Source of the DNA: Jezberella montanilacus
Lineage (GTDB): Bacteria > Pseudomonadota > Gammaproteobacteria > Burkholderiales > Burkholderiaceae_B
Direction of reading: 5' to 3'
DNA length: 64,000 nucleotides
Assembly: GCF_003003055.1 (NCBI RefSeq)
Contig: NZ_PVTV01000012.1
Coordinates: forward strand, 310,001 to 374,000
Shown: piece after piece, positions 1 through 64,000 of the stretch
Layout of the letters: the number at the start of each line of letters is the position of its first letter
Position numbering within the stretch: position 1 is the first letter of the stretch
Notes under the pieces: model-generated
The model's input: the letters and a program-made list of their open reading frames with translations, nothing else
Database searches by the model: none
Told to the model about the DNA's origin: nothing
Translations under genes and position numbers: made by a program

Positions 1-313
1 TTTTTGGCAGGTATAACTCAGGACTGATCTCATCGGGTAGATCAATTCCGTGAGATGCCATAGCTATATTCACGGCCTTATTGACGCGAGATTTTGGTTG
101 AGGAGAATGAACTGGTGGGTCATCGGAAATCCCATCAAGATATGGGTTCGCCTGCCACACTACTTTATATGTTTCCGGCCCTCGAAACGTGCTCTGGCTC
201 GAAAGATAGACTCGGTCAGCCATCCCGTATTCTTTAAGTAGCCTTGGTAATGGGCTGTAGAAAAGATGATCACCCAAGCCACCATATTCGACTTGAAAAA
301 CGTACTTCCTCAA
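1..313 (-). CDS. Partial glycosyltransferase family 9-like protein (N-terminal about 104 residues)
   Basis: The reverse strand is open from an in-frame TAA just upstream of position 320 to the window edge. It carries VEYGGLGDHLFYSPLPRLL near its N-terminus, the glycine-rich G-L-G-D loop followed by an S-P-L-P helix that is typical of heptosyltransferase-like (GT9/GT-B) enzymes. No ATG is available in this frame. TTG at 313-311, a few bases after an AGGAAG ribosome-binding site, is the best start. The gene is divergent from the ABC exporter gene and its 3' part lies outside the window. It is probably a cytoplasmic glycosyltransferase of the same polysaccharide locus. The substrate cannot be told, and the family call rests only on the N-terminal loop. 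Confidence 0.6.
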   Translation of the reverse strand, partial: MRKYVFQVEYGGLGDHLFYSPLPRLLKEYGMADRVYLSSQSTFRGPETYKVVWQANPYLDGISDDPPVHSPQPKSRVNKAVNIAMASHGIDLPDEISPELYLPK

Positions 314-447
314 AATCTTCCTTTATTGTACGCATTTCGACAATGAGTTAAAACGGATTCGTCGAGGCCTGTTAGGCCATAACCCACTTTGATTTTATTT
401 GATAAAGGGCATTCCCGTTAACAATAGCAATTAAGGGATAAGTTTTT
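314..447. promoter_or_regulatory. Divergent intergenic region
   Basis: This 134-bp AT-rich spacer lies between two divergently transcribed genes and so should hold promoters for both. AGGGA about 10 bases before the ATG at 448 is a plausible ribosome-binding site for the exporter gene. I do not see a convincing -35/-10 pair on either strand. Confidence 0.35.
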
Positions 448-2280
448 ATGTCCTATTATCACCTGAGATACACTAGATCATTTGATTGGGTTAGCGTGAT
501 GAGCGTGTTTGCTAAGGCAAATCAGTCGTGGTTTTCGTTTTTAAAGGAGCTCTGGCCACACATTGAATTGCGTCGGAGACAGCAGCTCGGCTTCGTATTT
601 GTTCTGATGGTTGTTGCTTCATTTTCAGAGATGCTGACCATTGGAGCACTCGTGCCTTTTCTTGGGGTATTGCTTGCACCAGAGAAACTACTAGAAAATG
701 AAGTCGTGAGGTTCGTTTGCAATGCTTTATCTTTGTCTGCATCTGGCGAGCTGTTGTTTCCTATCACTGCCGTATTTGTTTTCTTTGTCCTGTTTGCTGG
801 CGTTGTCAGAGTGCTACTTTTGTGGTTACAAATCAGAATTAGTTATGCCATTGGGGCAGACCTTAGTTTAAGCATCTATCGTCTTACACTTTATCAACCG
901 TACGCTGTGCACTTAGGGCGAAATAGCAGCGAGCTGATCGCCTCGATTTCAAATAAAGCCGACGTGATTGTTAACAACGCAATTCTGCCGATGATGGTAC
1001 TTGCGAGCTCCGGGCTCATAGCATTGGTCATCATTTCAACTTTGATTGCGCTTGCGCCAGCCGTAGCTATTCTTAGTTTTTTGGGATTTGGCCTGATTTA
1101 CGGTTTAGTTGCATTCTTTACTAAGTCAATTCTGCAAGAAAATGGGAAGATCGTTAATCGCGAGTCTGTTCTTGTAATTAAGGCCTTGCAAGAAGGTTTG
1201 GGCGGGATTAGGGATGTCCTGATAGATGGTGCTCAGGAAGTTTACTGTGATGTATACAAACAAGCAGATAATCCTTTGCGTCGGGCAAAAGCCAATATTC
1301 AAGTGATCGCAAACAGTCCTCGTTTTGTAATTGAGGCATTGGGGATGGTGCTTGTTGCTATCCTCGCCTACGGGCTCTCTCGCCGTGCCGAGGGTTTGTC
1401 GAACGCAATCCCATTGTTAGGGGCCCTAGCACTCGGTGCTCAGCGGTTACTGCCAATCTTGCAACAGTCCTTTCAGACTTGGTCTGGCGTTACAGGGTCT
1501 CAAGTGACTTTGTCAGAGGCCCTTGGTTTACTGACTCAACCTAAGCCGGATCATGCGGACAAACCCAACGGTTCGTTGTTGCCGTTCAAACACGCTATAC
1601 ATTTAAATGGGATGAGCTTCTCTTACACAGGTGCCGATCGGTACGCGCTTTGTGACCTTAATTTAATCATCCCTAAAGGCGGTAGGATTGGTTTTATTGG
1701 CACTACTGGTAGCGGTAAAAGCACGCTCTTAGACATAGTTATGGGATTGCTAACTCCCACCTCTGGGAGTTTGCTGGTCGACGGCGTCAGCGTGACCGAG
1801 GCCAATCATCGCGAATGGCAAAAGCATATTGCGCACGTGCCACAGGCTATTTTTCTAGCTGATTCAACGATTGCTGAAAACATCGCTTTCGGTGTCCCGC
1901 GTGATCAAATTGATGAAAGTCGGGTCATCCATGCGGCAGAGCTTGCTCAGTTAGCTGAAACCATAGAAAAATTGCCACAAGGTTTAAAGACAGTAGTAGG
2001 CGAGAGGGGAATCAGGCTGTCGGGCGGGCAACGGCAGCGAATCGGAATTGCGAGAGCTTTATATAAACAGGCAGACGTGATTGTATTTGATGAAGCAACA
2101 AGCGCACTTGATAACGAGACAGAGAGCGCGGTAATGGATGCCATTGAAGGGCTTTCGAAGGACCTGACTATATTGATGGTCGCGCATCGGGTTACAACGC
2201 TAAAAAAATGCGTTTCAGTCGTTGAATTAGCACATGGTCAGATTGAGCGAGTGGGATCATACGCCGAGATTATTGGGTAA
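448..2280 (+). CDS. ABC transporter, fused permease and ATPase (PglK/MsbA-type glycan flippase)
   Basis: This 610-residue half-transporter has an N-terminal membrane domain (hydrophobic segments between about residues 45 and 345) followed by a nucleotide-binding domain. Visible motifs are Walker A GTTGSGKST at residues 418-426, signature LSGGQ at 524-528, Walker B ending with D548-E549, and the switch histidine at 580. Such homodimeric exporters flip lipid-linked oligosaccharides or lipid A across the inner membrane (PglK, MsbA). Its position at the head of a sugar-biosynthesis and glycosyltransferase cluster favours a PglK-like role, replacing a Wzx flippase, of which none is seen here. ATG at 448 has an AGGGA ribosome-binding site; an alternative ATG lies at 499. 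Substrate specificity is inference. Confidence 0.88.
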   Translation: MSYYHLRYTRSFDWVSVMSVFAKANQSWFSFLKELWPHIELRRRQQLGFVFVLMVVASFSEMLTIGALVPFLGVLLAPEKLLENEVVRFVCNALSLSASGELLFPITAVFVFFVLFAGVVRVLLLWLQIRISYAIGADLSLSIYRLTLYQPYAVHLGRNSSELIASISNKADVIVNNAILPMMVLASSGLIALVIISTLIALAPAVAILSFLGFGLIYGLVAFFTKSILQENGKIVNRESVLVIKALQEGLGGIRDVLIDGAQEVYCDVYKQADNPLRRAKANIQVIANSPRFVIEALGMVLVAILAYGLSRRAEGLSNAIPLLGALALGAQRLLPILQQSFQTWSGVTGSQVTLSEALGLLTQPKPDHADKPNGSLLPFKHAIHLNGMSFSYTGADRYALCDLNLIIPKGGRIGFIGTTGSGKSTLLDIVMGLLTPTSGSLLVDGVSVTEANHREWQKHIAHVPQAIFLADSTIAENIAFGVPRDQIDESRVIHAAELAQLAETIEKLPQGLKTVVGERGIRLSGGQRQRIGIARALYKQADVIVFDEATSALDNETESAVMDAIEGLSKDLTILMVAHRVTTLKKCVSVVELAHGQIERVGSYAEIIG

Positions 2281-2357
2281 AAACATAACCGCTCAGAGGC
2301 GGAGAGTATTAATACGTTTCTATTAACCTTGTTCGACGATCAAAAAGCACTCAAAAA

Positions 2358-3545
2358 ATGTCTATCCAGCTTCTGGTAGCTAGGAAGTTTCGAAACAAAA
2401 TTTTAGACAAATCCAATCTTGGTGCAGTCCTAGATTGGGCGTCCACAACGAACCAAAGGCTCAAGCGGAGCTTCAACAAGACAGAGCCGAGTGTTTATTA
2501 TCATTATTATAGTAGGTATACCCATCCTCACATACGAGAACGGTTTTACGATCACTCGGCACCGGTTCAATGGAAAAATTATGAGGACGCTGCCCTTGCT
2601 CACTTTTTGCAAATGCCAGAAAAGGTTGTTAAACCTTATCTTATTGAACCAAACGATCACATCTTAACAATTGGTCATATGTTTGGTGCAACTAAACCAT
2701 CAGAATTAATAAATCGAATCCCGGATATACAAGAAACGATCGCGTCTAATAACTTTAAAGGATTTTTGCTTGCACCAGATGGCCTAGAAGATCAGTTCAG
2801 ATATTATTTTGGTAATGATCATGAATGTAAAATGCTATTTTTTTCACAACGCCGATTTATCCCAACGGTCGATGTTTTAGCAAATAGGTGTGATAATAAT
2901 AAAAAGGTAAGCGAACCAGTTAATTTTCTATGTCTAGCAAGTGATCATGAGATTAAAGCTGTCGATATTTTGATAGATGCATGGTTGGCCATAAATCACT
3001 TGAATGGCGCCACACTAACGCTTGCTTGTCCAAATATTCCAGAGGAGTATCTCAGGCGTATCAAAGCTACTAAAAGTATTAAACTTATTCAAGCTGCACC
3101 GCTTAAAGCTTCGATAAAAAGTCAGTTGCTATCAGCGGGAGATGTATCTATTTTTTTAACACATATTGATGGAGGAGCAAATCTTACGGAGGGTATGGAA
3201 TACGGCCATGCGGTTATAGTCAATACGAGTCATCGCTCTAAATATATTGTCAATACTGAAAACGGACTAATTGTCAATTTTCCGCACGAATTTTATAAAT
3301 GTGGGCATTATGGTGTCGAATACGACAGCGTAGAAGAATATCTCGATATTGTTGAACAAGGCAAAAAAGCTGGTAATTACGATCGTTCCAAAATTGAGCT
3401 TCAGCGCGCTATCGTTGCGTACATTGAAAATCCAGAGTTATTACTTCAACATTCACAAAATACGCTTAAAGCAGTAGCAGAACAAAATCTCGAGCGCTCT
3501 AATACTGTTTTGTTAGATATCTATAAAAAGGCAATAGAAGGTTAA
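2358..3545 (+). CDS. Glycosyltransferase, GT-B fold (GT4-like)
   Basis: The 395-residue protein has a poorly conserved N-terminal half and a C-terminal half (from about residue 190) that looks like a GT4-type donor-binding domain. It has a conserved strand F-L-C-L-A-S-D-H-E-I-K-A-V-D followed by a helix, then IKLIQAAPLKASIKSQLLSA, and a late segment GGANLTEGMEYGHAVIV equivalent to the E-x7-E region of GT4 enzymes. No membrane segment is seen, so it is probably cytoplasmic. It lies 77 bases after the exporter and 15 bases before the next transferase gene, which fits one operon. The transferred sugar and acceptor are unknown. The family assignment is moderate because the N-terminal half is divergent. 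Confidence 0.65.
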   Translation: MSIQLLVARKFRNKILDKSNLGAVLDWASTTNQRLKRSFNKTEPSVYYHYYSRYTHPHIRERFYDHSAPVQWKNYEDAALAHFLQMPEKVVKPYLIEPNDHILTIGHMFGATKPSELINRIPDIQETIASNNFKGFLLAPDGLEDQFRYYFGNDHECKMLFFSQRRFIPTVDVLANRCDNNKKVSEPVNFLCLASDHEIKAVDILIDAWLAINHLNGATLTLACPNIPEEYLRRIKATKSIKLIQAAPLKASIKSQLLSAGDVSIFLTHIDGGANLTEGMEYGHAVIVNTSHRSKYIVNTENGLIVNFPHEFYKCGHYGVEYDSVEEYLDIVEQGKKAGNYDRSKIELQRAIVAYIENPELLLQHSQNTLKAVAEQNLERSNTVLLDIYKKAIEG

Positions 3546-3560
3546 AAATTTAAACGCTCA

Positions 3561-4658
3561 ATGTTAAAAATCAAAATATCTTCGCCTGGAAATCACCCAA
3601 CTTACGATATCAGTCAGTACGTTGGAAATCAAGACAGCTGTGTTGATGGATGCCAATTTTTTTTCAATAATCTGAAAGTCGAAGAGGCTGATTATTGGTT
3701 TTGCAACGAAGATCTGTCGGCTCCGGTAGAAAGTTGTTTAGTCTCACCACATAATGTTTATTTTGTTACTGCCGAGGCAACTTGGCCTAAGATGTATTAT
3801 CAAAGCGCTAAGAAACTGAGTTTTCTTGAGCAGTTTGCAAAAATATTCACTTGCCACGCAATATATCTGCCGACTGTTCAATATGATCTGCCATTTCTAC
3901 CTTGGATGATTAACGCAAATCACGGTCCAAGCATCCATTTTCCAAATGAGCGAGATGTGATTTATTTTGAACAATTGAAAAGTCTGCAAAAAACAAAGTT
4001 AATTTCAGTATTTTGTTCGAGTCAAAATATGACTGAAGACCATCAGCTTAGAATAAATTTTGTTAAAGCACTAAAACTACATTTCGGCGACAAATTAGAT
4101 TGGTACGGTAATGGTGTTAATCCTCTTGAGGCTAAATGGGATGGTATTGCACCTTACAAATATCATATAGTTTTGGAAAATCAATCTAAAAATAATGTCG
4201 TTACCGAAAAGCTATATGATGCATTCTTGGGGTTGTCTTTTCCGATTTATTATGGAGCACCCAACGTTACTAATTATTTTGATTCTCAATCATTAGCGAT
4301 TATAGATATTGCGGATCTAAACGGGTCGATACGGATAATAGAAGATATTCTAGCTCGTGATCAATATGCCGAGAAGTTGGTAGAGATCGTCAAAGCAAAA
4401 AACCTTATTTTGACTAAATTTAATGTTTTTAAGAGAATGGCTAAAATATGTATAGAGGATGCCGCAAACAGAAATATTGAAGAACCAGAGTCAAAAATTA
4501 AAGTCGTTCTTCGTCGAAGCGATCAGTTCAGAGTGGTAAGTGATTTAAAAAATATTCTCAAAAAAGAGGGGGCGTGGATTGCATTAAAAAAGATCTATTT
4601 TTATTACGCTGGGCGATGGTTGAGGATGTTGAGCGACAAGCTTCTATCCAAATATTAA
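3561..4658 (+). CDS. Glycosyltransferase family 10-like (alpha-1,3-fucosyltransferase-type) protein
   Basis: At about residues 203-235 the 365-residue protein carries YHIVLENQSKNNVVTEKLYD followed by A-F-L-G-L-S-F-P-I-Y-Y-G-A-P-N-V. This matches the donor-binding signature of GT10 enzymes: a F/L-E-N-S/Q segment, then V-T-E-K-L, then P-I-Y-Y/W-G. Bacterial GT10 members transfer L-fucose or a related 6-deoxysugar from an NDP donor. The C-terminal tail (about 320-365) is basic and hydrophobic, which could hold the enzyme at the membrane, as known for Helicobacter members. No GDP-fucose genes are in the window, so the donor may be made elsewhere or be a different deoxysugar. It follows the GT4-like gene by 15 bases. 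Confidence 0.75.
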   Translation: MLKIKISSPGNHPTYDISQYVGNQDSCVDGCQFFFNNLKVEEADYWFCNEDLSAPVESCLVSPHNVYFVTAEATWPKMYYQSAKKLSFLEQFAKIFTCHAIYLPTVQYDLPFLPWMINANHGPSIHFPNERDVIYFEQLKSLQKTKLISVFCSSQNMTEDHQLRINFVKALKLHFGDKLDWYGNGVNPLEAKWDGIAPYKYHIVLENQSKNNVVTEKLYDAFLGLSFPIYYGAPNVTNYFDSQSLAIIDIADLNGSIRIIEDILARDQYAEKLVEIVKAKNLILTKFNVFKRMAKICIEDAANRNIEEPESKIKVVLRRSDQFRVVSDLKNILKKEGAWIALKKIYFYYAGRWLRMLSDKLLSKY

Positions 4659-4877
4659 AATTCAAAGAACTTAAACGGTTACCCCCAAGATTCGCTGACA
4701 GCCGAGGTGATATCATTTCCGGCTTATTTGCTTGAAAATCTTGATTTGATTGCACAATCGGTGTCGAGGTCCGTAGGAAAAACAAAGTTGCATTAAACTC
4801 CTATGGGCAGGGACCATAGTCATGATGGGGCGATTACACCCGACCAACTGGCAAAATGCTGATAGAGAACCTATAAG
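4659..4877. other. Intergenic region with a short open stretch after the GT10 gene
   Basis: The 219 bases before rfbF hold a 45-codon open stretch (4659-4796, same frame as the preceding gene). It reads like a protein C-terminus, for example E-V-I-S-F-P-A-Y-L-L-E-N-L, but has no start codon with a ribosome-binding site. It could be the decayed tail of a lost gene. I could not identify it, and no clear promoter or terminator is seen. Confidence 0.25.
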
Positions 4878-5642
4878 ATGAAATTAGTTTTGTTAGCGGG
4901 TGGGTTGGGCACACGTATTTCTGAAGAAACGGGTTCGAGGCCTAAGCCGATGATAGAAATTGGCGGGAAACCAATACTCTGGCACATCATGAAGATCTAT
5001 TCTGCTCATGGCATCAATGATTTCATTGTTTGCTGTGGCTACAAGGGCTACGTGATTAAAGAGTACTTTGCAAACTATTTCCTTCACTCGTCTGATATCA
5101 CTATAGATTTATCGGCGAACGCGATTGAAGTTCATCATAAAAAAGCAGAGCCTTGGCGCGTAACTTTGGTCGACACTGGAGAGGAAACTCAAACAGGTGG
5201 GCGAATTAAGCGCATCGCAGAATATCTCGATGATGATTTTTGTTTAACTTACGGCGACGGTGTAGGCTCGGTTGACATCACAAAACTTCTGGAGTTCCAC
5301 CGTACTCACGGCAAACTTGCGACTATGACTGCAGTTCAAGCCCCTGGCCGGTTTGGGGCCATAAGTTTTGATGGTAATGCAGTCAGTGCCTTCGTTGAAA
5401 AACCATTGGGGGACGGTGGTTGGATCAATGGTGGATTTTTTGTACTAAATACGAAAGTGCTTGATTTGCTAGAGGATGATACGACCCTGTGGGAAGATAA
5501 GCCGCTTCAGACTTTAGCAAAATCAGGTCAGTTGCAATGTTATTTTCACAAAGAATTCTGGCAGCCGATGGATACATTGAGGGATAAAAGGCATTTGGAT
5601 GCGCTTTGGGCTTCTGGTGACGCTCCCTGGAAGGTTTGGTAA
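4878..5642 (+). CDS. rfbF: Glucose-1-phosphate cytidylyltransferase
   Basis: RfbF (DdhA) makes CDP-D-glucose from CTP and glucose-1-phosphate, the first step of CDP-3,6-dideoxyhexose and related pathways. The 254-residue length is normal. The N-terminus [20 protein letters not shown] contains the nucleotidyltransferase signature GGLGTR, followed by [12 protein letters not shown]. The metal-binding aspartate sits in T-Y-G-D-G-V (D127). Next-step partners rfbG and rfbH follow directly, which supports cytidylyl rather than uridylyl specificity. The stop is two bases before the preferred rfbG ATG, so the genes are probably translationally coupled. Confidence 0.95.
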
Positions 5643-5644
5643 CA

Positions 5645-6745
5645 ATGGAGTCAAGTGCCTTACCTGACGACCCTTTCTGGCGGGGTAAGAAAGTATTTTT
5701 AACCGGCCATTCGGGATTTAAAGGGGGCTGGCTGACCTTATGGCTCACTTTAATGGGTGCGAAGGTTACGGGTTATTCGCTCCCGCCAAATACTAAACCT
5801 TCCATGTTTGCTGTTTGCGGTGTTCAGGATGTCGCTGAATGCTCCTTATTTGGTGATATTCGTGAATATCAACAACTAGAACGGGCAATGAAGGATGCTG
5901 CGCCTGACATAGTGTTCCATTTAGCTGCGCAACCTTTAGTCCGGCATTCTTATGTTCACCCAGTTGAAACTTACCAAACTAATGTAATGGGGACGGTCAA
6001 TCTGCTTGAAGCAATGCGTCAGATCCGCACAATCCGAGCAGCAATCATTGTCACGACAGATAAGTGCTACGAAAATACCGAGCAATCAGTCGCTTTCAGC
6101 GAAGACGATCCTATGGGCGGCCACGATCCTTATAGCAGTAGTAAAGGTTGTGCAGAAATCGTAGTTTCGGCCTATCAACGTTCTTTTTTTTCGCGGGATA
6201 CATATCCCGCCCATGGTGTGGCTATTGCCACAGCTAGGGCCGGGAATGTCATAGGCGGTGGTGACTGGTCGGTTGATCGTCTTGTTCCAGATGCTCTTGC
6301 CGCCTTTCAAACCGGACAATACCTATCAATTCGGAACCCAAACGCAATCAGGCCGTGGCAGCATGTACTTGATCCACTTGCTGGCTATTTGGTGCTTGCG
6401 AAAAAACTGTTCAAATCTGGAGTGACCTATAATGGTGCTTGGAACTTTGGCCCAGATCCAGAAAACGAAAAGCGGGTGGTGGATGTAATTTCGTCTCTCG
6501 CATCTGCCTGGGGACCTTCGGCTAAGTGGCGTTATGACGAGGCAATACATGCGCATGAGGCTCGCTTTCTCAAACTGGATTGCTCTAAAGCGCACTCCCA
6601 ACTTGATTGGCGCCCACAGTATCCCCTTGAAATTGCTTTGCAAAAGACCGTCGAATGGCATCTTGCTGCGAGTGCCAGCAAAAATATGAGGGAGTTCAGT
6701 AATTCCCAAATTGCTGAATACAGATTGAGCCACTCAAGCAATTAG
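5645..6745 (+). CDS. rfbG: CDP-glucose 4,6-dehydratase
   Basis: RfbG (DdhB) is an extended-SDR enzyme converting CDP-glucose to CDP-4-keto-6-deoxyglucose with bound NAD+. The N-terminus shows the Rossmann motif T-G-H-S-G-F-K-G-G-W (about residue 20), in the G-H-x-G-F-K-G form usual for this family. The catalytic pair is Y163-S-S-S-K167, and a V-T-T-D-K-C-Y-E-N segment supplies the active-site Thr/Asp. The frame is open from a TTG at 5636, but ATG 5645 with a GGAAGG ribosome-binding site just before it gives the usual N-terminus. It sits between rfbF and rfbH in one transcription unit. Confidence 0.94.
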   Translation: MESSALPDDPFWRGKKVFLTGHSGFKGGWLTLWLTLMGAKVTGYSLPPNTKPSMFAVCGVQDVAECSLFGDIREYQQLERAMKDAAPDIVFHLAAQPLVRHSYVHPVETYQTNVMGTVNLLEAMRQIRTIRAAIIVTTDKCYENTEQSVAFSEDDPMGGHDPYSSSKGCAEIVVSAYQRSFFSRDTYPAHGVAIATARAGNVIGGGDWSVDRLVPDALAAFQTGQYLSIRNPNAIRPWQHVLDPLAGYLVLAKKLFKSGVTYNGAWNFGPDPENEKRVVDVISSLASAWGPSAKWRYDEAIHAHEARFLKLDCSKAHSQLDWRPQYPLEIALQKTVEWHLAASASKNMREFSNSQIAEYRLSHSSN

Positions 6746-6770
6746 GTACACACACCACTGAAGCATCCAG

Positions 6771-8114
6771 ATGAACAATCCTATTACTCTATCCGGCACG
6801 ACGGAACAAACTCAAATACGTAAACAGATCGCAGATCTGGTTGATCGATACGCAGCTATCGAGTTTGCAAAAAAGCCTTTTGTCCCAGGAGCAAGCGCGA
6901 TACCACCATCTGGAAAGTTGATCGATGGCAGTGAAATTAAAAATATGGTTGACGCTGCCCTAGATGGTTGGCTCACCACAGGGCGGTTTAATGAGCTTTT
7001 TCAAAACCGACTGGCTGCGTACATCGGTGTCAAGCACCTGCTCACAGTCAATTCTGGTTCCTCAGCAAATTTGATTGGTTTTTCGACTCTGACTTCCCCT
7101 AAGTTGGGTCACCGTGCCATCAAGAGAGGTGATGAGGTCATCGGGGTTGCCGCGGGCTTCCCAACAACCGTTAACCCAATTATTCAATTTGGAGCGATAC
7201 CAGTTTTTGTAGACGTTGATCCGTTTACACACAACATTGATGTAAGCAAAATTGAAGCAGCGATCACATCCAAGACAAAAGCTATTATGCTTGCGCACTC
7301 ACTTGGAAACCCCTTTGACGTTGCGGAGGTCTTAGCTATTTGCCAGAAATATGGCCTTTGGCTAATTGAGGACTGCTGCGACGCACTTGGCTCCACGTAT
7401 GGGGGGCAGAAGGTTGGGACCTTCGGGGATATTGGCACATTGAGCTTTTATCCTGCGCACCATATCACCATGGGTGAAGGCGGTGCGGTTTTTACCAACA
7501 ACACTGAACTCAAGGTAATAGCAGAAAGTTTTAGGGACTGGGGGCGTGATTGTTATTGCGCGCCAGGGAAGGACAATACTTGTGGTAGGCGCTTCTGCTG
7601 GAAATTAGGTGACTTGCCAGAGGGTTACGACCACAAATACACGTACAGTCACCTAGGCTACAACTTAAAAATTACAGATATGCAAGCTGCCTGTGCTTTA
7701 GCCCAACTGGATAAACTCCCATCATTCGTTCAAGCTAGGATAGAAAATTTCTCGTTTTTATTTGAACGCTTGCAGTCTTGCGCAGAGTTTTTACAACTGC
7801 CTGTAGCCACCAGAAATTCACAGCCGTCATGGTTCGGATTTCCAATAACTTTGAAAGCCAACGCACCTGTCACGCGCTTAGATCTTTTGACTTATCTCGA
7901 TCAAAAGAAAATTGGCACGCGATTGTTGTTTGCTGGCAATCTCACGCGTCAACCGTACATGGTTGATCTCGAATATAGAATCAGCGGTGATTTAACCAAT
8001 ACCGATATCGTGATGAACAACACATTTTGGATAGGAGTGCAACCTTCGTTGACTAAAGACATGCTCGAGTATGTTGCAACGAGTATCGAGACGTATCTTG
8101 GACTCGGGTTTTAA
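6771..8114 (+). CDS. rfbH: CDP-6-deoxy-L-threo-D-glycero-4-hexulose-3-dehydrase (E1)
   Basis: RfbH (DdhC/E1) is a PMP-dependent iron-sulfur enzyme that removes the C3 hydroxyl of CDP-4-keto-6-deoxyglucose. The aminotransferase-fold sequence has histidine (H230, in S-F-Y-P-A-H-H) where aminotransferases carry the PLP lysine, the hallmark of a dehydrase. The [2Fe-2S] ligands are complete: C203, C261, C263 and C271 give exactly the family spacing C-X57-C-X1-C-X7-C. Length (447) is normal. The reaction needs an NADH-dependent reductase partner (E3, DdhD/AscD), and none is seen in the window. It follows rfbG by 25 bases. Confidence 0.95.
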
Positions 8115-8167
8115 AGCTAGAGACTAGATTCGAGGAAAATCAACACTGTATTATATTTAATTTTCTA

Positions 8168-10051
8168 TTGCGCCGAGCACACCAATTGAAAGTATCTGAC
8201 TATCTTGCAGCCAAGTTATCGCATCACGGCCTATCCAGTGTTTATTTAGTCACTGGTGGTGGTGCGATGCACTTGAATGATGCATTCGCTCGGCATCCTC
8301 AGCTTGAAGTGCATTGTTTTCATCACGAGCAAGCCGCAGCAATTGCTGCCGAGGGATATGCCCGAGCAATACAGAAGCCATGCATACTCAATGTCACGAC
8401 AGGCCCTGGCGCGTTAAATGCTTTGGTTGGGGTTTATGGAGCATATGTTGACTCGGTGCCTATGTTCGTTGCATCAGGTCAAGTTAAAGTTGAAACACTC
8501 GCAGCTACGTACCCGCAAGTGCCACTTAGACAATTGGGCGATCAGGAAGTTGATATCACCTCTATGATTCGACCCATAGTCAAGTATGTCAGAGCAGTAA
8601 ACACGAGCGCCGACGTCTTTGATGCCATTGACCGGGCAATTTTTCTGATGACTTTTGGGCGACCGGGCCCAGTCTGGCTCGATATACCTATTGATATTCA
8701 GGCAGCACGGTTGCCTGATAGTCAGATTGCAGCTCGTAAGGAATACAGCTTGGACTTTGATGCAGTTATAGATGATTTGCTTCGTGATGAAGGATGTACA
8801 CCTAACACCATCCTAGAGCTGCAGCAGGCTAAAGCCAGGTTTGACGAACCACAAGATCAGTTCAGGCAAGCTATTGAAAAGCTCTCGGAAGCTAAGAGAC
8901 CACTCATATTCGTTGGTACCGGCGTTATGAGCAGTGCAAGAGCAGAATTTAGTCGGTTAATTAATAGGGTCGACTTGCCTGTTGTGCCGGGTTGGAACGC
9001 GATGGATTTAATCCCTTCAGACCATAAGAACTTTGCAGGAAGACCTGGTACCGTCGGTGATAGAGCAGGTAATTTTGCTGTTCAAAACGCCGATTTCATA
9101 CTGATTTTGGGTTGTCGCTTGAATATCCGGCAAATCAGCTATGGATGGCGTAACTTCGCCAAGAACGCTTTCAAAGTAATGGTCGACATTGACCAAGCGG
9201 AACTAGACAAGCCCACCCTTACAATCGATTTGAAAATTAAGACGGACGTTAAACACTTCCTAGATTACGCGCTCAAAACTATTCCTGACAAATCCCCTGA
9301 GCTTCATAGGGAATATAGGGACTGGTGTCGCACCAAAGTACAACGATACCCAGTTGTGAAAGACACGGTCCACTCAAATGGTCCGTTAAATCCTTATATT
9401 TTTCTTTATGCGCTCTCCAGGGGATTGTCCTCGGACGCTACTGTCGTAGCAGGTAACGGTGCCGCTTGCGTGATGACTTTTCAGGCGTTTGAAACCAAGA
9501 ATGGGCAAAGAATTTTTACAAACTCTGGCTGCGCATCTATGGGATATGAGCTGCCTGCTGCAATTGGCGCTGCATTAGCACTCAAGCGTGAACGCGCTGT
9601 CATATGTATTGCTGGCGACGGTAGCATCATGATGAATCTGCAAGAGTTACAAACGTTAGTTGGTAAGCAACTACCCGTCAAGATCTTCCTATTAAACAAT
9701 GACGGCTACCTATCCATAAAAATGACGCAGCAGGCTTATTTTTCTGACAACAAATTTGGAACGGATGCTTCAAATGGGCTGTCTCTGCCATCATTTAGAA
9801 ATGTTGCGATTGGTTTTGGGCTCGCCTATCAGTCAATTAATAATATTATCGAACTTGAGGATTTCCTTAAAAGTGACGAGTTTAATAGTCTGAAACCGAT
9901 GCTGATCGAGGTATTTGTAGATCCGGCACAAGCCTTCGAACCAAAATTGGCCTCCCGTATCAACGCAGACGGCACTATGTCCTCACCAGAACTGGATGAT
10001 ATGGCGCCGTTTCTATCGGAAACTGAACTAAGTCAGAATAGACTGTCGTAA
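8168..10051 (+). CDS. ThDP-dependent acetolactate-synthase-like enzyme (YerE-like candidate)
   Basis: This 627-residue protein has the three-domain plan of ThDP enzymes of the acetohydroxyacid synthase type. E54 in F-H-H-E-Q-A-A-A-I is the cofactor-activating glutamate, and G483-D484-G485 through N510-N511 form the ThDP/Mg2+ motif. The middle domain (about 220-390) resembles the FAD-binding domain of the group. In Yersinia, YerE of this family transfers a two-carbon unit from pyruvate to the C4 ketone of a CDP-3,6-dideoxy-4-ketohexose to make yersiniose. Its place directly after rfbF-rfbG-rfbH suggests the same kind of carbon-branching here. No ATG is available; TTG 8168 is the given start and TTG 8186 is an alternative. 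The exact acceptor is inference. Confidence 0.85.
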   Translation: MRRAHQLKVSDYLAAKLSHHGLSSVYLVTGGGAMHLNDAFARHPQLEVHCFHHEQAAAIAAEGYARAIQKPCILNVTTGPGALNALVGVYGAYVDSVPMFVASGQVKVETLAATYPQVPLRQLGDQEVDITSMIRPIVKYVRAVNTSADVFDAIDRAIFLMTFGRPGPVWLDIPIDIQAARLPDSQIAARKEYSLDFDAVIDDLLRDEGCTPNTILELQQAKARFDEPQDQFRQAIEKLSEAKRPLIFVGTGVMSSARAEFSRLINRVDLPVVPGWNAMDLIPSDHKNFAGRPGTVGDRAGNFAVQNADFILILGCRLNIRQISYGWRNFAKNAFKVMVDIDQAELDKPTLTIDLKIKTDVKHFLDYALKTIPDKSPELHREYRDWCRTKVQRYPVVKDTVHSNGPLNPYIFLYALSRGLSSDATVVAGNGAACVMTFQAFETKNGQRIFTNSGCASMGYELPAAIGAALALKRERAVICIAGDGSIMMNLQELQTLVGKQLPVKIFLLNNDGYLSIKMTQQAYFSDNKFGTDASNGLSLPSFRNVAIGFGLAYQSINNIIELEDFLKSDEFNSLKPMLIEVFVDPAQAFEPKLASRINADGTMSSPELDDMAPFLSETELSQNRLS

Positions 10052-10076
10052 GGCGCATCGCTAGGTGGATAACGTG

Positions 10077-10715
10077 ATGTCAAAACAACTATTCATATTC
10101 GACTTGGATGGAACGCTGGTTGACTCAAGCTCGACTGTGATCGGAATTCTGAATCAGCTACGAGCAGAGCGTCAATTGCCAACGCTTGCGACTGATGAGG
10201 TGTACCCCTATCTGAGTAATGGCGGTGGGCAGTTAATTGAACAATTCGTGTCGCGCGAAGAGCCTGTTGAAACTGTATTGAGCCAGTTTAGACTGCGATA
10301 CAGGGAGCACCCACTAGATACTGAGAGCGTGTATGTCGGGGCAAGGGAGTTTATTGAGACTTTACAACGAGCGAATCGAGCGGTTGCTATCTGTTCAAAC
10401 AAGCCAACTTTCCTGATAGAAAAGGTACTTAACCATCACGGTTTAAGTGATAACTTCGATATGGTGATAGGGGCATCCGACGTTACCGCTACAAAACCTG
10501 ATCCAGAGGGTATCCTAAAAATCTTGGCACTCGCGGATGTTTCGTCCAGTGAGGCTATTATGATTGGTGATAGCAAAAATGATCAAGAAGCCGCTCTGCG
10601 TTCCAAGGTGGCTTTTTTTCATCACCGATCGGGCTATGATGACGGGGTAGATGAGCGAAAAACCAGTCTGCAGTTTAACCATTACCATGAACTAACGAGA
10701 TTATTCAATGAATAG
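10077..10715 (+). CDS. HAD-superfamily phosphatase (phosphoglycolate phosphatase-like)
   Basis: The N-terminus MSKQLFIFDLDGTLVDSS contains the HAD nucleophile and general acid (D9, D11). S-N-K-P, then T-K-P-D-P and G-D-S-K-N-D are motifs II-IV, so the enzyme should be a catalytically competent phosphohydrolase of about 212 residues with a helical cap. It lies between the ThDP enzyme and the aldolase gene and overlaps the latter by a few bases, suggesting a role in the same sugar pathway, such as dephosphorylating an intermediate. The frame is open from GTG 10065, but ATG 10077 after GGTGGA is preferred. The substrate is unknown. Confidence 0.82.
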   Translation: MSKQLFIFDLDGTLVDSSSTVIGILNQLRAERQLPTLATDEVYPYLSNGGGQLIEQFVSREEPVETVLSQFRLRYREHPLDTESVYVGAREFIETLQRANRAVAICSNKPTFLIEKVLNHHGLSDNFDMVIGASDVTATKPDPEGILKILALADVSSSEAIMIGDSKNDQEAALRSKVAFFHHRSGYDDGVDERKTSLQFNHYHELTRLFNE

Positions 10716-11505
10716 CACTGAAAGAAAAATGCTCAGCATCCTAAAGGATATGGCTGAAAATTCCGAAGCTGTTGCGGTAAAAGCTGAATTTGAAGCTGAA
10801 GGTACACGGACTGAAGAATTACTACGATTGCTAGAGATTGCACGCAGGGCTGATGTAAAAATAGGCTTAAAAATTGGTGGCTGTGAGGCGATACGAGACT
10901 TGATCGAGGCGAAACAGTTTGGTGTCGAATATATTATTGCTCCAATGGTAGAGACTCCGTACGCGTTACAAAAATATATAGAAGCGAAGAACAAGGTTTT
11001 TACCCCTGATGAAAGAGGTGACATTGGGTTTTTGGTAAATATTGAAACCGATTCTGGGTTCCAACATTCAGCTGAAATGGCCGAATTAGCCGCGTCTGAG
11101 AATGGAATTCAGGGCCTAGTGTTTGGTCGTGTGGATTATGTGGGCTCTCTTGCAATGCCACGTGATTCCGTTAATTCGCCTGAGGTCCTTGCTGCCTGCC
11201 GAAAAGTTGCTTTAGATTGCAAAGCTCATGGTTTAGACTTTGTTGTCGGAGGTGGTATTTCGATAGATGCAGTTGATGTTCTCAAATCGATTAAGGATGC
11301 TCACCTATCTCGCTTTGAAACTAGAAAAATAATTTTTTCCGGCTCTGCGCTCGATAAGCCAGCTCTGAAACAAGGTTTGCTCAATGCGGTCCATTTCGAG
11401 TTGCTTTGGTTGCTCAACAAGCGTGAGTACTACTCCATCATTACCAATGAAGATGACAAAAGAATTGAGATGCTCGATAAGCGCTGGAAACTCTTAAGCC
11501 AGTAA
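10708..11505 (+). CDS. HpcH/HpaI aldolase / citrate lyase-family protein
   Basis: The 265-residue protein looks like a pyruvate/PEP-type TIM-barrel aldolase. K-I-G-G-C-E-A-I-R-D is followed by Y-I-I-A-P-M-V-E-T-P-Y-A-L, a strand carrying the metal-ligand glutamate seen in HpaI and citrate-lyase beta proteins. Then come L-V-N-I-E-T and F-G-R-V-D-Y-V-G, similar to the G-x-x-D segment that binds the second metal ligand. Such enzymes make or break C-C bonds using pyruvate, oxaloacetate or acetyl-CoA. Its ATG overlaps the HAD stop region and the next gene starts two bases after its stop, so it is embedded in the CDP-sugar operon. A role in side-chain formation is inference. Confidence 0.75.
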   Translation: MNSTERKMLSILKDMAENSEAVAVKAEFEAEGTRTEELLRLLEIARRADVKIGLKIGGCEAIRDLIEAKQFGVEYIIAPMVETPYALQKYIEAKNKVFTPDERGDIGFLVNIETDSGFQHSAEMAELAASENGIQGLVFGRVDYVGSLAMPRDSVNSPEVLAACRKVALDCKAHGLDFVVGGGISIDAVDVLKSIKDAHLSRFETRKIIFSGSALDKPALKQGLLNAVHFELLWLLNKREYYSIITNEDDKRIEMLDKRWKLLSQ

Positions 11506-11506
11506 G

Positions 11507-12658
11507 GTGAATTTGTTGCCTCAATTAGAAATCGCGAAGCGGGTGTGCAGGGTTTGCCTCGGTAAACGGCTGGAGCTTTTGTCTTCTCTGTCTGGGTTCC
11601 CGCGAGGGGCTCAGTACTTTTTGCCAGATCTGTCCAACGTAGATGCGGACAAATCAGTGAGTCTTGAAGTGGTGCAGTGTATCGATTGCGGACTAGTGCA
11701 GTTAACAAATGCACCGGTTGATTATTACCAAGACGTTATTACTGCTGCCGCGCTTTCGCCTAAATCCAAGGATCAATTGAAGCAAGAATGGCAACCGATC
11801 ATTACAAAACACAGCCTCCAAGGGAAACCTGCTATTGAAATAGGTTCAGGAACAGGTGATTTTCTGGAAGTCCTTAAACATTTAGGGCTTGTAGCTATAG
11901 GGTTGGAGCACTCGCAGACTAATGTTCACTCAGGTCAAGCCAAATCACTTAATGTACAAAAAGGATATCTCTTAGATAACCAGCCATTGGGTAAGTTCGC
12001 TCTCGTTGTTTGTAACAATTACTTAGAGCATCAGCCGCAAACAGGCACTTTTCTGAAAACACTAGCGAGCTTATTAGAAGACGACGGGATATTATATTTA
12101 TCGGTCCCAAACCTTGAGTATTTGCTAAGAAAGTCCTGTTTATACGAGTTTGTTGCTGATCATTTGGTTTATTTCACTCGGGATACTTTGCGGCTTGCCT
12201 GCGAGATAAGCGGATTAGTGGTGATCGATCAATATCAGAAAAATAATGATAATGATCTTGTCTTGATTGCAGCCAAGAGAAAGCCTCTGTGCCTCACTGA
12301 CAGCATAAAAATTGTTGATGAGATAAGTCGGTCGCTTAAACAGTGTGTCGTCCGAGCAAAGGAAGCTGGTAAAACTATCGCTGTTTGGGGCGCTGGCCAT
12401 CGTGCGCTGGCACTGATGGCTATTTCAGATTTAATAGAAATTGATTTCATCGTAGACTCTGCAACTTTCAAACAAGGCAATTTCACACCTTTGCTGCGAA
12501 AGAGGATAGTAAGCCCTGCGGAGTTGATAAAAAATGGGTGTGACTTGTTAATCGTCATGCTGCCTGGGAACTTTGCAAAGCACATAGAGACTTTTATCGT
12601 CGATAACAATTTAAGTTGTGAAGTGATATTTTTTGAAGATAAAAAACTCACTGTTTAA
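11507..12658 (+). CDS. Sugar C-methyltransferase-type protein (zinc-binding, SAM domain and C-terminal domain)
   Basis: The 383-residue protein follows the three-part plan of NDP-sugar C-methyltransferases such as TylC3 and NovU. An N-terminal zinc-binding module has C-R-V-C near residues 14-17 and C-I-D-C-G-L-V-Q near 60. A SAM-binding Rossmann domain has A-I-E-I-G-S-G-T-G-D-F at about 107-117. A C-terminal domain begins with T-I-A-V-W-G-A-G-H-R (about 286). Family members add a methyl group to a carbon next to a keto group of an NDP-deoxysugar. The GTG start at 11507 follows the aldolase stop by one base. The acceptor is presumably a CDP-ketosugar made by the upstream genes. Confidence 0.8.
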   Translation: MNLLPQLEIAKRVCRVCLGKRLELLSSLSGFPRGAQYFLPDLSNVDADKSVSLEVVQCIDCGLVQLTNAPVDYYQDVITAAALSPKSKDQLKQEWQPIITKHSLQGKPAIEIGSGTGDFLEVLKHLGLVAIGLEHSQTNVHSGQAKSLNVQKGYLLDNQPLGKFALVVCNNYLEHQPQTGTFLKTLASLLEDDGILYLSVPNLEYLLRKSCLYEFVADHLVYFTRDTLRLACEISGLVVIDQYQKNNDNDLVLIAAKRKPLCLTDSIKIVDEISRSLKQCVVRAKEAGKTIAVWGAGHRALALMAISDLIEIDFIVDSATFKQGNFTPLLRKRIVSPAELIKNGCDLLIVMLPGNFAKHIETFIVDNNLSCEVIFFEDKKLTV

Positions 12659-12684
12659 CAGTAATAACAAGTTGGAGTAAGAAC

Positions 12685-13833
12685 ATGAGCGAACAGCAAC
12701 TTGCTGTGCTACAGCCGCGTATTCATTCTGCTAATAAGCGACCATTGGAAGATCTTTTGCCAATTGCGACACCTATATCAGCGCATATTGATATCTCTAG
12801 CGTTTGTAACTATAAATGCAGTTTTTGTTTTCAAGCCGACACAGTCGGAATGAAGAAGGCTGGCCTCAAACGCGGCTTTATGAGTCTTGAGCTATTTAAA
12901 AAAATAGTCGATGATTTTGATGCCTTCCCTGACAAGATAAAGAAAATAAAAATAGGCAACCACGGTGAACCATCGCTGAATCCTAATTTTGTTGACATGA
13001 TCGCTTACGCGCGGGCGAGTGACTCTGCGGACATCATCGAAGTCTTTACCAATGGATCTAAGCTAACTCCTGAAATCAATTCGGGCTTGATTAGTGCTGG
13101 ATTGCAGCGCATCAATATTTCATTGGAAGGCTTGACGGATGAGCGGTATTACCAAGTCGCAGGTGTTCGTCAAAATTTTCAGGAAATAATTGATGGCGTT
13201 AGAGACTTATATGAACAAAAACAGAGAGCAAATAGCGATCTGAAAATATACGTGAAAATTGCAGATCAAGCGCATGCGTTGAAAAAAGAGTCTACAGAAA
13301 TATTTTTACTCTCAGAACAAGAGCGCAAGTATTTCTTGGATACTTTTAGTCCTATCTGCGATGAGATTTTCATCGAAAAAGTTGTCCCACAATGGGCAGA
13401 AACCCAGCTTGACAAACAAAATGAAGTCTCTGACAGAGGCATGTACGATCAGGAAATAAAAGCTTGGAAAGAAGTTTGCCCTTTCATATTCATGTATATG
13501 CATTTCAATTGTGATGGCACTGTAAGTCCTTGCACATTAGATTGGCCGAGAAAAGTGGTGATTGGCAATGTGAGCGAACAATCGGTTTCAGAGATATGGA
13601 CGGGTGCACTTCTAAAAGAACTGCAAGTTGCGATGATTGCGGGTAAGCGGAAGTGCGTAAACTTCTGCGGCTCTTGTTCGGCCCCGATGGTTTGCGTAGA
13701 AGAAAACCTTGATCCGCATTTGGACAAGGTTATTCGGTCAATTAGCGCCCAAAAAGAGATGGGAGATCTGGCTTCTAATCGTTGGCTAAAAACGGTTGAC
13801 CAAGTGATTAACTTCCAGTCGGTTGAGCGTTAG
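12685..13833 (+). CDS. Radical SAM protein with SPASM-like C-terminus
   Basis: C41-x3-C45-x2-C48 (V-C-N-Y-K-C-S-F-C) is the radical SAM [4Fe-4S] motif, followed by a GEPSLNP-type segment (N-H-G-E-P-S-L-N-P), the SAM-binding GGE-like loop. The C-terminal part (about residues 270-350) has C-D-G-T-V-S-P-C and then C-V-N-F-C-G-S-C, typical of a SPASM/twitch auxiliary cluster domain. At 382 residues it is a normal size. The preceding intergenic gap is 26 bases and the next ATG comes 4 bases after its stop, so it belongs to the sugar operon. The reaction is unknown; dehydration, epimerisation or C-C bond chemistry on a sugar nucleotide are possibilities. Confidence 0.85.
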   Translation: MSEQQLAVLQPRIHSANKRPLEDLLPIATPISAHIDISSVCNYKCSFCFQADTVGMKKAGLKRGFMSLELFKKIVDDFDAFPDKIKKIKIGNHGEPSLNPNFVDMIAYARASDSADIIEVFTNGSKLTPEINSGLISAGLQRINISLEGLTDERYYQVAGVRQNFQEIIDGVRDLYEQKQRANSDLKIYVKIADQAHALKKESTEIFLLSEQERKYFLDTFSPICDEIFIEKVVPQWAETQLDKQNEVSDRGMYDQEIKAWKEVCPFIFMYMHFNCDGTVSPCTLDWPRKVVIGNVSEQSVSEIWTGALLKELQVAMIAGKRKCVNFCGSCSAPMVCVEENLDPHLDKVIRSISAQKEMGDLASNRWLKTVDQVINFQSVER

Positions 13834-13837
13834 GTCG

Positions 13838-14710
13838 ATGGCAAGGCTATTAATACTCGGAGCTAACGGTTTTATCGGGAAAAACTTAAAAGAGTTTTTT
13901 TTAAAAACAACAGATTATGATGTTTTGGCTCCGACTAGGCATGAACTAAATTTGTTGGACGATGCGGCCTGCACTGATTATCTTGGGGCACACTTGCCCG
14001 AATTTGTTATTCATTGTGCTGTCGATATTACCTCAGTTGAAAAGACGCTTGCGATGTTTTTCAACATCTACAATCAAAAGGCTTCTTTTGGTCAGTTGAT
14101 CACACTGGGATCTGGCGCAGAATACGATAAGCGATGTTACACCCCTAATATGACCGAAGAACGGTTGGGTATCAGCGTGCCGATAGATACCTATGGGCTT
14201 GCTAAATACCTAATCGCGCGAGAGATTGAAAACGGTCGCAACTCTAACGTTTTGAATTTAAGGGTGTTTGGTATATTTGGTCCGCACGAAGATATCAATC
14301 GTCGATTCATATCCAACAATATATGCAGAGTCCTGTGTGGTTTACCAATATCAGTTAACCGCGACATGCTCTTTAATTATATCTATGTGGATGATCTTGC
14401 GAAGGCTATAGCCCTCATATTGCCAAAGTTACCTTTACACTCGAAAAGTTATAACTTTTGCAGAAGTGCTTCAGACTCTTTGTTAGACATAGCCGAGTTG
14501 ATCCATCGTAAACTGAGTGTTGAGTCAGAAGTTATTGTCCGAACACCCGGGAGAAATCCTGAGTACTCGGGGTGCCCCGATAAGTACTTTAAGGAAGTAG
14601 GTCATGTGCAGTTTGAACCCATGGACGTGTCAATAGATAAGTTGATCAAATACTACACGCAATGCATGGGGTCGGGTGAGTTAAAAGCACTGCGCGAGAA
14701 ATGGAAGTAG
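13838..14710 (+). CDS. NAD-dependent epimerase/dehydratase (SDR), possible YerF-like reductase
   Basis: An extended-SDR protein of 290 residues. The N-terminus MARLLILGANGFIGKNLKEF has the G-A-N-G-F-I-G dinucleotide motif, and the catalytic pair is in Y-G-L-A-K. The frame is open from TTG 13823, but ATG 13838 follows TTAGGT and gives the usual short N-terminus. In the Yersinia yersiniose pathway an SDR (YerF) reduces the new two-carbon side chain after YerE; this gene is a candidate for such a step. A decayed relative lies 2.7 kb downstream (16565-16720), pointing to a past duplication or a lost second SDR. Confidence 0.82.
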   Translation: MARLLILGANGFIGKNLKEFFLKTTDYDVLAPTRHELNLLDDAACTDYLGAHLPEFVIHCAVDITSVEKTLAMFFNIYNQKASFGQLITLGSGAEYDKRCYTPNMTEERLGISVPIDTYGLAKYLIAREIENGRNSNVLNLRVFGIFGPHEDINRRFISNNICRVLCGLPISVNRDMLFNYIYVDDLAKAIALILPKLPLHSKSYNFCRSASDSLLDIAELIHRKLSVESEVIVRTPGRNPEYSGCPDKYFKEVGHVQFEPMDVSIDKLIKYYTQCMGSGELKALREKWK

Positions 14711-14764
14711 GAATTAATCGGTAACTTTGGCGTCATAGTCCATATCTTATTTGGGATCCATATA

Positions 14765-16093
14765 GTGAGTAATAAGCATCAAATTCTACCCAAATTAAAG
14801 AATAAAAAAGTGATCATTTGGGGTGCACGAATGACGGGGATTGGGGCGCACCGTTTCTTGGCAGCCCACAATATACCCATCGAATTTTTCATTGATTCAG
14901 ACCTCGCATTTCAAAACAATAAGGTACTAAATTTAGAAGTAGTTGTACCAACCGATGTCAAAGAAAAACTAGATTCCAACGCTCAGTACGTTATTCTTGT
15001 AGCAGTATCATTGAAAGAAGAAGAGATAAAACGCATCATCGATAAACTGGGGCTGGATGGTGTAGTCGAAGTAATTAGCTTCAGAGACAATGAGAACCCT
15101 TACTTCACAGTAGATATTTTGAGCTCCTGTAATTTGAGGTGCGCTTCCTGCCCCCACAGCATTGAAGACCATGACGTCCCGCGCGGTTCAATGTCACTAG
15201 AGACGTTTAAAGAGGTTTTTGACAAGATACTCGCGGATGCACCCTCTATATCGCACATCAGTTTATACAGCTGGGGCGAACCACTAATCCATCCGCATGT
15301 CGCTGAAATTGTGGAGTATGTGCACGCTAAAAATGTTGCTGTAGCTTTATCAAGTAATTTATCGATAAAATTTGAAGATCGAATAGAACGTCTAATATCG
15401 ATGTCCCCAGACTATTTAAAAATTTCAGTGTCTGGCTATTATCCGACTGCCTACAATAATACTCACGCAGGTGGGGACATTAATCTTGTTAAGTCAAATC
15501 TGTACCGATTGAGATATCTGTTAGACAAATATTCGTCTAACACAGTCGTCGATATCAATTACCATCTGTACAGGGATAACTCGGGCCAAAATCTTCTTAA
15601 ATTTAAAGAACTGGCCCAAGAGCTTAACTTCATTTTCTCAGAAACATATGCGCTCGTGATGCCATTGGAAAGGGTCCTATCTCACCTCGAGGGAGCGCCA
15701 GATTTTCAAACTAAGAGATTGGAAAGCAATCTTTTAGTCACAATTGATGAGGGTATTGCCGTTTCTTCAATCGGAGCAACAGCTTCGACGGAATGTCCTT
15801 TTCGCGAAAATCAAATCAATATCAATGCGGATTTAACGGTGCCAGTATGTTGTACTGTATTTGAACGTGGTGAAAATGTTGTTGCTCAGAATTTTTTGAA
15901 TGCTAGCCTCAGCGAAATCGCGTCGGCGAAGTCTAAAGTCGAGTTGTGCACAAAATGTACATCACTTAAATTGCCTGAATACAATATGGGTTACAACAGA
16001 GCCGAATGGCTGAAATTGGCTCAGTCAAAGACTCTAAACGACGTCGGCAGCAAGTCAGCGCCAAAAGTGATTAGATTGCTGAATGATCATTGA
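14765..16093 (+). CDS. Radical SAM protein with N-terminal nucleotide-binding-like domain
   Basis: The 442-residue protein has two parts. Residues 1-110 start with K-K-V-I-I-W-G-A-R-M-T-G-I-G and continue with I-E-F-F-I-D-S-D. This resembles the C-terminal domain of the C-methyltransferase-type protein upstream, with its V-W-G-A-G-H-R and I-D-F-I-V-D-S. Residues 111-442 are a radical SAM domain with C122-x3-C126-x2-C129 and S-W-G-E-P-L-I-H as the GGE-like loop. C-terminal cysteines (V-C-C, then C-T-K-C) suggest a SPASM-like auxiliary cluster. The GTG start is 54 bases after the SDR gene, and the 3' end overlaps the Nudix gene by 11 bases. Function is unknown; I infer a role in the same unusual sugar. 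Confidence 0.82.
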   Translation: MSNKHQILPKLKNKKVIIWGARMTGIGAHRFLAAHNIPIEFFIDSDLAFQNNKVLNLEVVVPTDVKEKLDSNAQYVILVAVSLKEEEIKRIIDKLGLDGVVEVISFRDNENPYFTVDILSSCNLRCASCPHSIEDHDVPRGSMSLETFKEVFDKILADAPSISHISLYSWGEPLIHPHVAEIVEYVHAKNVAVALSSNLSIKFEDRIERLISMSPDYLKISVSGYYPTAYNNTHAGGDINLVKSNLYRLRYLLDKYSSNTVVDINYHLYRDNSGQNLLKFKELAQELNFIFSETYALVMPLERVLSHLEGAPDFQTKRLESNLLVTIDEGIAVSSIGATASTECPFRENQININADLTVPVCCTVFERGENVVAQNFLNASLSEIASAKSKVELCTKCTSLKLPEYNMGYNRAEWLKLAQSKTLNDVGSKSAPKVIRLLNDH

Positions 16094-16568
16094 CCACATA
16101 AGATCGATTGAAAACAAAATTTCAGACCCTAGGGATGGTCTGGTCGATGATCTGTTCTATTTTGTGGGACGACTAACTCCTTATGTAAATGTAGATCTGT
16201 TAATTCGACATCCCGAGCACGGTGTATTAATGACTTGGCGCGATGACGAGCACAGTGGTAAGGGATGGCATGTCCCAGGAGGGATAATCCGACTAAAAGA
16301 GAAAATTGAAACTCGAATAATAAAAGTCGCATTAACGGAACTCAATGCGGAGGTAACTAGTTTCAAAGGACCTCTTGCTATTAATGAAATTATTGCTGAA
16401 GAAAAAACAAATCGTTCTCACTTCATTTCGCTACTATACCAATGTGAGTTAACAACAGAGTCACTTGACTGTTTGATTGAAACAAAAGATCAAAATATCA
16501 GATTCTTTCAAGCCAAACCTGCTGACATCCTATCCTGGCATGAAATATACGCTGAATATTTTCTATGA
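16083..16568 (+). CDS. Nudix hydrolase, GDP-mannose mannosyl hydrolase-like
   Basis: The 161-residue protein contains a modified Nudix box: G-G-I-I-R-L-K-E then A-L-T-E-L-N-A-E. The central R-E-U-x-E-E is replaced by a sequence lacking the usual REU, as in the Gmm (GDP-mannose mannosyl hydrolase) family, whose members hydrolyse sugar nucleotides rather than making phosphate bond cleavages of the usual Nudix kind. Upstream, W-H-V-P-G-G-I-I fits Gmm W-x-x-P-G-G. It overlaps the radical SAM gene. Its ATGA end overlaps the start of a decayed SDR gene. It may act on an NDP-sugar pool; the substrate is unknown. Confidence 0.8.
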   Translation: MIIDHIRSIENKISDPRDGLVDDLFYFVGRLTPYVNVDLLIRHPEHGVLMTWRDDEHSGKGWHVPGGIIRLKEKIETRIIKVALTELNAEVTSFKGPLAINEIIAEEKTNRSHFISLLYQCELTTESLDCLIETKDQNIRFFQAKPADILSWHEIYAEYFL

Positions 16569-16720
16569 TTAATTTGTGAATAACAGGCGCTGACGGTTTT
16601 ATCGGGAGAAATTTAGCCGAGTATTTTCGTGCAGCAACTGGGTATACAGCTTTTGCGTCAAGCTATATAGAATTTGATCAAACGGTTGAATACTACGATC
16701 AAAAAGATGAAGACTCGTAA
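16565..16720 (+). pseudogene. Truncated SDR epimerase remnant with internal stop
   Basis: ATG 16565 overlaps the Nudix stop (ATGA). The frame reads M-I-N-L, then TGA, then ITGADGFIGRNLAEYFRAAT and stops at TAA 16718-16720. The segment after the TGA matches the N-terminus of the intact SDR at 13838 (L-G-A-N-G-F-I-G-K-N-L-K-E-F-F). It is therefore the N-terminal quarter of a second SDR gene, with a nonsense codon at position 5 and the rest lost. Not expected to be functional. Confidence 0.65.
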
Positions 16721-16785
16721 AGTGTGAGTGGCGATACCACTGAAACACCAGTTGAGCTCAATGGGCCAATTTTACTTGTTCGAGG

Positions 16786-16956
16786 CTACGATGAAACTCG
16801 GTCGATTAAGTCTGCGTGATGGTCAATATTCAGAAAGAAAAAATTCGTTTCAATTGTAGATTCACTCATCAGACTAAACTCTTCGAGTAAGTTTTTCTTG
16901 ATGATGTAGGATCGATACCCAAGTGATTTAAATAAGTTAAATATCTCGTTTGACCG
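16786..16956 (-). pseudogene. C-terminal remnant of an FkbM-like methyltransferase
   Basis: On the reverse strand, 56 codons run between a TAG at 16959-16957 and a TAG at 16788-16786 with no start codon and ribosome-binding site. The translation (R-S-N-E-I-F-N-L-F-K-S-L-G-Y then T-N-F-F-F-L-N-I-D) resembles the C-termini of FkbM-family methyltransferases, which end with an E-x-F-x-L-F-x-S-L-G-Y helix followed by N-x-F-F-L. The N-terminal SAM-binding part is missing. The family assignment is tentative. Confidence 0.4.
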
Positions 16957-17037
16957 CTAGAGTTTAAAACGTATATTGACGATCTGGAGCAATCTCCACA
17001 CCCACGTGTGGCTGAAAAATAGGTGTGAATCAATTTG

Positions 17038-17883
17038 ATGTCTAAAAAAAAAATGACTGTGGTTCTAATCGTCTACAACAGGGCGGATAAAACACAGCAA
17101 ACGCTCGAGGCGTTAAAAAGAGCGAAGACTGTTGATCAGTGCAACCTTCTTGTTGTGCAGCAGATTGGCTCTGAAGAGGTGACCAAGCTAGTTAACGATA
17201 TTTCATGGATAGAAACCACACATCACTTAACTCAGTATCCGGAATGCACGAGCGTCAAATATCGTATCAATAGCAATGTGAGGAAGGGGCTTGAATCGGC
17301 CTTCGCTGAACCGGCTTGTGAATACGCACTAATCTTAGAAGATGATATTTTGCTCGGCTTTGATTTCCTGCATTTCTGTAATGTCATGCATGAGCGATAT
17401 CGTGATGATCCGAAATTCAAGGGAATAAACGCATTTTCTAAAGAAGGATACAGTGAAAGTCTGCTGTGGTCGTACGGTCAGTTTCGCTATGGTGTCGGCA
17501 AAGGATGGTCTATCAGCCGAAAGCAATGGGAAGCGGTACAAAAATATTGGATCCCTGGCGTCGATCAACACTTTGACTACCTAATCGAAGAATGGACGCG
17601 CGAGGGTTTTGTTGTGATGCCTTATTGCAGCCGATCTCTAGATATCGGCTGGGGCGAGGGAAGCTCGCATGGACCCAAGGACGAATTTGACGAGCACTGG
17701 GTCGCAATGAGAAAGAGCTGGGTCGGTAGCGATCCGTTTCCCCTGCAAGACTATCAATGCTTCGAAGACATGCCGTTTTCTTGGCGCAGCGACTGCGTGC
17801 CATACAAAAACAATTTCAGTCAGTTGTTCAGCCTTTACCGACTCAAAGCGAAGAACACCTTGAAAAGGATCCTTAAAAGATAG
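17038..17883 (+). CDS. Glycosyltransferase, GT2-like (GT-A fold)
   Basis: The 281-residue protein begins M-S-K-K-K-M-T-V-V-L-I-V-Y-N-R-A, the first strand of a GT-A nucleotide-binding domain. It carries A-L-I-L-E-D-D-I-L-L-G (about residue 100), the metal-binding D-x-D-equivalent EDD seen in GT2 and GNT-I-like enzymes. A later W-S-I-S-R segment and a histidine-rich loop may bind the acceptor. ATG 17038 is preferred over the TTG three bases before it. It follows the decayed zone by 80 bases and has a TTG/ATG start with no strong ribosome-binding site. It is convergent with the next gene. Donor and acceptor are unknown. Confidence 0.75.
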   Translation: MSKKKMTVVLIVYNRADKTQQTLEALKRAKTVDQCNLLVVQQIGSEEVTKLVNDISWIETTHHLTQYPECTSVKYRINSNVRKGLESAFAEPACEYALILEDDILLGFDFLHFCNVMHERYRDDPKFKGINAFSKEGYSESLLWSYGQFRYGVGKGWSISRKQWEAVQKYWIPGVDQHFDYLIEEWTREGFVVMPYCSRSLDIGWGEGSSHGPKDEFDEHWVAMRKSWVGSDPFPLQDYQCFEDMPFSWRSDCVPYKNNFSQLFSLYRLKAKNTLKRILKR

Positions 17884-17896
17884 TCTCTAAGTTAGG

Positions 17897-19330
17897 TTAG
17901 ATAAACTTAATCCGCCGAGCCGCGAAGACCACCATGCGCAGAAGCAGAACCCCGTGCTTCCAGCGTGAAATATTGGTCTCGCCATAGCGCCTAGCCCGGT
18001 AACGAATCGGCACTTCAAGAATCTTAAGATTCAGACGCGCTGCACCAAATAACAAGTCAAAGTCGCCGAACGGATCAAAATCACCGAAGTAGGCTCGGTT
18101 CGCAGCAATCCGATGATAATCGGCACGCGTCAGCACTTTTGTTCCGCAAAGCGTGTCGCGAATTGGTTGTCCCAGTAACCAGCTAAATGCCCACGAAAAA
18201 AACTTATTGCCGATTAAATTAGCAAAGCGCATCGCGTCGGCATCCATGGGATAAACGAGTCGGACACCGTTAACGAACTCAGCCTCATCGTTGACAATAA
18301 GGTCATAAAACCGAGGTAAATCCTCTGGGGGCACGGTAATATCAGCATCCAAGATCATTAGGATATCGCCGGTTGCAGCCTCAAATCCGGTGCGAACGGC
18401 ATCCCCCTTGCCTTTACCTGGTTGTTTCAGAAGGCGGCAATTTCTTTGTGGGTTCTTTTCGATCGCTCGTTCAATTGCTGCATAAGTGTCGTCAGTGGAG
18501 TTGCCCTCGACAAAGATGATTTCAGTGCCTGAACCCATCTCAGGGATTCGTGCCATAAGCTCATCAATATGACCTGATTCATTACGAGCAGCGACGACTA
18601 CTGACACAGACATCTCAGTATTTTTTTTTACGCTTAAGGGTCGCGCAACAATGAAGTTGGCCAGATCAAGGTGCCTAAACGGCCAAACCTTTGCAAGATA
18701 GCGGTTGCAAAGGGTGGTGAGCACGGGGACTTGAAACGGTAGAAGCACTTCGCTCCAGTGTCGCAAGGGCTCAAAGCCGGCAATCTCAAGCAAATTTTTC
18801 ATATCGTGCGTAGTCAGCCAGTTTTGTGGCAGAACGCGTGTCGCCCACTCCATATTTCGCGCTATAGAGAGTGGGATGTTCCAGAGGTGGCTATAGAAAT
18901 TAAAAATGACGCGCGTTTTGGGATGGCAGCATTTTTTGAGCTGACTTAAGACAGCCTGGACATCCCATAGATCGTTGACTAGCTCAGAGATGATGATGAA
19001 GTCGAACTTACGTCCGTCAAGAGAAAAGTCATGCGCATCTGCACAAATGAATTCAAGATTTGGGTGCGAAACGCGCGCCTGATCGATGATGGACTCACAG
19101 AAATCAATACCGACCCCTAGGGCGGGCTTTAATAAAGCCAGTAAATCACCTTGCGCACAACCGATCTCTAAAATACTCGCGCCCGTGGTTACTAAATGCC
19201 CGTAGATGTTAGCCAAGGCTTGATGGTAATAACCACCGAGGGATTGGCTTGGTTGATCAGCGCTCTGGCTCCAGGCATGCTGGCGTGCTTCGCGATACGC
19301 TTTAGCTTCTGTTTGAAAAGTCTCTTGCAT
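17897..19330 (-). CDS. Fusion: SAM-dependent methyltransferase plus GT2 glycosyltransferase
   Basis: This 477-residue protein has two catalytic modules. Residues about 45-200 form a class I methyltransferase (S-I-L-E-I-G-C-A-Q-G-D-L-L is motif I). Residues about 240-477 form a Dpm1-like GT2 domain: V-S-V-V-V-A-A-R-N-E-S-G-H, I-I-F-V-E-G-N-S-T-D-D-T, and L-M-I-L-D-A-D-I-T with the D-A-D metal site. Such GT2 domains often make polyprenyl-phosphate hexoses for membrane GT-C transferases. The ATG at 19330 comes one base after the stop of the GT-C gene upstream on the same strand, so the two are co-translated and may act as donor maker and donor user. The role of the fused methyltransferase is unknown. 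Confidence 0.85.
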   Translation of the reverse strand: MQETFQTEAKAYREARQHAWSQSADQPSQSLGGYYHQALANIYGHLVTTGASILEIGCAQGDLLALLKPALGVGIDFCESIIDQARVSHPNLEFICADAHDFSLDGRKFDFIIISELVNDLWDVQAVLSQLKKCCHPKTRVIFNFYSHLWNIPLSIARNMEWATRVLPQNWLTTHDMKNLLEIAGFEPLRHWSEVLLPFQVPVLTTLCNRYLAKVWPFRHLDLANFIVARPLSVKKNTEMSVSVVVAARNESGHIDELMARIPEMGSGTEIIFVEGNSTDDTYAAIERAIEKNPQRNCRLLKQPGKGKGDAVRTGFEAATGDILMILDADITVPPEDLPRFYDLIVNDEAEFVNGVRLVYPMDADAMRFANLIGNKFFSWAFSWLLGQPIRDTLCGTKVLTRADYHRIAANRAYFGDFDPFGDFDLLFGAARLNLKILEVPIRYRARRYGETNISRWKHGVLLLRMVVFAARRIKFI

Positions 19331-19331
19331 A

Positions 19332-20936
19332 TTATTGTGTGTTCAAGCCTGTGATTTGATAAATAGATTGTGCTTGACCGATAAAAATAGGCACAAGCTT
19401 AAAGACTTTTAATTGCTCGTATGCCTGATTGGTAACAAGCAATACATTTCGTTTTTCACTTAGGTCGTGTTCAACGATATCAAGGTTGTAAAAACCGTGA
19501 CCGCGAATGACGAGTTTACTAATCCAGATATTGAAGTCGTAAAAATTGGTAAGTAGAGCACCCACTTTCGGATCAGTGGCAGGTGCATAGCCCAGGCCGA
19601 AAGACATGGCGCACTGTGGTAGTCGACAGCCGTAAGTCCCGATCAAAATTGGGTTGTCAAACTTGGCGATAGCCGTCTGCACTTGAACCATGTCCGACTT
19701 AAACAGCTCGCGCTCTTCTGCAAGTTGCTTGTAAGAGCTATTCGCGGCACCCAACATTAATAAGACCCCGACAACACTAAGTAACGAAAAGGCTATTCGT
19801 TGCAGCTTCGCTCCCAGGCTTAGTTTAAATAGGCTGTTCAGCATCCACGCCGCCCCAGTTGCTTCAATGATGAGCGCAGGCACCATGTAGTGCGCCCCGG
19901 GATGCTTGAGCACGAGCATCGTCTGCCCAAGCATGACGATTAGCAATACGCTTGGGGTGTAGATGAGGTTCAAGAGTGTGTTGGACGAGTTTGCCCTGAT
20001 TGAGCTGCTTTTCTTGACCAATCTCAACAATAAAATGCCCAGCACCACACCACCCAAACATAGAGCAACCAAAAACCATAGGTCAAAGACATTTGTAAGT
20101 GAGCGAAGCGCGGGTCGTATTGTGCTGAGGTCGATAAACTCAGCTTTACCCGATCCATAATGACCAGAGTGGGTTGCAATACCACCCACCCAGTTAAAAA
20201 ATCGCGGCAGTGCTTTGATCATGGGCAGCACGCAAAAAAACCACGACACGAGCGCGGCACCAAAACTCAACAGGATCGCTCTAGGCGATTTGAGTAACAA
20301 CACTAAGGCAACCATCGGGATAAACGTCAGCTTGACTGCAACCCCAAAGCCGCAGAGCAATCCCGTCAAAATGGGGGTAACGCTATCTTTTTTACTGTTG
20401 GCGTCTTTGCTAAAAATTGAGGGGGCAAGCACCGCGACTAGCAGCATGGAGCCAAACATCAACAGGCTTTCTGGCTCAGGGTAGGCCATTCTTGCGAATA
20501 CAACGCCAAAAGCGACCGCGCATGCCTGAACAAAAATCCCAAGGCCCATCCGATTTGTGCTTTTAAGCACCCGGTCACCGAGAATATAAGACGCGGTGCA
20601 GTTCAGCACCACCAAGACGTAAGAGATAATTTGTAAATAGCGCTCTGGATGACTCCCCACAGAGATATCCAGTGCATCGTTAGACCAACCCATTAGCTTG
20701 GCAATTGACCAGCTGACGTATAAAACGCCAGCAATTAGCGTCTGAACGGGCGTGCCTGGATGATCAATATGGTAGGGCGAGTGGCCATTTAGTATCAGCA
20801 AGCCATTTAATAAATACTGGTAAGCTGGATCTGAATCTAAATAGAGTGGATATATTTTTTTTATAAAACAATATTGAATTATAAAAATAACAACTGGCAC
20901 AATTAGTAGCAGTGATCTAATTGAAGCTTTTTTCAT
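19332..20936 (-). CDS. Integral membrane glycosyltransferase (GT-C type), paralog A
   Basis: A 534-residue polytopic protein with about ten hydrophobic segments. Near the N-terminus it carries L-D-S-D-P-A-Y-Q-Y-L (first periplasmic loop acid motif of GT-C enzymes) and H-I-D-H-P-G-T-P-V-Q. A second gene at 30422-32080 shares D-P-A-Y-Q-Y-L, G-H-x-P-Y-H-x-D-H-P-G-T-P and the C-terminal layout, so the two are paralogs. The frame is open from GTG 20951, but ATG 20936 starts M-K-K-A-S-I-R before the first membrane segment. GT-C enzymes use polyprenyl-phosphate sugars at the periplasmic face. Neighbouring genes could supply either a Dpm-like hexose or D-arabinofuranose donor. Confidence 0.75.
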   Translation of the reverse strand: MKKASIRSLLLIVPVVIFIIQYCFIKKIYPLYLDSDPAYQYLLNGLLILNGHSPYHIDHPGTPVQTLIAGVLYVSWSIAKLMGWSNDALDISVGSHPERYLQIISYVLVVLNCTASYILGDRVLKSTNRMGLGIFVQACAVAFGVVFARMAYPEPESLLMFGSMLLVAVLAPSIFSKDANSKKDSVTPILTGLLCGFGVAVKLTFIPMVALVLLLKSPRAILLSFGAALVSWFFCVLPMIKALPRFFNWVGGIATHSGHYGSGKAEFIDLSTIRPALRSLTNVFDLWFLVALCLGGVVLGILLLRLVKKSSSIRANSSNTLLNLIYTPSVLLIVMLGQTMLVLKHPGAHYMVPALIIEATGAAWMLNSLFKLSLGAKLQRIAFSLLSVVGVLLMLGAANSSYKQLAEERELFKSDMVQVQTAIAKFDNPILIGTYGCRLPQCAMSFGLGYAPATDPKVGALLTNFYDFNIWISKLVIRGHGFYNLDIVEHDLSEKRNVLLVTNQAYEQLKVFKLVPIFIGQAQSIYQITGLNTQ

Positions 20937-21025
20937 TAGATATCCAAGCACCCGAGGCGAGTAGCGTATATTCGGCGCTGAAGTTGACCGTACCGCTACC
21001 CGATATTTAGCCCCAAAGTATACAC

Positions 21026-22324
21026 ATGAATAGAATCAAGCTTCGCGGGTTTTATCAAGGCTATCGCTTATCAATAGGGCTATTCGTGTTCTGGTTTCTT
21101 TACCTCTTTGTATTGACTCGATATGCGCTTTGGTCGCATGTCGGGGTTTCGCATATGGAGCCCCTGTTTGCAGATCTTCACGCGATCTTGAGCGCCATAG
21201 ACTGCAACGGGCGTGGCATTAACGTCTTTGAGACCAACCCCTGTGACGTGGCGGGTCGAGTCCACGTGTACGGGAGTCTCTGGCTTTCTCTAGGCCAGTT
21301 GGGGCTTGGGTCAGCCCATTTATTTTCAAAGGGCTTTATTGTCGATATTGTTTTCATGGCTATCGCGGTCATGTTGCTTAAGCCATCGTCTAAGCGTGAG
21401 TTTGCAAAGAGTTGCCTAATTTTATTTTCACCAGCCGTTACTTTGGGGATTGAACGCGCCAACAACGACTTAATTGTTTTTAGCTTATTAGCTGTTAGTG
21501 CGCTTCTCTATGCGAAGAGAGATGGATTTGCCCAAGTGTCTAGCCTGGTGATTATTTATTTATCAGCACTTTTAAAATTTTATCCATCCGTGTTGCTCGC
21601 TTCATCTTTGATTATTCTTAAGCGCAATATAAAAGAGTTGATAGTCTTCAAACTCGTCACGATCAGTCTATTTGCGATTTGGTTGACGACCAATCTAAAT
21701 GAGCTCTTATTGATTAAGGATATTGCCCCTAAACCCCTGGACTTTTATGCAACCGGGGCGAGAGCTTTGCTAGCGTATGTTGGGCGCCCTTACCCTTGGA
21801 TATTATCGATCCCCACACTGTGGTTGTTTAGTGGCTTTATCGCAGTCGTCGCAGTTGGTGCCATAGCCCTTGCATCTCGTTTGAAATCCGCTGACATACA
21901 ACCCAGCAGTTCGAGGTTCAACTACGTAATCTTCATTTTTGGGCTGTCGATATTATTTGCCACCTACGCACTCAATAGCAATTATGACTATCGCTGGGTG
22001 TTTTTTATATTTGCCATGCCTTTACTTTTTGATATTCAAAAAGCGAACGCTTCAGATTCGTTTGCAAGTCGAGTAGCGACTATTGGGCTAATTTGTGCGT
22101 CACTAACCATGTGGATGGAGGCCTTCAGGGCATCTGGTGTTTTCGGCTTGGTCAATATCAATGTGTTTTTTAATATTGGTCGATCAACATTTTCGATTGA
22201 ATTATTTCAACAATTTATTAAAGAATTCTCTGCGTGGGTTCTCTTTGCCATTCTCTTTGCCTTTGCAATCAAACAATCCCCATTTGCAATGCCACGATTA
22301 AACTGGCGACACCCGCGCCAGTGA
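21026..22324 (+). CDS. Membrane glycosyltransferase, GT87/DUF2029-like
   Basis: The 432-residue polytopic protein has the pattern of the DUF2029/GT87 family (polyprenol-phosphate mannose-dependent mannosyltransferases such as PimE). It shows an early periplasmic loop with an acidic residue (F-A-D-L-H), L-G-I-E-R-A-N-N-D-L-I-V-F in the middle, and A-L-L-K-F-Y-P-S in the next membrane segment. It is divergent from the GT-C gene on the left. Its last 56 bases overlap the DUF212 gene tail to tail. Sugar and acceptor are unknown; a polyprenyl-phosphate donor at the periplasmic side is the family expectation. Confidence 0.72.
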   Translation: MNRIKLRGFYQGYRLSIGLFVFWFLYLFVLTRYALWSHVGVSHMEPLFADLHAILSAIDCNGRGINVFETNPCDVAGRVHVYGSLWLSLGQLGLGSAHLFSKGFIVDIVFMAIAVMLLKPSSKREFAKSCLILFSPAVTLGIERANNDLIVFSLLAVSALLYAKRDGFAQVSSLVIIYLSALLKFYPSVLLASSLIILKRNIKELIVFKLVTISLFAIWLTTNLNELLLIKDIAPKPLDFYATGARALLAYVGRPYPWILSIPTLWLFSGFIAVVAVGAIALASRLKSADIQPSSSRFNYVIFIFGLSILFATYALNSNYDYRWVFFIFAMPLLFDIQKANASDSFASRVATIGLICASLTMWMEAFRASGVFGLVNINVFFNIGRSTFSIELFQQFIKEFSAWVLFAILFAFAIKQSPFAMPRLNWRHPRQ

Positions 22325-22697
22325 TGGCACCTGCCAGGATCTCGATACGAGTGTGCCCCATGCGTTCTCTTAAACGAGACTGACCGTCGTCAAAGGGTTG
22401 AGATAGTTTGTTGATTGCAGCAGCTTGCTTACCAACCTGCTTTCTTAAACTTGAGGCGTCAAGCATAACGATAAAAGCTAAGGTAACTGCGACCCCAAAC
22501 GCGGGATGCTGAATCCCTTCTTTGAGGGCGATCAGTGTAACCATGCTGCAGACAATGGCACTATGGTTACTGGGAAGCCCGCCATAGCCAATCAAGTTGA
22601 ACGCTAATCGCCTGGCTCTTAAGCTATTGACAAGAAATTTTAGACAACCAGCGACCAGCCAGGCGATAAATGGGGTCAGAATGTATGAAAGATCCAT
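22269..22697 (-). CDS. DUF212 / PAP2-related membrane phosphatase candidate
   Basis: The 142-residue protein has the DUF212 (acid phosphatase/vanadium haloperoxidase-related) motifs: G-G-L-P-S-N-H-S-A near residue 40, a D-A-S-S-L-R segment, and R-E-R-M-G-H-T-R-I-E near the end. ATG 22697 lies two bases after the UbiA stop (TGA AA ATG) and is the natural start; longer open-frame starts at 22721 and 22766 sit inside the UbiA gene. Co-translation with the phosphoribosyltransferase suggests it may remove the 5-phosphate from the polyprenyl-phosphoryl phosphoribose product, the job proposed for the PAP2-like protein next to ubiA in mycobacteria. That role is inference. The 3' end overlaps the GT87-like gene. 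Confidence 0.78.
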   Translation of the reverse strand: MDLSYILTPFIAWLVAGCLKFLVNSLRARRLAFNLIGYGGLPSNHSAIVCSMVTLIALKEGIQHPAFGVAVTLAFIVMLDASSLRKQVGKQAAAINKLSQPFDDGQSRLRERMGHTRIEILAGAITGAGVASLIVALQMGIV

Positions 22698-22699
22698 TT

Positions 22700-23578
22700 T
22701 CAGGCTGGCCAAAGTGCCCATGCGCAGGCGGCGCACCACACGACGATCGTTATCAATAGTGGCCAATCTGCCAAAAAAGCGTCTGTTGGTGATTCACCCG
22801 CATCCAGTACATCCACGACATACCAATAGCGAAAGAGCCCGAATAGTACGAGGGGTACAGTCACGATCAACTCAGGGCGGCTGGACATCACGAACATACT
22901 GTAGAACACCAGCGCACAAGTGGCGGACATCTCTGCGTATTTGTCAACAAGCGGTTTTGTGTATTTGGATAAGACTGCTCGGCCCTCAGTGCCACTAAGA
23001 CTGAGTTCTTGGCTACGCTTAATCGCGGCCAAATATAAGGCTAGGCAAAGTGTGGTCACAAACATCCAGCCAGAGACGGGCGCATTCAGTGCGACTGCAC
23101 CTGCAAGAACCCTAAGAACGAACCCGATTGCGATCGTGAAAATATCAACCACAGGCTGGTGCTTAAGAATAAACGTATAAGCTAAATTCAGACAGCTATA
23201 TCCCACGATCACCATGATAACTTTGGGCTCAACGATATAGCCAGCGATCAGGCCACCATAAAGACAGACAAGTACACAAAGTGCCAGTGATATGGGGATG
23301 GTCCCAGCAGCTAGAGGCCGAGACTTAGACTTGGTTGGATGCAGGCGATCTCGATTGATATCTTTGAGATCATTAACAATGTAGGTTGCGGATGACGCTA
23401 GGCAAAAAAGCACAGCAGCTAAGACTGCGCTTTTAAGTGATGCAGGGTTGGTGAACCGTCCCGTAAAGAGCAACGGAGCCAATACAAACCCGTTTTTGAC
23501 CCATTGTTTAATTCGAATAAGCTTGAAGAGATCTTTAACAAGCGCCCCTGCTGGTTTTTTTGAGTCGTTGACGTGCAT
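22700..23578 (-). CDS. UbiA-type decaprenyl-phosphate phosphoribosyltransferase
   Basis: The 292-residue membrane protein has about eight hydrophobic segments and the UbiA metal/substrate motif N69-D70-x2-D73-x3-D77-x2-H80. It is followed by P-T-K-S-K-S-R-P-L-A-A-G, the signature of the branch that transfers 5-phosphoribose from PRPP to decaprenyl phosphate (Rv3806c-like) rather than a quinone ring prenyltransferase. The N-terminal L-I-R-I-K-Q-W-V-K-N is also typical of this branch. DprE1 and DprE2 genes start 98 bases away on the other strand, which fixes the pathway: decaprenylphosphoryl-D-arabinofuranose. The product is made at the inner membrane, with the active site facing the cytoplasm in known members. 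Confidence 0.88.
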   Translation of the reverse strand: MHVNDSKKPAGALVKDLFKLIRIKQWVKNGFVLAPLLFTGRFTNPASLKSAVLAAVLFCLASSATYIVNDLKDINRDRLHPTKSKSRPLAAGTIPISLALCVLVCLYGGLIAGYIVEPKVIMVIVGYSCLNLAYTFILKHQPVVDIFTIAIGFVLRVLAGAVALNAPVSGWMFVTTLCLALYLAAIKRSQELSLSGTEGRAVLSKYTKPLVDKYAEMSATCALVFYSMFVMSSRPELIVTVPLVLFGLFRYWYVVDVLDAGESPTDAFLADWPLLITIVVWCAACAWALWPA

Positions 23579-23675
23579 GGGGGTTAAAATCCGCAGTCGT
23601 TGAAATAACGATCTATTTTCGCATTAATCCGCGGGCGCGTAAAACAATAAGGAATCGAGTAATGGGTGGTGTGTC
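23579..23675. promoter_or_regulatory. Divergent spacer between the UbiA and DprE1 genes
   Basis: These 97 bases must carry promoters for both halves of the arabinofuranose-donor pathway. A small inverted repeat (TCGTT-GAAAT-AACGA, near 23600) lies in the middle. No convincing -35/-10 pair is visible. Confidence 0.3.
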
Positions 23676-24977
23676 GTGAGACCCGTTTCATCTTGGGGGC
23701 GATTAAGCCGAGCCTCTTACGAAGTGAAATATTGCTCAAGTATTTCTCACGCAGCGAATGCGATCAAGTTGGCCAAGCCGGGTATCCCATTTGGTAACGG
23801 TCGAAGCTACGGTGACGCTTGTTTAAATCAGGACGGTTATCTTTGGGCCACGAGAGCCCTCGATTATTTCAGCTCGTTTGATCAGCAAACGGGTCTTTTA
23901 AGGTGCGAGGCTGGCGTCTTACTCAAGGATATTCAAGCCTTGGTCGTGCCAAATGGCTGGATGTTGCCTGTCACGCCGGGTACGCAGTTGATTACCGTTG
24001 GTGGCGCAATTGCCAATGATGTCCATGGCAAGAATCATCACCGACAGGGATCCTTCTCGGACCATATCACTCGCCTAACGCTGTTGAGAACCGATGGCGA
24101 AGTGATCGAATGCGGGCCTCAGCTAAACCACGACTGGTTTGTTGCGATCGTTGGTGGCATTGGCTTAACCGGTTTGATTGTTGAGGCTGAAATACAGCTC
24201 AAGAGAGTTCCTGGCCCGTGGTTGACGACTGAAACAATCCCTTACGCCAATATTGTCGAGTTTTTCAAACTTGCGGATGACTCTGAAGCCGATTGGGAAC
24301 ATACGGTCTCGTGGATAGATTGTCTTGCTGGAAATGGCGGTAGAGGTTTGTTCATGCGAGGAAACCATCGCCCTGTCATTGCTGAAGCACGCCTTAAGAA
24401 AAAGCAGTCTCGCATCCCCTTTGTTCCACCGATCTCATTGGTCAATAAACTTACCCTGAGGCCATTTAACGAAGCATATTATTGGTTGAACAAGCGTAAA
24501 GCGGGTGAACAAACGACCGTGCACTATCAGCCATTCTTTTATCCCCTGGATAATCTGCAAGACTGGAACAAAATGTATGGTCCTCAAGGGTTCTACCAGT
24601 ATCAAAGCGTGGTACCCCGAGATGTGGGCCAGGACGCAATCACTGAAATGCTTAAGCAAATTGGCCAATCTGGTGAAGGCTCATTTCTAGCAGTGTTAAA
24701 GACCTTCGGTGATCGAGAGTCAGTCGGCCTCTTGAGTTTCGCGCAACCCGGTGTGACTTTGGCATTAGATTTCCCGAACAAGGGCGTAAAAACGCTTAAA
24801 TTGTTTGAGCGGCTAGATCAGATCATAAGTGAGGCTAAGGGTCGGATTTATCTTGCTAAAGATGCTCGAATGCCTAAGTCGTTATTTGAAAGTGGTTACC
24901 CAAGGTTTCAAGAGCTTATCAAGTATCGAGATCCTGGCATCAGTTCAGACATGTCGCGACGCCTATTTGGAATATAA
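23676..24977 (+). CDS. dprE1: Decaprenylphosphoryl-beta-D-ribose oxidase (DprE1-like FAD oxidoreductase)
   Basis: The 433-residue FAD-dependent oxidase oxidises the C2 hydroxyl of decaprenylphosphoryl ribose. Motifs seen are F-G-N-G-R-S-Y-G-D (FAD loop), T-P-G-T-Q-L-I-T-V-G-G-A-I-A-N-D-V-H-G-K-N (H117 equals H132 of the Mycobacterium enzyme) and L-A-K-D-A-R with K395, equivalent to catalytic K418. The position matching the benzothiazinone-target cysteine (C387) is alanine (A363, in A-L-D-F-P). The GTG start at 23676 is the only good one; an ATG at 23662 is out of frame. The dprE2 ATG comes two bases after its stop, so the pair is translationally coupled. Confidence 0.92.
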   Translation: MRPVSSWGRLSRASYEVKYCSSISHAANAIKLAKPGIPFGNGRSYGDACLNQDGYLWATRALDYFSSFDQQTGLLRCEAGVLLKDIQALVVPNGWMLPVTPGTQLITVGGAIANDVHGKNHHRQGSFSDHITRLTLLRTDGEVIECGPQLNHDWFVAIVGGIGLTGLIVEAEIQLKRVPGPWLTTETIPYANIVEFFKLADDSEADWEHTVSWIDCLAGNGGRGLFMRGNHRPVIAEARLKKKQSRIPFVPPISLVNKLTLRPFNEAYYWLNKRKAGEQTTVHYQPFFYPLDNLQDWNKMYGPQGFYQYQSVVPRDVGQDAITEMLKQIGQSGEGSFLAVLKTFGDRESVGLLSFAQPGVTLALDFPNKGVKTLKLFERLDQIISEAKGRIYLAKDARMPKSLFESGYPRFQELIKYRDPGISSDMSRRLFGI

Positions 24978-24979
24978 CA

Positions 24980-25732
24980 ATGAGTCAAAAGAAACGAATT
25001 GTCATTATCGGTGCTACCTCAGCCATTGCTACCCATTGCGCAAGGCAATGGTTAGAGGGTAGTGAAGTAGATATGACGCTAGTCGGTCGAGATCTCGAAA
25101 AGCTTGAGCGCCTAGCGCAAGATTTGCGCGTGCGCAGTCAAAGCTCGCAGATTTCTGTTCGGCTTGGGGATTTTGAAACGCCTGCTGGCATTCAATTGAC
25201 TGTTGACAAGATATCCAGCGACGAACGTCTTGACATTGCATTGATTGCGCACGGGTCACTAAGCGACCAAGAACGCTGCCAAAATGATTTGACGCTATGC
25301 CAAAGCGAGCTGATGTTAAACGGTGTTTCGCCGGTTCTGTACGCTGAAGCGTTTGCTTCCAAGATGCTTGCGAACAATCACGGTACGGTTGCGGTCATTG
25401 GATCTGTTGCTGGTGACCGGGGTCGGCGATCAAATTATGTATACGGCGCAGCGAAAGGTTTGGTGACGAGATATATGCAGGGTCTACAACATAGACTGGT
25501 GGGCAGTGAGGTGAGAGCCGTCCTGATAAAGCCGGGCCCGACCGATACCCCCATGACGTTGGTCTTGAAAGAAAAAGGAGCAAAACTCGCCCCTGTCGAG
25601 GAAGTCGCTGCCGCGATTGTATCGAGCGTTGCGAAAGGGTCAGACCTTATTTACGCGCCCCAAAAGTGGAGGGTAATTATGATGATTATTCGACATTTGC
25701 CTAAGTTCATATTCAATAAGATGAATATTTAG
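24980..25732 (+). CDS. dprE2: Decaprenylphosphoryl-2-keto-ribose reductase (DprE2-like SDR)
   Basis: The classical SDR of 250 residues reduces the 2-keto intermediate from DprE1 to decaprenylphosphoryl-beta-D-arabinofuranose. It has I-G-A-T-S-A-I-A as the nucleotide-binding loop, G-S-V-A-G-D-R-G-R-R-S-N, which is characteristic of DprE2 proteins, and catalytic Y155-G-A-A-K159. The C-terminus is basic and hydrophobic, in line with work on a membrane lipid. It is coupled to dprE1 and convergent with the methyltransferase gene. Confidence 0.92.
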   Translation: MSQKKRIVIIGATSAIATHCARQWLEGSEVDMTLVGRDLEKLERLAQDLRVRSQSSQISVRLGDFETPAGIQLTVDKISSDERLDIALIAHGSLSDQERCQNDLTLCQSELMLNGVSPVLYAEAFASKMLANNHGTVAVIGSVAGDRGRRSNYVYGAAKGLVTRYMQGLQHRLVGSEVRAVLIKPGPTDTPMTLVLKEKGAKLAPVEEVAAAIVSSVAKGSDLIYAPQKWRVIMMIIRHLPKFIFNKMNI

Positions 25733-25759
25733 TGATTTCGATGCCGCAATGATTATTAG

Positions 25760-26686
25760 TTAGAAATAACGCTTCAATTTGCGCAAACTGTTTTGCATAA
25801 GCAGTAACTTAGGGGTTTCAAACACAAACCGCTTTACGCGCCGCGCGAACGGGATATATTTCAATATATTTAGCGAGGTAGACAATCGTCGCTCAGCCGT
25901 TGCGATTGAGGTGATTGTTTCAATTGGCGTATCTTTACTCCAATAGTCGACCGCATTGGACGTCACCCCCCCATTTGAAGTCGGTGAACTGTCAAAGCAT
26001 TTGCTGCGATCGATCGTAAAGCTGACGATTGATTCAAAAAAGCTGATCGAATAAATATACTTTTTGTAGATCAAACTTGAATGATCTAAGTTTGGAAAGC
26101 GAGCATTGATATTGTCGGCCAGTTTTTTAGCCCATTCTACAAATGAATATTTTGTTGGATAGCCGAATGGTTTCATGTAGCTCGTGTGGGTATCTTCAAC
26201 GACTAGTAACCCGCCATTTTTAACATTTGGGATGCAGTAGTGAGCAGTAACGATTTGTTGCTCGTAGGTATGGCCACCATCGTCCAAGACCACGTCTACC
26301 GTGCCGACTTTTTTAAAAAAATCATCCCAGAAAACGGGGTCACTCTGACTGCCAATGTGTATTTCAAAACCGTGACTTTCCCATTTTTTTGCTAATGGGT
26401 TGAGCTCAACGCCAATGATTCGGGCTTTTGGCCCAAAATAGTCACGCCACATAAAGAGCGAACCACCATTTAAAACACCGACTTCGACGAACGTTATCTC
26501 CTTACCTCGATATCGTTCAAAAAGGTCAGCATACACCTGGAAGTAGGAGGAATGCTTCAGAGAAAGGTATGGTGATTTTTTATAACTTTGGTAAACGTCG
26601 AGTTTGGCTAACTCATGATCAGGTGGAAAACCCGTAGGTACAATCTCATCATGTGCGGCAACTGGTCTTTGTTCATTGGTATTCAT
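25760..26686 (-). CDS. Class I SAM methyltransferase, MycE/rhamnosyl O-methyltransferase-like
   Basis: From ATG 26686 the protein has 308 residues. The middle contains Y-F-Q-V-Y-A-D-L-F-E-R-Y followed by F-V-E-V-G-V-L-N-G-G-S-L-F-M-W-R-D-Y-F, then I-I-G-V-E-L-N-P and V-D-V-V-L-D-D-G-G-H. This is the pattern of metal-dependent sugar O-methyltransferases such as MycE, where D-D-G-G-H gives a metal ligand and the catalytic histidine. The frame stays open to ATG 26776, but that extension looks unlike the family and lacks a ribosome-binding site. It probably methylates a hydroxyl on the finished sugar chain or on a nucleotide sugar. It is divergent from the next gene. Confidence 0.78.
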   Translation of the reverse strand: MNTNEQRPVAAHDEIVPTGFPPDHELAKLDVYQSYKKSPYLSLKHSSYFQVYADLFERYRGKEITFVEVGVLNGGSLFMWRDYFGPKARIIGVELNPLAKKWESHGFEIHIGSQSDPVFWDDFFKKVGTVDVVLDDGGHTYEQQIVTAHYCIPNVKNGGLLVVEDTHTSYMKPFGYPTKYSFVEWAKKLADNINARFPNLDHSSLIYKKYIYSISFFESIVSFTIDRSKCFDSSPTSNGGVTSNAVDYWSKDTPIETITSIATAERRLSTSLNILKYIPFARRVKRFVFETPKLLLMQNSLRKLKRYF

Positions 26687-26820
26687 GGCCACTGCGAACT
26701 CTCTCTTAACGGGCGGTTGACTGCGTGACTGATCGGATAAGGTTTGAATAAGTGCTCGATGAAACCTCACAACCATTTTAATATCTGTTCAGGGTCAGCC
26801 TCAAAATTTTAAGAATCCCC

Positions 26821-28398
26821 ATGCTACGTAACATTCAGTCGAGATTTTCTTTCATTGTTCCACTGAGCGGCAGTATCGCTTTATTTGCAATGTTGTTTAC
26901 GGCAACGCGATACGGGTTGGGCTTAAGCCCAGACTCTACTGCATATGTCAAAGCAGCTGATGGCTTGTTGAAAGGCTACGGTTGGGCCTTTGCCAGCGTC
27001 CAATGGCCACCCCTTTATTCACTTGTTCTGGCCATTTTTGGCTTTCCGTTTGGGGGTAATGTCTTCTTTGGCGCACGGTTGTTACATGCCCTTTTGATAG
27101 CAATTAATTTTATTTTAATCGCTCGACTACTGATGCAATATGCTACGTTCAGGCCCCTTGTGTCATACGTGCTGGCATTTTTAATTAGTCTGCATGAGGT
27201 GCTTCTGTGGGTTGACTTTTACGTCTGGAGTGAACCTCTTCTTATCATCTTTGTTTTATTGGACTTGCTTCTAATACGCGTTTTGCTGGTGAAGCAGTCA
27301 AGTAAAATCGACGTGATCGAATTAGGTTTGATTGGTCTTGCCATCATGGCTGTGATGACCCGATACATCGGTATCAATGTCGCTTTGATCAATATGGTCG
27401 TTGTGTTCGCATTGACGAAATCATCAAATATCTGGATAAAGTTAATACGCTCAGGGTGTCAGGTCGTTGTCCCAGCGATCTTAATGATGTTGTGGCTATC
27501 GGGCCATCAGGCGATCGATGACAACAGCGCAATCGTACGAACTTTGCAATATCCTGAAATCAACACGGCTAAATTCGTCATCGGCCTGGAGAATTTTGGT
27601 CGATGGCTGTATCCATCGTCGAGTAAGTTTCCAGGGTTAATTCCAGATGGGCTTTTGATGGCTACTGGCTTGGCGCTATTGCTCGCTATTTTGTTATCGG
27701 TCGCGCCGTTCGTACGACTGTTGCTGCCAAATAGCTTAAAAGAGCAGTGCCTTAATACTCGTTCTAACAGATCGAAAATATTAAGAGGCTGCGCAGGAGT
27801 TTTCATTATTTTCTATTTGTCGTTTCTTGCTTTCATTATGTGTTGTTACGACAAAAAAGTTTTTTTTGATAATAGGTTTTTGTCACCAATATTTATCCCG
27901 ACTTTGCTAATTGTTTTGGGATCTATTCCAAGCCTGAGTTGGAAATGGCTAAAGAACTCATTGATATTCTTGAGTATCATTATTCTTAGTTGTACATATT
28001 TTTATCTGAGGGCATGGTTACTCATCAACTATTTCGATGGCGTCGAAATAAACTCAAGATCAAATATCAATAAAGCAGTGTACGCAAAGACGAAAGCGTA
28101 TCCTCCAACCTGCCAAGTTTATGCAGATGAACCTTGGAACATTGTTTTGTACTTCGATACTAAGGTTCGGTGGTTGCCAAGACAAATTCTATTTGGCACC
28201 GGGTTTGTAAACTCAGCGTATGAGTCTGAGGTACAAGCAATGAAGGGTGATGCGCAAATCGTATTAATAGAAAAGCGAGACGATCCGCTCGTCGCAACCT
28301 TGGACTCGTCGCTTGATTTCGAGAGAGTATACGAGGGCGTTGACGGCCTTGTTTGGGTCAATCGCACGATTGATCAAAGCGTATGTATAAAAAAGTAA
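26821..28398 (+). CDS. Integral membrane glycosyltransferase (GT-C, GT39/ArnT-like)
   Basis: The 525-residue polytopic protein has an early periplasmic loop L-S-P-D-S-T-A-Y-V with the conserved acid of GT-C enzymes, then S-V-Q-W-P-P-L-Y-S-L and W-S-E-P-L-L-I, followed by M-T-R-Y-I-G-I. This order is seen in ArnT/PMT-type transferases that use polyprenyl-phosphate sugars. The C-terminal 130 residues form a soluble periplasmic domain. It starts 45 bases after the divergent methyltransferase frame and is followed by the acyltransferase gene 53 bases later. Substrate unknown. Confidence 0.72.
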   Translation: MLRNIQSRFSFIVPLSGSIALFAMLFTATRYGLGLSPDSTAYVKAADGLLKGYGWAFASVQWPPLYSLVLAIFGFPFGGNVFFGARLLHALLIAINFILIARLLMQYATFRPLVSYVLAFLISLHEVLLWVDFYVWSEPLLIIFVLLDLLLIRVLLVKQSSKIDVIELGLIGLAIMAVMTRYIGINVALINMVVVFALTKSSNIWIKLIRSGCQVVVPAILMMLWLSGHQAIDDNSAIVRTLQYPEINTAKFVIGLENFGRWLYPSSSKFPGLIPDGLLMATGLALLLAILLSVAPFVRLLLPNSLKEQCLNTRSNRSKILRGCAGVFIIFYLSFLAFIMCCYDKKVFFDNRFLSPIFIPTLLIVLGSIPSLSWKWLKNSLIFLSIIILSCTYFYLRAWLLINYFDGVEINSRSNINKAVYAKTKAYPPTCQVYADEPWNIVLYFDTKVRWLPRQILFGTGFVNSAYESEVQAMKGDAQIVLIEKRDDPLVATLDSSLDFERVYEGVDGLVWVNRTIDQSVCIKK

Positions 28399-28450
28399 CC
28401 AAGCTTTCAAAATAACAAGTATTCCTCAAATAGCTCGATATGTTTGAATC

Positions 28451-30388
28451 ATGTCCGAACCTCGCCCGTATTTAAGCGAAGCTGATATCCCAGAAAGCTA
28501 TCGAGCTGACATCGACGGTTTGCGCGCTATCGCTGTTTTAGCTGTAGTAGGATTTCACGCATTTCCCGGACGAATACAGGGCGGCTTCGTCGGTGTTGAT
28601 ATCTTTTTTGTGATTTCAGGCTTTCTGATTTCAAAATTTATTTTTAAAGCTCTAGATCAAAAAAGTTTCAACTTCATCGATTTTTATTCTCGTCGTGTCC
28701 GACGATTATTCCCAGCACTGTCGCTGATTCTTTTGTCTTGCCTTGTCGCCGGCTGGTTTCTCGAGTTACCTAAGGAATACGCACAATTGGGCAAACATGT
28801 GTCGACGGGCGCGGCGTTTGTGTCTAACTTAACCCTTTGGCAAGAGGCAGGGTACTTTGATCCAGTCAGCCACTCCAAGCCACTACTTCACCTTTGGAGT
28901 CTGGGTATCGAAGAGCAGTTCTATATTTTTTATCCTTTAGTACTGTATCTGATAGGTCACTTGAGCAAAGCTCGAGGACGGCCCTTATTGTTGCTGACAT
29001 TGGCTTCTTTTGTCCTGAGTGTTTTTCAGATTGGTGCAGATACGTCTGCGGCTTTCTATTCGCCTTTGACTAGATTTTGGGAGCTGAGCGTTGGAGGGTT
29101 GCTTGTGCTTGCCCAAAGTCATCACGACTTGGCGAAATGCTCACTGTCTCGGCTCGTTAAAAACAGTATGTCGATTATCGGGCTCGCAGCCATTGTTCTG
29201 TCCCTGGTACTTTTATCACCTAACTCTGTTTTCCCCGGGTGGTGGGCGATATTGCCTGTTGGCGGGACAGCCGCACTGCTCTGGGCCGGTTCGGATGCGA
29301 TTATTAATAAGCACCTTTTATCTCATCGTGCGCTTGTTCTGGTCGGGTTGCTTAGCTATCCCTTATATCTTTGGCATTGGCCGCTATTAACTTTTGCACA
29401 AATCGACGCCAGTGAGCCGCTCAGTCGAAGTATCCGAGTAGCGATCGTTTTGATTTCGATGGTTGCGGCATGGGTCACATACAAGTATGTTGAACAACCT
29501 ATACGACGACGGCAGCTGTCAGTCGGCCTAACGACCACGCTGCTGACCGCAATTGCGTCAATTGGATTGGCAGGCCTCATCATCTATTTGTTGCAAGGGA
29601 TTCCGTCGCGAATGCCACCCATCATTCAGCAGTTATCAGCGATTGAGTTTGATCACAGCATTCAAACCCGAGTCGGTACTTGCTTTCTCGTGGATGGTCA
29701 GACAGCACAGGACTTTTCTAAGTGCAACGACAATCCCGTCGAAGGCAGGCAATTTGCTTTGTTAATCGGAGACTCGCACGCGTCACATTTATATCCAGGG
29801 TTACGTAAGCGTTTTGGTGAAAAAGTGAATATTATTCAGAGGACTGCCGGGGGCTGCCCTCCGATATTTGACGTGGAATCAAGGTCAATGGGGGGCCGTC
29901 TTTGCGACGAGGTTATTCAATATGCAAAACGGTGGGTCTCTCAAAATAAACCGCAGATTGTTATTCTTTCGGCGAATTGGTTATTTTATGAATCGAGAGA
30001 TCTCAGTCAAACTGTCGCTTCGCTTCGGTCTAGCGGCGTAGAGAAGATTGTTGTCGTCGGGCCGGTTCCCCAGTGGCACGACAGTTTGCTTAAACAAATC
30101 TATCGACACTATAGAGAGTCTCAACAGCCTGCGGTACCGCGGAAAATGTCACTGGGATTAAATCCACAGGTTGTCCAAGTAGATGAGCAAATCGCCATGA
30201 CTGCCGCATCCTTGAGTATTGACTACATATCACCTCGACAACTTCTGTGTGATGAGCAAGGGTGTTTGACTAGATATGGCGAATCGCTTGATACATTGAT
30301 GACATGGGACTACGGGCACCTAACGAATGGCGCGTCCCAGTACTTAGTCTCAAAGTTTGCTGATATTGTTGGGCAGCCTAATCAATAG
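28451..30388 (+). CDS. O-acetyltransferase, acyltransferase 3 domain plus SGNH domain (OafA-like)
   Basis: Residues 15-370 are an acyltransferase-3 membrane domain: A-D-I-D-G-L-R-A-I-A-V with R25 and H36, F-V-G-V-D-I-F-F-V-I-S-G-F, and L-H-L-W-S-L-G-I-E-E-Q-F. Residues 430-645 are a periplasmic SGNH domain with L-I-G-D-S-H-A-S-H (S442) and the closing D620-Y-G-H623 pair. Proteins of this two-domain kind acetylate O-antigen, peptidoglycan or capsule sugars: the membrane domain brings the acetyl group and the SGNH domain transfers it. Length (645) is normal. The acceptor here is presumably the polysaccharide of this locus. Confidence 0.9.
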   Translation: MSEPRPYLSEADIPESYRADIDGLRAIAVLAVVGFHAFPGRIQGGFVGVDIFFVISGFLISKFIFKALDQKSFNFIDFYSRRVRRLFPALSLILLSCLVAGWFLELPKEYAQLGKHVSTGAAFVSNLTLWQEAGYFDPVSHSKPLLHLWSLGIEEQFYIFYPLVLYLIGHLSKARGRPLLLLTLASFVLSVFQIGADTSAAFYSPLTRFWELSVGGLLVLAQSHHDLAKCSLSRLVKNSMSIIGLAAIVLSLVLLSPNSVFPGWWAILPVGGTAALLWAGSDAIINKHLLSHRALVLVGLLSYPLYLWHWPLLTFAQIDASEPLSRSIRVAIVLISMVAAWVTYKYVEQPIRRRQLSVGLTTTLLTAIASIGLAGLIIYLLQGIPSRMPPIIQQLSAIEFDHSIQTRVGTCFLVDGQTAQDFSKCNDNPVEGRQFALLIGDSHASHLYPGLRKRFGEKVNIIQRTAGGCPPIFDVESRSMGGRLCDEVIQYAKRWVSQNKPQIVILSANWLFYESRDLSQTVASLRSSGVEKIVVVGPVPQWHDSLLKQIYRHYRESQQPAVPRKMSLGLNPQVVQVDEQIAMTAASLSIDYISPRQLLCDEQGCLTRYGESLDTLMTWDYGHLTNGASQYLVSKFADIVGQPNQ

Positions 30389-30421
30389 CAATGGTACGGT
30401 CAGACCCGCACTTTAGCGAAC

Positions 30422-32080
30422 TTATTGGCGGACGAGCCCTTTGATTCGATACAAGTTTTGTATTTCTGTGCTCAACAGTTTTTCGAGCTCAAATTTATGT
30501 AGTTGATCAAACTCGGGGGAAATCAAAAGAACATCCCTATTTTGTGCGATGAGCTCATTAATGGTCGTGCGCAGCCCATCTTCGGTCAACTCACCGATAC
30601 CGGGTACGTGCAGTCTTTTATTAAAAATATCGAAATGCAGAAAATTTGGGGTAACTTGCTTCATTCTTAATTCCATTTCTGGCACCAACAACATGCCGAA
30701 CCATTCTGCACATTCAATAAAGTTGCAGTTGAATGCGCCAACAAGGACTGGATTTTTGTATTTTTTTAACTCGTTATTGATTGCTTCATAAGAACGCTGA
30801 CCTTTGTTTTGGTTTTTTGCGAGCGTAGAAGTTGCTTCTGTAAAGGACACGAGCGATATGGTTAAGACGCAGACAAACCAAATGACGCTGATCCAGTGTT
30901 TCGTCTCACCTTGTATCCGAAAGAAAGCTAGATTGTTGATGACCCAGGCGCCACCCAAGATAGCGAAGGGTAAAGCAGGGATCATGTAAGTTACACCAGG
31001 GTGTTTTGCGACCATGACTGTCTGTGCCGACATAATCAGCACCAAGACAACGGGCACTCTTAAATCTATGCGGTCTGTGCTTTCAGGTAAGTTCGCGCTA
31101 ATGTTTTGCCGATCTTGAACGAGCCAATGTCTAGCTAGACTGAGAACCACGATAGTGACTAAAAAAATGAGTGTGTAATAGTAAAGTTCAAAATTGCGTG
31201 CTAACCAGCTGAGCGCCATACTGAACTGATGTGAGTCTATCAAGCCGCGCGACCCTTCTCCATGAGCGCCAGAGTGGCTAAGCACTTGATAAAACCATGA
31301 AAACATTGATGGCAAGCGTTCAAATATAGGTGCGACACCTATGAGCCAGCCGATCACTGCAAAAATAAAGGCCCTCAAAATGACTGAGGACGGTTTGAAT
31401 AAAAACAGTATGGCGAGGATCGGCAAAAAGGTAATTTTTGTTGCGACTCCGATGCCGCACAGCAGGCCTGCAGCTGGGTAACTTTCCAGAGAGTCCTTTT
31501 CTGTCGACTTGTCCTTGCAGAAGATGATGGGCGTCATTACCCCCAGAAGGGTAATCACAATGGGTATTAGCAGTGCCTCTGGTGTTGGAAAAACCAGATT
31601 TGGCACGACAGCTGGAAACAAAAGTGGTGATAACTGGCAGCCGATTGAGAGCAGGTAACTACCAGTGACTCGATAAACTCGTGTACCGAGATAGTAAATA
31701 GCTGCACCAGACAGTAGCAGCAAAACAAAACTGACTGATCCTAAGTAAAGCTCTGGATGCAAGAGTGCTGAATCAAATATCCCATAGGTTTCAAGCCCGG
31801 CAACTTGCATTAACGCCCATAGGGTAGCAGTCGTGCACGCGATTAGTGACTGTAATGGTGTCCCAGGATGATCGGTATGGTAGGGTGCGTGTCCCCGCAA
31901 GATGTCGATGCCAGCGAATAAATATTGATAGGCTGGATCTTGACCGTGCGCGGTATGACTGTTTATGTGTAAGGGGTACATTTTGCTGAGCAAAAGTAGT
32001 CCACATAAAACAGTAAGGCCGCTGCACAAAAAAAATAAATAAGCTTCCTTCTTCTCGGGAAGTTGTTTTGATTTACTCAC
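30422..32080 (-). CDS. Integral membrane glycosyltransferase (GT-C type), paralog B
   Basis: The 552-residue polytopic protein is a paralog of the protein at 19332-20936. It shares D-P-A-Y-Q-Y-L, G-H-A-P-Y-H-T-D-H-P-G-T-P-L-Q, a later L-L-C-G-I-G-V-A-T-K-I-T-F segment, and a soluble C-terminal tail. The frame is open from ATG 32131, which would overlap the preceding gene by 37 bases. GTG 32080, 15 bases after that gene's stop, leaves about 12 residues before the first membrane segment, as in paralog A, and is preferred. It is the last gene of a four-gene minus-strand operon. It probably uses a polyprenyl-phosphate sugar at the periplasmic face. Confidence 0.75.
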   Translation of the reverse strand: MSKSKQLPEKKEAYLFFLCSGLTVLCGLLLLSKMYPLHINSHTAHGQDPAYQYLFAGIDILRGHAPYHTDHPGTPLQSLIACTTATLWALMQVAGLETYGIFDSALLHPELYLGSVSFVLLLLSGAAIYYLGTRVYRVTGSYLLSIGCQLSPLLFPAVVPNLVFPTPEALLIPIVITLLGVMTPIIFCKDKSTEKDSLESYPAAGLLCGIGVATKITFLPILAILFLFKPSSVILRAFIFAVIGWLIGVAPIFERLPSMFSWFYQVLSHSGAHGEGSRGLIDSHQFSMALSWLARNFELYYYTLIFLVTIVVLSLARHWLVQDRQNISANLPESTDRIDLRVPVVLVLIMSAQTVMVAKHPGVTYMIPALPFAILGGAWVINNLAFFRIQGETKHWISVIWFVCVLTISLVSFTEATSTLAKNQNKGQRSYEAINNELKKYKNPVLVGAFNCNFIECAEWFGMLLVPEMELRMKQVTPNFLHFDIFNKRLHVPGIGELTEDGLRTTINELIAQNRDVLLISPEFDQLHKFELEKLLSTEIQNLYRIKGLVRQ

Positions 32081-32094
32081 AGTTCTAATCCAAG

Positions 32095-33321
32095 CTAAGC
32101 GGCTAGCATTTTCTCCAGTTGGGTGACGCAAACCTCTTTTGCGAAGTGCGTCATGGCATAATTTTGCCCTGATTGTCCTAGTTGTTGCAAATTATTGTCG
32201 CTCGAAATGAGCGTTTTCATGGCGTCGATACACGCTTGAGTATTTGATGAGTCTGCAGACACCCCGCACTGAGCATCAATGATCAACTGATGCCCGTCAC
32301 TTGCCAATTGCAAGAACGCAGCAACGGGTAACCCAGCGGCCATATGCCCTAAAACCTTACCGGGCACCACTGGTGTTTTGTTTTGCGGGCTAAGGCACAC
32401 CAAACCAATCGTGCAGGCATCCAGTAACTTCGGATAAGCCTCGCGCGACACAAAGCCTTCAAACCGTACGTTGCTCAAGCCTTTGCTTTGTGCCAAGGCT
32501 TGCAATCGTTGCTTTTCTTTACCATCCCCGACTAACAAAAACAGCAAGTCGGTTTGATCTTGCATTTGCTCGGCAATATTCAAAATCAAATCAAGATACT
32601 GCGACGGCCCCATCACCCCCGCAAACACGGCGACATTGCGATGGGTGATTCCCCATTTAGTTCGATAGTCGTGTGTCGGATCATTCGTTTCACCGCTTGC
32701 GTTGGTGTGATGATCAATATCGACCCAGTTGTGCAAGATCTTAAGGTGACCGCTGATGCCAGGATGCTCGTTTTCGAGGACAGCCCGATTACCTTCAGAA
32801 TGCACCGTAACGACGTCTGCAGTTTGATAGGCGTGCTTCTCAAGCGCTTTGAATAATTTGATTTGAAGAGGACTGCGCAAAATGCCCAAGTCAATCGCAT
32901 TTTGCGGGAACAAATCCTGAACGTTTAGCAGATAGCGAACACCCCGCTTTCTCAGCGCACTACCGACCAGAGCTAGCGGCAGAGGGGGGCTGTAGACCAC
33001 AACTGCGTCTGGCTTGATTCTGTACTGTTTAAGTTTACGCAGAAACTGCCAGGGCATGATCAACTGCGCTAAGCCTCGCAGGATGTAATTGACGTTATGG
33101 TGTGGCAGCGTCTTGACCCGAATGACGCGAATGTCGCCTTCAAGTTCTGACTCGTCAAAGGTGCGCAGCGTGACGTTTTGATCGAGATTGTATTCAGGCC
33201 AGGTGGTGATCACGGTGACCTTGTGCCCGCGAGCCGAAAGCTCTTGCGCCAATTCAAGCATCAAGTGTGACGCTGAGCGGATCTCAGGGGGGTAAGAGTC
33301 TGTGACCAGCAGAATGTTCAC
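32095..33321 (-). CDS. Glycosyltransferase family 4, WbuB/WcaI-like
   Basis: The 408-residue GT-B enzyme starts MNILLVTDSYPPEIRSASH, a typical GT4 N-terminus with the glycine/acceptor loop. It then has V-V-Y-S-P-P-L-P-L, L-L-N-V-Q-D-L-F-P-Q-N-A, and in the second half V-F-A-G-V-M-G-P-S-Q-Y-L-D and P-V-V-P-G-K-V-L-G-H-M-A-A-G-L-P-V. The N-V-Q-D-L-F-P signature is shared with WbuB and WcaI, which transfer N-acetyl-L-fucosamine or fucose in O-antigen and colanic acid. The ATG overlaps the stop of the two-domain oxidoreductase gene (ATGA), so the pair is coupled. Donor unknown. Confidence 0.85.
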   Translation of the reverse strand: MNILLVTDSYPPEIRSASHLMLELAQELSARGHKVTVITTWPEYNLDQNVTLRTFDESELEGDIRVIRVKTLPHHNVNYILRGLAQLIMPWQFLRKLKQYRIKPDAVVVYSPPLPLALVGSALRKRGVRYLLNVQDLFPQNAIDLGILRSPLQIKLFKALEKHAYQTADVVTVHSEGNRAVLENEHPGISGHLKILHNWVDIDHHTNASGETNDPTHDYRTKWGITHRNVAVFAGVMGPSQYLDLILNIAEQMQDQTDLLFLLVGDGKEKQRLQALAQSKGLSNVRFEGFVSREAYPKLLDACTIGLVCLSPQNKTPVVPGKVLGHMAAGLPVAAFLQLASDGHQLIIDAQCGVSADSSNTQACIDAMKTLISSDNNLQQLGQSGQNYAMTHFAKEVCVTQLEKMLAA

Positions 33322-35507
33322 GCCGACATCACCCTCGTGGCTGAAGGCGAGACGCTTTGGCCAGTGGCAAGCGCATATTCGATAGCGAAGATGACATCCA
33401 TGGTGCTAAACATTTCTGTTGTCGACACATCAGCCACGGTCCTACCACGCACACAATCAACAAAGGCTTTTAGCTCTTGCGCGTAGCCCATTTCTTGACT
33501 GCTGGTTTTAAAGGTTTCGGTTTTGCCACCTTTGTGCAATTCGCTCACCCGAAAATCTCTTGAAACGATGGTTTTGCCGTCGAAAAACATTTCAGTCATT
33601 TCGCGTGAATACGCTTTATCGCCAGAGGCTGAATAAATCATAGACCCGACTGAGCCATCGTCGAGTTTGAAGCTGAGGGCGATGTTGTCATTGTTGACGG
33701 TACTGCTGTTGTCGCCTGAGATCCGTTCGGCGGCAACCCTGACGATGCTCGCACGCGCCAAGCATTGAATCAAGTCAATGAAGTGCGACATTTCACCAAC
33801 CACACGACTTCTGCCTTCATCCTCGCTGTGTACCCAATGCGATGCCGGCACAAATCCAGTATTGATTCGCATCTGCAAAACCAGCGGTGCTTGACGCGTT
33901 GCAAGCCATTTCAGCATCTGTACGGTGTGGGGTGAGTAGCGGCGATTATGACCGACAAAGATGATGGGCAGTGCCTCAGCTGCTGCAGCTTGTTCGCGCA
34001 ATTGAGCGAGTTCATCTTCAGTCGTGCAAAGCGGCTTTTCAAGAAACAGCGCCTTGCCATGTTCGATGGCTTGGCTGACGAGTTTGGCGTGATTGCTGTG
34101 TGGGGTAAGCCCCACCACCGCATCGATCTCGGGATTTTGCCAAACGGCTGACGATTCAGTGGCTTGGTTAGCAAAACCGAATTTTCTCGCGCTGTGTTCA
34201 ACGCTTGCGCCAGATCCTGTCACGAGGGTGTGTAACGCGACATCAGTTTGGGACTGCAAGGCGGGTAATAGCAGCGCCTTACCAAATAACCCAGCACCAA
34301 TCACACCGACTGACACGCTGGCGCTTGGGCTCTTTTTGTTGGCAAGTACTGACGTGATTGGTAAGTGCCGCTCGATAAGTGCCTGGTCAGGATAAGTCAG
34401 CAAAACCCCGATGGGCTGCACAAGCTCACCAGCAACGAATTGTGTATAAACGCTCTCGGCCTGAGCGATATCAAATCGATGGGTAATCAGCGACTGAACA
34501 TCTACTTTCTTATCAGCGACAAGGCGTAAAAACTCTTGTAGGTTGCGCTTTTGAGTCCAACGAACCTCGCCAATCGGCAGATCGACGCCTTCGATTTCAT
34601 ACACGGGATCAACGGATCCGGGCCCAGCCGCCTTAGACACGACGAGGTCGACTTCTTTCTGCCAGAGCTCGTTGCGATCGGGGTGAATATCAGCCACACC
34701 AACCACCACGATACGCCCTTTGGGCCGCGACAACTGAACTGCTTGATCTACCGGGCCCCGATCTTTGGTGGATGCAGTGATGATGACAGCATCCGCACCC
34801 ACCCCACCCGTGACGTGATTGCACAGTGTATCAAGTTCGGCAGAGTCGGTGGTGATGTGGGCAAACCCCAAGCGCCTAGCCAAGTCAGCTTTGTCTTGGG
34901 CGGGGTCAATTGCAATCACTTCGCACCCATAGGCACGCAGCATTTGAATCGTGAGCAGGCCAAGTAAACCGAGACCCATGACAACGATACGCGAACCGAA
35001 CGTCAAATTAGCGCTTCGAATCCCGTGCAGAGCAATAATGCCCAGCATGCCGAAGGCCGCTTCTTCAGAAGAGACTTCTTTGGGGATTTTGCAGGCAAGA
35101 TTGACAGGGATAGCTACAAAATCAGCGTGCGAGGCGAAGCCCTGACCGACACAAGCGACGCGATCTCCCGGCGAGAATTCGGTTGCAGCAAGACCGCATT
35201 GTTCAACGACGCCAGCGCCGCTATAGCCAAGAGGGGTGGGCGTATCTAGTCTACCCATGGCTTCTTGCCAGGTCTTTAACAAGCCTTCTTTCTTGGCTTT
35301 ATCCCAGGCCCGTCTGACCAAATCTGGGCGCGCCGCAGCCTTGCCAAGCAAGGATTTACGACCGAGCTCAATCGTTGAGCGCTCAGTGCCGAGGCTAATC
35401 AGTGAGTGCTGGTTGCGCACCAGAATGCGCTTGGTGCCGCATTGAGGCACCGGTACGTCACGAAGAGCCACCTCACCTGTCTTGTAACTCTGGACGACCT
35501 GCTTCAT
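33318..35507 (-). CDS. Two-domain oxidoreductase: zinc-type alcohol dehydrogenase plus Gfo/Idh/MocA
   Basis: The 729-residue protein has an N-terminal medium-chain dehydrogenase (residues about 1-365). It includes G-Y-S-G-A-G-V-V, G-D-R-V-A-C-V-G and V-M-G-L-G-L-L-G for NAD(P); the catalytic-zinc cysteine and histidine are not obvious. This is joined to a Gfo/Idh/MocA domain (about 390-720) with V-G-V-I-G-A-G-L-F-G-K and F-L-E-K-P-L-C, whose E-K-P lysine is the catalytic residue. This fusion is widespread in polysaccharide loci but its substrate is not established. It starts one base from the epimerase stop and overlaps the next gene by 4 bases, so it works in one unit with an epimerase and a GT4 enzyme, presumably on a nucleotide sugar. 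Confidence 0.85.
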   Translation of the reverse strand: MKQVVQSYKTGEVALRDVPVPQCGTKRILVRNQHSLISLGTERSTIELGRKSLLGKAAARPDLVRRAWDKAKKEGLLKTWQEAMGRLDTPTPLGYSGAGVVEQCGLAATEFSPGDRVACVGQGFASHADFVAIPVNLACKIPKEVSSEEAAFGMLGIIALHGIRSANLTFGSRIVVMGLGLLGLLTIQMLRAYGCEVIAIDPAQDKADLARRLGFAHITTDSAELDTLCNHVTGGVGADAVIITASTKDRGPVDQAVQLSRPKGRIVVVGVADIHPDRNELWQKEVDLVVSKAAGPGSVDPVYEIEGVDLPIGEVRWTQKRNLQEFLRLVADKKVDVQSLITHRFDIAQAESVYTQFVAGELVQPIGVLLTYPDQALIERHLPITSVLANKKSPSASVSVGVIGAGLFGKALLLPALQSQTDVALHTLVTGSGASVEHSARKFGFANQATESSAVWQNPEIDAVVGLTPHSNHAKLVSQAIEHGKALFLEKPLCTTEDELAQLREQAAAAEALPIIFVGHNRRYSPHTVQMLKWLATRQAPLVLQMRINTGFVPASHWVHSEDEGRSRVVGEMSHFIDLIQCLARASIVRVAAERISGDNSSTVNNDNIALSFKLDDGSVGSMIYSASGDKAYSREMTEMFFDGKTIVSRDFRVSELHKGGKTETFKTSSQEMGYAQELKAFVDCVRGRTVADVSTTEMFSTMDVIFAIEYALATGQSVSPSATRVMSA

Positions 35508-36562
35508 TAACGATCGGTTCCCTGACGCAACACGTAATTTTTTACAGCTGAAGACATACCTGGGGGGAATTCAGCATCTCTGCTGATATTGTCCCAATTC
35601 GCTTTGAACCAGTCGATGGTGGTGCGAAGCCCGTCTTCAAAGGTAGTTTGAGGGTTGTAACCGAGAATGTCTTTGGCACGATCGACGCTTGCCAGCAAGC
35701 GCGATTTTGTATCCCATTTGCGACGGTCTGTGTACAGCAAGCCTGCAGTGTTGCCGGTTAGCTCGTTAACCATCTCTGCCATATCGACAATTGCTGTTTC
35801 GCTAGCTGACGCAATATTCATCTCAGCACCGATCGCCTTTTCTTCAATGCCTGCCTTGAGCAGTGCATCGACGATATCCATGACGTAAGTGAAATCGCGA
35901 GTCATTTTGCCGTCGCCGGTAATGGGCAATGGTTGACCTTTCATCGCCCAGTAAATGAAATTGGGAATCACATTACGGTACTGGCCTGGCACTTCGCCCG
36001 GGCCATAAGAGTTAAAAAACCGCGTCTTAACGATCGGTAGGTTGTAGTGGTGCCAGTAAAAATTGCAATAGAGCTCGCCCGCCATCTTTGAGATCTGATA
36101 AGGGGTGGTCAAGTGCATGGACATGAACTCTTCTTTCAGCGGCAAAGGCGCTTGAGCACCGTAAATCGCACAACCTGAGCCTGCATAGACAAAGCGCTTG
36201 AGATTGCCTTGCAAGACTGAATACTCAAGCATTTTGACGGTGCCGAGTTGACTGACCAGCAGGTCTTTTTCAGGGAAGTCTACTGAGTTCTGGTTGGCAA
36301 AAAAGGCCGCCAGATGAAACACATATTCTGGCTTTTCGTGAAAAACACGTTTTAAATCAATATCGTTAGTAATGCTCCCGTGCACAAACAGGACGTTTGG
36401 CAAATTGGGGATGCTCCATTCGTAAGACGCAGACAGGTCGTCGAGGATAATGACTTTGGCTGCACCAGCCTCTGCCAACGCTCGGGCGAGGTTGCTTCCG
36501 ATGGCACCAGCACCGCCGGTAATCAGAATGGTTTTATCTAGGTAGGGTTGCTGTGCGCTCAC
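35507..36562 (-). CDS. NAD-dependent epimerase/dehydratase (extended SDR, nucleotide-sugar type)
   Basis: From GTG 36562 the protein has 351 residues and starts V-S-A-Q-Q-P-Y-L-D-K-T-I-L-I-T-G-G-A-G-A-I-G-S-N, with the extended-SDR NAD loop. The catalytic set includes the Y-x3-K of P-Y-Q-I-S-K and S-G-C-A-I-Y-G. A GAGG ribosome-binding site about 8 bases before this GTG supports the start. The frame stays open to a TTG at 36724, but the extra 54 residues are not SDR-like. It is the first gene of the minus-strand operon with the two-domain oxidoreductase, GT4 and GT-C genes. It resembles UDP-sugar epimerases/decarboxylases; the exact reaction cannot be told. Confidence 0.85.
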   Translation of the reverse strand: MSAQQPYLDKTILITGGAGAIGSNLARALAEAGAAKVIILDDLSASYEWSIPNLPNVLFVHGSITNDIDLKRVFHEKPEYVFHLAAFFANQNSVDFPEKDLLVSQLGTVKMLEYSVLQGNLKRFVYAGSGCAIYGAQAPLPLKEEFMSMHLTTPYQISKMAGELYCNFYWHHYNLPIVKTRFFNSYGPGEVPGQYRNVIPNFIYWAMKGQPLPITGDGKMTRDFTYVMDIVDALLKAGIEEKAIGAEMNIASASETAIVDMAEMVNELTGNTAGLLYTDRRKWDTKSRLLASVDRAKDILGYNPQTTFEDGLRTTIDWFKANWDNISRDAEFPPGMSSAVKNYVLRQGTDR

Positions 36563-36706
36563 GCGAAATACCTCAAACTGGTGCGAATTGCTTGGATTGT
36601 AACGGTGTCGGTGAAAGCTGACCAACTTACCTTTTTCGATTGATTTCCGGTAAACAGGGTTGTGAATACGTGGTGTGACGTTTAAGCGGGCGATTTTGCT
36701 CAATTT

Positions 36707-38608
36707 ATGCTGTGTACAATTCAAAAAATGATGTATTTCAACGTTGCGCTGCTAATCCTGTCTTGTCTGGGTTATCTCAAATTTATTGCTGAAAAGCTTA
36801 GGCTTGGCTTTGGCGCTGCACCCTTTATTTACTGCTGTTTTGTTGCCCTTTTGTTGTATTTTTTCGGTATTGGTGATTTGCTCCCCTGGGGATACCGGCT
36901 CGCCACCGCAATAGGGTTAGGACTACTCGCTGTTGGGGTCGTGGGCTCAAGACAGCGATTTTTTGATTTTGCGCAGCCCGTTAGTCTGGCTTTCGTCTTG
37001 TTGTCGCTGCTTGGCTGGTTTTATTGGGCGATTGATGGCGACTTCAGATTTTTGCTTTGGGATGAGTTCTCTTTTTGGGCCGCCAGTACAAAACTGATTT
37101 ACACGACCGACTCGTTATTTAAAGAAAATTCGCCGATTTTTCTCAAGTCTTACCCACCCATTCAGCAGCTGTTTCAATATTACGTGCTGCAGTTCTTTTC
37201 TTGGTCTGAGAAAACCGCCTTATTCGCTCAAGACATTTGGTTGCTGTCGGGCGTGCTGTGTATAGCGTCCTTGGCGCGGGCTGGGGCGATGACCAAGATT
37301 GCCCTGTTTTTTCTCGTTGCCACGCTTATGTACGCGTTTGGCTACTCATTCTCGAGTCTCTACTCTGACGCGCTGTTGGGCATGTGTTTCGTCGCTGCCT
37401 TGAGTTTCGCAGTTAAAGAGGACCAGAGCGCTGCGACTTGGGCTGCCTTAGCTTTGTCGGTGGGCGTGTTGCTTCTATTAAAGGAAATAGGCATTTTGCT
37501 TGCTCTGGTGGCCTGCTTTGTCTACGCGACCAATCTGTTGCTCGCGAATCGTTCTCAAAGACAGTCACTGGGTGATGTGCGTGTTGCGTTCTCTGGCAGG
37601 CTGCGCTCAAATTTGTTAAAGATTGTGTCAATCTTTATCTGTATGTTCGTGGTGATGCAGTCCTGGGCGTGGTATGTAAGAAGCATCGGGGCATCGCGAG
37701 CCCTTGCCATCCCAACCCTGGCCGAGTGGCGTGACGAGCCTCATCAGCGAAGATTGCTGACGACCCTTGGCGAGTTTATGCACCGCATGACCGAGACAGC
37801 CTATCACACCATCTCAATACCGTTCACGCCCTGGCATCCGACCCTTCTGATGATTGTCGCGACCCTGAGCTTATTGTCGCTGCTGGTCTTTTATCGAGCG
37901 AGGCCTGGTCAACGCTTGTTTTGCGGGATCACAATAGGTGCCCTATTTGTTGGATTTTGGGGCTATGCAGCAGCTCTGCTTTTAAGCTATCTGATCATTT
38001 TTACTGAATATGAAGGTATCCGGCTCGCATCGTTTGAGCGATATCTTTCGACCTATTTGCTTGCCTGGGCTAGTTTTGTGTTGGTGATGTTATTTGACAG
38101 CACGGATTCCTGGGTTCGTAAAATAAATACCTTGATTGCAGTGATTTGCTTGACTGTATTGACAGCGATGACCCATGGTCAGTTTTTAACTGAGCTCGGC
38201 GGGATCAAATCTGCAGGCCCTGATAAAGCCTTAAGGCAACAAATTGAGAGTTTCGCAGACCAGGTGAAGCAACATATCCTGCCCAGCGACAAGGTTTATT
38301 TCATTGCTCAGCGCTCGAACGGCCTCGAACGCGTCATGTTTTATTACGCGATGCTACCGAACACAATCTCTATGTCCTGGTGCTGGAGCCTCGGACAGAA
38401 GTACGATGAAGGTGATGTTTGGACGTGTAATCAAGCCCTTGAGGGCCTGCTAAAGGGGTTTGATTATCTAGCCCTGTATCGCGGTGACGAGCAATTCTGG
38501 GATAACAACCAGGCGATTTTTGATCCGACGTCTGTGGGAGCCGCCAGCGGCTTGTATAAGATTGACCGCCATGACGGCCAGACATTGTTGACTAAAGTGA
38601 GTGATTAA
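36707..38608 (+). CDS. Large polytopic membrane protein, GT-C-like
   Basis: The 633-residue protein has a dozen or more hydrophobic segments and a soluble C-terminal tail of about 130 residues. A conserved-looking loop, L-L-W-D-E-F-S-F-W-A-A-S-T-K followed by K-S-Y-P-P-I-Q-Q-L-F-Q-Y-Y, places an acidic residue after membrane segments four or five. This recalls GT-C glycosyltransferases and some O-antigen ligase/polymerase-type proteins. I do not recognise a named family. ATG codons at 36707, 36728 and 36731 are all possible; none has a good ribosome-binding site. It is divergent from the minus-strand epimerase operon and ends four bases into the next convergent gene. Confidence 0.65.
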   Translation: MLCTIQKMMYFNVALLILSCLGYLKFIAEKLRLGFGAAPFIYCCFVALLLYFFGIGDLLPWGYRLATAIGLGLLAVGVVGSRQRFFDFAQPVSLAFVLLSLLGWFYWAIDGDFRFLLWDEFSFWAASTKLIYTTDSLFKENSPIFLKSYPPIQQLFQYYVLQFFSWSEKTALFAQDIWLLSGVLCIASLARAGAMTKIALFFLVATLMYAFGYSFSSLYSDALLGMCFVAALSFAVKEDQSAATWAALALSVGVLLLLKEIGILLALVACFVYATNLLLANRSQRQSLGDVRVAFSGRLRSNLLKIVSIFICMFVVMQSWAWYVRSIGASRALAIPTLAEWRDEPHQRRLLTTLGEFMHRMTETAYHTISIPFTPWHPTLLMIVATLSLLSLLVFYRARPGQRLFCGITIGALFVGFWGYAAALLLSYLIIFTEYEGIRLASFERYLSTYLLAWASFVLVMLFDSTDSWVRKINTLIAVICLTVLTAMTHGQFLTELGGIKSAGPDKALRQQIESFADQVKQHILPSDKVYFIAQRSNGLERVMFYYAMLPNTISMSWCWSLGQKYDEGDVWTCNQALEGLLKGFDYLALYRGDEQFWDNNQAIFDPTSVGAASGLYKIDRHDGQTLLTKVSD

Positions 38609-39474
38609 TTACCCGCCTGGGGATCTGGCGTTGCAATGATGTACAAAATATCGCTAGGCAGTAATTTGAGTAAAGGCAGCGAAGCAGCAACGGCCAAAAA
38701 CAACAAACCATTCGTCACCCGGTGACTTTTACCTACGTACGAAATTCGCTGATACAAGCCGCTTAAAACAACAGTCTCTAATCTGCCGTGGGTTTGCACC
38801 TTGAAACCAGCACGCTTCAACAGTGCGGCGAGTGTCTTCTTATTAAAGTAATGAACGTGTGGCGAGGGTAGCCCAGTTTGCCAAAGTCGCTCGAAAAATG
38901 AACTCAAACCAAATCGGCACAGCAGTTTGGATAGTTGATAGAAAATCCCATCCCGGTTGGGGACATTGAGCAACAGGATCCCATTTGTATTGAGATGCCC
39001 TTGCACGGCTTGAAGCGCAGCGTGGATGTCGGGGATGTGTTCAATCACGTCGTTGAACGTGATGACATCGTATTGATCGCCAGCCTTGAGCGCCTCCGGG
39101 AAAAACCCCAACCTAACCGGTAACCCTCTTTTTGCCGTTTGCTCGTAAATAGTCTGATCGGGCTCAAGACCCTCTACTTTGAGTGCTTCGCCGGCGACCT
39201 CTAGAAACCATCCGTGAGCGCAGCCGACGTCCAGTAATGTCGATCCTGGGGGCTTGTACTGAAGAATGTGCTGGATGAGCTGACGAAAGTTAAGTTGTCT
39301 GACGCGCACTAAACCGGACGCTCTTGCAGTTTCGTCTAGGCCAGTCGAGTGACTTGAATCGTTAATTGTCGGCGTAAGCGATGCGCTTTCGTAATGACAG
39401 GCAGGACACGTCATGTGCCAGTCTCGCAGACCAACCCCCATGACGGTGTAGCAGCAAATACAGTGACGGGTCAT
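38605..39474 (-). CDS. Class I SAM-dependent methyltransferase with N-terminal zinc-ribbon-like segment
   Basis: The 289-residue protein opens with cysteines spaced like a small metal-binding ribbon (C-I-C-C, then C-P-A-C-H). It continues with a SAM-binding domain: T-L-L-D-V-G-C-A-H-G-W-F-L (motif I, about residue 75), a later V-I-T-F-N-D-V-I-E-H-I-P (motif II region) and L-L-N-V-P-N-R-D-G. This layout is common for methyltransferases of O-antigen clusters. The C-terminal 60 residues are hydrophobic, so it may sit at the membrane. The tail overlaps the previous gene by 4 bases. Acceptor unknown. Confidence 0.8.
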   Translation of the reverse strand: MTRHCICCYTVMGVGLRDWHMTCPACHYESASLTPTINDSSHSTGLDETARASGLVRVRQLNFRQLIQHILQYKPPGSTLLDVGCAHGWFLEVAGEALKVEGLEPDQTIYEQTAKRGLPVRLGFFPEALKAGDQYDVITFNDVIEHIPDIHAALQAVQGHLNTNGILLLNVPNRDGIFYQLSKLLCRFGLSSFFERLWQTGLPSPHVHYFNKKTLAALLKRAGFKVQTHGRLETVVLSGLYQRISYVGKSHRVTNGLLFLAVAASLPLLKLLPSDILYIIATPDPQAGN

Positions 39475-39531
39475 GCTCTAGATACGAAAGCGGATAAACT
39501 TGTATCATACCCGCTTCAATACAGGGGCTAC

Positions 39532-40527
39532 ATGTACGACGCCGCACAACACCATCGTATCGCTGTCGTGATCCCGTGTTTCCGGGTGGCTAAGCACATT
39601 TTGGGCGTTTGCCAATCTATCCCAGAGATCGTTGAGCTGATCTATGTGGTTGATGATGCCTGCCCCGAGCGGTCAGGGCAAATTGTTCTCGAAAATGCGA
39701 CTGACCCACGCTTAAAGGTTCTATTTCACGAACAGAACCAAGGCGTCGGGGGGGCTGTCATGTCCGGGTACCAGGCAGCGCTGGATGATGGTGCAGATAT
39801 CATTGTCAAAATCGATGGTGACGGCCAGATGGATGCTTCGCTGATTCAGTACTTTGTTCAGCCTATCGTGTCCGGTCTGGCGGATTACACAAAGGGCAAT
39901 CGCTTTTATGATTTGGCGAGCTTGAAAAGCATGCCCCGAATTAGAATTTTCGGTAATGCCGTGTTGTCTTTGCTTAATAAGTTGTCGTCTGGGTATTGGA
40001 CTATTTTTGATCCGACCAACGGCTATACAGCGGTTCATGCCAATGTTTGTCGTCGTCTGCCGTTCTCAAAGATCAGCAGTCGATATTTTTTTGAAACAGA
40101 CATGTTGTTTCGGCTGAATACGCTGAGGGCAATGGTGATGGATATCCCCATGGACGCGCATTACGAGACTGAAATCAGCAATCTGAAAGTGTCGCATATT
40201 GCAGGTGAGTTTCTCGTGAAACATGTACGCAACTTTTGCAAAAGAATTGGCTATAACTATTTTTTGCGCGATATGTCTATTGGCTCGATCGAATTACTAT
40301 TTGGGGTGCCGATGATGCTCTTTGGCGTGTTGTTCGGCCTGCATGGCTGGATTTTGTCGTCTCAAACACTTGTATTGGCTACGGCCGGCACGGTGATGAT
40401 CGCTGCAATGCCAATTTTGCTTGGCATGCAGCTGATCCTGTCATTCATCGGGCACGACATTGCTTCGGTCCCACGGCATGCTATTCATCGACTCTTACAA
40501 TCTAACTCAATTAAACATTTATCCTAA
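39532..40527 (+). CDS. GT2 glycosyltransferase, polyprenyl-phosphate hexose synthase-like
   Basis: The 331-residue protein starts at ATG 39532, which has AGGGG six bases upstream; the frame is open from 39394 but that part overlaps the divergent methyltransferase. The GT2 domain shows I-A-V-V-I-P-C-F, Y-V-V-D-D-A-C-P-E-R-S-G, and I-V-K-I-D-G-D-G-Q-M-D with the D-G-D metal site. Two hydrophobic segments follow at the C-terminus, as in GtrB-like enzymes that make undecaprenyl-phosphate glucose or similar. It could supply one of the GT-C transferases in the locus. The TylF-like gene follows 9 bases later. Confidence 0.85.
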   Translation: MYDAAQHHRIAVVIPCFRVAKHILGVCQSIPEIVELIYVVDDACPERSGQIVLENATDPRLKVLFHEQNQGVGGAVMSGYQAALDDGADIIVKIDGDGQMDASLIQYFVQPIVSGLADYTKGNRFYDLASLKSMPRIRIFGNAVLSLLNKLSSGYWTIFDPTNGYTAVHANVCRRLPFSKISSRYFFETDMLFRLNTLRAMVMDIPMDAHYETEISNLKVSHIAGEFLVKHVRNFCKRIGYNYFLRDMSIGSIELLFGVPMMLFGVLFGLHGWILSSQTLVLATAGTVMIAAMPILLGMQLILSFIGHDIASVPRHAIHRLLQSNSIKHLS

Positions 40528-40536
40528 CTAAATCCT

Positions 40537-41205
40537 ATGCCCTCATTGTTGAAGCCCGTTAAAGAAGCGCTCAAGTCCATTGCATTTAAACACCTTGGTC
40601 TTGGGGCGCCGGTTTACCCCTATTGCATTGAGCCAATCCAGCTAGCAACTTTGATTAACGAATTTGAGCGTGTAAAGGATGTTGAAGGCTGTGTCGTTGA
40701 GATTGGTGTGGCCAGAGGGATGACGTCACGATTTTTGGCTGAACACATTAAGAACCAGAAGCTTGCTGATGAAACGCCTTATTACGCAATCGATACCTTC
40801 GAATCGTTTACCAAGGCGGATCTCGATTATGAGGTGCAATCGCGAGGCAAAAATCTGCTGGATCTCAGAGGGTTCGAGTACAACGACTTCGAGGTCTGGA
40901 AAAAGCACTTTGTGAATTTTCCCTTCGTGCGCGCGATCAAATCGGATTGTTCTACGTTTGATTACACCAGCTTAGGTCCGGTCAAATTGGCCTTTTTAGA
41001 TGTTGATCTTTATTTGCCAATTAAAAAGACCTTGCCTATGCTGTATGACGTACTGGTTGCTGGCGGGTCAATCGTGATCGACGATGTGCTTAATAATACG
41101 ACCTACGATGGGGCCTATCAGGCATATATGGAGTTTTGTGAAGAGCGCAATATCAAACCAACGGTGATTGGCAATCGTTGTGGTTTGGTGACGAAACCAG
41201 CCTGA
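40537..41205 (+). CDS. TylF/MycF-family O-methyltransferase
   Basis: The 222-residue protein has the TylF (macrocin O-methyltransferase) pattern: C-V-V-E-I-G-V-A-R-G-M-T-S-R-F-L as motif I (about residue 53), A-I-D-T-F-E-S-F for SAM binding, L-A-F-L-D-V-D-L-Y and I-V-I-D-D-V for the metal site. These Mg2+-dependent enzymes methylate sugar hydroxyls in antibiotics and surface glycans. It lies in a short operon behind the GT2 gene, so it probably methylates the same glycan. Acceptor position unknown. Confidence 0.85.
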   Translation: MPSLLKPVKEALKSIAFKHLGLGAPVYPYCIEPIQLATLINEFERVKDVEGCVVEIGVARGMTSRFLAEHIKNQKLADETPYYAIDTFESFTKADLDYEVQSRGKNLLDLRGFEYNDFEVWKKHFVNFPFVRAIKSDCSTFDYTSLGPVKLAFLDVDLYLPIKKTLPMLYDVLVAGGSIVIDDVLNNTTYDGAYQAYMEFCEERNIKPTVIGNRCGLVTKPA

Positions 41206-41226
41206 AATTGATCCAGATTGGGCTGC

Positions 41227-42615
41227 TCAGTTTGCTGCGATGTAATAGCGAACGAGCAGAAGATTGATGGTGATACACAGGCAATAAACACCGAAGCCAG
41301 CCAGGCAAAAGATAGTTGGCACTAATTTTTGATTTGACAGTTTGGATATGGACGGAAACAGCCCATAACTAAGCAAGATTGCCGGGATTAGAAAATATCT
41401 GCCTTGAACACCGATGATCACTCGGCTTGGGTACGGTGTCCAGGTTGTCAACATGGCGAACAGAATTAAAAACACTGAACAGCCAGTAATAAAGACAAAT
41501 AATAGATTGAGATACCAGTGGCTTTTGAGATGCTCAAAAGAAAACGATAGGGCAACAATCACTAAAATCGTTGTAAACAAATAGACGTAAGTGCGACCGG
41601 GAAACGGCGCCGTCAGCCAGCCCAGCATTCCCAAAAATGAACTGAACCAACCCCTTAACGTTGTTGAATCAGTCAAGGTCGACCAAATTACCTGAATAAG
41701 GCTGCCCGGGTCGCTTACATACGCAAGCGCGATTTGCCCGCTTGAGATACTGCTTGGTACCCGATGATCAACCGTGTGGGCGCTCGCAATCGCTATCCAA
41801 ACAAGAACTAAGCCCAGAGCAATAAAAGAGCCGAAGAGGTGCAGCTTGTTTTTGTCCCGCGCAAAAAGAACGACGAATAATAGAAATAGCGGAAGCAACT
41901 GAAGCCGGCTTGAGGCAAGAAGCCAGAAAATGATGACCGCGAACCAGAACAATTTATTGTTGCCTGGTGGCTCTCGCATCAGTTTTAAAAAAATCGAAAT
42001 TAATAACACCGATAATGCCGTGGCAATGCCATCCAGACTTGTTGACGACAGTTGATAGGTACTCATCGGTATGGCGATCAACGCAAGGGTGACAGGGGAC
42101 GGTGTCGTTAGGCTAAATGCATAACCAAGGATCAGCAATACGACAAGACTGGCGGTAAGCCGAGTCAAATAATAAGAATGATTGATTGAGAGGCTGATTG
42201 CTCGGCTAACGCGCAGCGCCAAAGCTTGGGGGGCATAAATTAGGGGAAAATAATAGGCAGTTGCAACCGTAGCACTGAAGGTCTTGGCGTTCTGCCATTG
42301 AAGTTCGTTGGCTTTGTGTACGTCGGTAGCAGTGATTTTTTTGTCAGGATTCAGGCCGATCGGATCAAATAGGGCGATGTATTGAAGCAGCCCGTCGTCA
42401 ATCTCTGTGCCTGAAGATTGGTTGCCGAGTGGTTTAAATAGAATCGTGCCCTCACCCAGCGCATAAGCACGCTTGACGTGATCAAACTCGTCGGGTGACT
42501 GCAGGGGGGGAGTAATGTAGTTAAAAACGAGAAAGACAATGAGTAAAAACGAAAGTGCGTAAGTGTTATGCCACGTCGTATTGCCAATTTTTTTTATGAT
42601 GGTGTTGAAAGGCAT
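41227..42615 (-). CDS. DUF2142 membrane protein
   Basis: The 462-residue protein has about ten membrane segments and the DUF2142 start: a first membrane segment followed by T-P-P-L-Q-S-P-D-E-F-D-H-V-K-R-A-Y. The S-P-D-E/x-x-H-V-x-R-A motif is diagnostic. The acidic residues after the first membrane segment suggest a GT-C-like glycosyltransferase fold, but the function of this family is not settled. It is convergent with the TylF-like gene and divergent from the GT2 gene. Confidence 0.8.
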   Translation of the reverse strand: MPFNTIIKKIGNTTWHNTYALSFLLIVFLVFNYITPPLQSPDEFDHVKRAYALGEGTILFKPLGNQSSGTEIDDGLLQYIALFDPIGLNPDKKITATDVHKANELQWQNAKTFSATVATAYYFPLIYAPQALALRVSRAISLSINHSYYLTRLTASLVVLLILGYAFSLTTPSPVTLALIAIPMSTYQLSSTSLDGIATALSVLLISIFLKLMREPPGNNKLFWFAVIIFWLLASSRLQLLPLFLLFVVLFARDKNKLHLFGSFIALGLVLVWIAIASAHTVDHRVPSSISSGQIALAYVSDPGSLIQVIWSTLTDSTTLRGWFSSFLGMLGWLTAPFPGRTYVYLFTTILVIVALSFSFEHLKSHWYLNLLFVFITGCSVFLILFAMLTTWTPYPSRVIIGVQGRYFLIPAILLSYGLFPSISKLSNQKLVPTIFCLAGFGVYCLCITINLLLVRYYIAAN

Positions 42616-42711
42616 AGTCTTGAGGCGTTATACGACGATAATATCTATCTAAATCCAGTAAATAAAGCCAGTAAAAAACATCTAGCCAATTGGCGTGTTG
42701 GAGAAAAACCC

Positions 42712-43656
42712 GTGTTCTACCGTGGTCTAAGTGTTGCCTTGATTGTACCTTGCTACAACGAAGAAGCCGCGATCGCTAAAGTCATTAGAGACTTTCGTAT
42801 CGCTATGCCCGAGTTACAAATTTATGTTTTCGATAACAACTCCAGCGATCGAACTAAAGAAATTGCGTTGCTTGAAGGGGCCAATGTTTTGCATGTGGCA
42901 CTACCCGGTAAAGGTAATGTGGTAAGACGCATGGCTGCTGACGTTGATGCTGATATTTATGTCATGGTGGATGGTGATGCGACCTATGACGCACCATCGG
43001 TTGGTCCGATGGTGGATAAGCTGATTGATGAACATCTCGATATGGTTGTGGGCTGCAGAGAAACTTCGCCAGAGCTAAGTGGTGCTGCATACCGTCATGG
43101 CCACCAGTGGGGTAATCGTCTTTTTACGCAAACGGTTTTGAGAATTTTTGGTGGTAGCTTCACGGATATGTTGTCCGGTTATCGGGTATTTTCTCGGCGA
43201 TTTTTAAAATCAACACCTCTGATGTCGCGTGGCTTTGAAATCGAGACCGAGCTAACGGTGAACGCTCTCGAACTGCGAGTGCCTTATGGCGAGGTCATGA
43301 CGCCTTATGGTGCAAGGTTGGAAGGGTCTGAAAGCAAGCTGTCAACTTATCGGGATGGTTTCAGGATTTTGTGGGCGATAGGCAGATTGTTTACGCATGA
43401 ACGCCCGTTAAGCTTTTTTGGCATGGTGGCCGTGTTGCTTGCGGCTTTTGCGATCGGTTTGGCTATTCCGTTAATTACTGAGTTTTTGGCAGTTGGTTTG
43501 GTGCCCAGATTTCCAACGGCTGTCTTGTGCGCGTCGTTGATGATATGTGCCGCGTTATCGTTTTTCGCTGGCTTGATTCTTGATAATGTCGTTCGAGGCC
43601 GGCAAGAGGTGAAGCGACTTGCCTATTTGTCTTATCCGCCGCCTAAGTCCGCTTAA
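42712..43656 (+). CDS. GT2 glycosyltransferase with C-terminal membrane segments (Dpm/GtrB-like)
   Basis: The frame is open from ATG 42568, which overlaps the divergent DUF2142 gene. GTG 42712, with GGAG eight bases upstream, gives a normal GT2 start (V-F-Y-R-G-L-S-V-A-L-I-V-P-C-Y-N-E-E). The 314 residues contain Y-V-F-D-N-N-S-S-D-R-T, V-M-V-D-G-D-A-T-Y (D-G-D metal site) and D-M-L-S-G-Y-R-V-F. Two or three hydrophobic segments follow at about 230-300. This is the profile of polyprenyl-phosphate sugar synthases. It would be the third such enzyme in the locus, matching the number of GT-C proteins. The donor sugar is unknown. Confidence 0.83.
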   Translation: MFYRGLSVALIVPCYNEEAAIAKVIRDFRIAMPELQIYVFDNNSSDRTKEIALLEGANVLHVALPGKGNVVRRMAADVDADIYVMVDGDATYDAPSVGPMVDKLIDEHLDMVVGCRETSPELSGAAYRHGHQWGNRLFTQTVLRIFGGSFTDMLSGYRVFSRRFLKSTPLMSRGFEIETELTVNALELRVPYGEVMTPYGARLEGSESKLSTYRDGFRILWAIGRLFTHERPLSFFGMVAVLLAAFAIGLAIPLITEFLAVGLVPRFPTAVLCASLMICAALSFFAGLILDNVVRGRQEVKRLAYLSYPPPKSA

Positions 43657-43698
43657 TAGAATAATTGGGGGCGTATATAGCGGCTTAAAGGCCAGACC

Positions 43699-43704
43699 TA
43701 TAAT
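43699..43704 (+). promoter_or_regulatory. Possible -10 element upstream of the RIO-type kinase
   Basis: A perfect TATAAT sits 54 bases before the TTG start of the kinase gene. No good -35 box is seen at the right distance, so this is only a candidate. Confidence 0.25.
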
Positions 43705-43757
43705 GACACGATGAATAGTTCTAACTCCATTATCGTTTTTCCTCAAGGCGCGTCGCT

Positions 43758-44609
43758 TTGAAAGTCCCCAAACGCCTAGCCCCCTTGCTAGAAGAAGGCC
43801 TCATCGACGAGGTCTTGTCCCAGCTCATGAGCGGCAAAGAAGCCACGGTCTACATTGTCCGTTGCGGTCAGCATATCCGCTGTGCCAAGGTCTATAAAGA
43901 CGTCAAGCAAAGAAGCTTTCGCCAGGCCGCATCCTATATGGAAGGCCGCAAGGTGCAAAACAGTCGCCAGCAACGCGCAATGGAGAAAGGCAGCCGCTAC
44001 GGCCGCGAAGTCCAGGAAAAGCTCTGGCAAACGGCTGAAGTCGATGCCTTGTTTAGATTGGCCAATGCGGGTGTTCGCGTGCCGACCCCCTACATCTGCA
44101 CTGACGGCGTGTTGTTGATGGATCTCGTGCAAGATGCCGACGGCAATGCCGCGCCTCGGCTCAACGATGTTGAAATGACCGAAGCGCTTGCACTTGAGCT
44201 GCATCAATCCCTGCTGAATGAAGTCGTGCGCATGCTTTGCGAAGGCATGGTGCATGGGGATCTGTCTGAATTCAACATCTTGCTTGCGGCAGATGGCCCG
44301 GTGATTATCGACTTGCCTCAAGCAGTCAATGCGGCGGGTAATAACGAGGCGCCAGTCATGCTTGAGCGGGATGTGAATAATCTGGCCACCTACTTTGGTG
44401 AGTTTGCCCCTCAGTTATTGGGTACCCAGTACGGCAAAGAGATCTGGAAGCTCTATGAGGCAGGGGAGCTCAAGGTTGGGGTACCACTGACTGGCAAAGT
44501 CGCAGCCGATAATCGTGTGGTGGATATGGATGCGTTGATGTATGAACTCGAAGAAACGCGACTTGAACAAGAAGAAAAACTCAGACGGGCGCGTGAGTCT
44601 GATGCCTAA
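43758..44609 (+). CDS. RIO1-family serine kinase/ATPase
   Basis: The 283-residue protein matches the bacterial RIO1-type kinases. It has L-M-S-G-K-E-A-T-V-Y-I-V-R as the glycine-poor P-loop with the first lysine, R-C-A-K-V-Y-K-D for the catalytic lysine, M-V-H-G-D-L-S-E-F-N-I-L-L as the catalytic loop (D and N present), and V-I-I-D-L-P-Q-A-V as the metal-binding DLPQ loop typical of RIO. Only a TTG start (43758) fits the usual N-terminus. It may phosphorylate itself or a ribosome-related target; the bacterial role is poorly known. It is not obviously linked to the polysaccharide genes. Confidence 0.9.
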   Translation: MKVPKRLAPLLEEGLIDEVLSQLMSGKEATVYIVRCGQHIRCAKVYKDVKQRSFRQAASYMEGRKVQNSRQQRAMEKGSRYGREVQEKLWQTAEVDALFRLANAGVRVPTPYICTDGVLLMDLVQDADGNAAPRLNDVEMTEALALELHQSLLNEVVRMLCEGMVHGDLSEFNILLAADGPVIIDLPQAVNAAGNNEAPVMLERDVNNLATYFGEFAPQLLGTQYGKEIWKLYEAGELKVGVPLTGKVAADNRVVDMDALMYELEETRLEQEEKLRRARESDA

Positions 44610-44692
44610 GGTGGTTGTTTAAAGGCGTCGCCTGATGTTTAACTTGTCTACCTTGTTTGCTCAATATTGCGACTAATCGTCAGTATATTGAT

Positions 44693-44710
44693 AAAAAGTC
44701 GCGACTTTTT
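44693..44710. promoter_or_regulatory. Perfect 18-bp palindrome, likely operator of the DUF4143 ATPase gene
   Basis: AAAAAGTCGCGACTTTTT is a perfect inverted repeat ending 24 bases before the ATG at 44735. It overlaps the expected promoter (TATAAA at 44721-44726). A further GCGACT at about 44669 repeats half of it. A repressor site is the simplest reading. Confidence 0.45.
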
Positions 44711-44734
44711 GCCAATATGCTATAAAATAGTCGA

Positions 44735-45868
44735 ATGAAACGCTATTTAGACGATAAAGTCCGCCAAGATCTTCAAAAGAAAATGGTTGTGCTCACTGGT
44801 CCCCGCCAAGTGGGCAAAACGACTTTGAGTCAGCAACTCCTCAATGAATTCTCCGGGGGCCAATACCTGAACTTTGATGTGATGCCTCACCGGGCTGTAA
44901 TCCAAGCGCAAAGTTGGCGACACAACGCGCCTTTGCTGGTGTTCGATGAAATCCACAAAATGCGCGACTGGAAAACCTGGCTCAAGGGGGTCTACGACGG
45001 GCGTTCGCCGAATCAGTCGATCTTAGTCACTGGTAGTGCGCGCATGGATACCTGTAGACAAACGGGCGAGTCTTTGGCTGGCCGTTACTTTCGGCTCAGA
45101 TTGCATCCGATATCAGTGCGCGAATGGTGCGAAGCCAATGACGTATCGCCCGACAGCGCGCTTACTCACCTGTTGTCCAGAGGGGGCTTCCCCGAGCCTG
45201 TATTGGCAGACAACGACACCGACGCGCAACGTTGGCGAGCCGATTATTTTGCCGGTCTGGTACGCGAGGACGTAATTGAATTTTCGCGTTTGCACGAGGT
45301 GAATGCCATGCGGATATTCGCTGATATGCTTCGTTCGCGCGTGGGCTCACCTTTGTCGATTGCATCGCTGGCGCGAGATTTGAATTTGTCACCGGCGACT
45401 TTAAACAAATATCTCGATGTTTTAGAAGCCCTATTCATTGTGTTTGTGGTTCGCCCGTGGCATCGCAACATTGCACGTGCCACCTTACAAGCGCCTAAAG
45501 TTTATTTTTACGACACTGGTTTGGTTGTGGGTAATGAGGCCCTTCAGTTCGAAAACTTGGTTGCGTGCCATTTGCTTAAAAATGCGCAGTGGCAGCAAGA
45601 CACGCGAGGCGCTTCGGTTGACTTGCATTACATCCGTACGAAAGATGATGCTGAAGTGGATTTTTGTTTGAGCGAGGGCGATACGTTGACCCATCTGGTC
45701 GAGTGTAAGCTGACTGATACGCGACCGCATACAGCTTTAGTGCGATTCTCAAAACAGTGGCCGCAAGCACAAGCGATTCAGCTGGTTCGTGATTGCAAGG
45801 TCGAGGCCGATATTGGTCGTTTGCAGGTTAGGGATGCTTCGAAGTGGTTGGCTGGGTTGGAGGTTTGA
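44735..45868 (+). CDS. AAA+ ATPase with DUF4143 domain
   Basis: The 377-residue protein has an N-terminal ATPase domain with Walker A T-G-P-R-Q-V-G-K-T-T (residues 21-30) and Walker B L-L-V-F-D-E-I-H-K. Next comes a sensor-like L-V-T-G-S-A-R, a winged-helix-like part (about 210-245, S-L-A-R-D-L-N-L-S-P-A-T-L-N-K-Y) and a C-terminal nuclease-like DUF4143 domain with D-A-E-V-D-F and E-C-K-L-T. The D...E-x-K arrangement is that of PD-(D/E)XK nucleases. Such single-gene ATPases are widespread, often horizontally transferred, and of unknown function. A strong palindrome precedes it. Confidence 0.85.
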   Translation: MKRYLDDKVRQDLQKKMVVLTGPRQVGKTTLSQQLLNEFSGGQYLNFDVMPHRAVIQAQSWRHNAPLLVFDEIHKMRDWKTWLKGVYDGRSPNQSILVTGSARMDTCRQTGESLAGRYFRLRLHPISVREWCEANDVSPDSALTHLLSRGGFPEPVLADNDTDAQRWRADYFAGLVREDVIEFSRLHEVNAMRIFADMLRSRVGSPLSIASLARDLNLSPATLNKYLDVLEALFIVFVVRPWHRNIARATLQAPKVYFYDTGLVVGNEALQFENLVACHLLKNAQWQQDTRGASVDLHYIRTKDDAEVDFCLSEGDTLTHLVECKLTDTRPHTALVRFSKQWPQAQAIQLVRDCKVEADIGRLQVRDASKWLAGLEV

Positions 45869-45909
45869 TGCAGCATTCAACGATATTGAATGAACCTGTC
45901 GGTAGGAGT

Positions 45910-45927
45910 GTGACAAATAGATCCACC
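45910..45927 (+). repeat. 18-bp motif, copy 1 (insertion-sequence-end-like)
   Basis: GTGACAAATAGATCCACC matches 15 of 18 bases of the sequence at 49654-49671, in the same orientation. The form GTGACA-n-n-n-n-GATCCACC resembles the termini of some IS21-type elements, but no transposase gene lies nearby. Possibly a relic of a lost element. Confidence 0.35.
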
Positions 45928-46000
45928 TACTATTTGAACCATACGGCTTAGTCCGGTAGGGTTGAACGCTATATCTACTTGGCATTGGGTCCGCTATCAA

Positions 46001-46048
46001 ATAATATAACATATTATTTCAATACTAACATCGATAATGTTATATTAT
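46001..46048. promoter_or_regulatory. Inverted repeat in the promoter of the AbiE-like gene pair
   Basis: A perfect 12-bp inverted repeat, ATAATATAACAT at 46001-46012 and ATGTTATATTAT at 46037-46048, with a 24-bp spacer, ends seven bases before the ATG at 46055. Each arm is itself near-palindromic. AbiEi-type antitoxins are known to repress their own operon by binding inverted repeats at the promoter, so this is the likely operator. Confidence 0.6.
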
Positions 46049-46054
46049 CAATAT

Positions 46055-47056
46055 ATGTTAGAAAAAAACTTAAGCCAACTGACTGTTAAGTATCTGAACC
46101 AGATACTTGGGGGCGAAGCTATGCGCTTGGCAGCCAGAGAGAAATCAGACGAATTGCCTTACTTTCTTCGAGATCTCTATGATGTGCTTCCTGGAAAGTT
46201 GCTAGGGCACTTGGTCACGTTTGCCTTTGTCAAAGGAGGGCAGCCGTTAGCTGCCCAGCAAATCGACCAACATACAAAACAGTTGCGTGAACTTTTGAAA
46301 AATCCAGTGATCGTGGCGTTGCCAGAGATTGGGCCTGGGGAGCGCAAGCAACTGATCAAGCATGGTGTAGCCTTTGTGGTGCCGAACAGGCAGTTTTTCG
46401 CTCCGCAGCTGGGAATGATTCTAAGCGAGCGATTCAGGACCGAATCGCGTCGTGAACAAGAACTGGTAAGCCCTGCCACACAGGCGCTCGTAATTTGGTT
46501 TCTACACCATCAGCCAATAAGCGAGATTTGGCATCCGTTCGAGGAGGCTGCTGGGCTGGGCTATACCGGCATGACAGCGACTCGAGGGATAAGGGAGTTG
46601 CTGCAGCTCGATCTGTTTAAGCTAGAAGTTCGAGGACGCGCCAAATACCTGAAACTGAGCGGATCTCGTCGGGAACTCTGGGAGAAGGCCAAACCGCACC
46701 TGCGTACGCCTGTACTTCGAACCTTGTGGACCTACGATCGTCGGATTTTTGATCTCAGTGGTGTGCGTTGGGCTGGTGAGAGCGCGCTCGCACTAATGAC
46801 TATGCTTAGCGAGCCACAGCAACCGATGCTTGCCCTGACGGCTGATATTTTAGAACAAGCTAAACACGCGGGAATTTTTTTCGAGCCTCGAGAGCTTGCT
46901 GATGGCGTTGCCGTTCAGTTGTGGCGTTATACACCTGGGATGCAAGTGAAAGAAAAAACTGTGGATGTTTTGTCTCTTTGGCTGAGCTTGAGGGCTAACC
47001 AGGACGATAGGATTCAGATTGCGCTTGATGAAATTGAGGAGAAGTTTGTATGGTGA
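46055..47056 (+). CDS. AbiEi-like antitoxin/transcriptional regulator
   Basis: The 333-residue protein (ATG 46055; an in-frame ATG at 46037 lies inside the operator repeat and is unlikely) contains no catalytic motif I can see. It has several helix-rich parts, among them a probable winged helix around residues 160-210 (A-A-G-L-G-Y-T-G-M-T-A-T-R-G-I-R-E-L). It overlaps the following nucleotidyltransferase gene by 7 bases, and a palindromic operator precedes it. This two-gene layout, with a regulator followed by a nucleotidyltransferase, is that of AbiE-type toxin-antitoxin (type IV) systems, in which AbiEi represses the operon and counteracts the toxin. The assignment rests more on context than on sequence. 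Confidence 0.6.
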   Translation: MLEKNLSQLTVKYLNQILGGEAMRLAAREKSDELPYFLRDLYDVLPGKLLGHLVTFAFVKGGQPLAAQQIDQHTKQLRELLKNPVIVALPEIGPGERKQLIKHGVAFVVPNRQFFAPQLGMILSERFRTESRREQELVSPATQALVIWFLHHQPISEIWHPFEEAAGLGYTGMTATRGIRELLQLDLFKLEVRGRAKYLKLSGSRRELWEKAKPHLRTPVLRTLWTYDRRIFDLSGVRWAGESALALMTMLSEPQQPMLALTADILEQAKHAGIFFEPRELADGVAVQLWRYTPGMQVKEKTVDVLSLWLSLRANQDDRIQIALDEIEEKFVW

Positions 47057-47790
47057 AAGGGTTGTCGATTTTTCGGGATTGGTTCAAGGATTTTGAAAAT
47101 CAGTACGTCCTAATTGGCGGCACGGCCGCTAGCATTGCGATGACCGAGGCGGGCTTGCCATTTAGGGGTACGAAAGATTTGGACATTGTCTTGCACGTGG
47201 AGGTCCTGACGTGGGAGTTTGGCCAAAAATTCTGGGAGTTCGTGCAAGCTGGCGGTTATCAGCAAAAAGAGGGGAATACAGAGCAAAAGCCTTGTTTATA
47301 TCGATTTCAGAAGCCGCTCGATAATGAGTTTCCCCATATGTTGGAGCTGTTCTCAAGGGTTCCCGACAGATTGAACTTTATCTCACCTGGTCACTTGACA
47401 CCTATCCCGATGGACGAGCAGATCTCTAGTCTCTCAGCTATCTTGCTAGATGACGAGTACTACCAGTTCGTCATAACTGGGCGGAAGAGTAAGTACGGAA
47501 TGCCGTCCTGGGTAGGTGAAGACAGACTGATTCCACTAAAAGCTGTTGCTTGGATGGAAATGACCGAACGCGAAGCTAGGGGCGAGGCGATTGATTCGAA
47601 AAAAATCAATAAACATCTAGCTGATGTTGTTCAATTGTCGGGGTTGCTCCAACCGGGTCAAACTATACAAATGGGTGACAAACTCAAAGCTGATTTGCAA
47701 GCCTTTGCAAAGACGGTTGTCGAACTAAAAAAACCAAATCAGGTTCAAGCTATGCGCAGGATTGCAGAGGCATATTCTATCAATCTGTAA
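47050..47790 (+). CDS. AbiEii-like nucleotidyltransferase (toxin candidate)
   Basis: The 246-residue protein has the DNA polymerase beta-type nucleotidyltransferase core: Y-V-L-I-G-G-T-A-A-S near residues 19-28 (GG motif) and F-R-G-T-K-D-L-D-I-V-L (D43 and D45, the catalytic metal ligands). In AbiEii toxins this core transfers nucleotides to an RNA target. It overlaps the upstream regulator gene by 7 bases, as expected for co-translated toxin-antitoxin pairs. The C-terminal third (about 165-246) is helical. A different, nontoxic nucleotidyltransferase role cannot be excluded. Confidence 0.68.
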   Translation: MVKGLSIFRDWFKDFENQYVLIGGTAASIAMTEAGLPFRGTKDLDIVLHVEVLTWEFGQKFWEFVQAGGYQQKEGNTEQKPCLYRFQKPLDNEFPHMLELFSRVPDRLNFISPGHLTPIPMDEQISSLSAILLDDEYYQFVITGRKSKYGMPSWVGEDRLIPLKAVAWMEMTEREARGEAIDSKKINKHLADVVQLSGLLQPGQTIQMGDKLKADLQAFAKTVVELKKPNQVQAMRRIAEAYSINL

Positions 47791-47817
47791 TACTTCCCTT
47801 CACGAGTTGTGCGCGGT

Positions 47818-48987
47818 TCAACTAAACACCGCCACAATCCGCTCACAAGCTTTCCCATCCCCATAAGGATTGTGCGCCTTGGCCATCGCCTCGTAGTGCC
47901 CGGCATGGGTCAGCAAATCGTTCACATTCTCAACAATCGACGCGGTACTTGACCCGACCAGTCTGACGGTACCAGCTTCAACGGCCTCTGGTCTTTCTGT
48001 GGTTTCTCTCATCACCAATACCGGCTTACCAAGGCTGGGCGCTTCTTCTTGTATGCCGCCGCTATCGGTCAGCACCAGATAAGCGTGCCTAAGCAAATAG
48101 GCGAAAGGTTCGTAATCCTGGGGTGCGATCAAGTGCACGTTGGCGAGGCCTTTAAGCAACCGGTAGACGGGCTCTTGCACGTTGGGATTGAGGTGCACGG
48201 GGTAAACAAAGTGCACGTCGGGGTGCGTTTGCGCAAGGGTATGAATTGCCTGGCAAATGTTTAAGAACCCTTCGCCGAAGTTTTCGCGCCGGTGGCCGGT
48301 TATCAGAATAAAGCGCTGCGGTGACTTCTCTTGAACCGATGCCGCTTGTAAAGAGCCTACCGTCGACTTCCAGTTGAAATCGAGCGCCTGATTCAGCGTC
48401 TCTTCAAGCTGCGCTTGTCGTGCCGAGTCTTGATCGATACGTTGAGTCACCCACTGCAGGGCATCGATGACGGTGTTGCCCGTCACTATAATCGCCGCAT
48501 CCTTAATACCTTCTGCCAGCAGATTCTGTTTGCTTAAGGCGGTTGGCGCAAAATGCCACTGGGCGATTTTGCTGATGACTTGCCGATTGAACTCTTCGGG
48601 GAAGGGGGCGTGAATATCGTGGGTTCTGAGCCCCGCTTCCACATGCCCAACAGGGATCCCCGCGTAAAAACCCGCCATCGCGGTGGCGAGTGCGGTTGTC
48701 GTGTCGCCATGCACAAGTACTGCATCGGGCTTTTGCGCTTTAAGAACATCGCGCATCCCGGTCAACACCCGACTGGTGACGTCCGACAAGTCTTGTCCGG
48801 CTTGCATGAGGTTCAGGTCTATGTCAGGGGCGATCTGAAACAGCTCCAGCACTTGATCCAGCATTTGTCTGTGTTGTGCGGTGACGCAGACGACGGTCTG
48901 CAACGCAGGCGTGGCCTTCAGCGCATGAACGAGCGGCGCCATTTTGATGGCCTCGGGACGAGTCCCAAAGACGACTAGGATTTTCAT
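47818..48987 (-). CDS. wecB: UDP-N-acetylglucosamine 2-epimerase (non-hydrolysing)
   Basis: WecB interconverts UDP-GlcNAc and UDP-ManNAc. The 389-residue protein starts [20 protein letters not shown] (family signature G-T-R-P-E-A-I-K). It continues with [23 protein letters not shown], and [10 protein letters not shown] with the E-E pair of the active site. UDP-ManNAc could feed surface polysaccharide synthesis, but no ManNAc dehydrogenase (wecC) is nearby, so it may serve ManNAc directly or partners elsewhere. It stands alone between the AbiE-like pair and the SYLF gene and is convergent with the toxin candidate. Confidence 0.95.
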
Positions 48988-49059
48988 AAAATGGGCGGTA
49001 ACTCGGTAAGCAATGCGTTATTCTAAGTCATCGCCAAACTGGATCAATCTAGGAAAAAA

Positions 49060-49614
49060 ATGAAATCTTTATTTTCTCGGCAGTCTCTCGTACTGTTGGC
49101 CCTCATGGTCAGTGGTTTGTTTTGTCAGACTGCGGTTGCAGAAACCGCGGCAGAACTGAACCGGACATGTCGTGCGGCGCTGGATAAATTAGTGCGTACA
49201 ACGCCTGCAGCGCAGCAATTAAATGAAACAGCTATCGCAGTGCTTGTTTTCCCTGCTATCAAGAAGGCCGGTTTGGTTGTAGGTGGCCAATACGGCGAAG
49301 GGGTGTTGATGCGTGGCGGCAAGACCGTCGCCTACTACAACACCGGCGGTGCCTCGTTTGGTTTACAGGCAGGTGCCCAAGAGTACGGTTACGTGATGTT
49401 CTTTACCAAAGAGTCCGCCCTAAAAGCCCTTGATTCGACTGAAGGTTTCGAAGTGGGTGTCGGCCCCAGCGTGGTCGTGATGGATCAGGGCATGGCGATG
49501 CAAAAGACGACGATGAATCTGCAGGATGATATTTATGCTTTCGTTTTTGGCCAAAAAGGCCTGATGGCTGGGTTGGGCGTGCAGGGTAATAAAATTACGA
49601 GAATTAAAAAGTAG
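49060..49614 (+). CDS. SYLF-domain lipid-binding protein (YSC84-like), secreted
   Basis: The 184-residue protein has a signal peptide (K-S-L-F-S-R then a hydrophobic stretch and A-V-A-E, cleavage near residue 28). It also has a SYLF domain with V-F-P-A-I-K-K-A-G-L-V-V-G-G-Q-Y-G-E-G, Y-Y-N-T-G-G-A-S-F-G-L-Q-A-G-A-Q and V-G-P-S-V-V-V-M-D. Proteins of this kind bind phosphoinositide-like or other lipids; in bacteria the periplasmic role is not established. It has its own start far from neighbours and divergent wecB. Confidence 0.88.
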   Translation: MKSLFSRQSLVLLALMVSGLFCQTAVAETAAELNRTCRAALDKLVRTTPAAQQLNETAIAVLVFPAIKKAGLVVGGQYGEGVLMRGGKTVAYYNTGGASFGLQAGAQEYGYVMFFTKESALKALDSTEGFEVGVGPSVVVMDQGMAMQKTTMNLQDDIYAFVFGQKGLMAGLGVQGNKITRIKK

Positions 49615-49653
49615 TGTGTCTAGTGAGCTCCTCGTTTAGGTGCCAAAGGTAGC

Positions 49654-49671
49654 GTGACAATCTGATCCACC
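49654..49671 (+). repeat. 18-bp motif, copy 2 (insertion-sequence-end-like)
   Basis: GTGACAATCTGATCCACC matches 15 of 18 bases of the copy at 45910-45927, same orientation, 3.7 kb away. The interval holds the AbiE-like pair, wecB and the SYLF gene. It may be an element end left after decay. No transposase remnant is visible. Confidence 0.35.
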
Positions 49672-49752
49672 CGCCTTTTACAGTTGAATAAATCTGAGGA
49701 AGTCTCTGATATATTCCTGCGCACTTCTAAGTTGGCTTCAGGGTTGCAAATA

Positions 49753-50316
49753 ATGATGGATGCAGTAGTTGGAAAAATGATTGAACAGTTAAACAGTAGT
49801 GTGTTTGTGCTGATAGCTATTTTGTGTGTTTCTTTTTGGATTGTTTATCGCGTTGGTAAGTGGACAGAAACCTTTTCAAATCACTCCAAGAAAATCGAAT
49901 CGTCAGAGATCAACCATCAAAGTCTCTATCAAAGTATTGCGCACATCACAGCGAAAGTAGATTTAATTTATTGCAACACACTAAAAAACCCAGTTGTCAT
50001 GGCTAGAAGCCCTGTCAGTCTTACTGAGACTGGTATCCAGGCAAACGGTGTTATTGGCCTTGATGCAGTTTTGCAAAGAGAGTTTTCGAAGTTGGAAGGT
50101 CTAGTCGGTAAAAACATACCAACAACGTCATACGATATTCAGACTGAGTCGATGCGTGTTGCAGACAAATGCTTCACCCAGCTACTCACCGATGCTGAAT
50201 TGAACCGCGCCAAGGATTTTGCCTTTAAGACAGGACTACGGCTTGAGGATCTGTCATCCATCCTGGGCGTCTTGCTGCAAAATGAGTTGTTGAAGCAAAG
50301 AAATATTTGTTTGTAG
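49753..50316 (+). CDS. Hypothetical membrane-anchored protein
   Basis: The 187-residue protein (ATG 49753, AGGG about nine bases upstream; the frame is open from TTG 49684) has one clear membrane segment near its N-terminus (S-S-V-F-V-L-I-A-I-L-C-V-S-F-W-I-V-Y). A cytoplasmic or periplasmic part follows with a coiled-coil-like stretch (K-K-I-E-S-S-E-I-N-H-Q-S) and a helical C-terminal half. I do not recognise the family. It ends 53 bases before the MORN-protein ATG and may be expressed with it. Confidence 0.5.
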   Translation: MMDAVVGKMIEQLNSSVFVLIAILCVSFWIVYRVGKWTETFSNHSKKIESSEINHQSLYQSIAHITAKVDLIYCNTLKNPVVMARSPVSLTETGIQANGVIGLDAVLQREFSKLEGLVGKNIPTTSYDIQTESMRVADKCFTQLLTDAELNRAKDFAFKTGLRLEDLSSILGVLLQNELLKQRNICL

Positions 50317-50369
50317 GTACCGATAAAATCAACACAAGCGAAAATATTCGTGCGGGCACAAAAAAAGTA

Positions 50370-51575
50370 ATGCAAAAAAATACAAACGCACTCTCTGTCT
50401 CTTGCTCGTTACTGCTATGCGGATTAATCCTTGGGCACACAGCCGTTGTCGCTCAAACTGGCAATCTGCCTGCATGCCAGGGCGATTACGATCTGGCGAC
50501 CTGGACCAAGTGTTTCGGCAAGCGAGTCAATCCCAATGGCGAAGTGTACGTTGGTGACTTTTTGAATGGGGTGGCGCACGGCAAGGGGACATACAGCTTC
50601 CCCAGCGGCACTAAGTATGTCGGTGAATACAAGAACGGTCGGCGTGATGGTGCAGGTACTGAGTACCGGCCTGATGGCACTGTTCGGGTCACTGGCACCT
50701 GGGCAAAGGGTGTTTTACAGAAAGAGCCCGCAAAGCTCACAGAAGAAAAACCGAGCGCCCCGGTTGAACCTAAAACAGAACCCAAAACCGAACCCAAGAC
50801 TGAACTTAAAGCCGAACTAAAAGCGGACACCGTAACAGAGCCTGCGCCCGCCACCTCTGTCTCCGAGGCGACCTTAATACTGCGTGAGCGACAGTCCTTG
50901 CTGGATGAACTGCTCACCAAACGCTGGAAACTCAGCCCCACCCTGGATTGCCAACAAGGCGGCGGGTCGTATAGCGTCTATGACAAGGCTGAAGGCCGCT
51001 ATTTTGTCAATAACGGTTTGGTCGATAAAGCTGCCCGACAGCCTGAGGTGGATATCAAAGCAGTCGATGCGGATCACGTCGTGTTTTTGATCAATTACTG
51101 GGCGACCCCTTTGATCGAAAAAGCGCTTCATGAATCCAAAGTCTTCGCCACGCAACTTGAGTTGACGCTTGAGCGTGACCGGCAGGGCAAGATCACCGAG
51201 ACTGAACGTGCAGTTTTGATGGACGCTCGCTCAGCGATGGATGGCGTTAAAAAATACAAAAACGAATTGACTGATCCGACAGAGCTTGTCGCGTGTGAAG
51301 GCACGACGTTCTCGTCAGACACTGACGCTGATGATCGGTATAACGGCAGCGCCAAACTGCGCTGTGACGTCAACGTGGATTGCACCAGCCAAGATGACGT
51401 GATGACAAAGGTAAAAATCAGAGCAGAGCGTGGTCTGAAAACCAATCAAACCTGGGTGACAGCCTGCCTCGACGTCTTGACAAAAAACTTGAAGCAAACG
51501 GAGCAAAACCTCGACCCTTGGACAAGCGACCGTGCCGCAAACATCATCTTGGTCTGCAATGGTGACAAGCAATAG
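50370..51575 (+). CDS. MORN-repeat protein with signal peptide and EPK-rich linker
   Basis: From ATG 50370 the 401-residue protein has a signal peptide (M-Q-K-N-T-N-A-L then a hydrophobic stretch, cleavage after A-V-V-A). Next come about three MORN repeats at residues 50-110 (G-E-V-Y-V-G-D-F-L-N-G-V-A-H-G-K-G, then G-T-K-Y-V-G-E-Y-K-N-G-R-R-D-G-A-G) and a repetitive acidic/basic linker (E-P-K-T repeats, about 130-155). The 240-residue C-terminal domain is unrecognised and holds a few cysteines. MORN repeats mediate lipid or protein binding. The frame is open from 50307, but the upstream part lacks a ribosome-binding site. Role unknown; periplasmic location inferred. Confidence 0.72.
   Translation: MQKNTNALSVSCSLLLCGLILGHTAVVAQTGNLPACQGDYDLATWTKCFGKRVNPNGEVYVGDFLNGVAHGKGTYSFPSGTKYVGEYKNGRRDGAGTEYRPDGTVRVTGTWAKGVLQKEPAKLTEEKPSAPVEPKTEPKTEPKTELKAELKADTVTEPAPATSVSEATLILRERQSLLDELLTKRWKLSPTLDCQQGGGSYSVYDKAEGRYFVNNGLVDKAARQPEVDIKAVDADHVVFLINYWATPLIEKALHESKVFATQLELTLERDRQGKITETERAVLMDARSAMDGVKKYKNELTDPTELVACEGTTFSSDTDADDRYNGSAKLRCDVNVDCTSQDDVMTKVKIRAERGLKTNQTWVTACLDVLTKNLKQTEQNLDPWTSDRAANIILVCNGDKQ
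50766..50825 (+). repeat. Tandem 12-bp coding repeat (E-P-K-T units)
   Basis: Five degenerate 12-bp units encode E-P-K-T, E-P-K-T, E-P-K-T, E-L-K-A and E-L-K-A in the linker of the MORN protein. Copy number may vary between strains. No frameshift is seen. Confidence 0.6.
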
Positions 51576-51792
51576 CTTAAAGGCGTGACCCTCATCTGTT
51601 AAAAGACGTATCCCCTGTATTTGACTTAGTACCCATGAGGAAGACCGTGAAGGTTGTTTCAAAAGCAGCATCGATCAATTTGATCTCATCATCGGACCGG
51701 TTCAGTCAGCCAATTAATTTATAAAAACTATAAACTTGTCATGAGTTGGCATGTCGAAAAGCCAGATCAAATGAAAAAACAGGGCTTAATTA
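51576..51792. other. Gene-free AT-rich stretch before a small ORF
   Basis: I see no recognisable protein gene in these 217 bases. Two very short open stretches (a 29-codon one beginning near 51635 and a 19-codon one near 51741) lack supporting signals. AT-rich sequence at 51715-51735 could be a promoter for the small ORF that follows. Confidence 0.25.
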
Positions 51793-51972
51793 ATGAGTAA
51801 AAAATTCTCTGAGCTACGGTCACGAATGTCACCTGAGTGGCAAGAAAATGCGCAGGCAAGGAAAATCGAAATGTGTATATCAGATCTTTTGGCAATGCCA
51901 GCGGAAGGGGCTGAGATAGATCTCCGCATTGAGACGTCAAAAGACCTGATTAAAGCAGCGAATTTGGATTAG
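51793..51972 (+). CDS. Small protein resembling the N-terminus of XRE-type antitoxins
   Basis: The 59-residue frame starts MSKKFSELRSRMSPEWQENA. This is like the start of HigA/XRE-type antitoxins (K-F-x-E-L-R-x-K-M-S-P-E-x-Q-x-x-A), but it ends without the helix-turn-helix that normally follows. AGGG lies about 8 bases upstream of the ATG. It is likely a truncated or degenerate antitoxin; no toxin gene is visible before it. It could also be a genuine short protein. Confidence 0.4.
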   Translation: MSKKFSELRSRMSPEWQENAQARKIEMCISDLLAMPAEGAEIDLRIETSKDLIKAANLD

Positions 51973-51990
51973 CGTTAAACCCGTGGTCGG

Positions 51991-53712
51991 TTACTTAAGA
52001 CGGCACTCGAAGCTACTAGCCTGATTAACGTCGCCTGCGCCTTTGTATTGAGGCCAGGTGGGGTATTCGCATAAAGGCCGCGTGCGACCCGGTACGCCAA
52101 TCGTATCGGCAACAATCTGGTTTTGCGGGGCTTGGCCTTTTTCAACCCAGCCCTCAAGAGTGGCCAACGAATCCCAGGCAGCGTTGTACACGGTGCTTAA
52201 AGCATGCCCATAACCAGGGATCTCGTAGTAACGCACAAATTGTTTGACTTGGTCTTTGCCCATGGTGGTTTGCAAGCGCGCCACGTATTGCTCGGTTGCA
52301 CGCGTGCTGACCAGCACATCGGCTGTGCCGTGTGCGATCAGCAGTTTGCCACCGCGTGCCTGAAACGCTGACAGGTCAGTTTTGTTGACATCTTGCATCG
52401 CTGTCAGTTCACTGATGCGAGCTTGCCACTTGCCAGGCTGCTGCGGATCCAGACTAAGCGAATCAAACGAGGTATCTTTTGTGACAAAGAAACGCACCCA
52501 CTGATCCCAGAAAATACTCATATAAGGCGCGTTGTTGGGCATAGGGTTTGCAGGTTGGCCCAGGTTCATTGCCAAAAACGTGACGCGCGATTGCATAGGG
52601 TGTGCGCCTGCCAGGCCTAAGTCGGCACCCCAGACGTTAAAGCCTGGGTATTGAGTTTCGCCGCTACCCAATTTGTACTTAAATGTGATCGGCGTGTTGT
52701 AAACCTTAAGCGCGTTGATTTGCGCATCGTTGAGGCAGGCATCCTCTAACGAGCCCTCGCCGCCGGCGCAACGCAGGGGTTTGCCATTGAGTTTGGCTGT
52801 GCTGGGGTTGAATTTGGCATTACAGGCTTGCACGTTGCTGATCAAGCCGTCTTTGACACCATCAAGAGCGTCGCAGGTCTGCATGGCAGCGTCGTAGAGC
52901 AGTTTGCGTTTGCCCTGATCCAGATGTGCCCCTTCGACAGCGAGCGCACGGGTGATACGACCAAATTGCAGGTCCAGACTGGCTGCGTTCCAGGCGGGGT
53001 AGAGTGCCACAACACCATCCCAGTCTTGTGGCCAGCGTTGTGCAACAGCCAGGGCTTCGCGCCCCCCAGTTGAGCCACCAACAAAATACATCTTTGCTGG
53101 TTTACCGGCTTTGTAATGTTGCTCGATCAGATAGATCGATACGTCGCGTGTTTTCTTTAATGCGTCACCGGAGAAATTCTTCGCAGCCTCGTCGTTAACA
53201 CCGAACGATCCGTCTTGACTGACCAAGGCGCCAGCCTGATGCCCCGAGTCACTTGAGAACGTGGCATAACCTCGTGCCAATGGCACTGGCGTGTTGGCTG
53301 GCCCAGCGGGAATGTTGCCGTTAGTGGCCGGGATTGTGCCGTTGTATCCACCGCCGCCCAGCATGAGACCTTTGCCGTTGTAATTACCAGGCAGGTTAAG
53401 CGTGAGTTTGATGTTGGGTGCTTTGCTGTCAACCGGCAGGATGTCTGCGTTGACCTTGCAATACGCGCCGACAGCGGCTGCACCAGTGCCAGTTGCGGCA
53501 ATCAGTTCGGCAGAGGTCACCTTTGCCCCGCTCGTTGGTAAACCAATTGCTGCTGCGGGGATCATGGTGCTAGTGAGTTCGGCGCAGATCTGTGTCGTAC
53601 GTGGATAGGGATCTGTTGACGCAACAGTTGTGGGTGCTGTGTTGCAACCTGTAAGACTGGCAATTGCGGCAACACCCGCAGCCATAGCAAATAACCGATG
53701 CACTCGACGCAT
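51991..53712 (-). CDS. Tannase/feruloyl esterase-family lipoprotein
   Basis: The 573-residue protein has a lipoprotein signal peptide (lipobox S-L-T-G-C, C23) and a tannase-family alpha/beta hydrolase fold. It has G-G-S-T-G-G-R-E-A-L around the nucleophile serine, H-G-T-A-D-V-L-V for the aspartate, and P-G-Y-G-H-A-L-S for the histidine. Cysteines near the serine and histidine (A-Y-C, F-E-C-R) may form the family disulfide. Members hydrolyse esters of aromatic acids such as gallate or ferulate; the true substrate is unknown. It is expected to be anchored at the outer membrane or in the periplasm. It stands apart from the polysaccharide genes. Confidence 0.88.
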   Translation of the reverse strand: MRRVHRLFAMAAGVAAIASLTGCNTAPTTVASTDPYPRTTQICAELTSTMIPAAAIGLPTSGAKVTSAELIAATGTGAAAVGAYCKVNADILPVDSKAPNIKLTLNLPGNYNGKGLMLGGGGYNGTIPATNGNIPAGPANTPVPLARGYATFSSDSGHQAGALVSQDGSFGVNDEAAKNFSGDALKKTRDVSIYLIEQHYKAGKPAKMYFVGGSTGGREALAVAQRWPQDWDGVVALYPAWNAASLDLQFGRITRALAVEGAHLDQGKRKLLYDAAMQTCDALDGVKDGLISNVQACNAKFNPSTAKLNGKPLRCAGGEGSLEDACLNDAQINALKVYNTPITFKYKLGSGETQYPGFNVWGADLGLAGAHPMQSRVTFLAMNLGQPANPMPNNAPYMSIFWDQWVRFFVTKDTSFDSLSLDPQQPGKWQARISELTAMQDVNKTDLSAFQARGGKLLIAHGTADVLVSTRATEQYVARLQTTMGKDQVKQFVRYYEIPGYGHALSTVYNAAWDSLATLEGWVEKGQAPQNQIVADTIGVPGRTRPLCEYPTWPQYKGAGDVNQASSFECRLK

Positions 53713-53865
53713 GAGAAGTCTCCGAACAGGTCTTATGAATTATTTTGAGAGATAGCCTTGTCGAAGATAGTCTAACGCAAAAACTTAAGCTACCTACAAG
53801 TGACGAACTGTTAACAAGCAGGCGTTGGTAAGGGGGTTAAGGTTTTGTGGTACCGGCATTAAAAG

Positions 53866-54873
53866 TTAGCTCTGATTTCGCTGACTTTGAAACTTCCAGG
53901 CTGTCTCGCACATGTCTTTTAATGACCGTTGTGCCTGCCAGCCCAACACCTGTATGGCGCGACTGACGTCTGCGCAGTATTCGGCGACGTCGCCGACTCT
54001 TCTGGGGGAGAGTTGTTGGGGGATAGGGCGACCAACGGCCGCTTCGAACGCAGCGATGACCTCATGCACGCTATAGCCGCGTCCCGTGCCGAGGTTGAAG
54101 GTGTGAAATCCTTGCTCGTCGCGCAGCAGAAAATCCAGCGCAGCGACGTGACCGTCTGCCAGATCCATCACATGGATATAGTCACGAATCGCCGTGCCGT
54201 CGGGTGTGGGGTAATCGCTGCCAAAGATGTTCACTCTGGGATACTCGCCCGACGCGGTGCGACTGACAAATGGAAACAAATTATTCGGTTTGCCGTCGGG
54301 ATCTTCACCAATCAGACCTGACGGGTGAGCGCCTGCAGGATTGAAGTAGCGCAGATTGGCGATGCGCCAAGACTCATCCGCACGCGCCGTATCCTCTAGT
54401 ATTTGCTCAACTTGCGCTTTGGTGCGACCGTAGGGGTTGATAGGCAAGATAGAATGATGCTCGTCTATCGGAAGGTATTGCGGGATGCCATATACCGTCG
54501 CGCTTGAGCTAAAGATTAAGGTCTTGACCCGGGCATTAACCATCGCCGCGAGCAAGCTAAGTGTGCCGCCAACGTTATTTGAGTAATAGGCAATTGGCTC
54601 TGCAAAGGATTCGCCTACTGCCTTGAGCCCTGCAAAGTGAATCACCGCATTGATGCTGTGATCAACCAGGGCTTGTTGTACCAGCTCAGTGTCTCTGACA
54701 TCGGTTTCGATTAAAGAAAGCCGCTGACCCGCCAAGCGTTCTAAACGTGTCACGGCGTCTTTGTCGGCATTGCTGAAGTTGTCCAGCAAGACGACGTGAT
54801 GACCTGCCTCGATCAACACAATGGCAGTGTGGCTGCCAAGGTATCCCGCCCCGCCGGTGAGTAAGATGTTCAT
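53866..54873 (-). CDS. galE: UDP-glucose 4-epimerase
   Basis: GalE interconverts UDP-glucose and UDP-galactose. The 335-residue extended SDR starts MNILLTGGAGYLGSHTAIVL with the NAD-binding G-G-A-G-Y-L-G. It continues with V-I-H-F-A-G-L-K-A-V-G-E-S, S-S-S-A-T-V-Y-G and catalytic Y-G-R-T-K, followed by R-Y-F-N-P-A-G-A-H. The start lies seven bases from the stop of the upstream gene, so galE is probably the last gene of a minus-strand unit rfbB, glycosyltransferase, galE. UDP-galactose would feed glycosyltransferases of the locus. Confidence 0.95.
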   Translation of the reverse strand: MNILLTGGAGYLGSHTAIVLIEAGHHVVLLDNFSNADKDAVTRLERLAGQRLSLIETDVRDTELVQQALVDHSINAVIHFAGLKAVGESFAEPIAYYSNNVGGTLSLLAAMVNARVKTLIFSSSATVYGIPQYLPIDEHHSILPINPYGRTKAQVEQILEDTARADESWRIANLRYFNPAGAHPSGLIGEDPDGKPNNLFPFVSRTASGEYPRVNIFGSDYPTPDGTAIRDYIHVMDLADGHVAALDFLLRDEQGFHTFNLGTGRGYSVHEVIAAFEAAVGRPIPQQLSPRRVGDVAEYCADVSRAIQVLGWQAQRSLKDMCETAWKFQSQRNQS

Positions 54874-54880
54874 TGAGTGA

Positions 54881-55972
54881 TTATAGGGAGCCCAGCAACT
54901 TTGCCAAAACCGCAGCGACCTCGTCGTTGCCGCTGGGCTTAACGGGTGGGTAGCGACCGCCGCTTAATAAGCCAGCCATGACCGCTCCGATTGCAGCGCT
55001 ATTGAGCTGCGGATACGTCACGCTGTGACAGTGAGCAACCGAGTGCAGCCATTCAGTCAGAGCCGCAGTCTCTGGCCAATCATTGCGTTCAAGATAAATC
55101 ACTGGGATGCCTGAGCAGGCGACTTCGGCAAAGGTGCCATAGCCCGGTTTGGTCACGACCAGATCAGCGCTGGCAATCAGATCGCTGTAATGAAAGTCGA
55201 GTAAGTCGACAGAGATTGCGTGCGGGTGAGTCCAGCAAAGATTGGCTTGTGTGAGGTAGTGGACAGGACGCCCATGGATGTGCATGGGCCAGGCTTGAAG
55301 ATTAAGGTCTAACTGCACACCGCCCATACTGACCAAAACCAGCCAGGTATCCGCGGGCAGCTGTCGCTCGCGAAGCAAACGCTCGCGCTGTGATTGACCT
55401 GGTGAGCAAACCGGGCCAACGGCTTGTTTGTTCTTTAACCAAGGCATAGGCATGGCAGGGGCGCACTGGAAAAAATACTGCGCTGATTGATAACACCCGC
55501 GAATCTGGTTCAGGAGTGCCGGGTCAATTCGATGCCCTAAGCTATCCTCGAAAATATCTGCCCAGTTCAGTGATGACAAAGCAACTGTCGGGATGCCTGC
55601 GCGCTCGGCCGCTGCCAGGGTCAGATAAGGAACATCGGCTAAAACCAGATCCACTTGCTGTCTAACAAGATGCTCGGCTAAGGCATCGACTTTGCGATCC
55701 CAGTCAAGGTGAAGCTCGCGCAAGGCGACAGTGCTGGCGTCAATGTCGGTCGTGACGGCATTGATCATGCTCATGCCGATATCGTCTGCCAAGGCTTCGA
55801 TTGAAGCGACATCAGGGATTCGGCCGCGGATGCGAGCGGCATCGAAGGCGCCTCGCACGGTGATTTTCAAATCCGGTATCAGACGCTTTAGCGAATTGAC
55901 TGCCGGCGCGACTTGCGAAAGATGCCCAAAGCCGTGGGATGACACGGCGACCAGCAAATGTTTACCCGACAT
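54881..55972 (-). CDS. UDP-glycosyltransferase/MurG-like GT-B protein
   Basis: The 363-residue protein starts MSGKHLLVAVSSHGFGHLSQV, where S-S-H-G-F-G-H is the glycine-rich acceptor-side loop of GT1/MurG-like enzymes. Near the C-terminus it has V-V-T-K-P-G-Y-G-T-F-A-E-V-A-C-S-G-I-P-V-I-Y-L-E-R, the donor-binding GPGT/G-x-x-E region. No membrane segment is seen. It lies between rfbB and galE on the same strand with short gaps. Proteins of this layout are found as predicted glycosyltransferases near nucleotide-sugar genes; donor and acceptor are unknown. Confidence 0.7.
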   Translation of the reverse strand: MSGKHLLVAVSSHGFGHLSQVAPAVNSLKRLIPDLKITVRGAFDAARIRGRIPDVASIEALADDIGMSMINAVTTDIDASTVALRELHLDWDRKVDALAEHLVRQQVDLVLADVPYLTLAAAERAGIPTVALSSLNWADIFEDSLGHRIDPALLNQIRGCYQSAQYFFQCAPAMPMPWLKNKQAVGPVCSPGQSQRERLLRERQLPADTWLVLVSMGGVQLDLNLQAWPMHIHGRPVHYLTQANLCWTHPHAISVDLLDFHYSDLIASADLVVTKPGYGTFAEVACSGIPVIYLERNDWPETAALTEWLHSVAHCHSVTYPQLNSAAIGAVMAGLLSGGRYPPVKPSGNDEVAAVLAKLLGSL

Positions 55973-55981
55973 ACAGCCTAC

Positions 55982-57043
55982 TCAAGATTGACCATATTGC
56001 TGATCAACCCACAGACGATAAGCACCACTCGTCACGTTGGCGACCCATTGCGGATGGTCAAGATACCATTGCACGGTTTTCTCGATACCGGTTTCGAACG
56101 TGTTTTGAGGCTTCCAGCCCAGCTCACGTTCGATTTTGCGGGCATCGATCGCGTAGCGACGGTCGTGACCGGGACGATCTTTCACGAAGGTGATTTGGTC
56201 TGCATAGGATTTGCCGTCCTCACGGGGACGCAGGGTATTTAGACGCGCGCAAATCGTGTTGACAACCTCGAGATTGGTCATTTCGTTCCAGCCACCCACG
56301 TTATAGGTTTCACCTGGCCGACCTGCTTCAAGCACTGTTTCAATAGCCAGGCAGTGATCTTCGACAAATAACCAGTCGCGCACTTGTTGCCCATCGCCAT
56401 AAATGGGCAGGGGTCTGCCGGCGAGTGCGTTCGAAATAATCAATGGGATGAGCTTTTCGGGGAAATGGTAGGGGCCGTAATTGTTGCTGCAATTGGTGGT
56501 CAGTACAGGTAGACCGTAGGTATGGTGCCAGGCGCGTACGAGATGATCTGACGATGCTTTACTGGCTGCGTAGGGGCTATTGGGTGCGAAGGGATGGTCT
56601 TCGGTAAACGCGGGGTCTGTTGCCCCAAGCGTGCCGTAGACTTCATCCGTTGACACATGCAAAAACCGAAACGCTTGTTTGTGCTGTGCGCTTAAGTCAG
56701 ACCAATAAGCTCTAACCGACTCAAGCAAATTGAAGGTGCCGGTCACATTGGTTTCAATAAACTCGCCGGGTCCGTGTATCGAACGATCAACGTGAGACTC
56801 GGCCGCAAAGTTGAGGACTGCGCGAGGTTGATATTGTTCAAGCAGCTGCGCGACTAACGCCCGATCTGCAATATCGCCTCGAACGAATACATGTCGTGCG
56901 TCCTGTTTAAAGGCGGCAAGATTGTCCAGATTGCCCGCATACGTCAGCTTGTCGAGATTGACGACTGTTTCGTCGTGTCGACTCAGCCAAGTATGGACAA
57001 AATTACTGCCGATAAAACCCGCACAACCGGTAACTAGAATCAT
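55982..57043 (-). CDS. rfbB: dTDP-glucose 4,6-dehydratase
   Basis: RfbB converts dTDP-glucose to dTDP-4-keto-6-deoxyglucose. The 353-residue SDR starts [20 protein letters not shown] and includes [18 protein letters not shown] (catalytic T, D, E) and Y-A-A-S-K. These are diagnostic of the dTDP-glucose dehydratase rather than the CDP enzyme at 5645. rfbD is present at 60006 on the other strand, but rfbA and rfbC are not in the window, so dTDP-rhamnose synthesis must use genes elsewhere. It is the first gene of a minus-strand group with the GT-B protein and galE. Confidence 0.95.
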
Positions 57044-57206
57044 GATGAAGGGATGATGAAGGGGTAATGTCCTGGATCTCGCAGTTTAACGGACTTGAAA
57101 ACGACCTCACGCCAGTCATTGATCTGTAGCCAACCCTGTCGAAATGGACCTTTGAGTGAGCGCTAAACTAGAGCAATGAAATGTTTACTACGCTATTTGG
57201 CTGTGC

Positions 57207-57239
57207 AAGGAGTTCACTCGGATGATCAAACATGAGTAG
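57207..57239 (+). promoter_or_regulatory. Strong ribosome-binding site and five-codon leader overlapping the IclR start
   Basis: AAGGAG at 57207-57212 sits nine bases before ATG 57222, which opens M-I-K-H-E and stops at TAG 57237-57239, overlapping the regulator ATG at 57232. The regulator start has no strong ribosome-binding site of its own, so translation may be coupled to this mini-frame, or it may simply use the same site at longer spacing. Confidence 0.3.
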
Positions 57240-58011
57240 TCTCGAGAAGATGTTGAGTATGCTGGATGTCTTTACGACCGAGCGCGCGGTGTGGTCTTCC
57301 GAGGATTTGATACAGCATCTTGGTGCGCCCGCGTCTACGTGCTATCGCTATCTCAAGGTCTTGCATACCTCGGGCTATCTGGCCCGGGTTGCCAACGGAT
57401 CCTATATGTTGGGTCCCCGCATCATGGAGCTCGATCGCGTCACTCGCGAGAGCGATCCTGTCTATATTGCAGGTTCACCGATTGGTTTGCGCTTGACCTA
57501 TGACACCGGTCAAAGCGCTTTGCTTTGCATTCTGTACAGCGATTCAATTATGTGTGTTCAACAGACACGCGGGCGGGACGTGCCCAATGGCTTGTTCACA
57601 CGCGGCCAACGTCGCCCACTTGTTGCTGGCGCATCCGCTAAGGCAATTCTTGCCTATCTGCCTCTGCATCAGTTGCGGATTCTCTATGCGCGCCATACCG
57701 ATGCGATCGCGGCGGTTGGCTTAGGTCACGCTTGGGATGACTTTAAAGCCAGTTTAAAAGTGATCCGTCAAAATGGGTACAGCATGACGATGGGCGATTA
57801 CAACCCTGGCATTGTGTCGATCGCAGCTCCCCTGTTTAATCACCAAGGTGAGGTGCTGGGCAGCTTGGCACTAGCTGCCTCCAGTACGGTCGTGCAACCC
57901 GCGCAGTTCAAAAATTACGCCCCGCAAGTGATGGCTGCCGCTGCAGAGATCTCGGGGCGGATCTCGGCAAATACAGACATCACAGCGCTGCCAGCCCGAG
58001 CGTTGGGCTAG
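57232..58011 (+). CDS. IclR-family transcriptional regulator
   Basis: The 259-residue protein has an N-terminal winged helix (residues 10-60, with S-S-E-D-L-I-Q-H-L-G-A-P-A-S-T-C-Y-R-Y-L-K-V-L) and a C-terminal effector domain: S-A-K-A-I-L-A-Y-L near 133, and G-I-V-S-I-A-A-P-L-F-N and S-L-A-L-A-A. IclR proteins control acid, aromatic or acyl-CoA catabolism. It is divergent from rfbB and precedes a GntR-type regulator and an enoyl-CoA hydratase on the same strand, so it may act on a nearby catabolic gene. Target unknown. Confidence 0.9.
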   Translation: MSSLEKMLSMLDVFTTERAVWSSEDLIQHLGAPASTCYRYLKVLHTSGYLARVANGSYMLGPRIMELDRVTRESDPVYIAGSPIGLRLTYDTGQSALLCILYSDSIMCVQQTRGRDVPNGLFTRGQRRPLVAGASAKAILAYLPLHQLRILYARHTDAIAAVGLGHAWDDFKASLKVIRQNGYSMTMGDYNPGIVSIAAPLFNHQGEVLGSLALAASSTVVQPAQFKNYAPQVMAAAAEISGRISANTDITALPARALG

Positions 58012-58166
58012 CCCTGTGGATCGTGAGTGAGAGTTGCCGCGACCTAGTCCGCGACTATCTTTCTAAGCAGGTTATCAACACTTGTCGCACAGACTCAGCA
58101 ATCGTTTTATGTTAGCGAGCATGTTGATTTTTTATTTTTCCCTTAAAGTCATATGGTTAATGAACT

Positions 58167-58196
58167 TGAAACAACTTAGTTTTTTCTTGTAAGATG
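58167..58196 (+). promoter_or_regulatory. Sigma-70-type promoter for the GntR gene
   Basis: TTGAAA (58167-58172) and TAAGAT (58191-58196) are separated by 18 bases. The -10 box overlaps the palindromic operator that follows, which fits repression. Confidence 0.55.
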
Positions 58197-58206
58197 TCCG
58201 ACATCT
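58194..58206. promoter_or_regulatory. Palindrome GATGTCCGACATC, likely GntR/FCD operator
   Basis: A perfect 13-bp palindrome (GATGTC-C-GACATC) at the -10 region fits the T-G-T-C-n-G-A-C-A core bound by many FadR/FCD-type GntR regulators. The downstream gene encodes such a regulator, so autoregulation is likely. Confidence 0.6.
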
Positions 58207-58222
58207 GTCATTTTTTGACAGA
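58206..58222. promoter_or_regulatory. Second inverted repeat CTGTCA-n5-TGACAG
   Basis: CTGTCA and TGACAG are separated by TTTTT, directly after the first palindrome. It shares the TGTC/GACA core and may be a second, weaker site for the same regulator, or a transcript hairpin. Confidence 0.4.
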
Positions 58223-58338
58223 AATTCTCGAATAGTGAAAATAATGCGACAAAAAGAAGCAGAAATAAAAAAATAATATTTCTCACGAGAAGCAGAGAAG
58301 GCGCCACTGATTACTTGAAAAAATTAGAGGGAAAGTAC

Positions 58339-59169
58339 ATGTACAGTACGAAAGGGTCGATTACATCGACTGTCTACACTTCAAGACGCGAAGCGCCGGT
58401 TGGACGACGCACAACTCAATCCAAAGCTGCTTTCGGCTCGGTTCAGGCAAAAGCCGCAACTGCTTTTGATAGCGTTGGGCGACCTGAAAATCTGCCGGAT
58501 GAAATCGCCGAGCAACTCAGATCACGAATTCTCAATGAGAGCCTGGCCGCAGGTCAGCGCTTGCCTACTGAGCAAGAGCTTGGGGCTCAATTCAGTGTGA
58601 GCCGTAATGTCATCCGCGAAGCGATTGCCCGCCTGAAGTTGATGGGTCTGGTCGAGACCCGTCATGGCGTGGGAACCTTTGTTTGTGCTGATCTGGCTGT
58701 GCGTCCTTTTGATGTATCGCAGGATGATTTTCTCGAAATGTCACAGTTGATCCACGTGCATCAATTACGCGTCGAGATCGAGTCTGGCGCAGCGGCACTT
58801 GCTGCCACCAATCGCACGAGCCAACAACTTGAAAAGATACAAACTGCCCTGAAAAGGGTGGATCAGGCATCGGGTGACTGGGAGTTGGCCGCGCAGGCAG
58901 CGCTGGATTTTCATTTGGCCGTGACCCAGGCGTCGAATAACCCTTACGTGGTCCGAATCATGGGTCATTTGAGTCACGTGATCCACAATGCGGTGCGCAC
59001 GACTCGCTTCGGCAATGTGGGCACCAACCGGGCCGACGAGGTTGAAGCCGAGCACCATCAGATCGTGGATGCTATCGTTAGGCGTGACGCAGCGGCTGCC
59101 CGCCAAATCATGCGTACTCACCTTGAAAACGGCATCTCGCGATATCGCACACTATTTGGAGCGCTTTAA
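58339..59169 (+). CDS. GntR-family regulator, FadR/FCD subgroup
   Basis: From ATG 58339 (AGGGA seven bases upstream; the frame is open from TTG 58315) the protein has 276 residues. An N-terminal tail of about 50 residues is followed by a GntR winged helix (I-A-E-Q-L-R-S-R-I-L, G-Q-R-L-P-T-E-Q-E-L, S-V-S-R-N-V-I-R-E-A-I-A-R-L-K-L-M-G-L-V) and an FCD effector domain. The FCD metal-site residues are seen in D-F-H-L-A-V, L-S-H-V-I-H and E-H-H-Q-I. Two inverted repeats in its promoter suggest autoregulation. Its stop overlaps the ATG of the enoyl-CoA hydratase gene, so it may control that pathway. Confidence 0.9.
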   Translation: MYSTKGSITSTVYTSRREAPVGRRTTQSKAAFGSVQAKAATAFDSVGRPENLPDEIAEQLRSRILNESLAAGQRLPTEQELGAQFSVSRNVIREAIARLKLMGLVETRHGVGTFVCADLAVRPFDVSQDDFLEMSQLIHVHQLRVEIESGAAALAATNRTSQQLEKIQTALKRVDQASGDWELAAQAALDFHLAVTQASNNPYVVRIMGHLSHVIHNAVRTTRFGNVGTNRADEVEAEHHQIVDAIVRRDAAAARQIMRTHLENGISRYRTLFGAL

Positions 59170-59984
59170 TGTCAACTGTTAGATTGCTGGACAAAGTCAT
59201 TACCGAAAACCTCATCGTCGAAAAACGCGGTCAGATCGGCTGGATTACCTTTAACGATCCAGGCCGTCACAATGCGGTCTCGTACGACATGTGGGTCGGT
59301 ATCCCGATTGCTCTGGCAGCTTTCGCCGCGGATGAGGATATCCGTGCCGTGGTACTCACAGGCGCTGGCGAAAAAGCGTTCGTTAGCGGCGCCAATATCT
59401 CTCAGTTTGAAAAACTTCGCACAGCAGCCGATGCAGTGGCCGAATATGAGCGCGTAGGTGAAGCCGCCCAAGCGGCGATTTATGACTTCGTCAAACCCAC
59501 GATCGCCCGGATTCAGGGCTACTGCATTGGTGGCGGTTTGAATATTTCTTTGTGCTGCGATGTGCGCATTGCATCGCCCGATAGCTCGTTTGCTATTCCT
59601 GCCGGCAAATTAGGTCTGGGTTACCGCCTCACCGCGATTCGCAATCTGATCAATACGGTTGGTGGCCCAACAGCGATCAATATTATGTTGTCGGCTGCTC
59701 GCTTTACTGCAGCTGAAGCACTGGACATGAAGTTGATTCAGTATATGGCGGCTCCCGGTGAGCTTGACGCAACGCTTGATGCCTATTTGGCTAAGGTCGC
59801 GGCCAATGCGCCTTTGACTCTGCAAACCGCGAAAGCCTCGATTCGCGAGTTTCAGAGAATTGCTCCGCATATCGATGTTGAAAAGATCAATGCGATGGTC
59901 TTGGGCTGTTTTGCCAGCGATGATTATCAAGAGGGTAAACGCGCCTTTGCCGAAAAACGTGCACCGGTTTTCCGAGGCAAGTAA
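59169..59984 (+). CDS. Enoyl-CoA hydratase/isomerase family protein
   Basis: The 271-residue crotonase-fold protein has the oxyanion-hole segments F-V-S-G-A-N-I-S-Q-F and G-Y-C-I-G-G-G-L-N-I-S-L-C-C-D-V-R-I-A, followed by P-A-G-K-L-G-L-G. Members hydrate or isomerise acyl-CoA thioesters. The active-site glutamates of true hydratases are not clearly both present, so the exact reaction is open. The ATG overlaps the regulator stop (TAATG), so the two are co-translated. Its location between regulators and rfbD suggests a small catabolic unit unrelated to polysaccharide synthesis. Confidence 0.85.
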   Translation: MSTVRLLDKVITENLIVEKRGQIGWITFNDPGRHNAVSYDMWVGIPIALAAFAADEDIRAVVLTGAGEKAFVSGANISQFEKLRTAADAVAEYERVGEAAQAAIYDFVKPTIARIQGYCIGGGLNISLCCDVRIASPDSSFAIPAGKLGLGYRLTAIRNLINTVGGPTAINIMLSAARFTAAEALDMKLIQYMAAPGELDATLDAYLAKVAANAPLTLQTAKASIREFQRIAPHIDVEKINAMVLGCFASDDYQEGKRAFAEKRAPVFRGK

Positions 59985-60005
59985 ATCGCCACGTCACGCA
60001 TCCTG

Positions 60006-60947
60006 TTGATCGGCGCAAACGGGCAGCTCGGTCATGAACTGAGGTTTGCGCTGGCTTCCCTGGGCGAGGTGACTGCCCTGACTCGCCCGGATCTCGATCT
60101 GAGCGACGCCTCGCACCTTCAAGCGAATATTGAGCAAGTGCTTGAAACGCATCACCCTGAGGTCATCGTCAATGCAGCCGCCTATACCGCAGTGGATAAG
60201 GCTGAGTCCGAACCTGAGCTCGCCGTGCAGATCAATGCGCATGCCCTTCAGTATTTGGCAGAAGCGGCCAACGCCAGCGGTGCTTGCCTGGTTCATTATT
60301 CGACCGACTACGTGTTTGCGGGTGATAAACCACTGACGCATCAATACGTCGAGACAGACACAACGAATCCCCAATCGGTATACGGTAGAAGCAAGCTTTT
60401 GGGTGAACAGCTGATCGCCCAATATTGCCCGAAGCATCTTATTTTTAGAACCAGTTGGGTGCTGGGTCAGCATGGCGGCAATTTTTTAAAAACCATGTTG
60501 CGTCTGGCGCAAGACCGGGATCAATTACAAGTGGTATCCGATCAGTGGGGCGCGCCGACGAGCGCTGCCCTGATTGCACAGACGACCACGCAAGTGTTGA
60601 CAGAAATGCTTGCTGCGCCGGCGGATGACTCGCGCTGGGGTATTTATCATTTGGTCGCTGCGGGAGCAGTCACGTGGCATCAGTATGCTCACTATGTGAT
60701 AAGCAAGGCCAGAGAGGCAGGGCTTGCGATCAAGATAAATCCGCAAGCGATAAGCCCGATCAACACAAAAGATTATCCCGTTGCCGCGATTCGTCCGCTC
60801 AATTCGCAGCTGAACACCGATAAAATTCGTCAGAATTTTGGGATTGTGTTGCCAAACTGGCAGATGGGTGTGGATATGGTTTTGAAACAAGTGTTGGCAA
60901 CGATGCCTTTGACGACCCCTGTCGTGGTGCAACAAGGCAAACCTTGA
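60006..60947 (+). CDS. rfbD: dTDP-4-dehydrorhamnose reductase
   Basis: RfbD makes dTDP-L-rhamnose in the last step of its pathway. The visible 313 residues have I-G-A-N-G-Q-L-G-H-E-L for NAD(P)H, A-A-A-Y-T-A-V-D-K-A-E, Y-S-T-D-Y-V-F and Y-G-R-S-K. Normal proteins start M-K-I-L-L-I-G; here the codons before I-G are ATC CTG TTG with no ATG or GTG. Only TTG 60006 (or a CTG at 60003, or a rarer ATC at 59985) can start the frame, so the annotated start may miss a few residues. The end overlaps the waaC ATG. rfbA and rfbC are not in the window. Confidence 0.9.
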   Translation: MIGANGQLGHELRFALASLGEVTALTRPDLDLSDASHLQANIEQVLETHHPEVIVNAAAYTAVDKAESEPELAVQINAHALQYLAEAANASGACLVHYSTDYVFAGDKPLTHQYVETDTTNPQSVYGRSKLLGEQLIAQYCPKHLIFRTSWVLGQHGGNFLKTMLRLAQDRDQLQVVSDQWGAPTSAALIAQTTTQVLTEMLAAPADDSRWGIYHLVAAGAVTWHQYAHYVISKAREAGLAIKINPQAISPINTKDYPVAAIRPLNSQLNTDKIRQNFGIVLPNWQMGVDMVLKQVLATMPLTTPVVVQQGKP

Positions 60948-61912
60948 TGGTAAAGAGAATTCTGATTGTCAGAACCTCGTCGCTGGGGGACCTGGTGCAT
61001 ATGTTGCCAGCGATTTCTGATATCGCGAAACAGCTGCCCGAGGCTCAGATTGATTGGTTGGCTGAAGAAGCCCTGGCGCTGATACCCAGTTGGCATCCTG
61101 CCGTGCATGAGGTCATTGCGGTTTCTCATCGCCGCTGGCGCAAGTCGTGGTGGTCGGCAGAAGTCAGGCAAGAACGCAAAGCACTCAGAGAGAAGTTGCG
61201 CGCTAAGCATTATGACTTGGTGCTCGATATGCAGGCCTTGCTGAAATCGATCTGGCTTGTACGGATGACCACTGGTGTTCGTCACGGACTGGATTTCAGC
61301 TCAGCGCGCGAACCCTTGGCATCTTTGTTTTACGATGTCAGACATCGGGTTAAGTTTTGGCAACCAGCGGTGACCCGTCAGCGCCTGTTGGCGGCTGCGA
61401 CGTTTGGCTATGAGTTCGAGGGCCCCCCGAATTTTGGTTTGCAGTCGTTTGAGCAGCAGGGTGCGCTTGACCGTAGCAAGCAGGCCTCTTACGCGGTCAT
61501 CATGCCCTCTGCCAGCCGCGAGGACAAATTGTGGCCGGTCGAAGATTGGCATGCTGTGTTCGATCGCTTGGCAGTTGCCGGGATGTCGCTTAAAGTTTTG
61601 GCGGGCAACGAGGCTGAGACGCAGCGGGCGCAAGCGCTGATTGCTGGCCGTAGCCAGGCAGAAGTTTTGCCACGAATGGATTTGAACGCCGTCGCTCGCT
61701 GCTTGGCGGCATCGACTTTGATGGTGGGCTTGGATAGTGGTTTGACCCATCTCTCTGCCGCGCTAGGGCGACCGACTATCGCGATTTACAAGGCCTCAAC
61801 GCCCGTGCGCACTCCTCTGGTCGGCGCTGGGTTTACCGCGAGTCTGGGTGACAGAGGGTGCCCTCCCACTCGTGAGGCGGTACTGGGCGCTTTGTCACAG
61901 ATCCTCGATTAG
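60947..61912 (+). CDS. waaC: Lipopolysaccharide heptosyltransferase I
   Basis: WaaC adds the first L-glycero-D-manno-heptose to Kdo of the inner core. The 321-residue GT9 protein starts MVKRILIVRTSSLGDLVHML (catalytic aspartate in S-L-G-D). Its second half has M-P-S-A-S-R-E-D-K-L-W-P, V-L-A-G-N-E-A-E and M-V-G-L-D-S-G-L-T-H-L-S-A-A-L-G-R-P, typical of the ADP-heptose-binding site. ATG 60947 overlaps the rfbD stop (TGATG). It is followed by waaA, the expected partner. Confidence 0.95.
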   Translation: MVKRILIVRTSSLGDLVHMLPAISDIAKQLPEAQIDWLAEEALALIPSWHPAVHEVIAVSHRRWRKSWWSAEVRQERKALREKLRAKHYDLVLDMQALLKSIWLVRMTTGVRHGLDFSSAREPLASLFYDVRHRVKFWQPAVTRQRLLAAATFGYEFEGPPNFGLQSFEQQGALDRSKQASYAVIMPSASREDKLWPVEDWHAVFDRLAVAGMSLKVLAGNEAETQRAQALIAGRSQAEVLPRMDLNAVARCLAASTLMVGLDSGLTHLSAALGRPTIAIYKASTPVRTPLVGAGFTASLGDRGCPPTREAVLGALSQILD

Positions 61913-61921
61913 TATTGAACT

Positions 61922-63277
61922 ATGTTGCTTGCGATTTATTCGGCGGTATTGTGGTTGGTTGCCCCTTTTGTGTGGGCAGGCATGTTTTGGCGCGCCCGTC
62001 GGGCAGGGGCTAACTGGGAAATCCTTTGCGCTGAGCGGTTTGGCCATTACACGCAACCGTGGGATGGGCCTCGTCCTGTTTGGGTACACGCAGTCAGTCT
62101 GGGCGAGACTCGCGGCGCAGCGACTCTCATCCGTGGCTTGCTGGCACAAGGTGACCGCGTCTTGTTGACGCATATGACTCCAACCGGTCGGGCCGAAGGG
62201 GCGCGACTGTTTGCTGATGAAATCGCTGCAGGACAATTGCGACAGCAATGGGTGCCCTATGACTTCCCGGGGGCAACCCGTGATTTTTTTGAACGTTACC
62301 ACCCGCGCTTAGGCCTGTTGGTTGAGCGTGAAGTGTGGCCCAACCTCATCGCTCAGGCCAAGCTGTGTGGCATCCCGATGTTGATGGTGAACGCACGCTT
62401 TAGTCAGCAAGCGCTTGAGCACGTTCATCAGATCGAACGCTTTTTTGGATCGCTCCTGCGGGATGCCTATACCAGCCTCGACTTAGTCCTGGCGCAGACA
62501 GCAGAAGATGCAGCCCGTTTGTTCGAAATCGGGGTTCGCAATGTCCTGGTGCTTGGCAATATGAAGTTTGATCTTCAACTGCCTGAGGTTGCCATTGAGA
62601 CTGGACGCCACTGGCGTATTGCGCTTGATCGGCCAGTGATCGCGATCGCCAGCACGAGAGACGGTGAAGACGTGTTGTTTGCCCAAGCCTTGAAACGCTT
62701 GCTGACGAAACAGACCCGAGCCTTGTTTTTCTTGATCCCACGCCATCCGCAGCGCTTTGACGAGGCAGCTAGTCATCTGGATGAGGCAGGTCTTCGTTAT
62801 GCGCGATGGTCTGTGATTCGGCGCGATAGTCCATCAGTGCCGTATATTGCTGATTTACAGGTGATTTTGGCCGATACTGTGGGTGAAATGCCCTTCTTTT
62901 ACGCCGCCAGCGATATTGCCATTGTTGCCGGTAGCTTCGCGCCGTTTGGCGGGCAAAATCTTATTGAACCTTGTGCTGTAGGCGCCCCAGTGATAGTGGG
63001 CCCTCACACCTATAACTTTAAAGACGCCGTGCATGATGCTGTTGCGCAAGGTGTTGCTGTGCAAATCACAGGTCACAGTGATGATGCGAACTCTGCTGAA
63101 AAGACAGCACAGTCAACCACAGCCTTAGCCTTGATTCAGGCCTTTGAGTGGTTGGGCGATCCTGTTAGCCTCGAGCAACGAGGTCAAAAAGCCAAGGCTT
63201 GGGTAGCCCAGCATAAGGGTGCGACGAAGCGAACGCTCGAGCAGATTACCGAGTTTGAAAACGCCCTGGGGCAATAA
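61922..63277 (+). CDS. waaA: 3-deoxy-D-manno-octulosonic acid transferase
   Basis: WaaA (KdtA) transfers Kdo from CMP-Kdo to lipid IVA at the inner membrane. The 451-residue protein has an N-terminal membrane anchor (residues 2-25), then V-S-L-G-E-T-R-G-A with the catalytic glutamate, H-M-T-P-T-G-R, and W-P-N-L-I. The donor part has A-S-D-I-A-I-V-A-G-S-F-A-P-F-G-G-Q-N and G-P-H-T-Y-N-F. Length and order are normal. It follows waaC by 9 bases. Its last 32 bases overlap a small gene on the other strand. Confidence 0.96.
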   Translation: MLLAIYSAVLWLVAPFVWAGMFWRARRAGANWEILCAERFGHYTQPWDGPRPVWVHAVSLGETRGAATLIRGLLAQGDRVLLTHMTPTGRAEGARLFADEIAAGQLRQQWVPYDFPGATRDFFERYHPRLGLLVEREVWPNLIAQAKLCGIPMLMVNARFSQQALEHVHQIERFFGSLLRDAYTSLDLVLAQTAEDAARLFEIGVRNVLVLGNMKFDLQLPEVAIETGRHWRIALDRPVIAIASTRDGEDVLFAQALKRLLTKQTRALFFLIPRHPQRFDEAASHLDEAGLRYARWSVIRRDSPSVPYIADLQVILADTVGEMPFFYAASDIAIVAGSFAPFGGQNLIEPCAVGAPVIVGPHTYNFKDAVHDAVAQGVAVQITGHSDDANSAEKTAQSTTALALIQAFEWLGDPVSLEQRGQKAKAWVAQHKGATKRTLEQITEFENALGQ

Positions 63278-63419
63278 CAACCGCTTCAGGATTCAACTGA
63301 GCTTCGGGTGCACCTTTGGTTGAGCGCCCTTTATCGGCTGGCGCCGCACCAAACACGCCTTGCCCCAAGGCAAAGACGCCTAAATTAACCAGCAGAATAA
63401 GAACAAATACGATACGCAT
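63246..63419 (-). CDS. Short membrane protein between coaX and waaA
   Basis: A 57-residue frame, not long enough for most gene finders, starts at ATG 63419 and begins M-R-I-V-F-V-L-I-L-L-V-N-L-G-V-F-A-L-G-Q. This is one clear membrane segment or signal anchor, followed by an Ala/Gly/Pro-rich tail (G-A-A-P-A-D-K-G-R) and L-N-P-E-A-V. The same arrangement occurs as the N-terminus of larger SPOR-domain proteins that sit beside coaX in related bacteria; here the SPOR domain is missing. It overlaps the end of waaA. Plausible but unproven. Confidence 0.5.
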   Translation of the reverse strand: MRIVFVLILLVNLGVFALGQGVFGAAPADKGRSTKGAPEAQLNPEAVVIAPGRFQTR

Positions 63420-63474
63420 AAGCTATCTTAGGGCGCGGTCACTGACGCGTCAACTCGAACCGCTCGTTTGAGTG

Positions 63475-64000
63475 TTAGCCTGGTTGATTGGCGAGTCTGG
63501 CTACGCCGTCAAGAACGGGGTTAATCAGGAAAACAGGGTTAAGGTCAGGCATCATCCGACGCACTTCAACCTCGACCTCAAGCCAGCCCCCACCACTGAC
63601 GCACAAGATAGGATCTGCGCCAAAGTGTTTGCGGGCGATCTGACATTGACGAAGCACAGCACCTGCCTGCGCCGCTACGACCCCTGAAGCGATCGCTTGC
63701 AGCGTGTGTTTTGGATAGTCGTTACTGGCGCTATCAGCCAGCGGCAGGTTGGCAGTGCCCTGCGCAAGCGATTGTCGCATCAGCGCAGGCCCTGGCAAAA
63801 TGAGCCCCCCCTGGAAAATATTGTCGGGTGACAATGTATCTATCGTTGTCGCCGTGCCGAAAGTAGCCAGAATCAAGGGCGCATGTGCCCCAGGAAAATG
63901 CCCTGCCAAGCCCAGTAAAGCCGCCCAGCGATCTGCACCGAGTTGTGTGGGTGGTGTGTAGCCATTTTGCACATCGAGCGCAGCGGCACTTGGCAGTATC
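63475..64000 (-). CDS. coaX: Type III pantothenate kinase, C-terminal part (cut by the window edge)
   Basis: CoaX phosphorylates pantothenate, the first step of coenzyme A synthesis, and needs no potassium-independent P-loop of type I enzymes. The visible part, open to the window edge, has Y-T-P-P-T-Q-L-G-A-D-R-W-A-A-L, the conserved L-G-x-D-R-W motif. It continues with T-F-G-T-A-T-T-I-D and G-G-L-I-L-P-G, which are the ASKHA-fold phosphate and pantothenate motifs. The N-terminus lies beyond position 64000. In Bordetella-type genomes coaX (baf) lies next to SPOR and waaA genes, matching this neighbourhood. Confidence 0.93.
   Translation of the reverse strand, partial: ILPSAAALDVQNGYTPPTQLGADRWAALLGLAGHFPGAHAPLILATFGTATTIDTLSPDNIFQGGLILPGPALMRQSLAQGTANLPLADSASNDYPKHTLQAIASGVVAAQAGAVLRQCQIARKHFGADPILCVSGGGWLEVEVEVRRMMPDLNPVFLINPVLDGVARLANQPG

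Follow-up and report, generated by a model that had tools for sequence, protein, structure and literature searches.

A candidate CDP-sugar operon of Jezberella montanilacus predicted to build a branched, higher-carbon 3,6-dideoxy sugar

Introduction

Yersiniose A is made by DdhA-DdhB-DdhC together with YerE and YerF, and its branch consists of two carbons from pyruvate. To our knowledge, genes for an aldolase, a HAD protein, a C-methyltransferase or a radical SAM protein are absent from this set. Erwiniose carries a branch that ends in CH3. The branch of caryophyllose is described in the available part of PMC5706390 as a 1,3,4,5-tetrahydroxyhexyl chain, and it likewise ends in CH3. The carbon after its first one is a CH2, the position at which an aldol addition of pyruvate would introduce one. 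According to the accessible portion of PMC12247030, the erwiniose enzyme ErwE prefers hydroxylated, 4-hydroxy-2-oxo acids, and a similar donor preference is stated for MMAR_2332 of caryophyllose. Such donors are the kind of compound that an HpcH/HpaI aldolase makes. For the sugars of these two enzymes, the available parts of both sources (PMC12247030, PMC5706390) tell of no C-methyl group, radical SAM enzyme, C-methyltransferase or fork between phosphatase and cyclase.

Here we describe a gene block of J. montanilacus that shares with the yersiniose A pathway the genes for CDP-4-keto-3,6-dideoxyglucose and a YerE-like ThDP enzyme, but adds an aldolase, a HAD phosphatase, a C-methyltransferase and two radical SAM genes that recur together. 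YerE-like branched sugars are already known, whereas a literature search covering titles and abstract openings found no description of this gene set among the matches listed.

Results

Eleven genes, all on the plus strand, form one tight block at positions 4878-16568 of the window (the whole stretch of DNA analysed, 64,000 nucleotides), with every reading frame open in its place. Their order is rfbF-rfbG-rfbH-ThDP-HAD-ALD-CMT-rS1-SDR-rS2-NUD, with successive spacings of -7, 25, 53, 13, -8, 1, 26, -11, 54 and -11 nt, and the block is flanked by 219 and 466 nt. The preliminary description of an unbroken rfbF-rfbG-rfbH run followed by eight later genes, with overlaps or tiny gaps, is borne out by these eleven frames and gaps of -11 to +54 nt. 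A promoter and terminator scan gave no excess of sites over shuffled sequence, so the label operon is based on spacing and conservation.

The first three products all exceed NCBI curated cut-offs: the glucose-1-phosphate cytidylyltransferase RfbF (4878..5642; TIGR02623, 454 bits, cut-off 300), the CDP-glucose 4,6-dehydratase RfbG (5636..6745; TIGR02622, 493 bits, cut-off 278) and the CDP-4-keto-6-deoxyglucose 3-dehydrase RfbH, of the PLP family (6771..8114; NF011936, 732 bits, cut-off 423). RfbH is predicted to lead to a 3,6-dideoxy-4-keto sugar. RfbH requires an E3 reductase, and no gene for one was seen within the eleven-gene block.

The ThDP protein (8168..10051) contains all three TPP domains (N, M and C) above the cut-offs of Pfam, which were used for domain calls. 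Its closest solved relative is 8rph, which we take to be JanthE of Janthinobacterium (347 bits; next PDB match 220 bits). A family profile scores 590 bits to 8rph and 388 bits to the best acetolactate synthase, placing the protein nearer the YerE-like enzyme by both sequence and profile. The binding motif GDG-X24-NN can be read directly, and the catalytic glutamate E54 is invariant across 29 aligned proteins. This ordinary GDG differs from the CDG motif given for JanthE in the available part of PMC12188165 and present in the 8rph sequence. The protein is thus assigned as a YerE-like carboligase, for which the family predicts acyl transfer to the ketone of a CDP-keto-sugar.

The HAD protein (10065..10715; HAD_2, 1.5e-36, above the Pfam cut-off) resembles phosphoglycolate phosphatases, with scores under the cut-offs for that family. 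The adjoining ALD (10708..11505) is a divergent pyruvate-type aldolase candidate, with 39.3 bits to Pfam HpcH_HpaI (cut-off 25), and a fold search places it in the PEP/pyruvate TIM barrel, the fold of pyruvate and PEP enzymes. By sequence, even a 52-row profile gave no PDB match. Identity to the class II pyruvate aldolases of the HpcH/HpaI family, SwHKA and SbnG is 12-18% among those listed, and the invariant residues of strands 2 and 3 differ from those of the class II enzymes. The catalytic residues of HpaI are His45 and Arg70. In ALD, with places set by strand order, the strand 2 motif KAEFEAEGTR contains no histidine, and an invariant Lys55 occupies the expected place of Arg70 on strand 3. 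Because both residues seem to be missing, ALD may not follow the usual mechanism of pyruvate aldolases.

CMT (11507..12658) is a putative sugar C-methyltransferase of the TcaB9/MtmC type, whose nearest PDB sequences are a D-mycarose 3-C-methyltransferase and TcaB9. Two of the three Pfam domains lie above their cut-offs (Methyltransf_14, 44.7 bits against 23.5; Methyltransf_23, 62.1 bits against 27), while the N-terminal zinc-binding domain Methyltransf_13 falls below (26.8 bits against 31.3). The architecture thus comprises a SAM domain, a C-terminal Rossmann-like domain and a weak zinc-binding match, with cysteines C14, C17, C58 and C61 invariant among six aligned proteins. TcaB9 and MtmC act on TDP-sugars of antibiotics, whereas the expected substrate of CMT is a CDP-sugar or its branch.

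The radical SAM protein rS1 (12685..13833) has Radical_SAM and SPASM domains above Pfam cut-offs and a CX3CX2C motif with invariant cysteines, and among solved structures the cyclitol dehydrogenase BtrN has the auxiliary domain closest to its own. In rS2 (14765..16093), Radical_SAM is above cut-off and C344, C362, C395 and C398 of the cysteine-rich C-terminus are invariant in 10 proteins; its structural model (pLDDT 84.7) matches the fold of SPASM/twitch radical SAM enzymes. An hhalign comparison relates its N-terminal Rossmann-like domain to the C-terminal one of CMT (probability 86.9, E 4.1e-6). Both proteins carry the core and the cysteine-rich auxiliary features of SPASM/twitch carbohydrate dehydrogenases of the BtrN and SpcY type, a class expected to oxidise a sugar or cyclitol hydroxyl. 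Between them lies SDR (13823..14710), an RmlD-like extended SDR (Epimerase, 5.4e-22, above the Pfam cut-off) with a YxxxK motif, presumed to be a ketoreductase; it occupies the same position in L026, L027, L058, L077 and L119. The last gene, NUD (16083..16568), encodes a Gmm-like Nudix protein with a degenerate Nudix box (NUDIX, 20.2 bits, cut-off 21.1); at E up to 0.01 its sequence matches nothing in the PDB other than GDP-mannose mannosyl hydrolases (Gmm).

The distribution of ALD was examined in 80 named loci kept from 152 relatives, 47 of which have at least 20 kb of sequence. In these long loci, at least one of rfbF, rfbG and rfbH is found in 45 (the exceptions being L060 and L062), a relative of the ThDP gene in 43 and all four genes in 28. 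As a background, RfbG is above cut-off in 18 of 114 genomes of the class, the own genome included. The pairing of ALD with a ThDP relative spans several phyla, and the order ThDP-HAD-ALD is shared by this block, L012, L018, L027 and L047. CMT, rS1, SDR and rS2 accompany ALD in six further genomes (L026, L027, L058, L077, L117, L119), and L118 has the first three without rS2. The gene set is not a product of chance, since the same sets are found again in unrelated genomes. Across the long ALD loci the later genes do not stand mostly apart from rfbFGH, and this co-occurrence makes it very likely that they extend the RfbFGH and ThDP chemistry. The preliminary description had proposed such an extension of YerE-type chemistry; its direction is supported, with a higher-carbon branch fitting best, but ErwE and MMAR_2332, which are closer precedents, go unmentioned in it.

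Only the own genome among 32 of the genus has rS1. Of 151 genomes of the family, 2 gave an ALD match, one of these only at E 2e-4. A search for rS1 in 398 genomes of the phylum gave three strong non-own matches, all beside an ALD. Of 369 genomes of the class, 3 have rS2 at E 1e-40: the own one and two others (L120, L121), in which no ALD or rfb gene was found around rS2. A sample drawn without a pattern scan (8 of 398 genomes) showed rfb genes in 4 of 7 non-own cases and a ThDP gene in 5 of 7, counted on the available stretch, with some contigs short; the distant ALD of L145 has neither in its available stretch. Plasmid records contain ALD three times, twice in Novosphingobium (rfbF-rfbG-ALD) and once in Ilyobacter, where the setting looks catabolic. 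Phage records gave no ALD, and viral contigs gave one ALD locus (L006) and rS1 relatives at 21-27% identity only.

Next to ALD there is a HAD phosphatase or else a 3-dehydroquinate-synthase-like cyclase (DHQS), almost never both, and the two have been swapped repeatedly. Within 6 kb of ALD (85 loci), both occur in 1 locus, HAD only in 22, DHQS only in 50 and neither in 12 (p 8e-11); where 5 kb is available on both sides (n=57), the counts are 1, 16, 36 and 4 (p 1.3e-9), the loci in both tests not being independent samples. A further SDR gene, SDRc, is present in 48 of 51 DHQS loci, 0 of 22 HAD loci and 2 of 12 others. On the ALD tree the partner switches at least 10 times, at least 4 of these forced by starred branches, and is also clustered (0 of 500 shuffles as low). 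It partly tracks the ThDP subtype, with a ThDP enzyme like that of this block in 17 of 22 HAD loci against 14 of 51 DHQS loci. From the mutual exclusion and repeated swapping, ALD probably yields a phosphate ester as its aldol product.

Two Bradyrhizobium loci (L033, L034) have the order rfbF-rfbG-ALD-SDRc-DHQS-EPI-ThDP, and the bradyrhizose genes are called unknown in the available part of PMC4743980. The idea that the DHQS sister clusters form the bradyrhizose operon was rejected: ALD occurs in 2 of 146 Bradyrhizobium genomes, neither among the 12 of 146 that are photosynthetic, and these 12 have one DHQS match each, at best E 1e-52 (AroB level) against 3e-188 for the cluster enzyme.

Discussion

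Our analysis suggests that the product of this operon is a CDP-activated, 4-C-branched 3,6-dideoxy sugar of higher carbon number, destined for a surface polysaccharide, a reading to which we assign a probability of roughly 0.6. RfbF, RfbG and RfbH would convert glucose 1-phosphate to CDP-4-keto-3,6-dideoxyglucose, as family-level evidence indicates. ALD may join pyruvate and an aldose phosphate into a phosphorylated 3-deoxy-4-hydroxy-2-oxo acid, and the ThDP enzyme, by analogy with its family and with ErwE, would decarboxylate such an acid and add the resulting acyl group at the ketone of C4, forming a tertiary alcohol. HAD would take off the phosphate before or after this transfer. In the sister clusters, the DHQS-like cyclase and an SDR would act instead, with the phosphate probably serving as leaving group as a carbocycle closes, a role suggested by the exclusion and swapping of the two partners. 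CMT would then C-methylate a carbon adjacent to a ketone, either C3 or one within the branch. Together with SDR, rS1 and rS2 may act on hydroxylated carbons by oxidation, epimerisation or deoxygenation. Since CMT and rS2 have a Rossmann-like domain in common, they may bind one and the same nucleotide-sugar intermediate. NUD might hydrolyse stray CDP-sugar.

A bolder reading, a general phosphate fork in the biosynthesis of surface sugars, is tentative, and we consider it doubtful as a whole. ALD would make a DAHP-like phosphorylated 2-oxo acid, and the YerE-like enzyme would hang the decarboxylated chain on C4 of the CDP-keto-sugar, putting the sugar where DAHP has its carboxylate. A phosphatase would then give a linear branch, or a DHQS-like cyclase with an SDR a carbocycle C-C bonded to the sugar; the present block would be the linear-branch form, its skeleton remodelled by C-methylation and two radical SAM steps.

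An improbable alternative is a plain yersiniose-type route, in which the ThDP enzyme moves two pyruvate carbons onto CDP-4-keto-3,6-dideoxyglucose while ALD, HAD and the radical SAM proteins belong to a separate neighbouring pathway for a sugar or side group. The donor of YerE is pyruvate, as given in the available part of PMC12247030. JanthE, in the accessible portion of PMC12188165, takes both short and long 2-oxo acids, so homology leaves the donor of the ThDP enzyme unfixed. The co-occurrence of ALD with a ThDP relative over several phyla and the ThDP-HAD-ALD order shared by some of these loci argue against it.

It is also unlikely that ALD, HAD, CMT, rS1, SDR and rS2 work on a free, phosphorylated 2-oxo acid, rather than on an NDP-sugar, until the branch is finished, leaving the ThDP enzyme merely to attach it. 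C-methyltransferases of the CMT family act beside ketones, and a 2-oxo acid also offers one; ALD is, moreover, directly flanked by HAD and CMT. However, CMT is nearest to NDP-sugar C-methyltransferases, and rS2 has a domain related to the C-terminal CMT domain, which faces the NDP-sugar in the TcaB9 and MtmC structures. That rS1 and rS2 are SPASM-family peptide or protein maturases unrelated to the sugar is very unlikely: SPASM proteins often mature peptides and anSME and SuiB are among the best Foldseek matches of rS2, but DesII, BlsE and SpeY are also present there, the auxiliary domain of rS1 is nearest to that of BtrN, and rS1, SDR and rS2 stay linked to each other and to ALD in other genomes.

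If the preferred reading, a CDP-activated sugar with a higher-carbon branch at C4, is correct, it would explain the source of the carbon chain in longer-branched sugars and would predict a family of nucleotide sugars with a carbocycle, spread over Proteobacteria, cyanobacteria and Acidobacteria. We know of no radical SAM enzyme or C-methyltransferase shown on a CDP-sugar pathway; this operon would place two of the former and one of the latter on such a pathway. The same reading would further supply aldolase/ThDP pairs for tertiary alcohol synthesis.

Organization of the gene block

The block at 4878–16568 of the window comprises eleven genes, all on the + strand and spaced by −11 to +54 nt, which confirms the gene set and close-packed layout of the preliminary description. 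RfbF, RfbG and RfbH exceed curated cut-offs, and further products include a ThDP enzyme, a HAD phosphatase, an HpcH_HpaI aldolase (ALD), a C-methyltransferase (CMT), a radical SAM/SPASM protein (rS1), an SDR, a second radical SAM protein (rS2) and a Gmm-like Nudix protein (NUD). Upstream lie an ABC transporter gene, an ORF (2358–3545) assigned to no Pfam family, and a GT10-like gene; downstream comes a GNT-I-like glycosyltransferase gene.

Elsewhere in the window, genes at 22700–25732 resemble decaprenyl-phosphate phosphoribosyltransferase, DprE1 and DprE2. The first is just above the NF008978 cut-off, while the DprE1-like and DprE2-like genes are each under cut-off, the top PDB match of the latter being DprE1. 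This is likely a polyprenyl-phosphate arabinose pathway adjoining polysaccharide genes. At 33318–35507, a 729 aa protein fuses a zinc-dehydrogenase domain to a GFO/IDH/MocA domain.

Linkage of the aldolase to rfb and ThDP genes

Scanning named genomes with a three-row ALD alignment yielded 152 relatives, of which the best 80 were retained; linkage was counted in the 47 loci with at least 20 kb of sequence, the 33 shorter loci being excluded. Among these, rfbF, rfbG or rfbH occurs in 45/47 (the exceptions being L060 and L062), a relative of the ThDP enzyme in 43/47, and all four genes together in 28/47. The proposal that the block extends yersiniose-type chemistry thus pointed in the right direction. 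Since RfbG exceeds its cut-off in 18 of 114 class genomes, own genome counted, the ALD–rfb linkage is far above background. In a check independent of the pattern scan, ALD was found in 8/398 phylum genomes. Two of the seven non-own genomes contain DNA already represented by loci L042 and L063; within the available stretches, four of the seven carry rfb genes and five a ThDP gene, and one distant member has neither. ALD relatives at L081 and L145 adjoin a B12-binding radical SAM gene, with no ThDP or rfb genes in the available stretch, possibly reflecting a different use of the aldolase.

A putative tailoring module

CMT, rS1, SDR and rS2 are grouped near ALD in L026, L027, L058 and L077, and also in L117 and L119, loci found via rS1. 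The order rS1-SDR-rS2 is consecutive in the window, L026, L027, L058, L077 and L119; in L117 the three are near one another, yet not consecutive. L118, a 16.8 kb contig, has ALD, rS1, SDR, NUD and CMT, with no rS2 match. The radical genes are absent around CMT in L012 and around a 22% relative in L085. NUD relatives are found in L026 and L117–L119, and also in L023, L033 and L034, which lack the module. A B12-binding radical SAM gene present in L026, L027, L117 and L118 is absent from the window block.

Across the 398 phylum genomes, strong rS1 matches (E <1e-175) occur in three non-own genomes, every one adjoining ALD, and four genomes have weaker relatives alone (E ~1e-78 to 1e-85). No ALD appears in the sequence read around these weaker relatives, 20 kb for one genome (L122) and 4 kb for the others (L103–L106, L108). 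At L120 (12256–16085), three tandem genes each share ~31% identity with rS2.

Alternative phosphatase and cyclase partners

Partners within 6 kb of ALD were surveyed in 85 loci (the 80 plus L006, L009 and L117–L119; window left out). HAD alone was found in 22, a 3-dehydroquinate-synthase-like cyclase (DHQS) alone in 50, both in one and neither in 12. The single locus with both, L052, has its HAD >4 kb from ALD, and the HAD of L117–L119 is from a different subfamily. Of the partnerless loci, eight have <3 kb on one side, and the other four (L009, L023, L076, L085) are flanked by 5 kb or more on each side. A further SDR (SDRc) accompanies 48/51 DHQS loci, 0/22 HAD loci and 2/12 others. A quick tree of 77 ALDs requires at least 10 partner switches, at least four of them via well supported branches, although the label is also clustered (0/500 shuffles as low). 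The Prochlorococcus ALDs L047 and L061, tree neighbours (support 88), have unlike partners.

Because both partners consume a phosphate ester, we infer from these gene associations that ALD makes one. With erythrose 4-phosphate as the aldehyde, ALD would give a DAHP-like product. After ThDP transfer, the sugar C4 would occupy the place of the DAHP carboxylate, which on chemical reasoning would meet the requirement of a DHQS-like enzyme for six-membered ring closure.

Relation to known pathways

By PDB sequence comparison, the closest solved relative of the window ThDP protein is 8rph, whose record names it only as a thiamine pyrophosphate-binding protein and whose sequence contains a CDG motif. 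We take 8rph to be JanthE. The same motif is reported for JanthE (PMC12188165). YerE-like branched-sugar pathways are already known as a kind, YerE, ErwE, JanthE and MMAR_2332 all being YerE-like enzymes tied to 4-C-branched sugars. In the literature consulted, where coverage of key papers was incomplete, no description was found of the aldolase-phosphate logic, the DHQS alternative or the CMT/rS1/SDR/rS2 module.

On L006, a contig from the IMG/VR viral collection, ALD is encoded at 5001–10189 together with a DHQS-like cyclase, two SDRs (one of them RmlD-like) and a ThDP enzyme. The contig, which has no rfb gene within the 10.8 kb available, may carry part of the proposed carbocycle branch of the pathway on a phage. 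Two Bradyrhizobium loci, L033 and L034, have the order rfbF-rfbG-ALD-SDRc-DHQS-EPI-ThDP (~8037–16944), with no rfbH in the available stretch, and are candidate operons for a carbocyclic branched 6-deoxy sugar that would retain its 3-hydroxyl.
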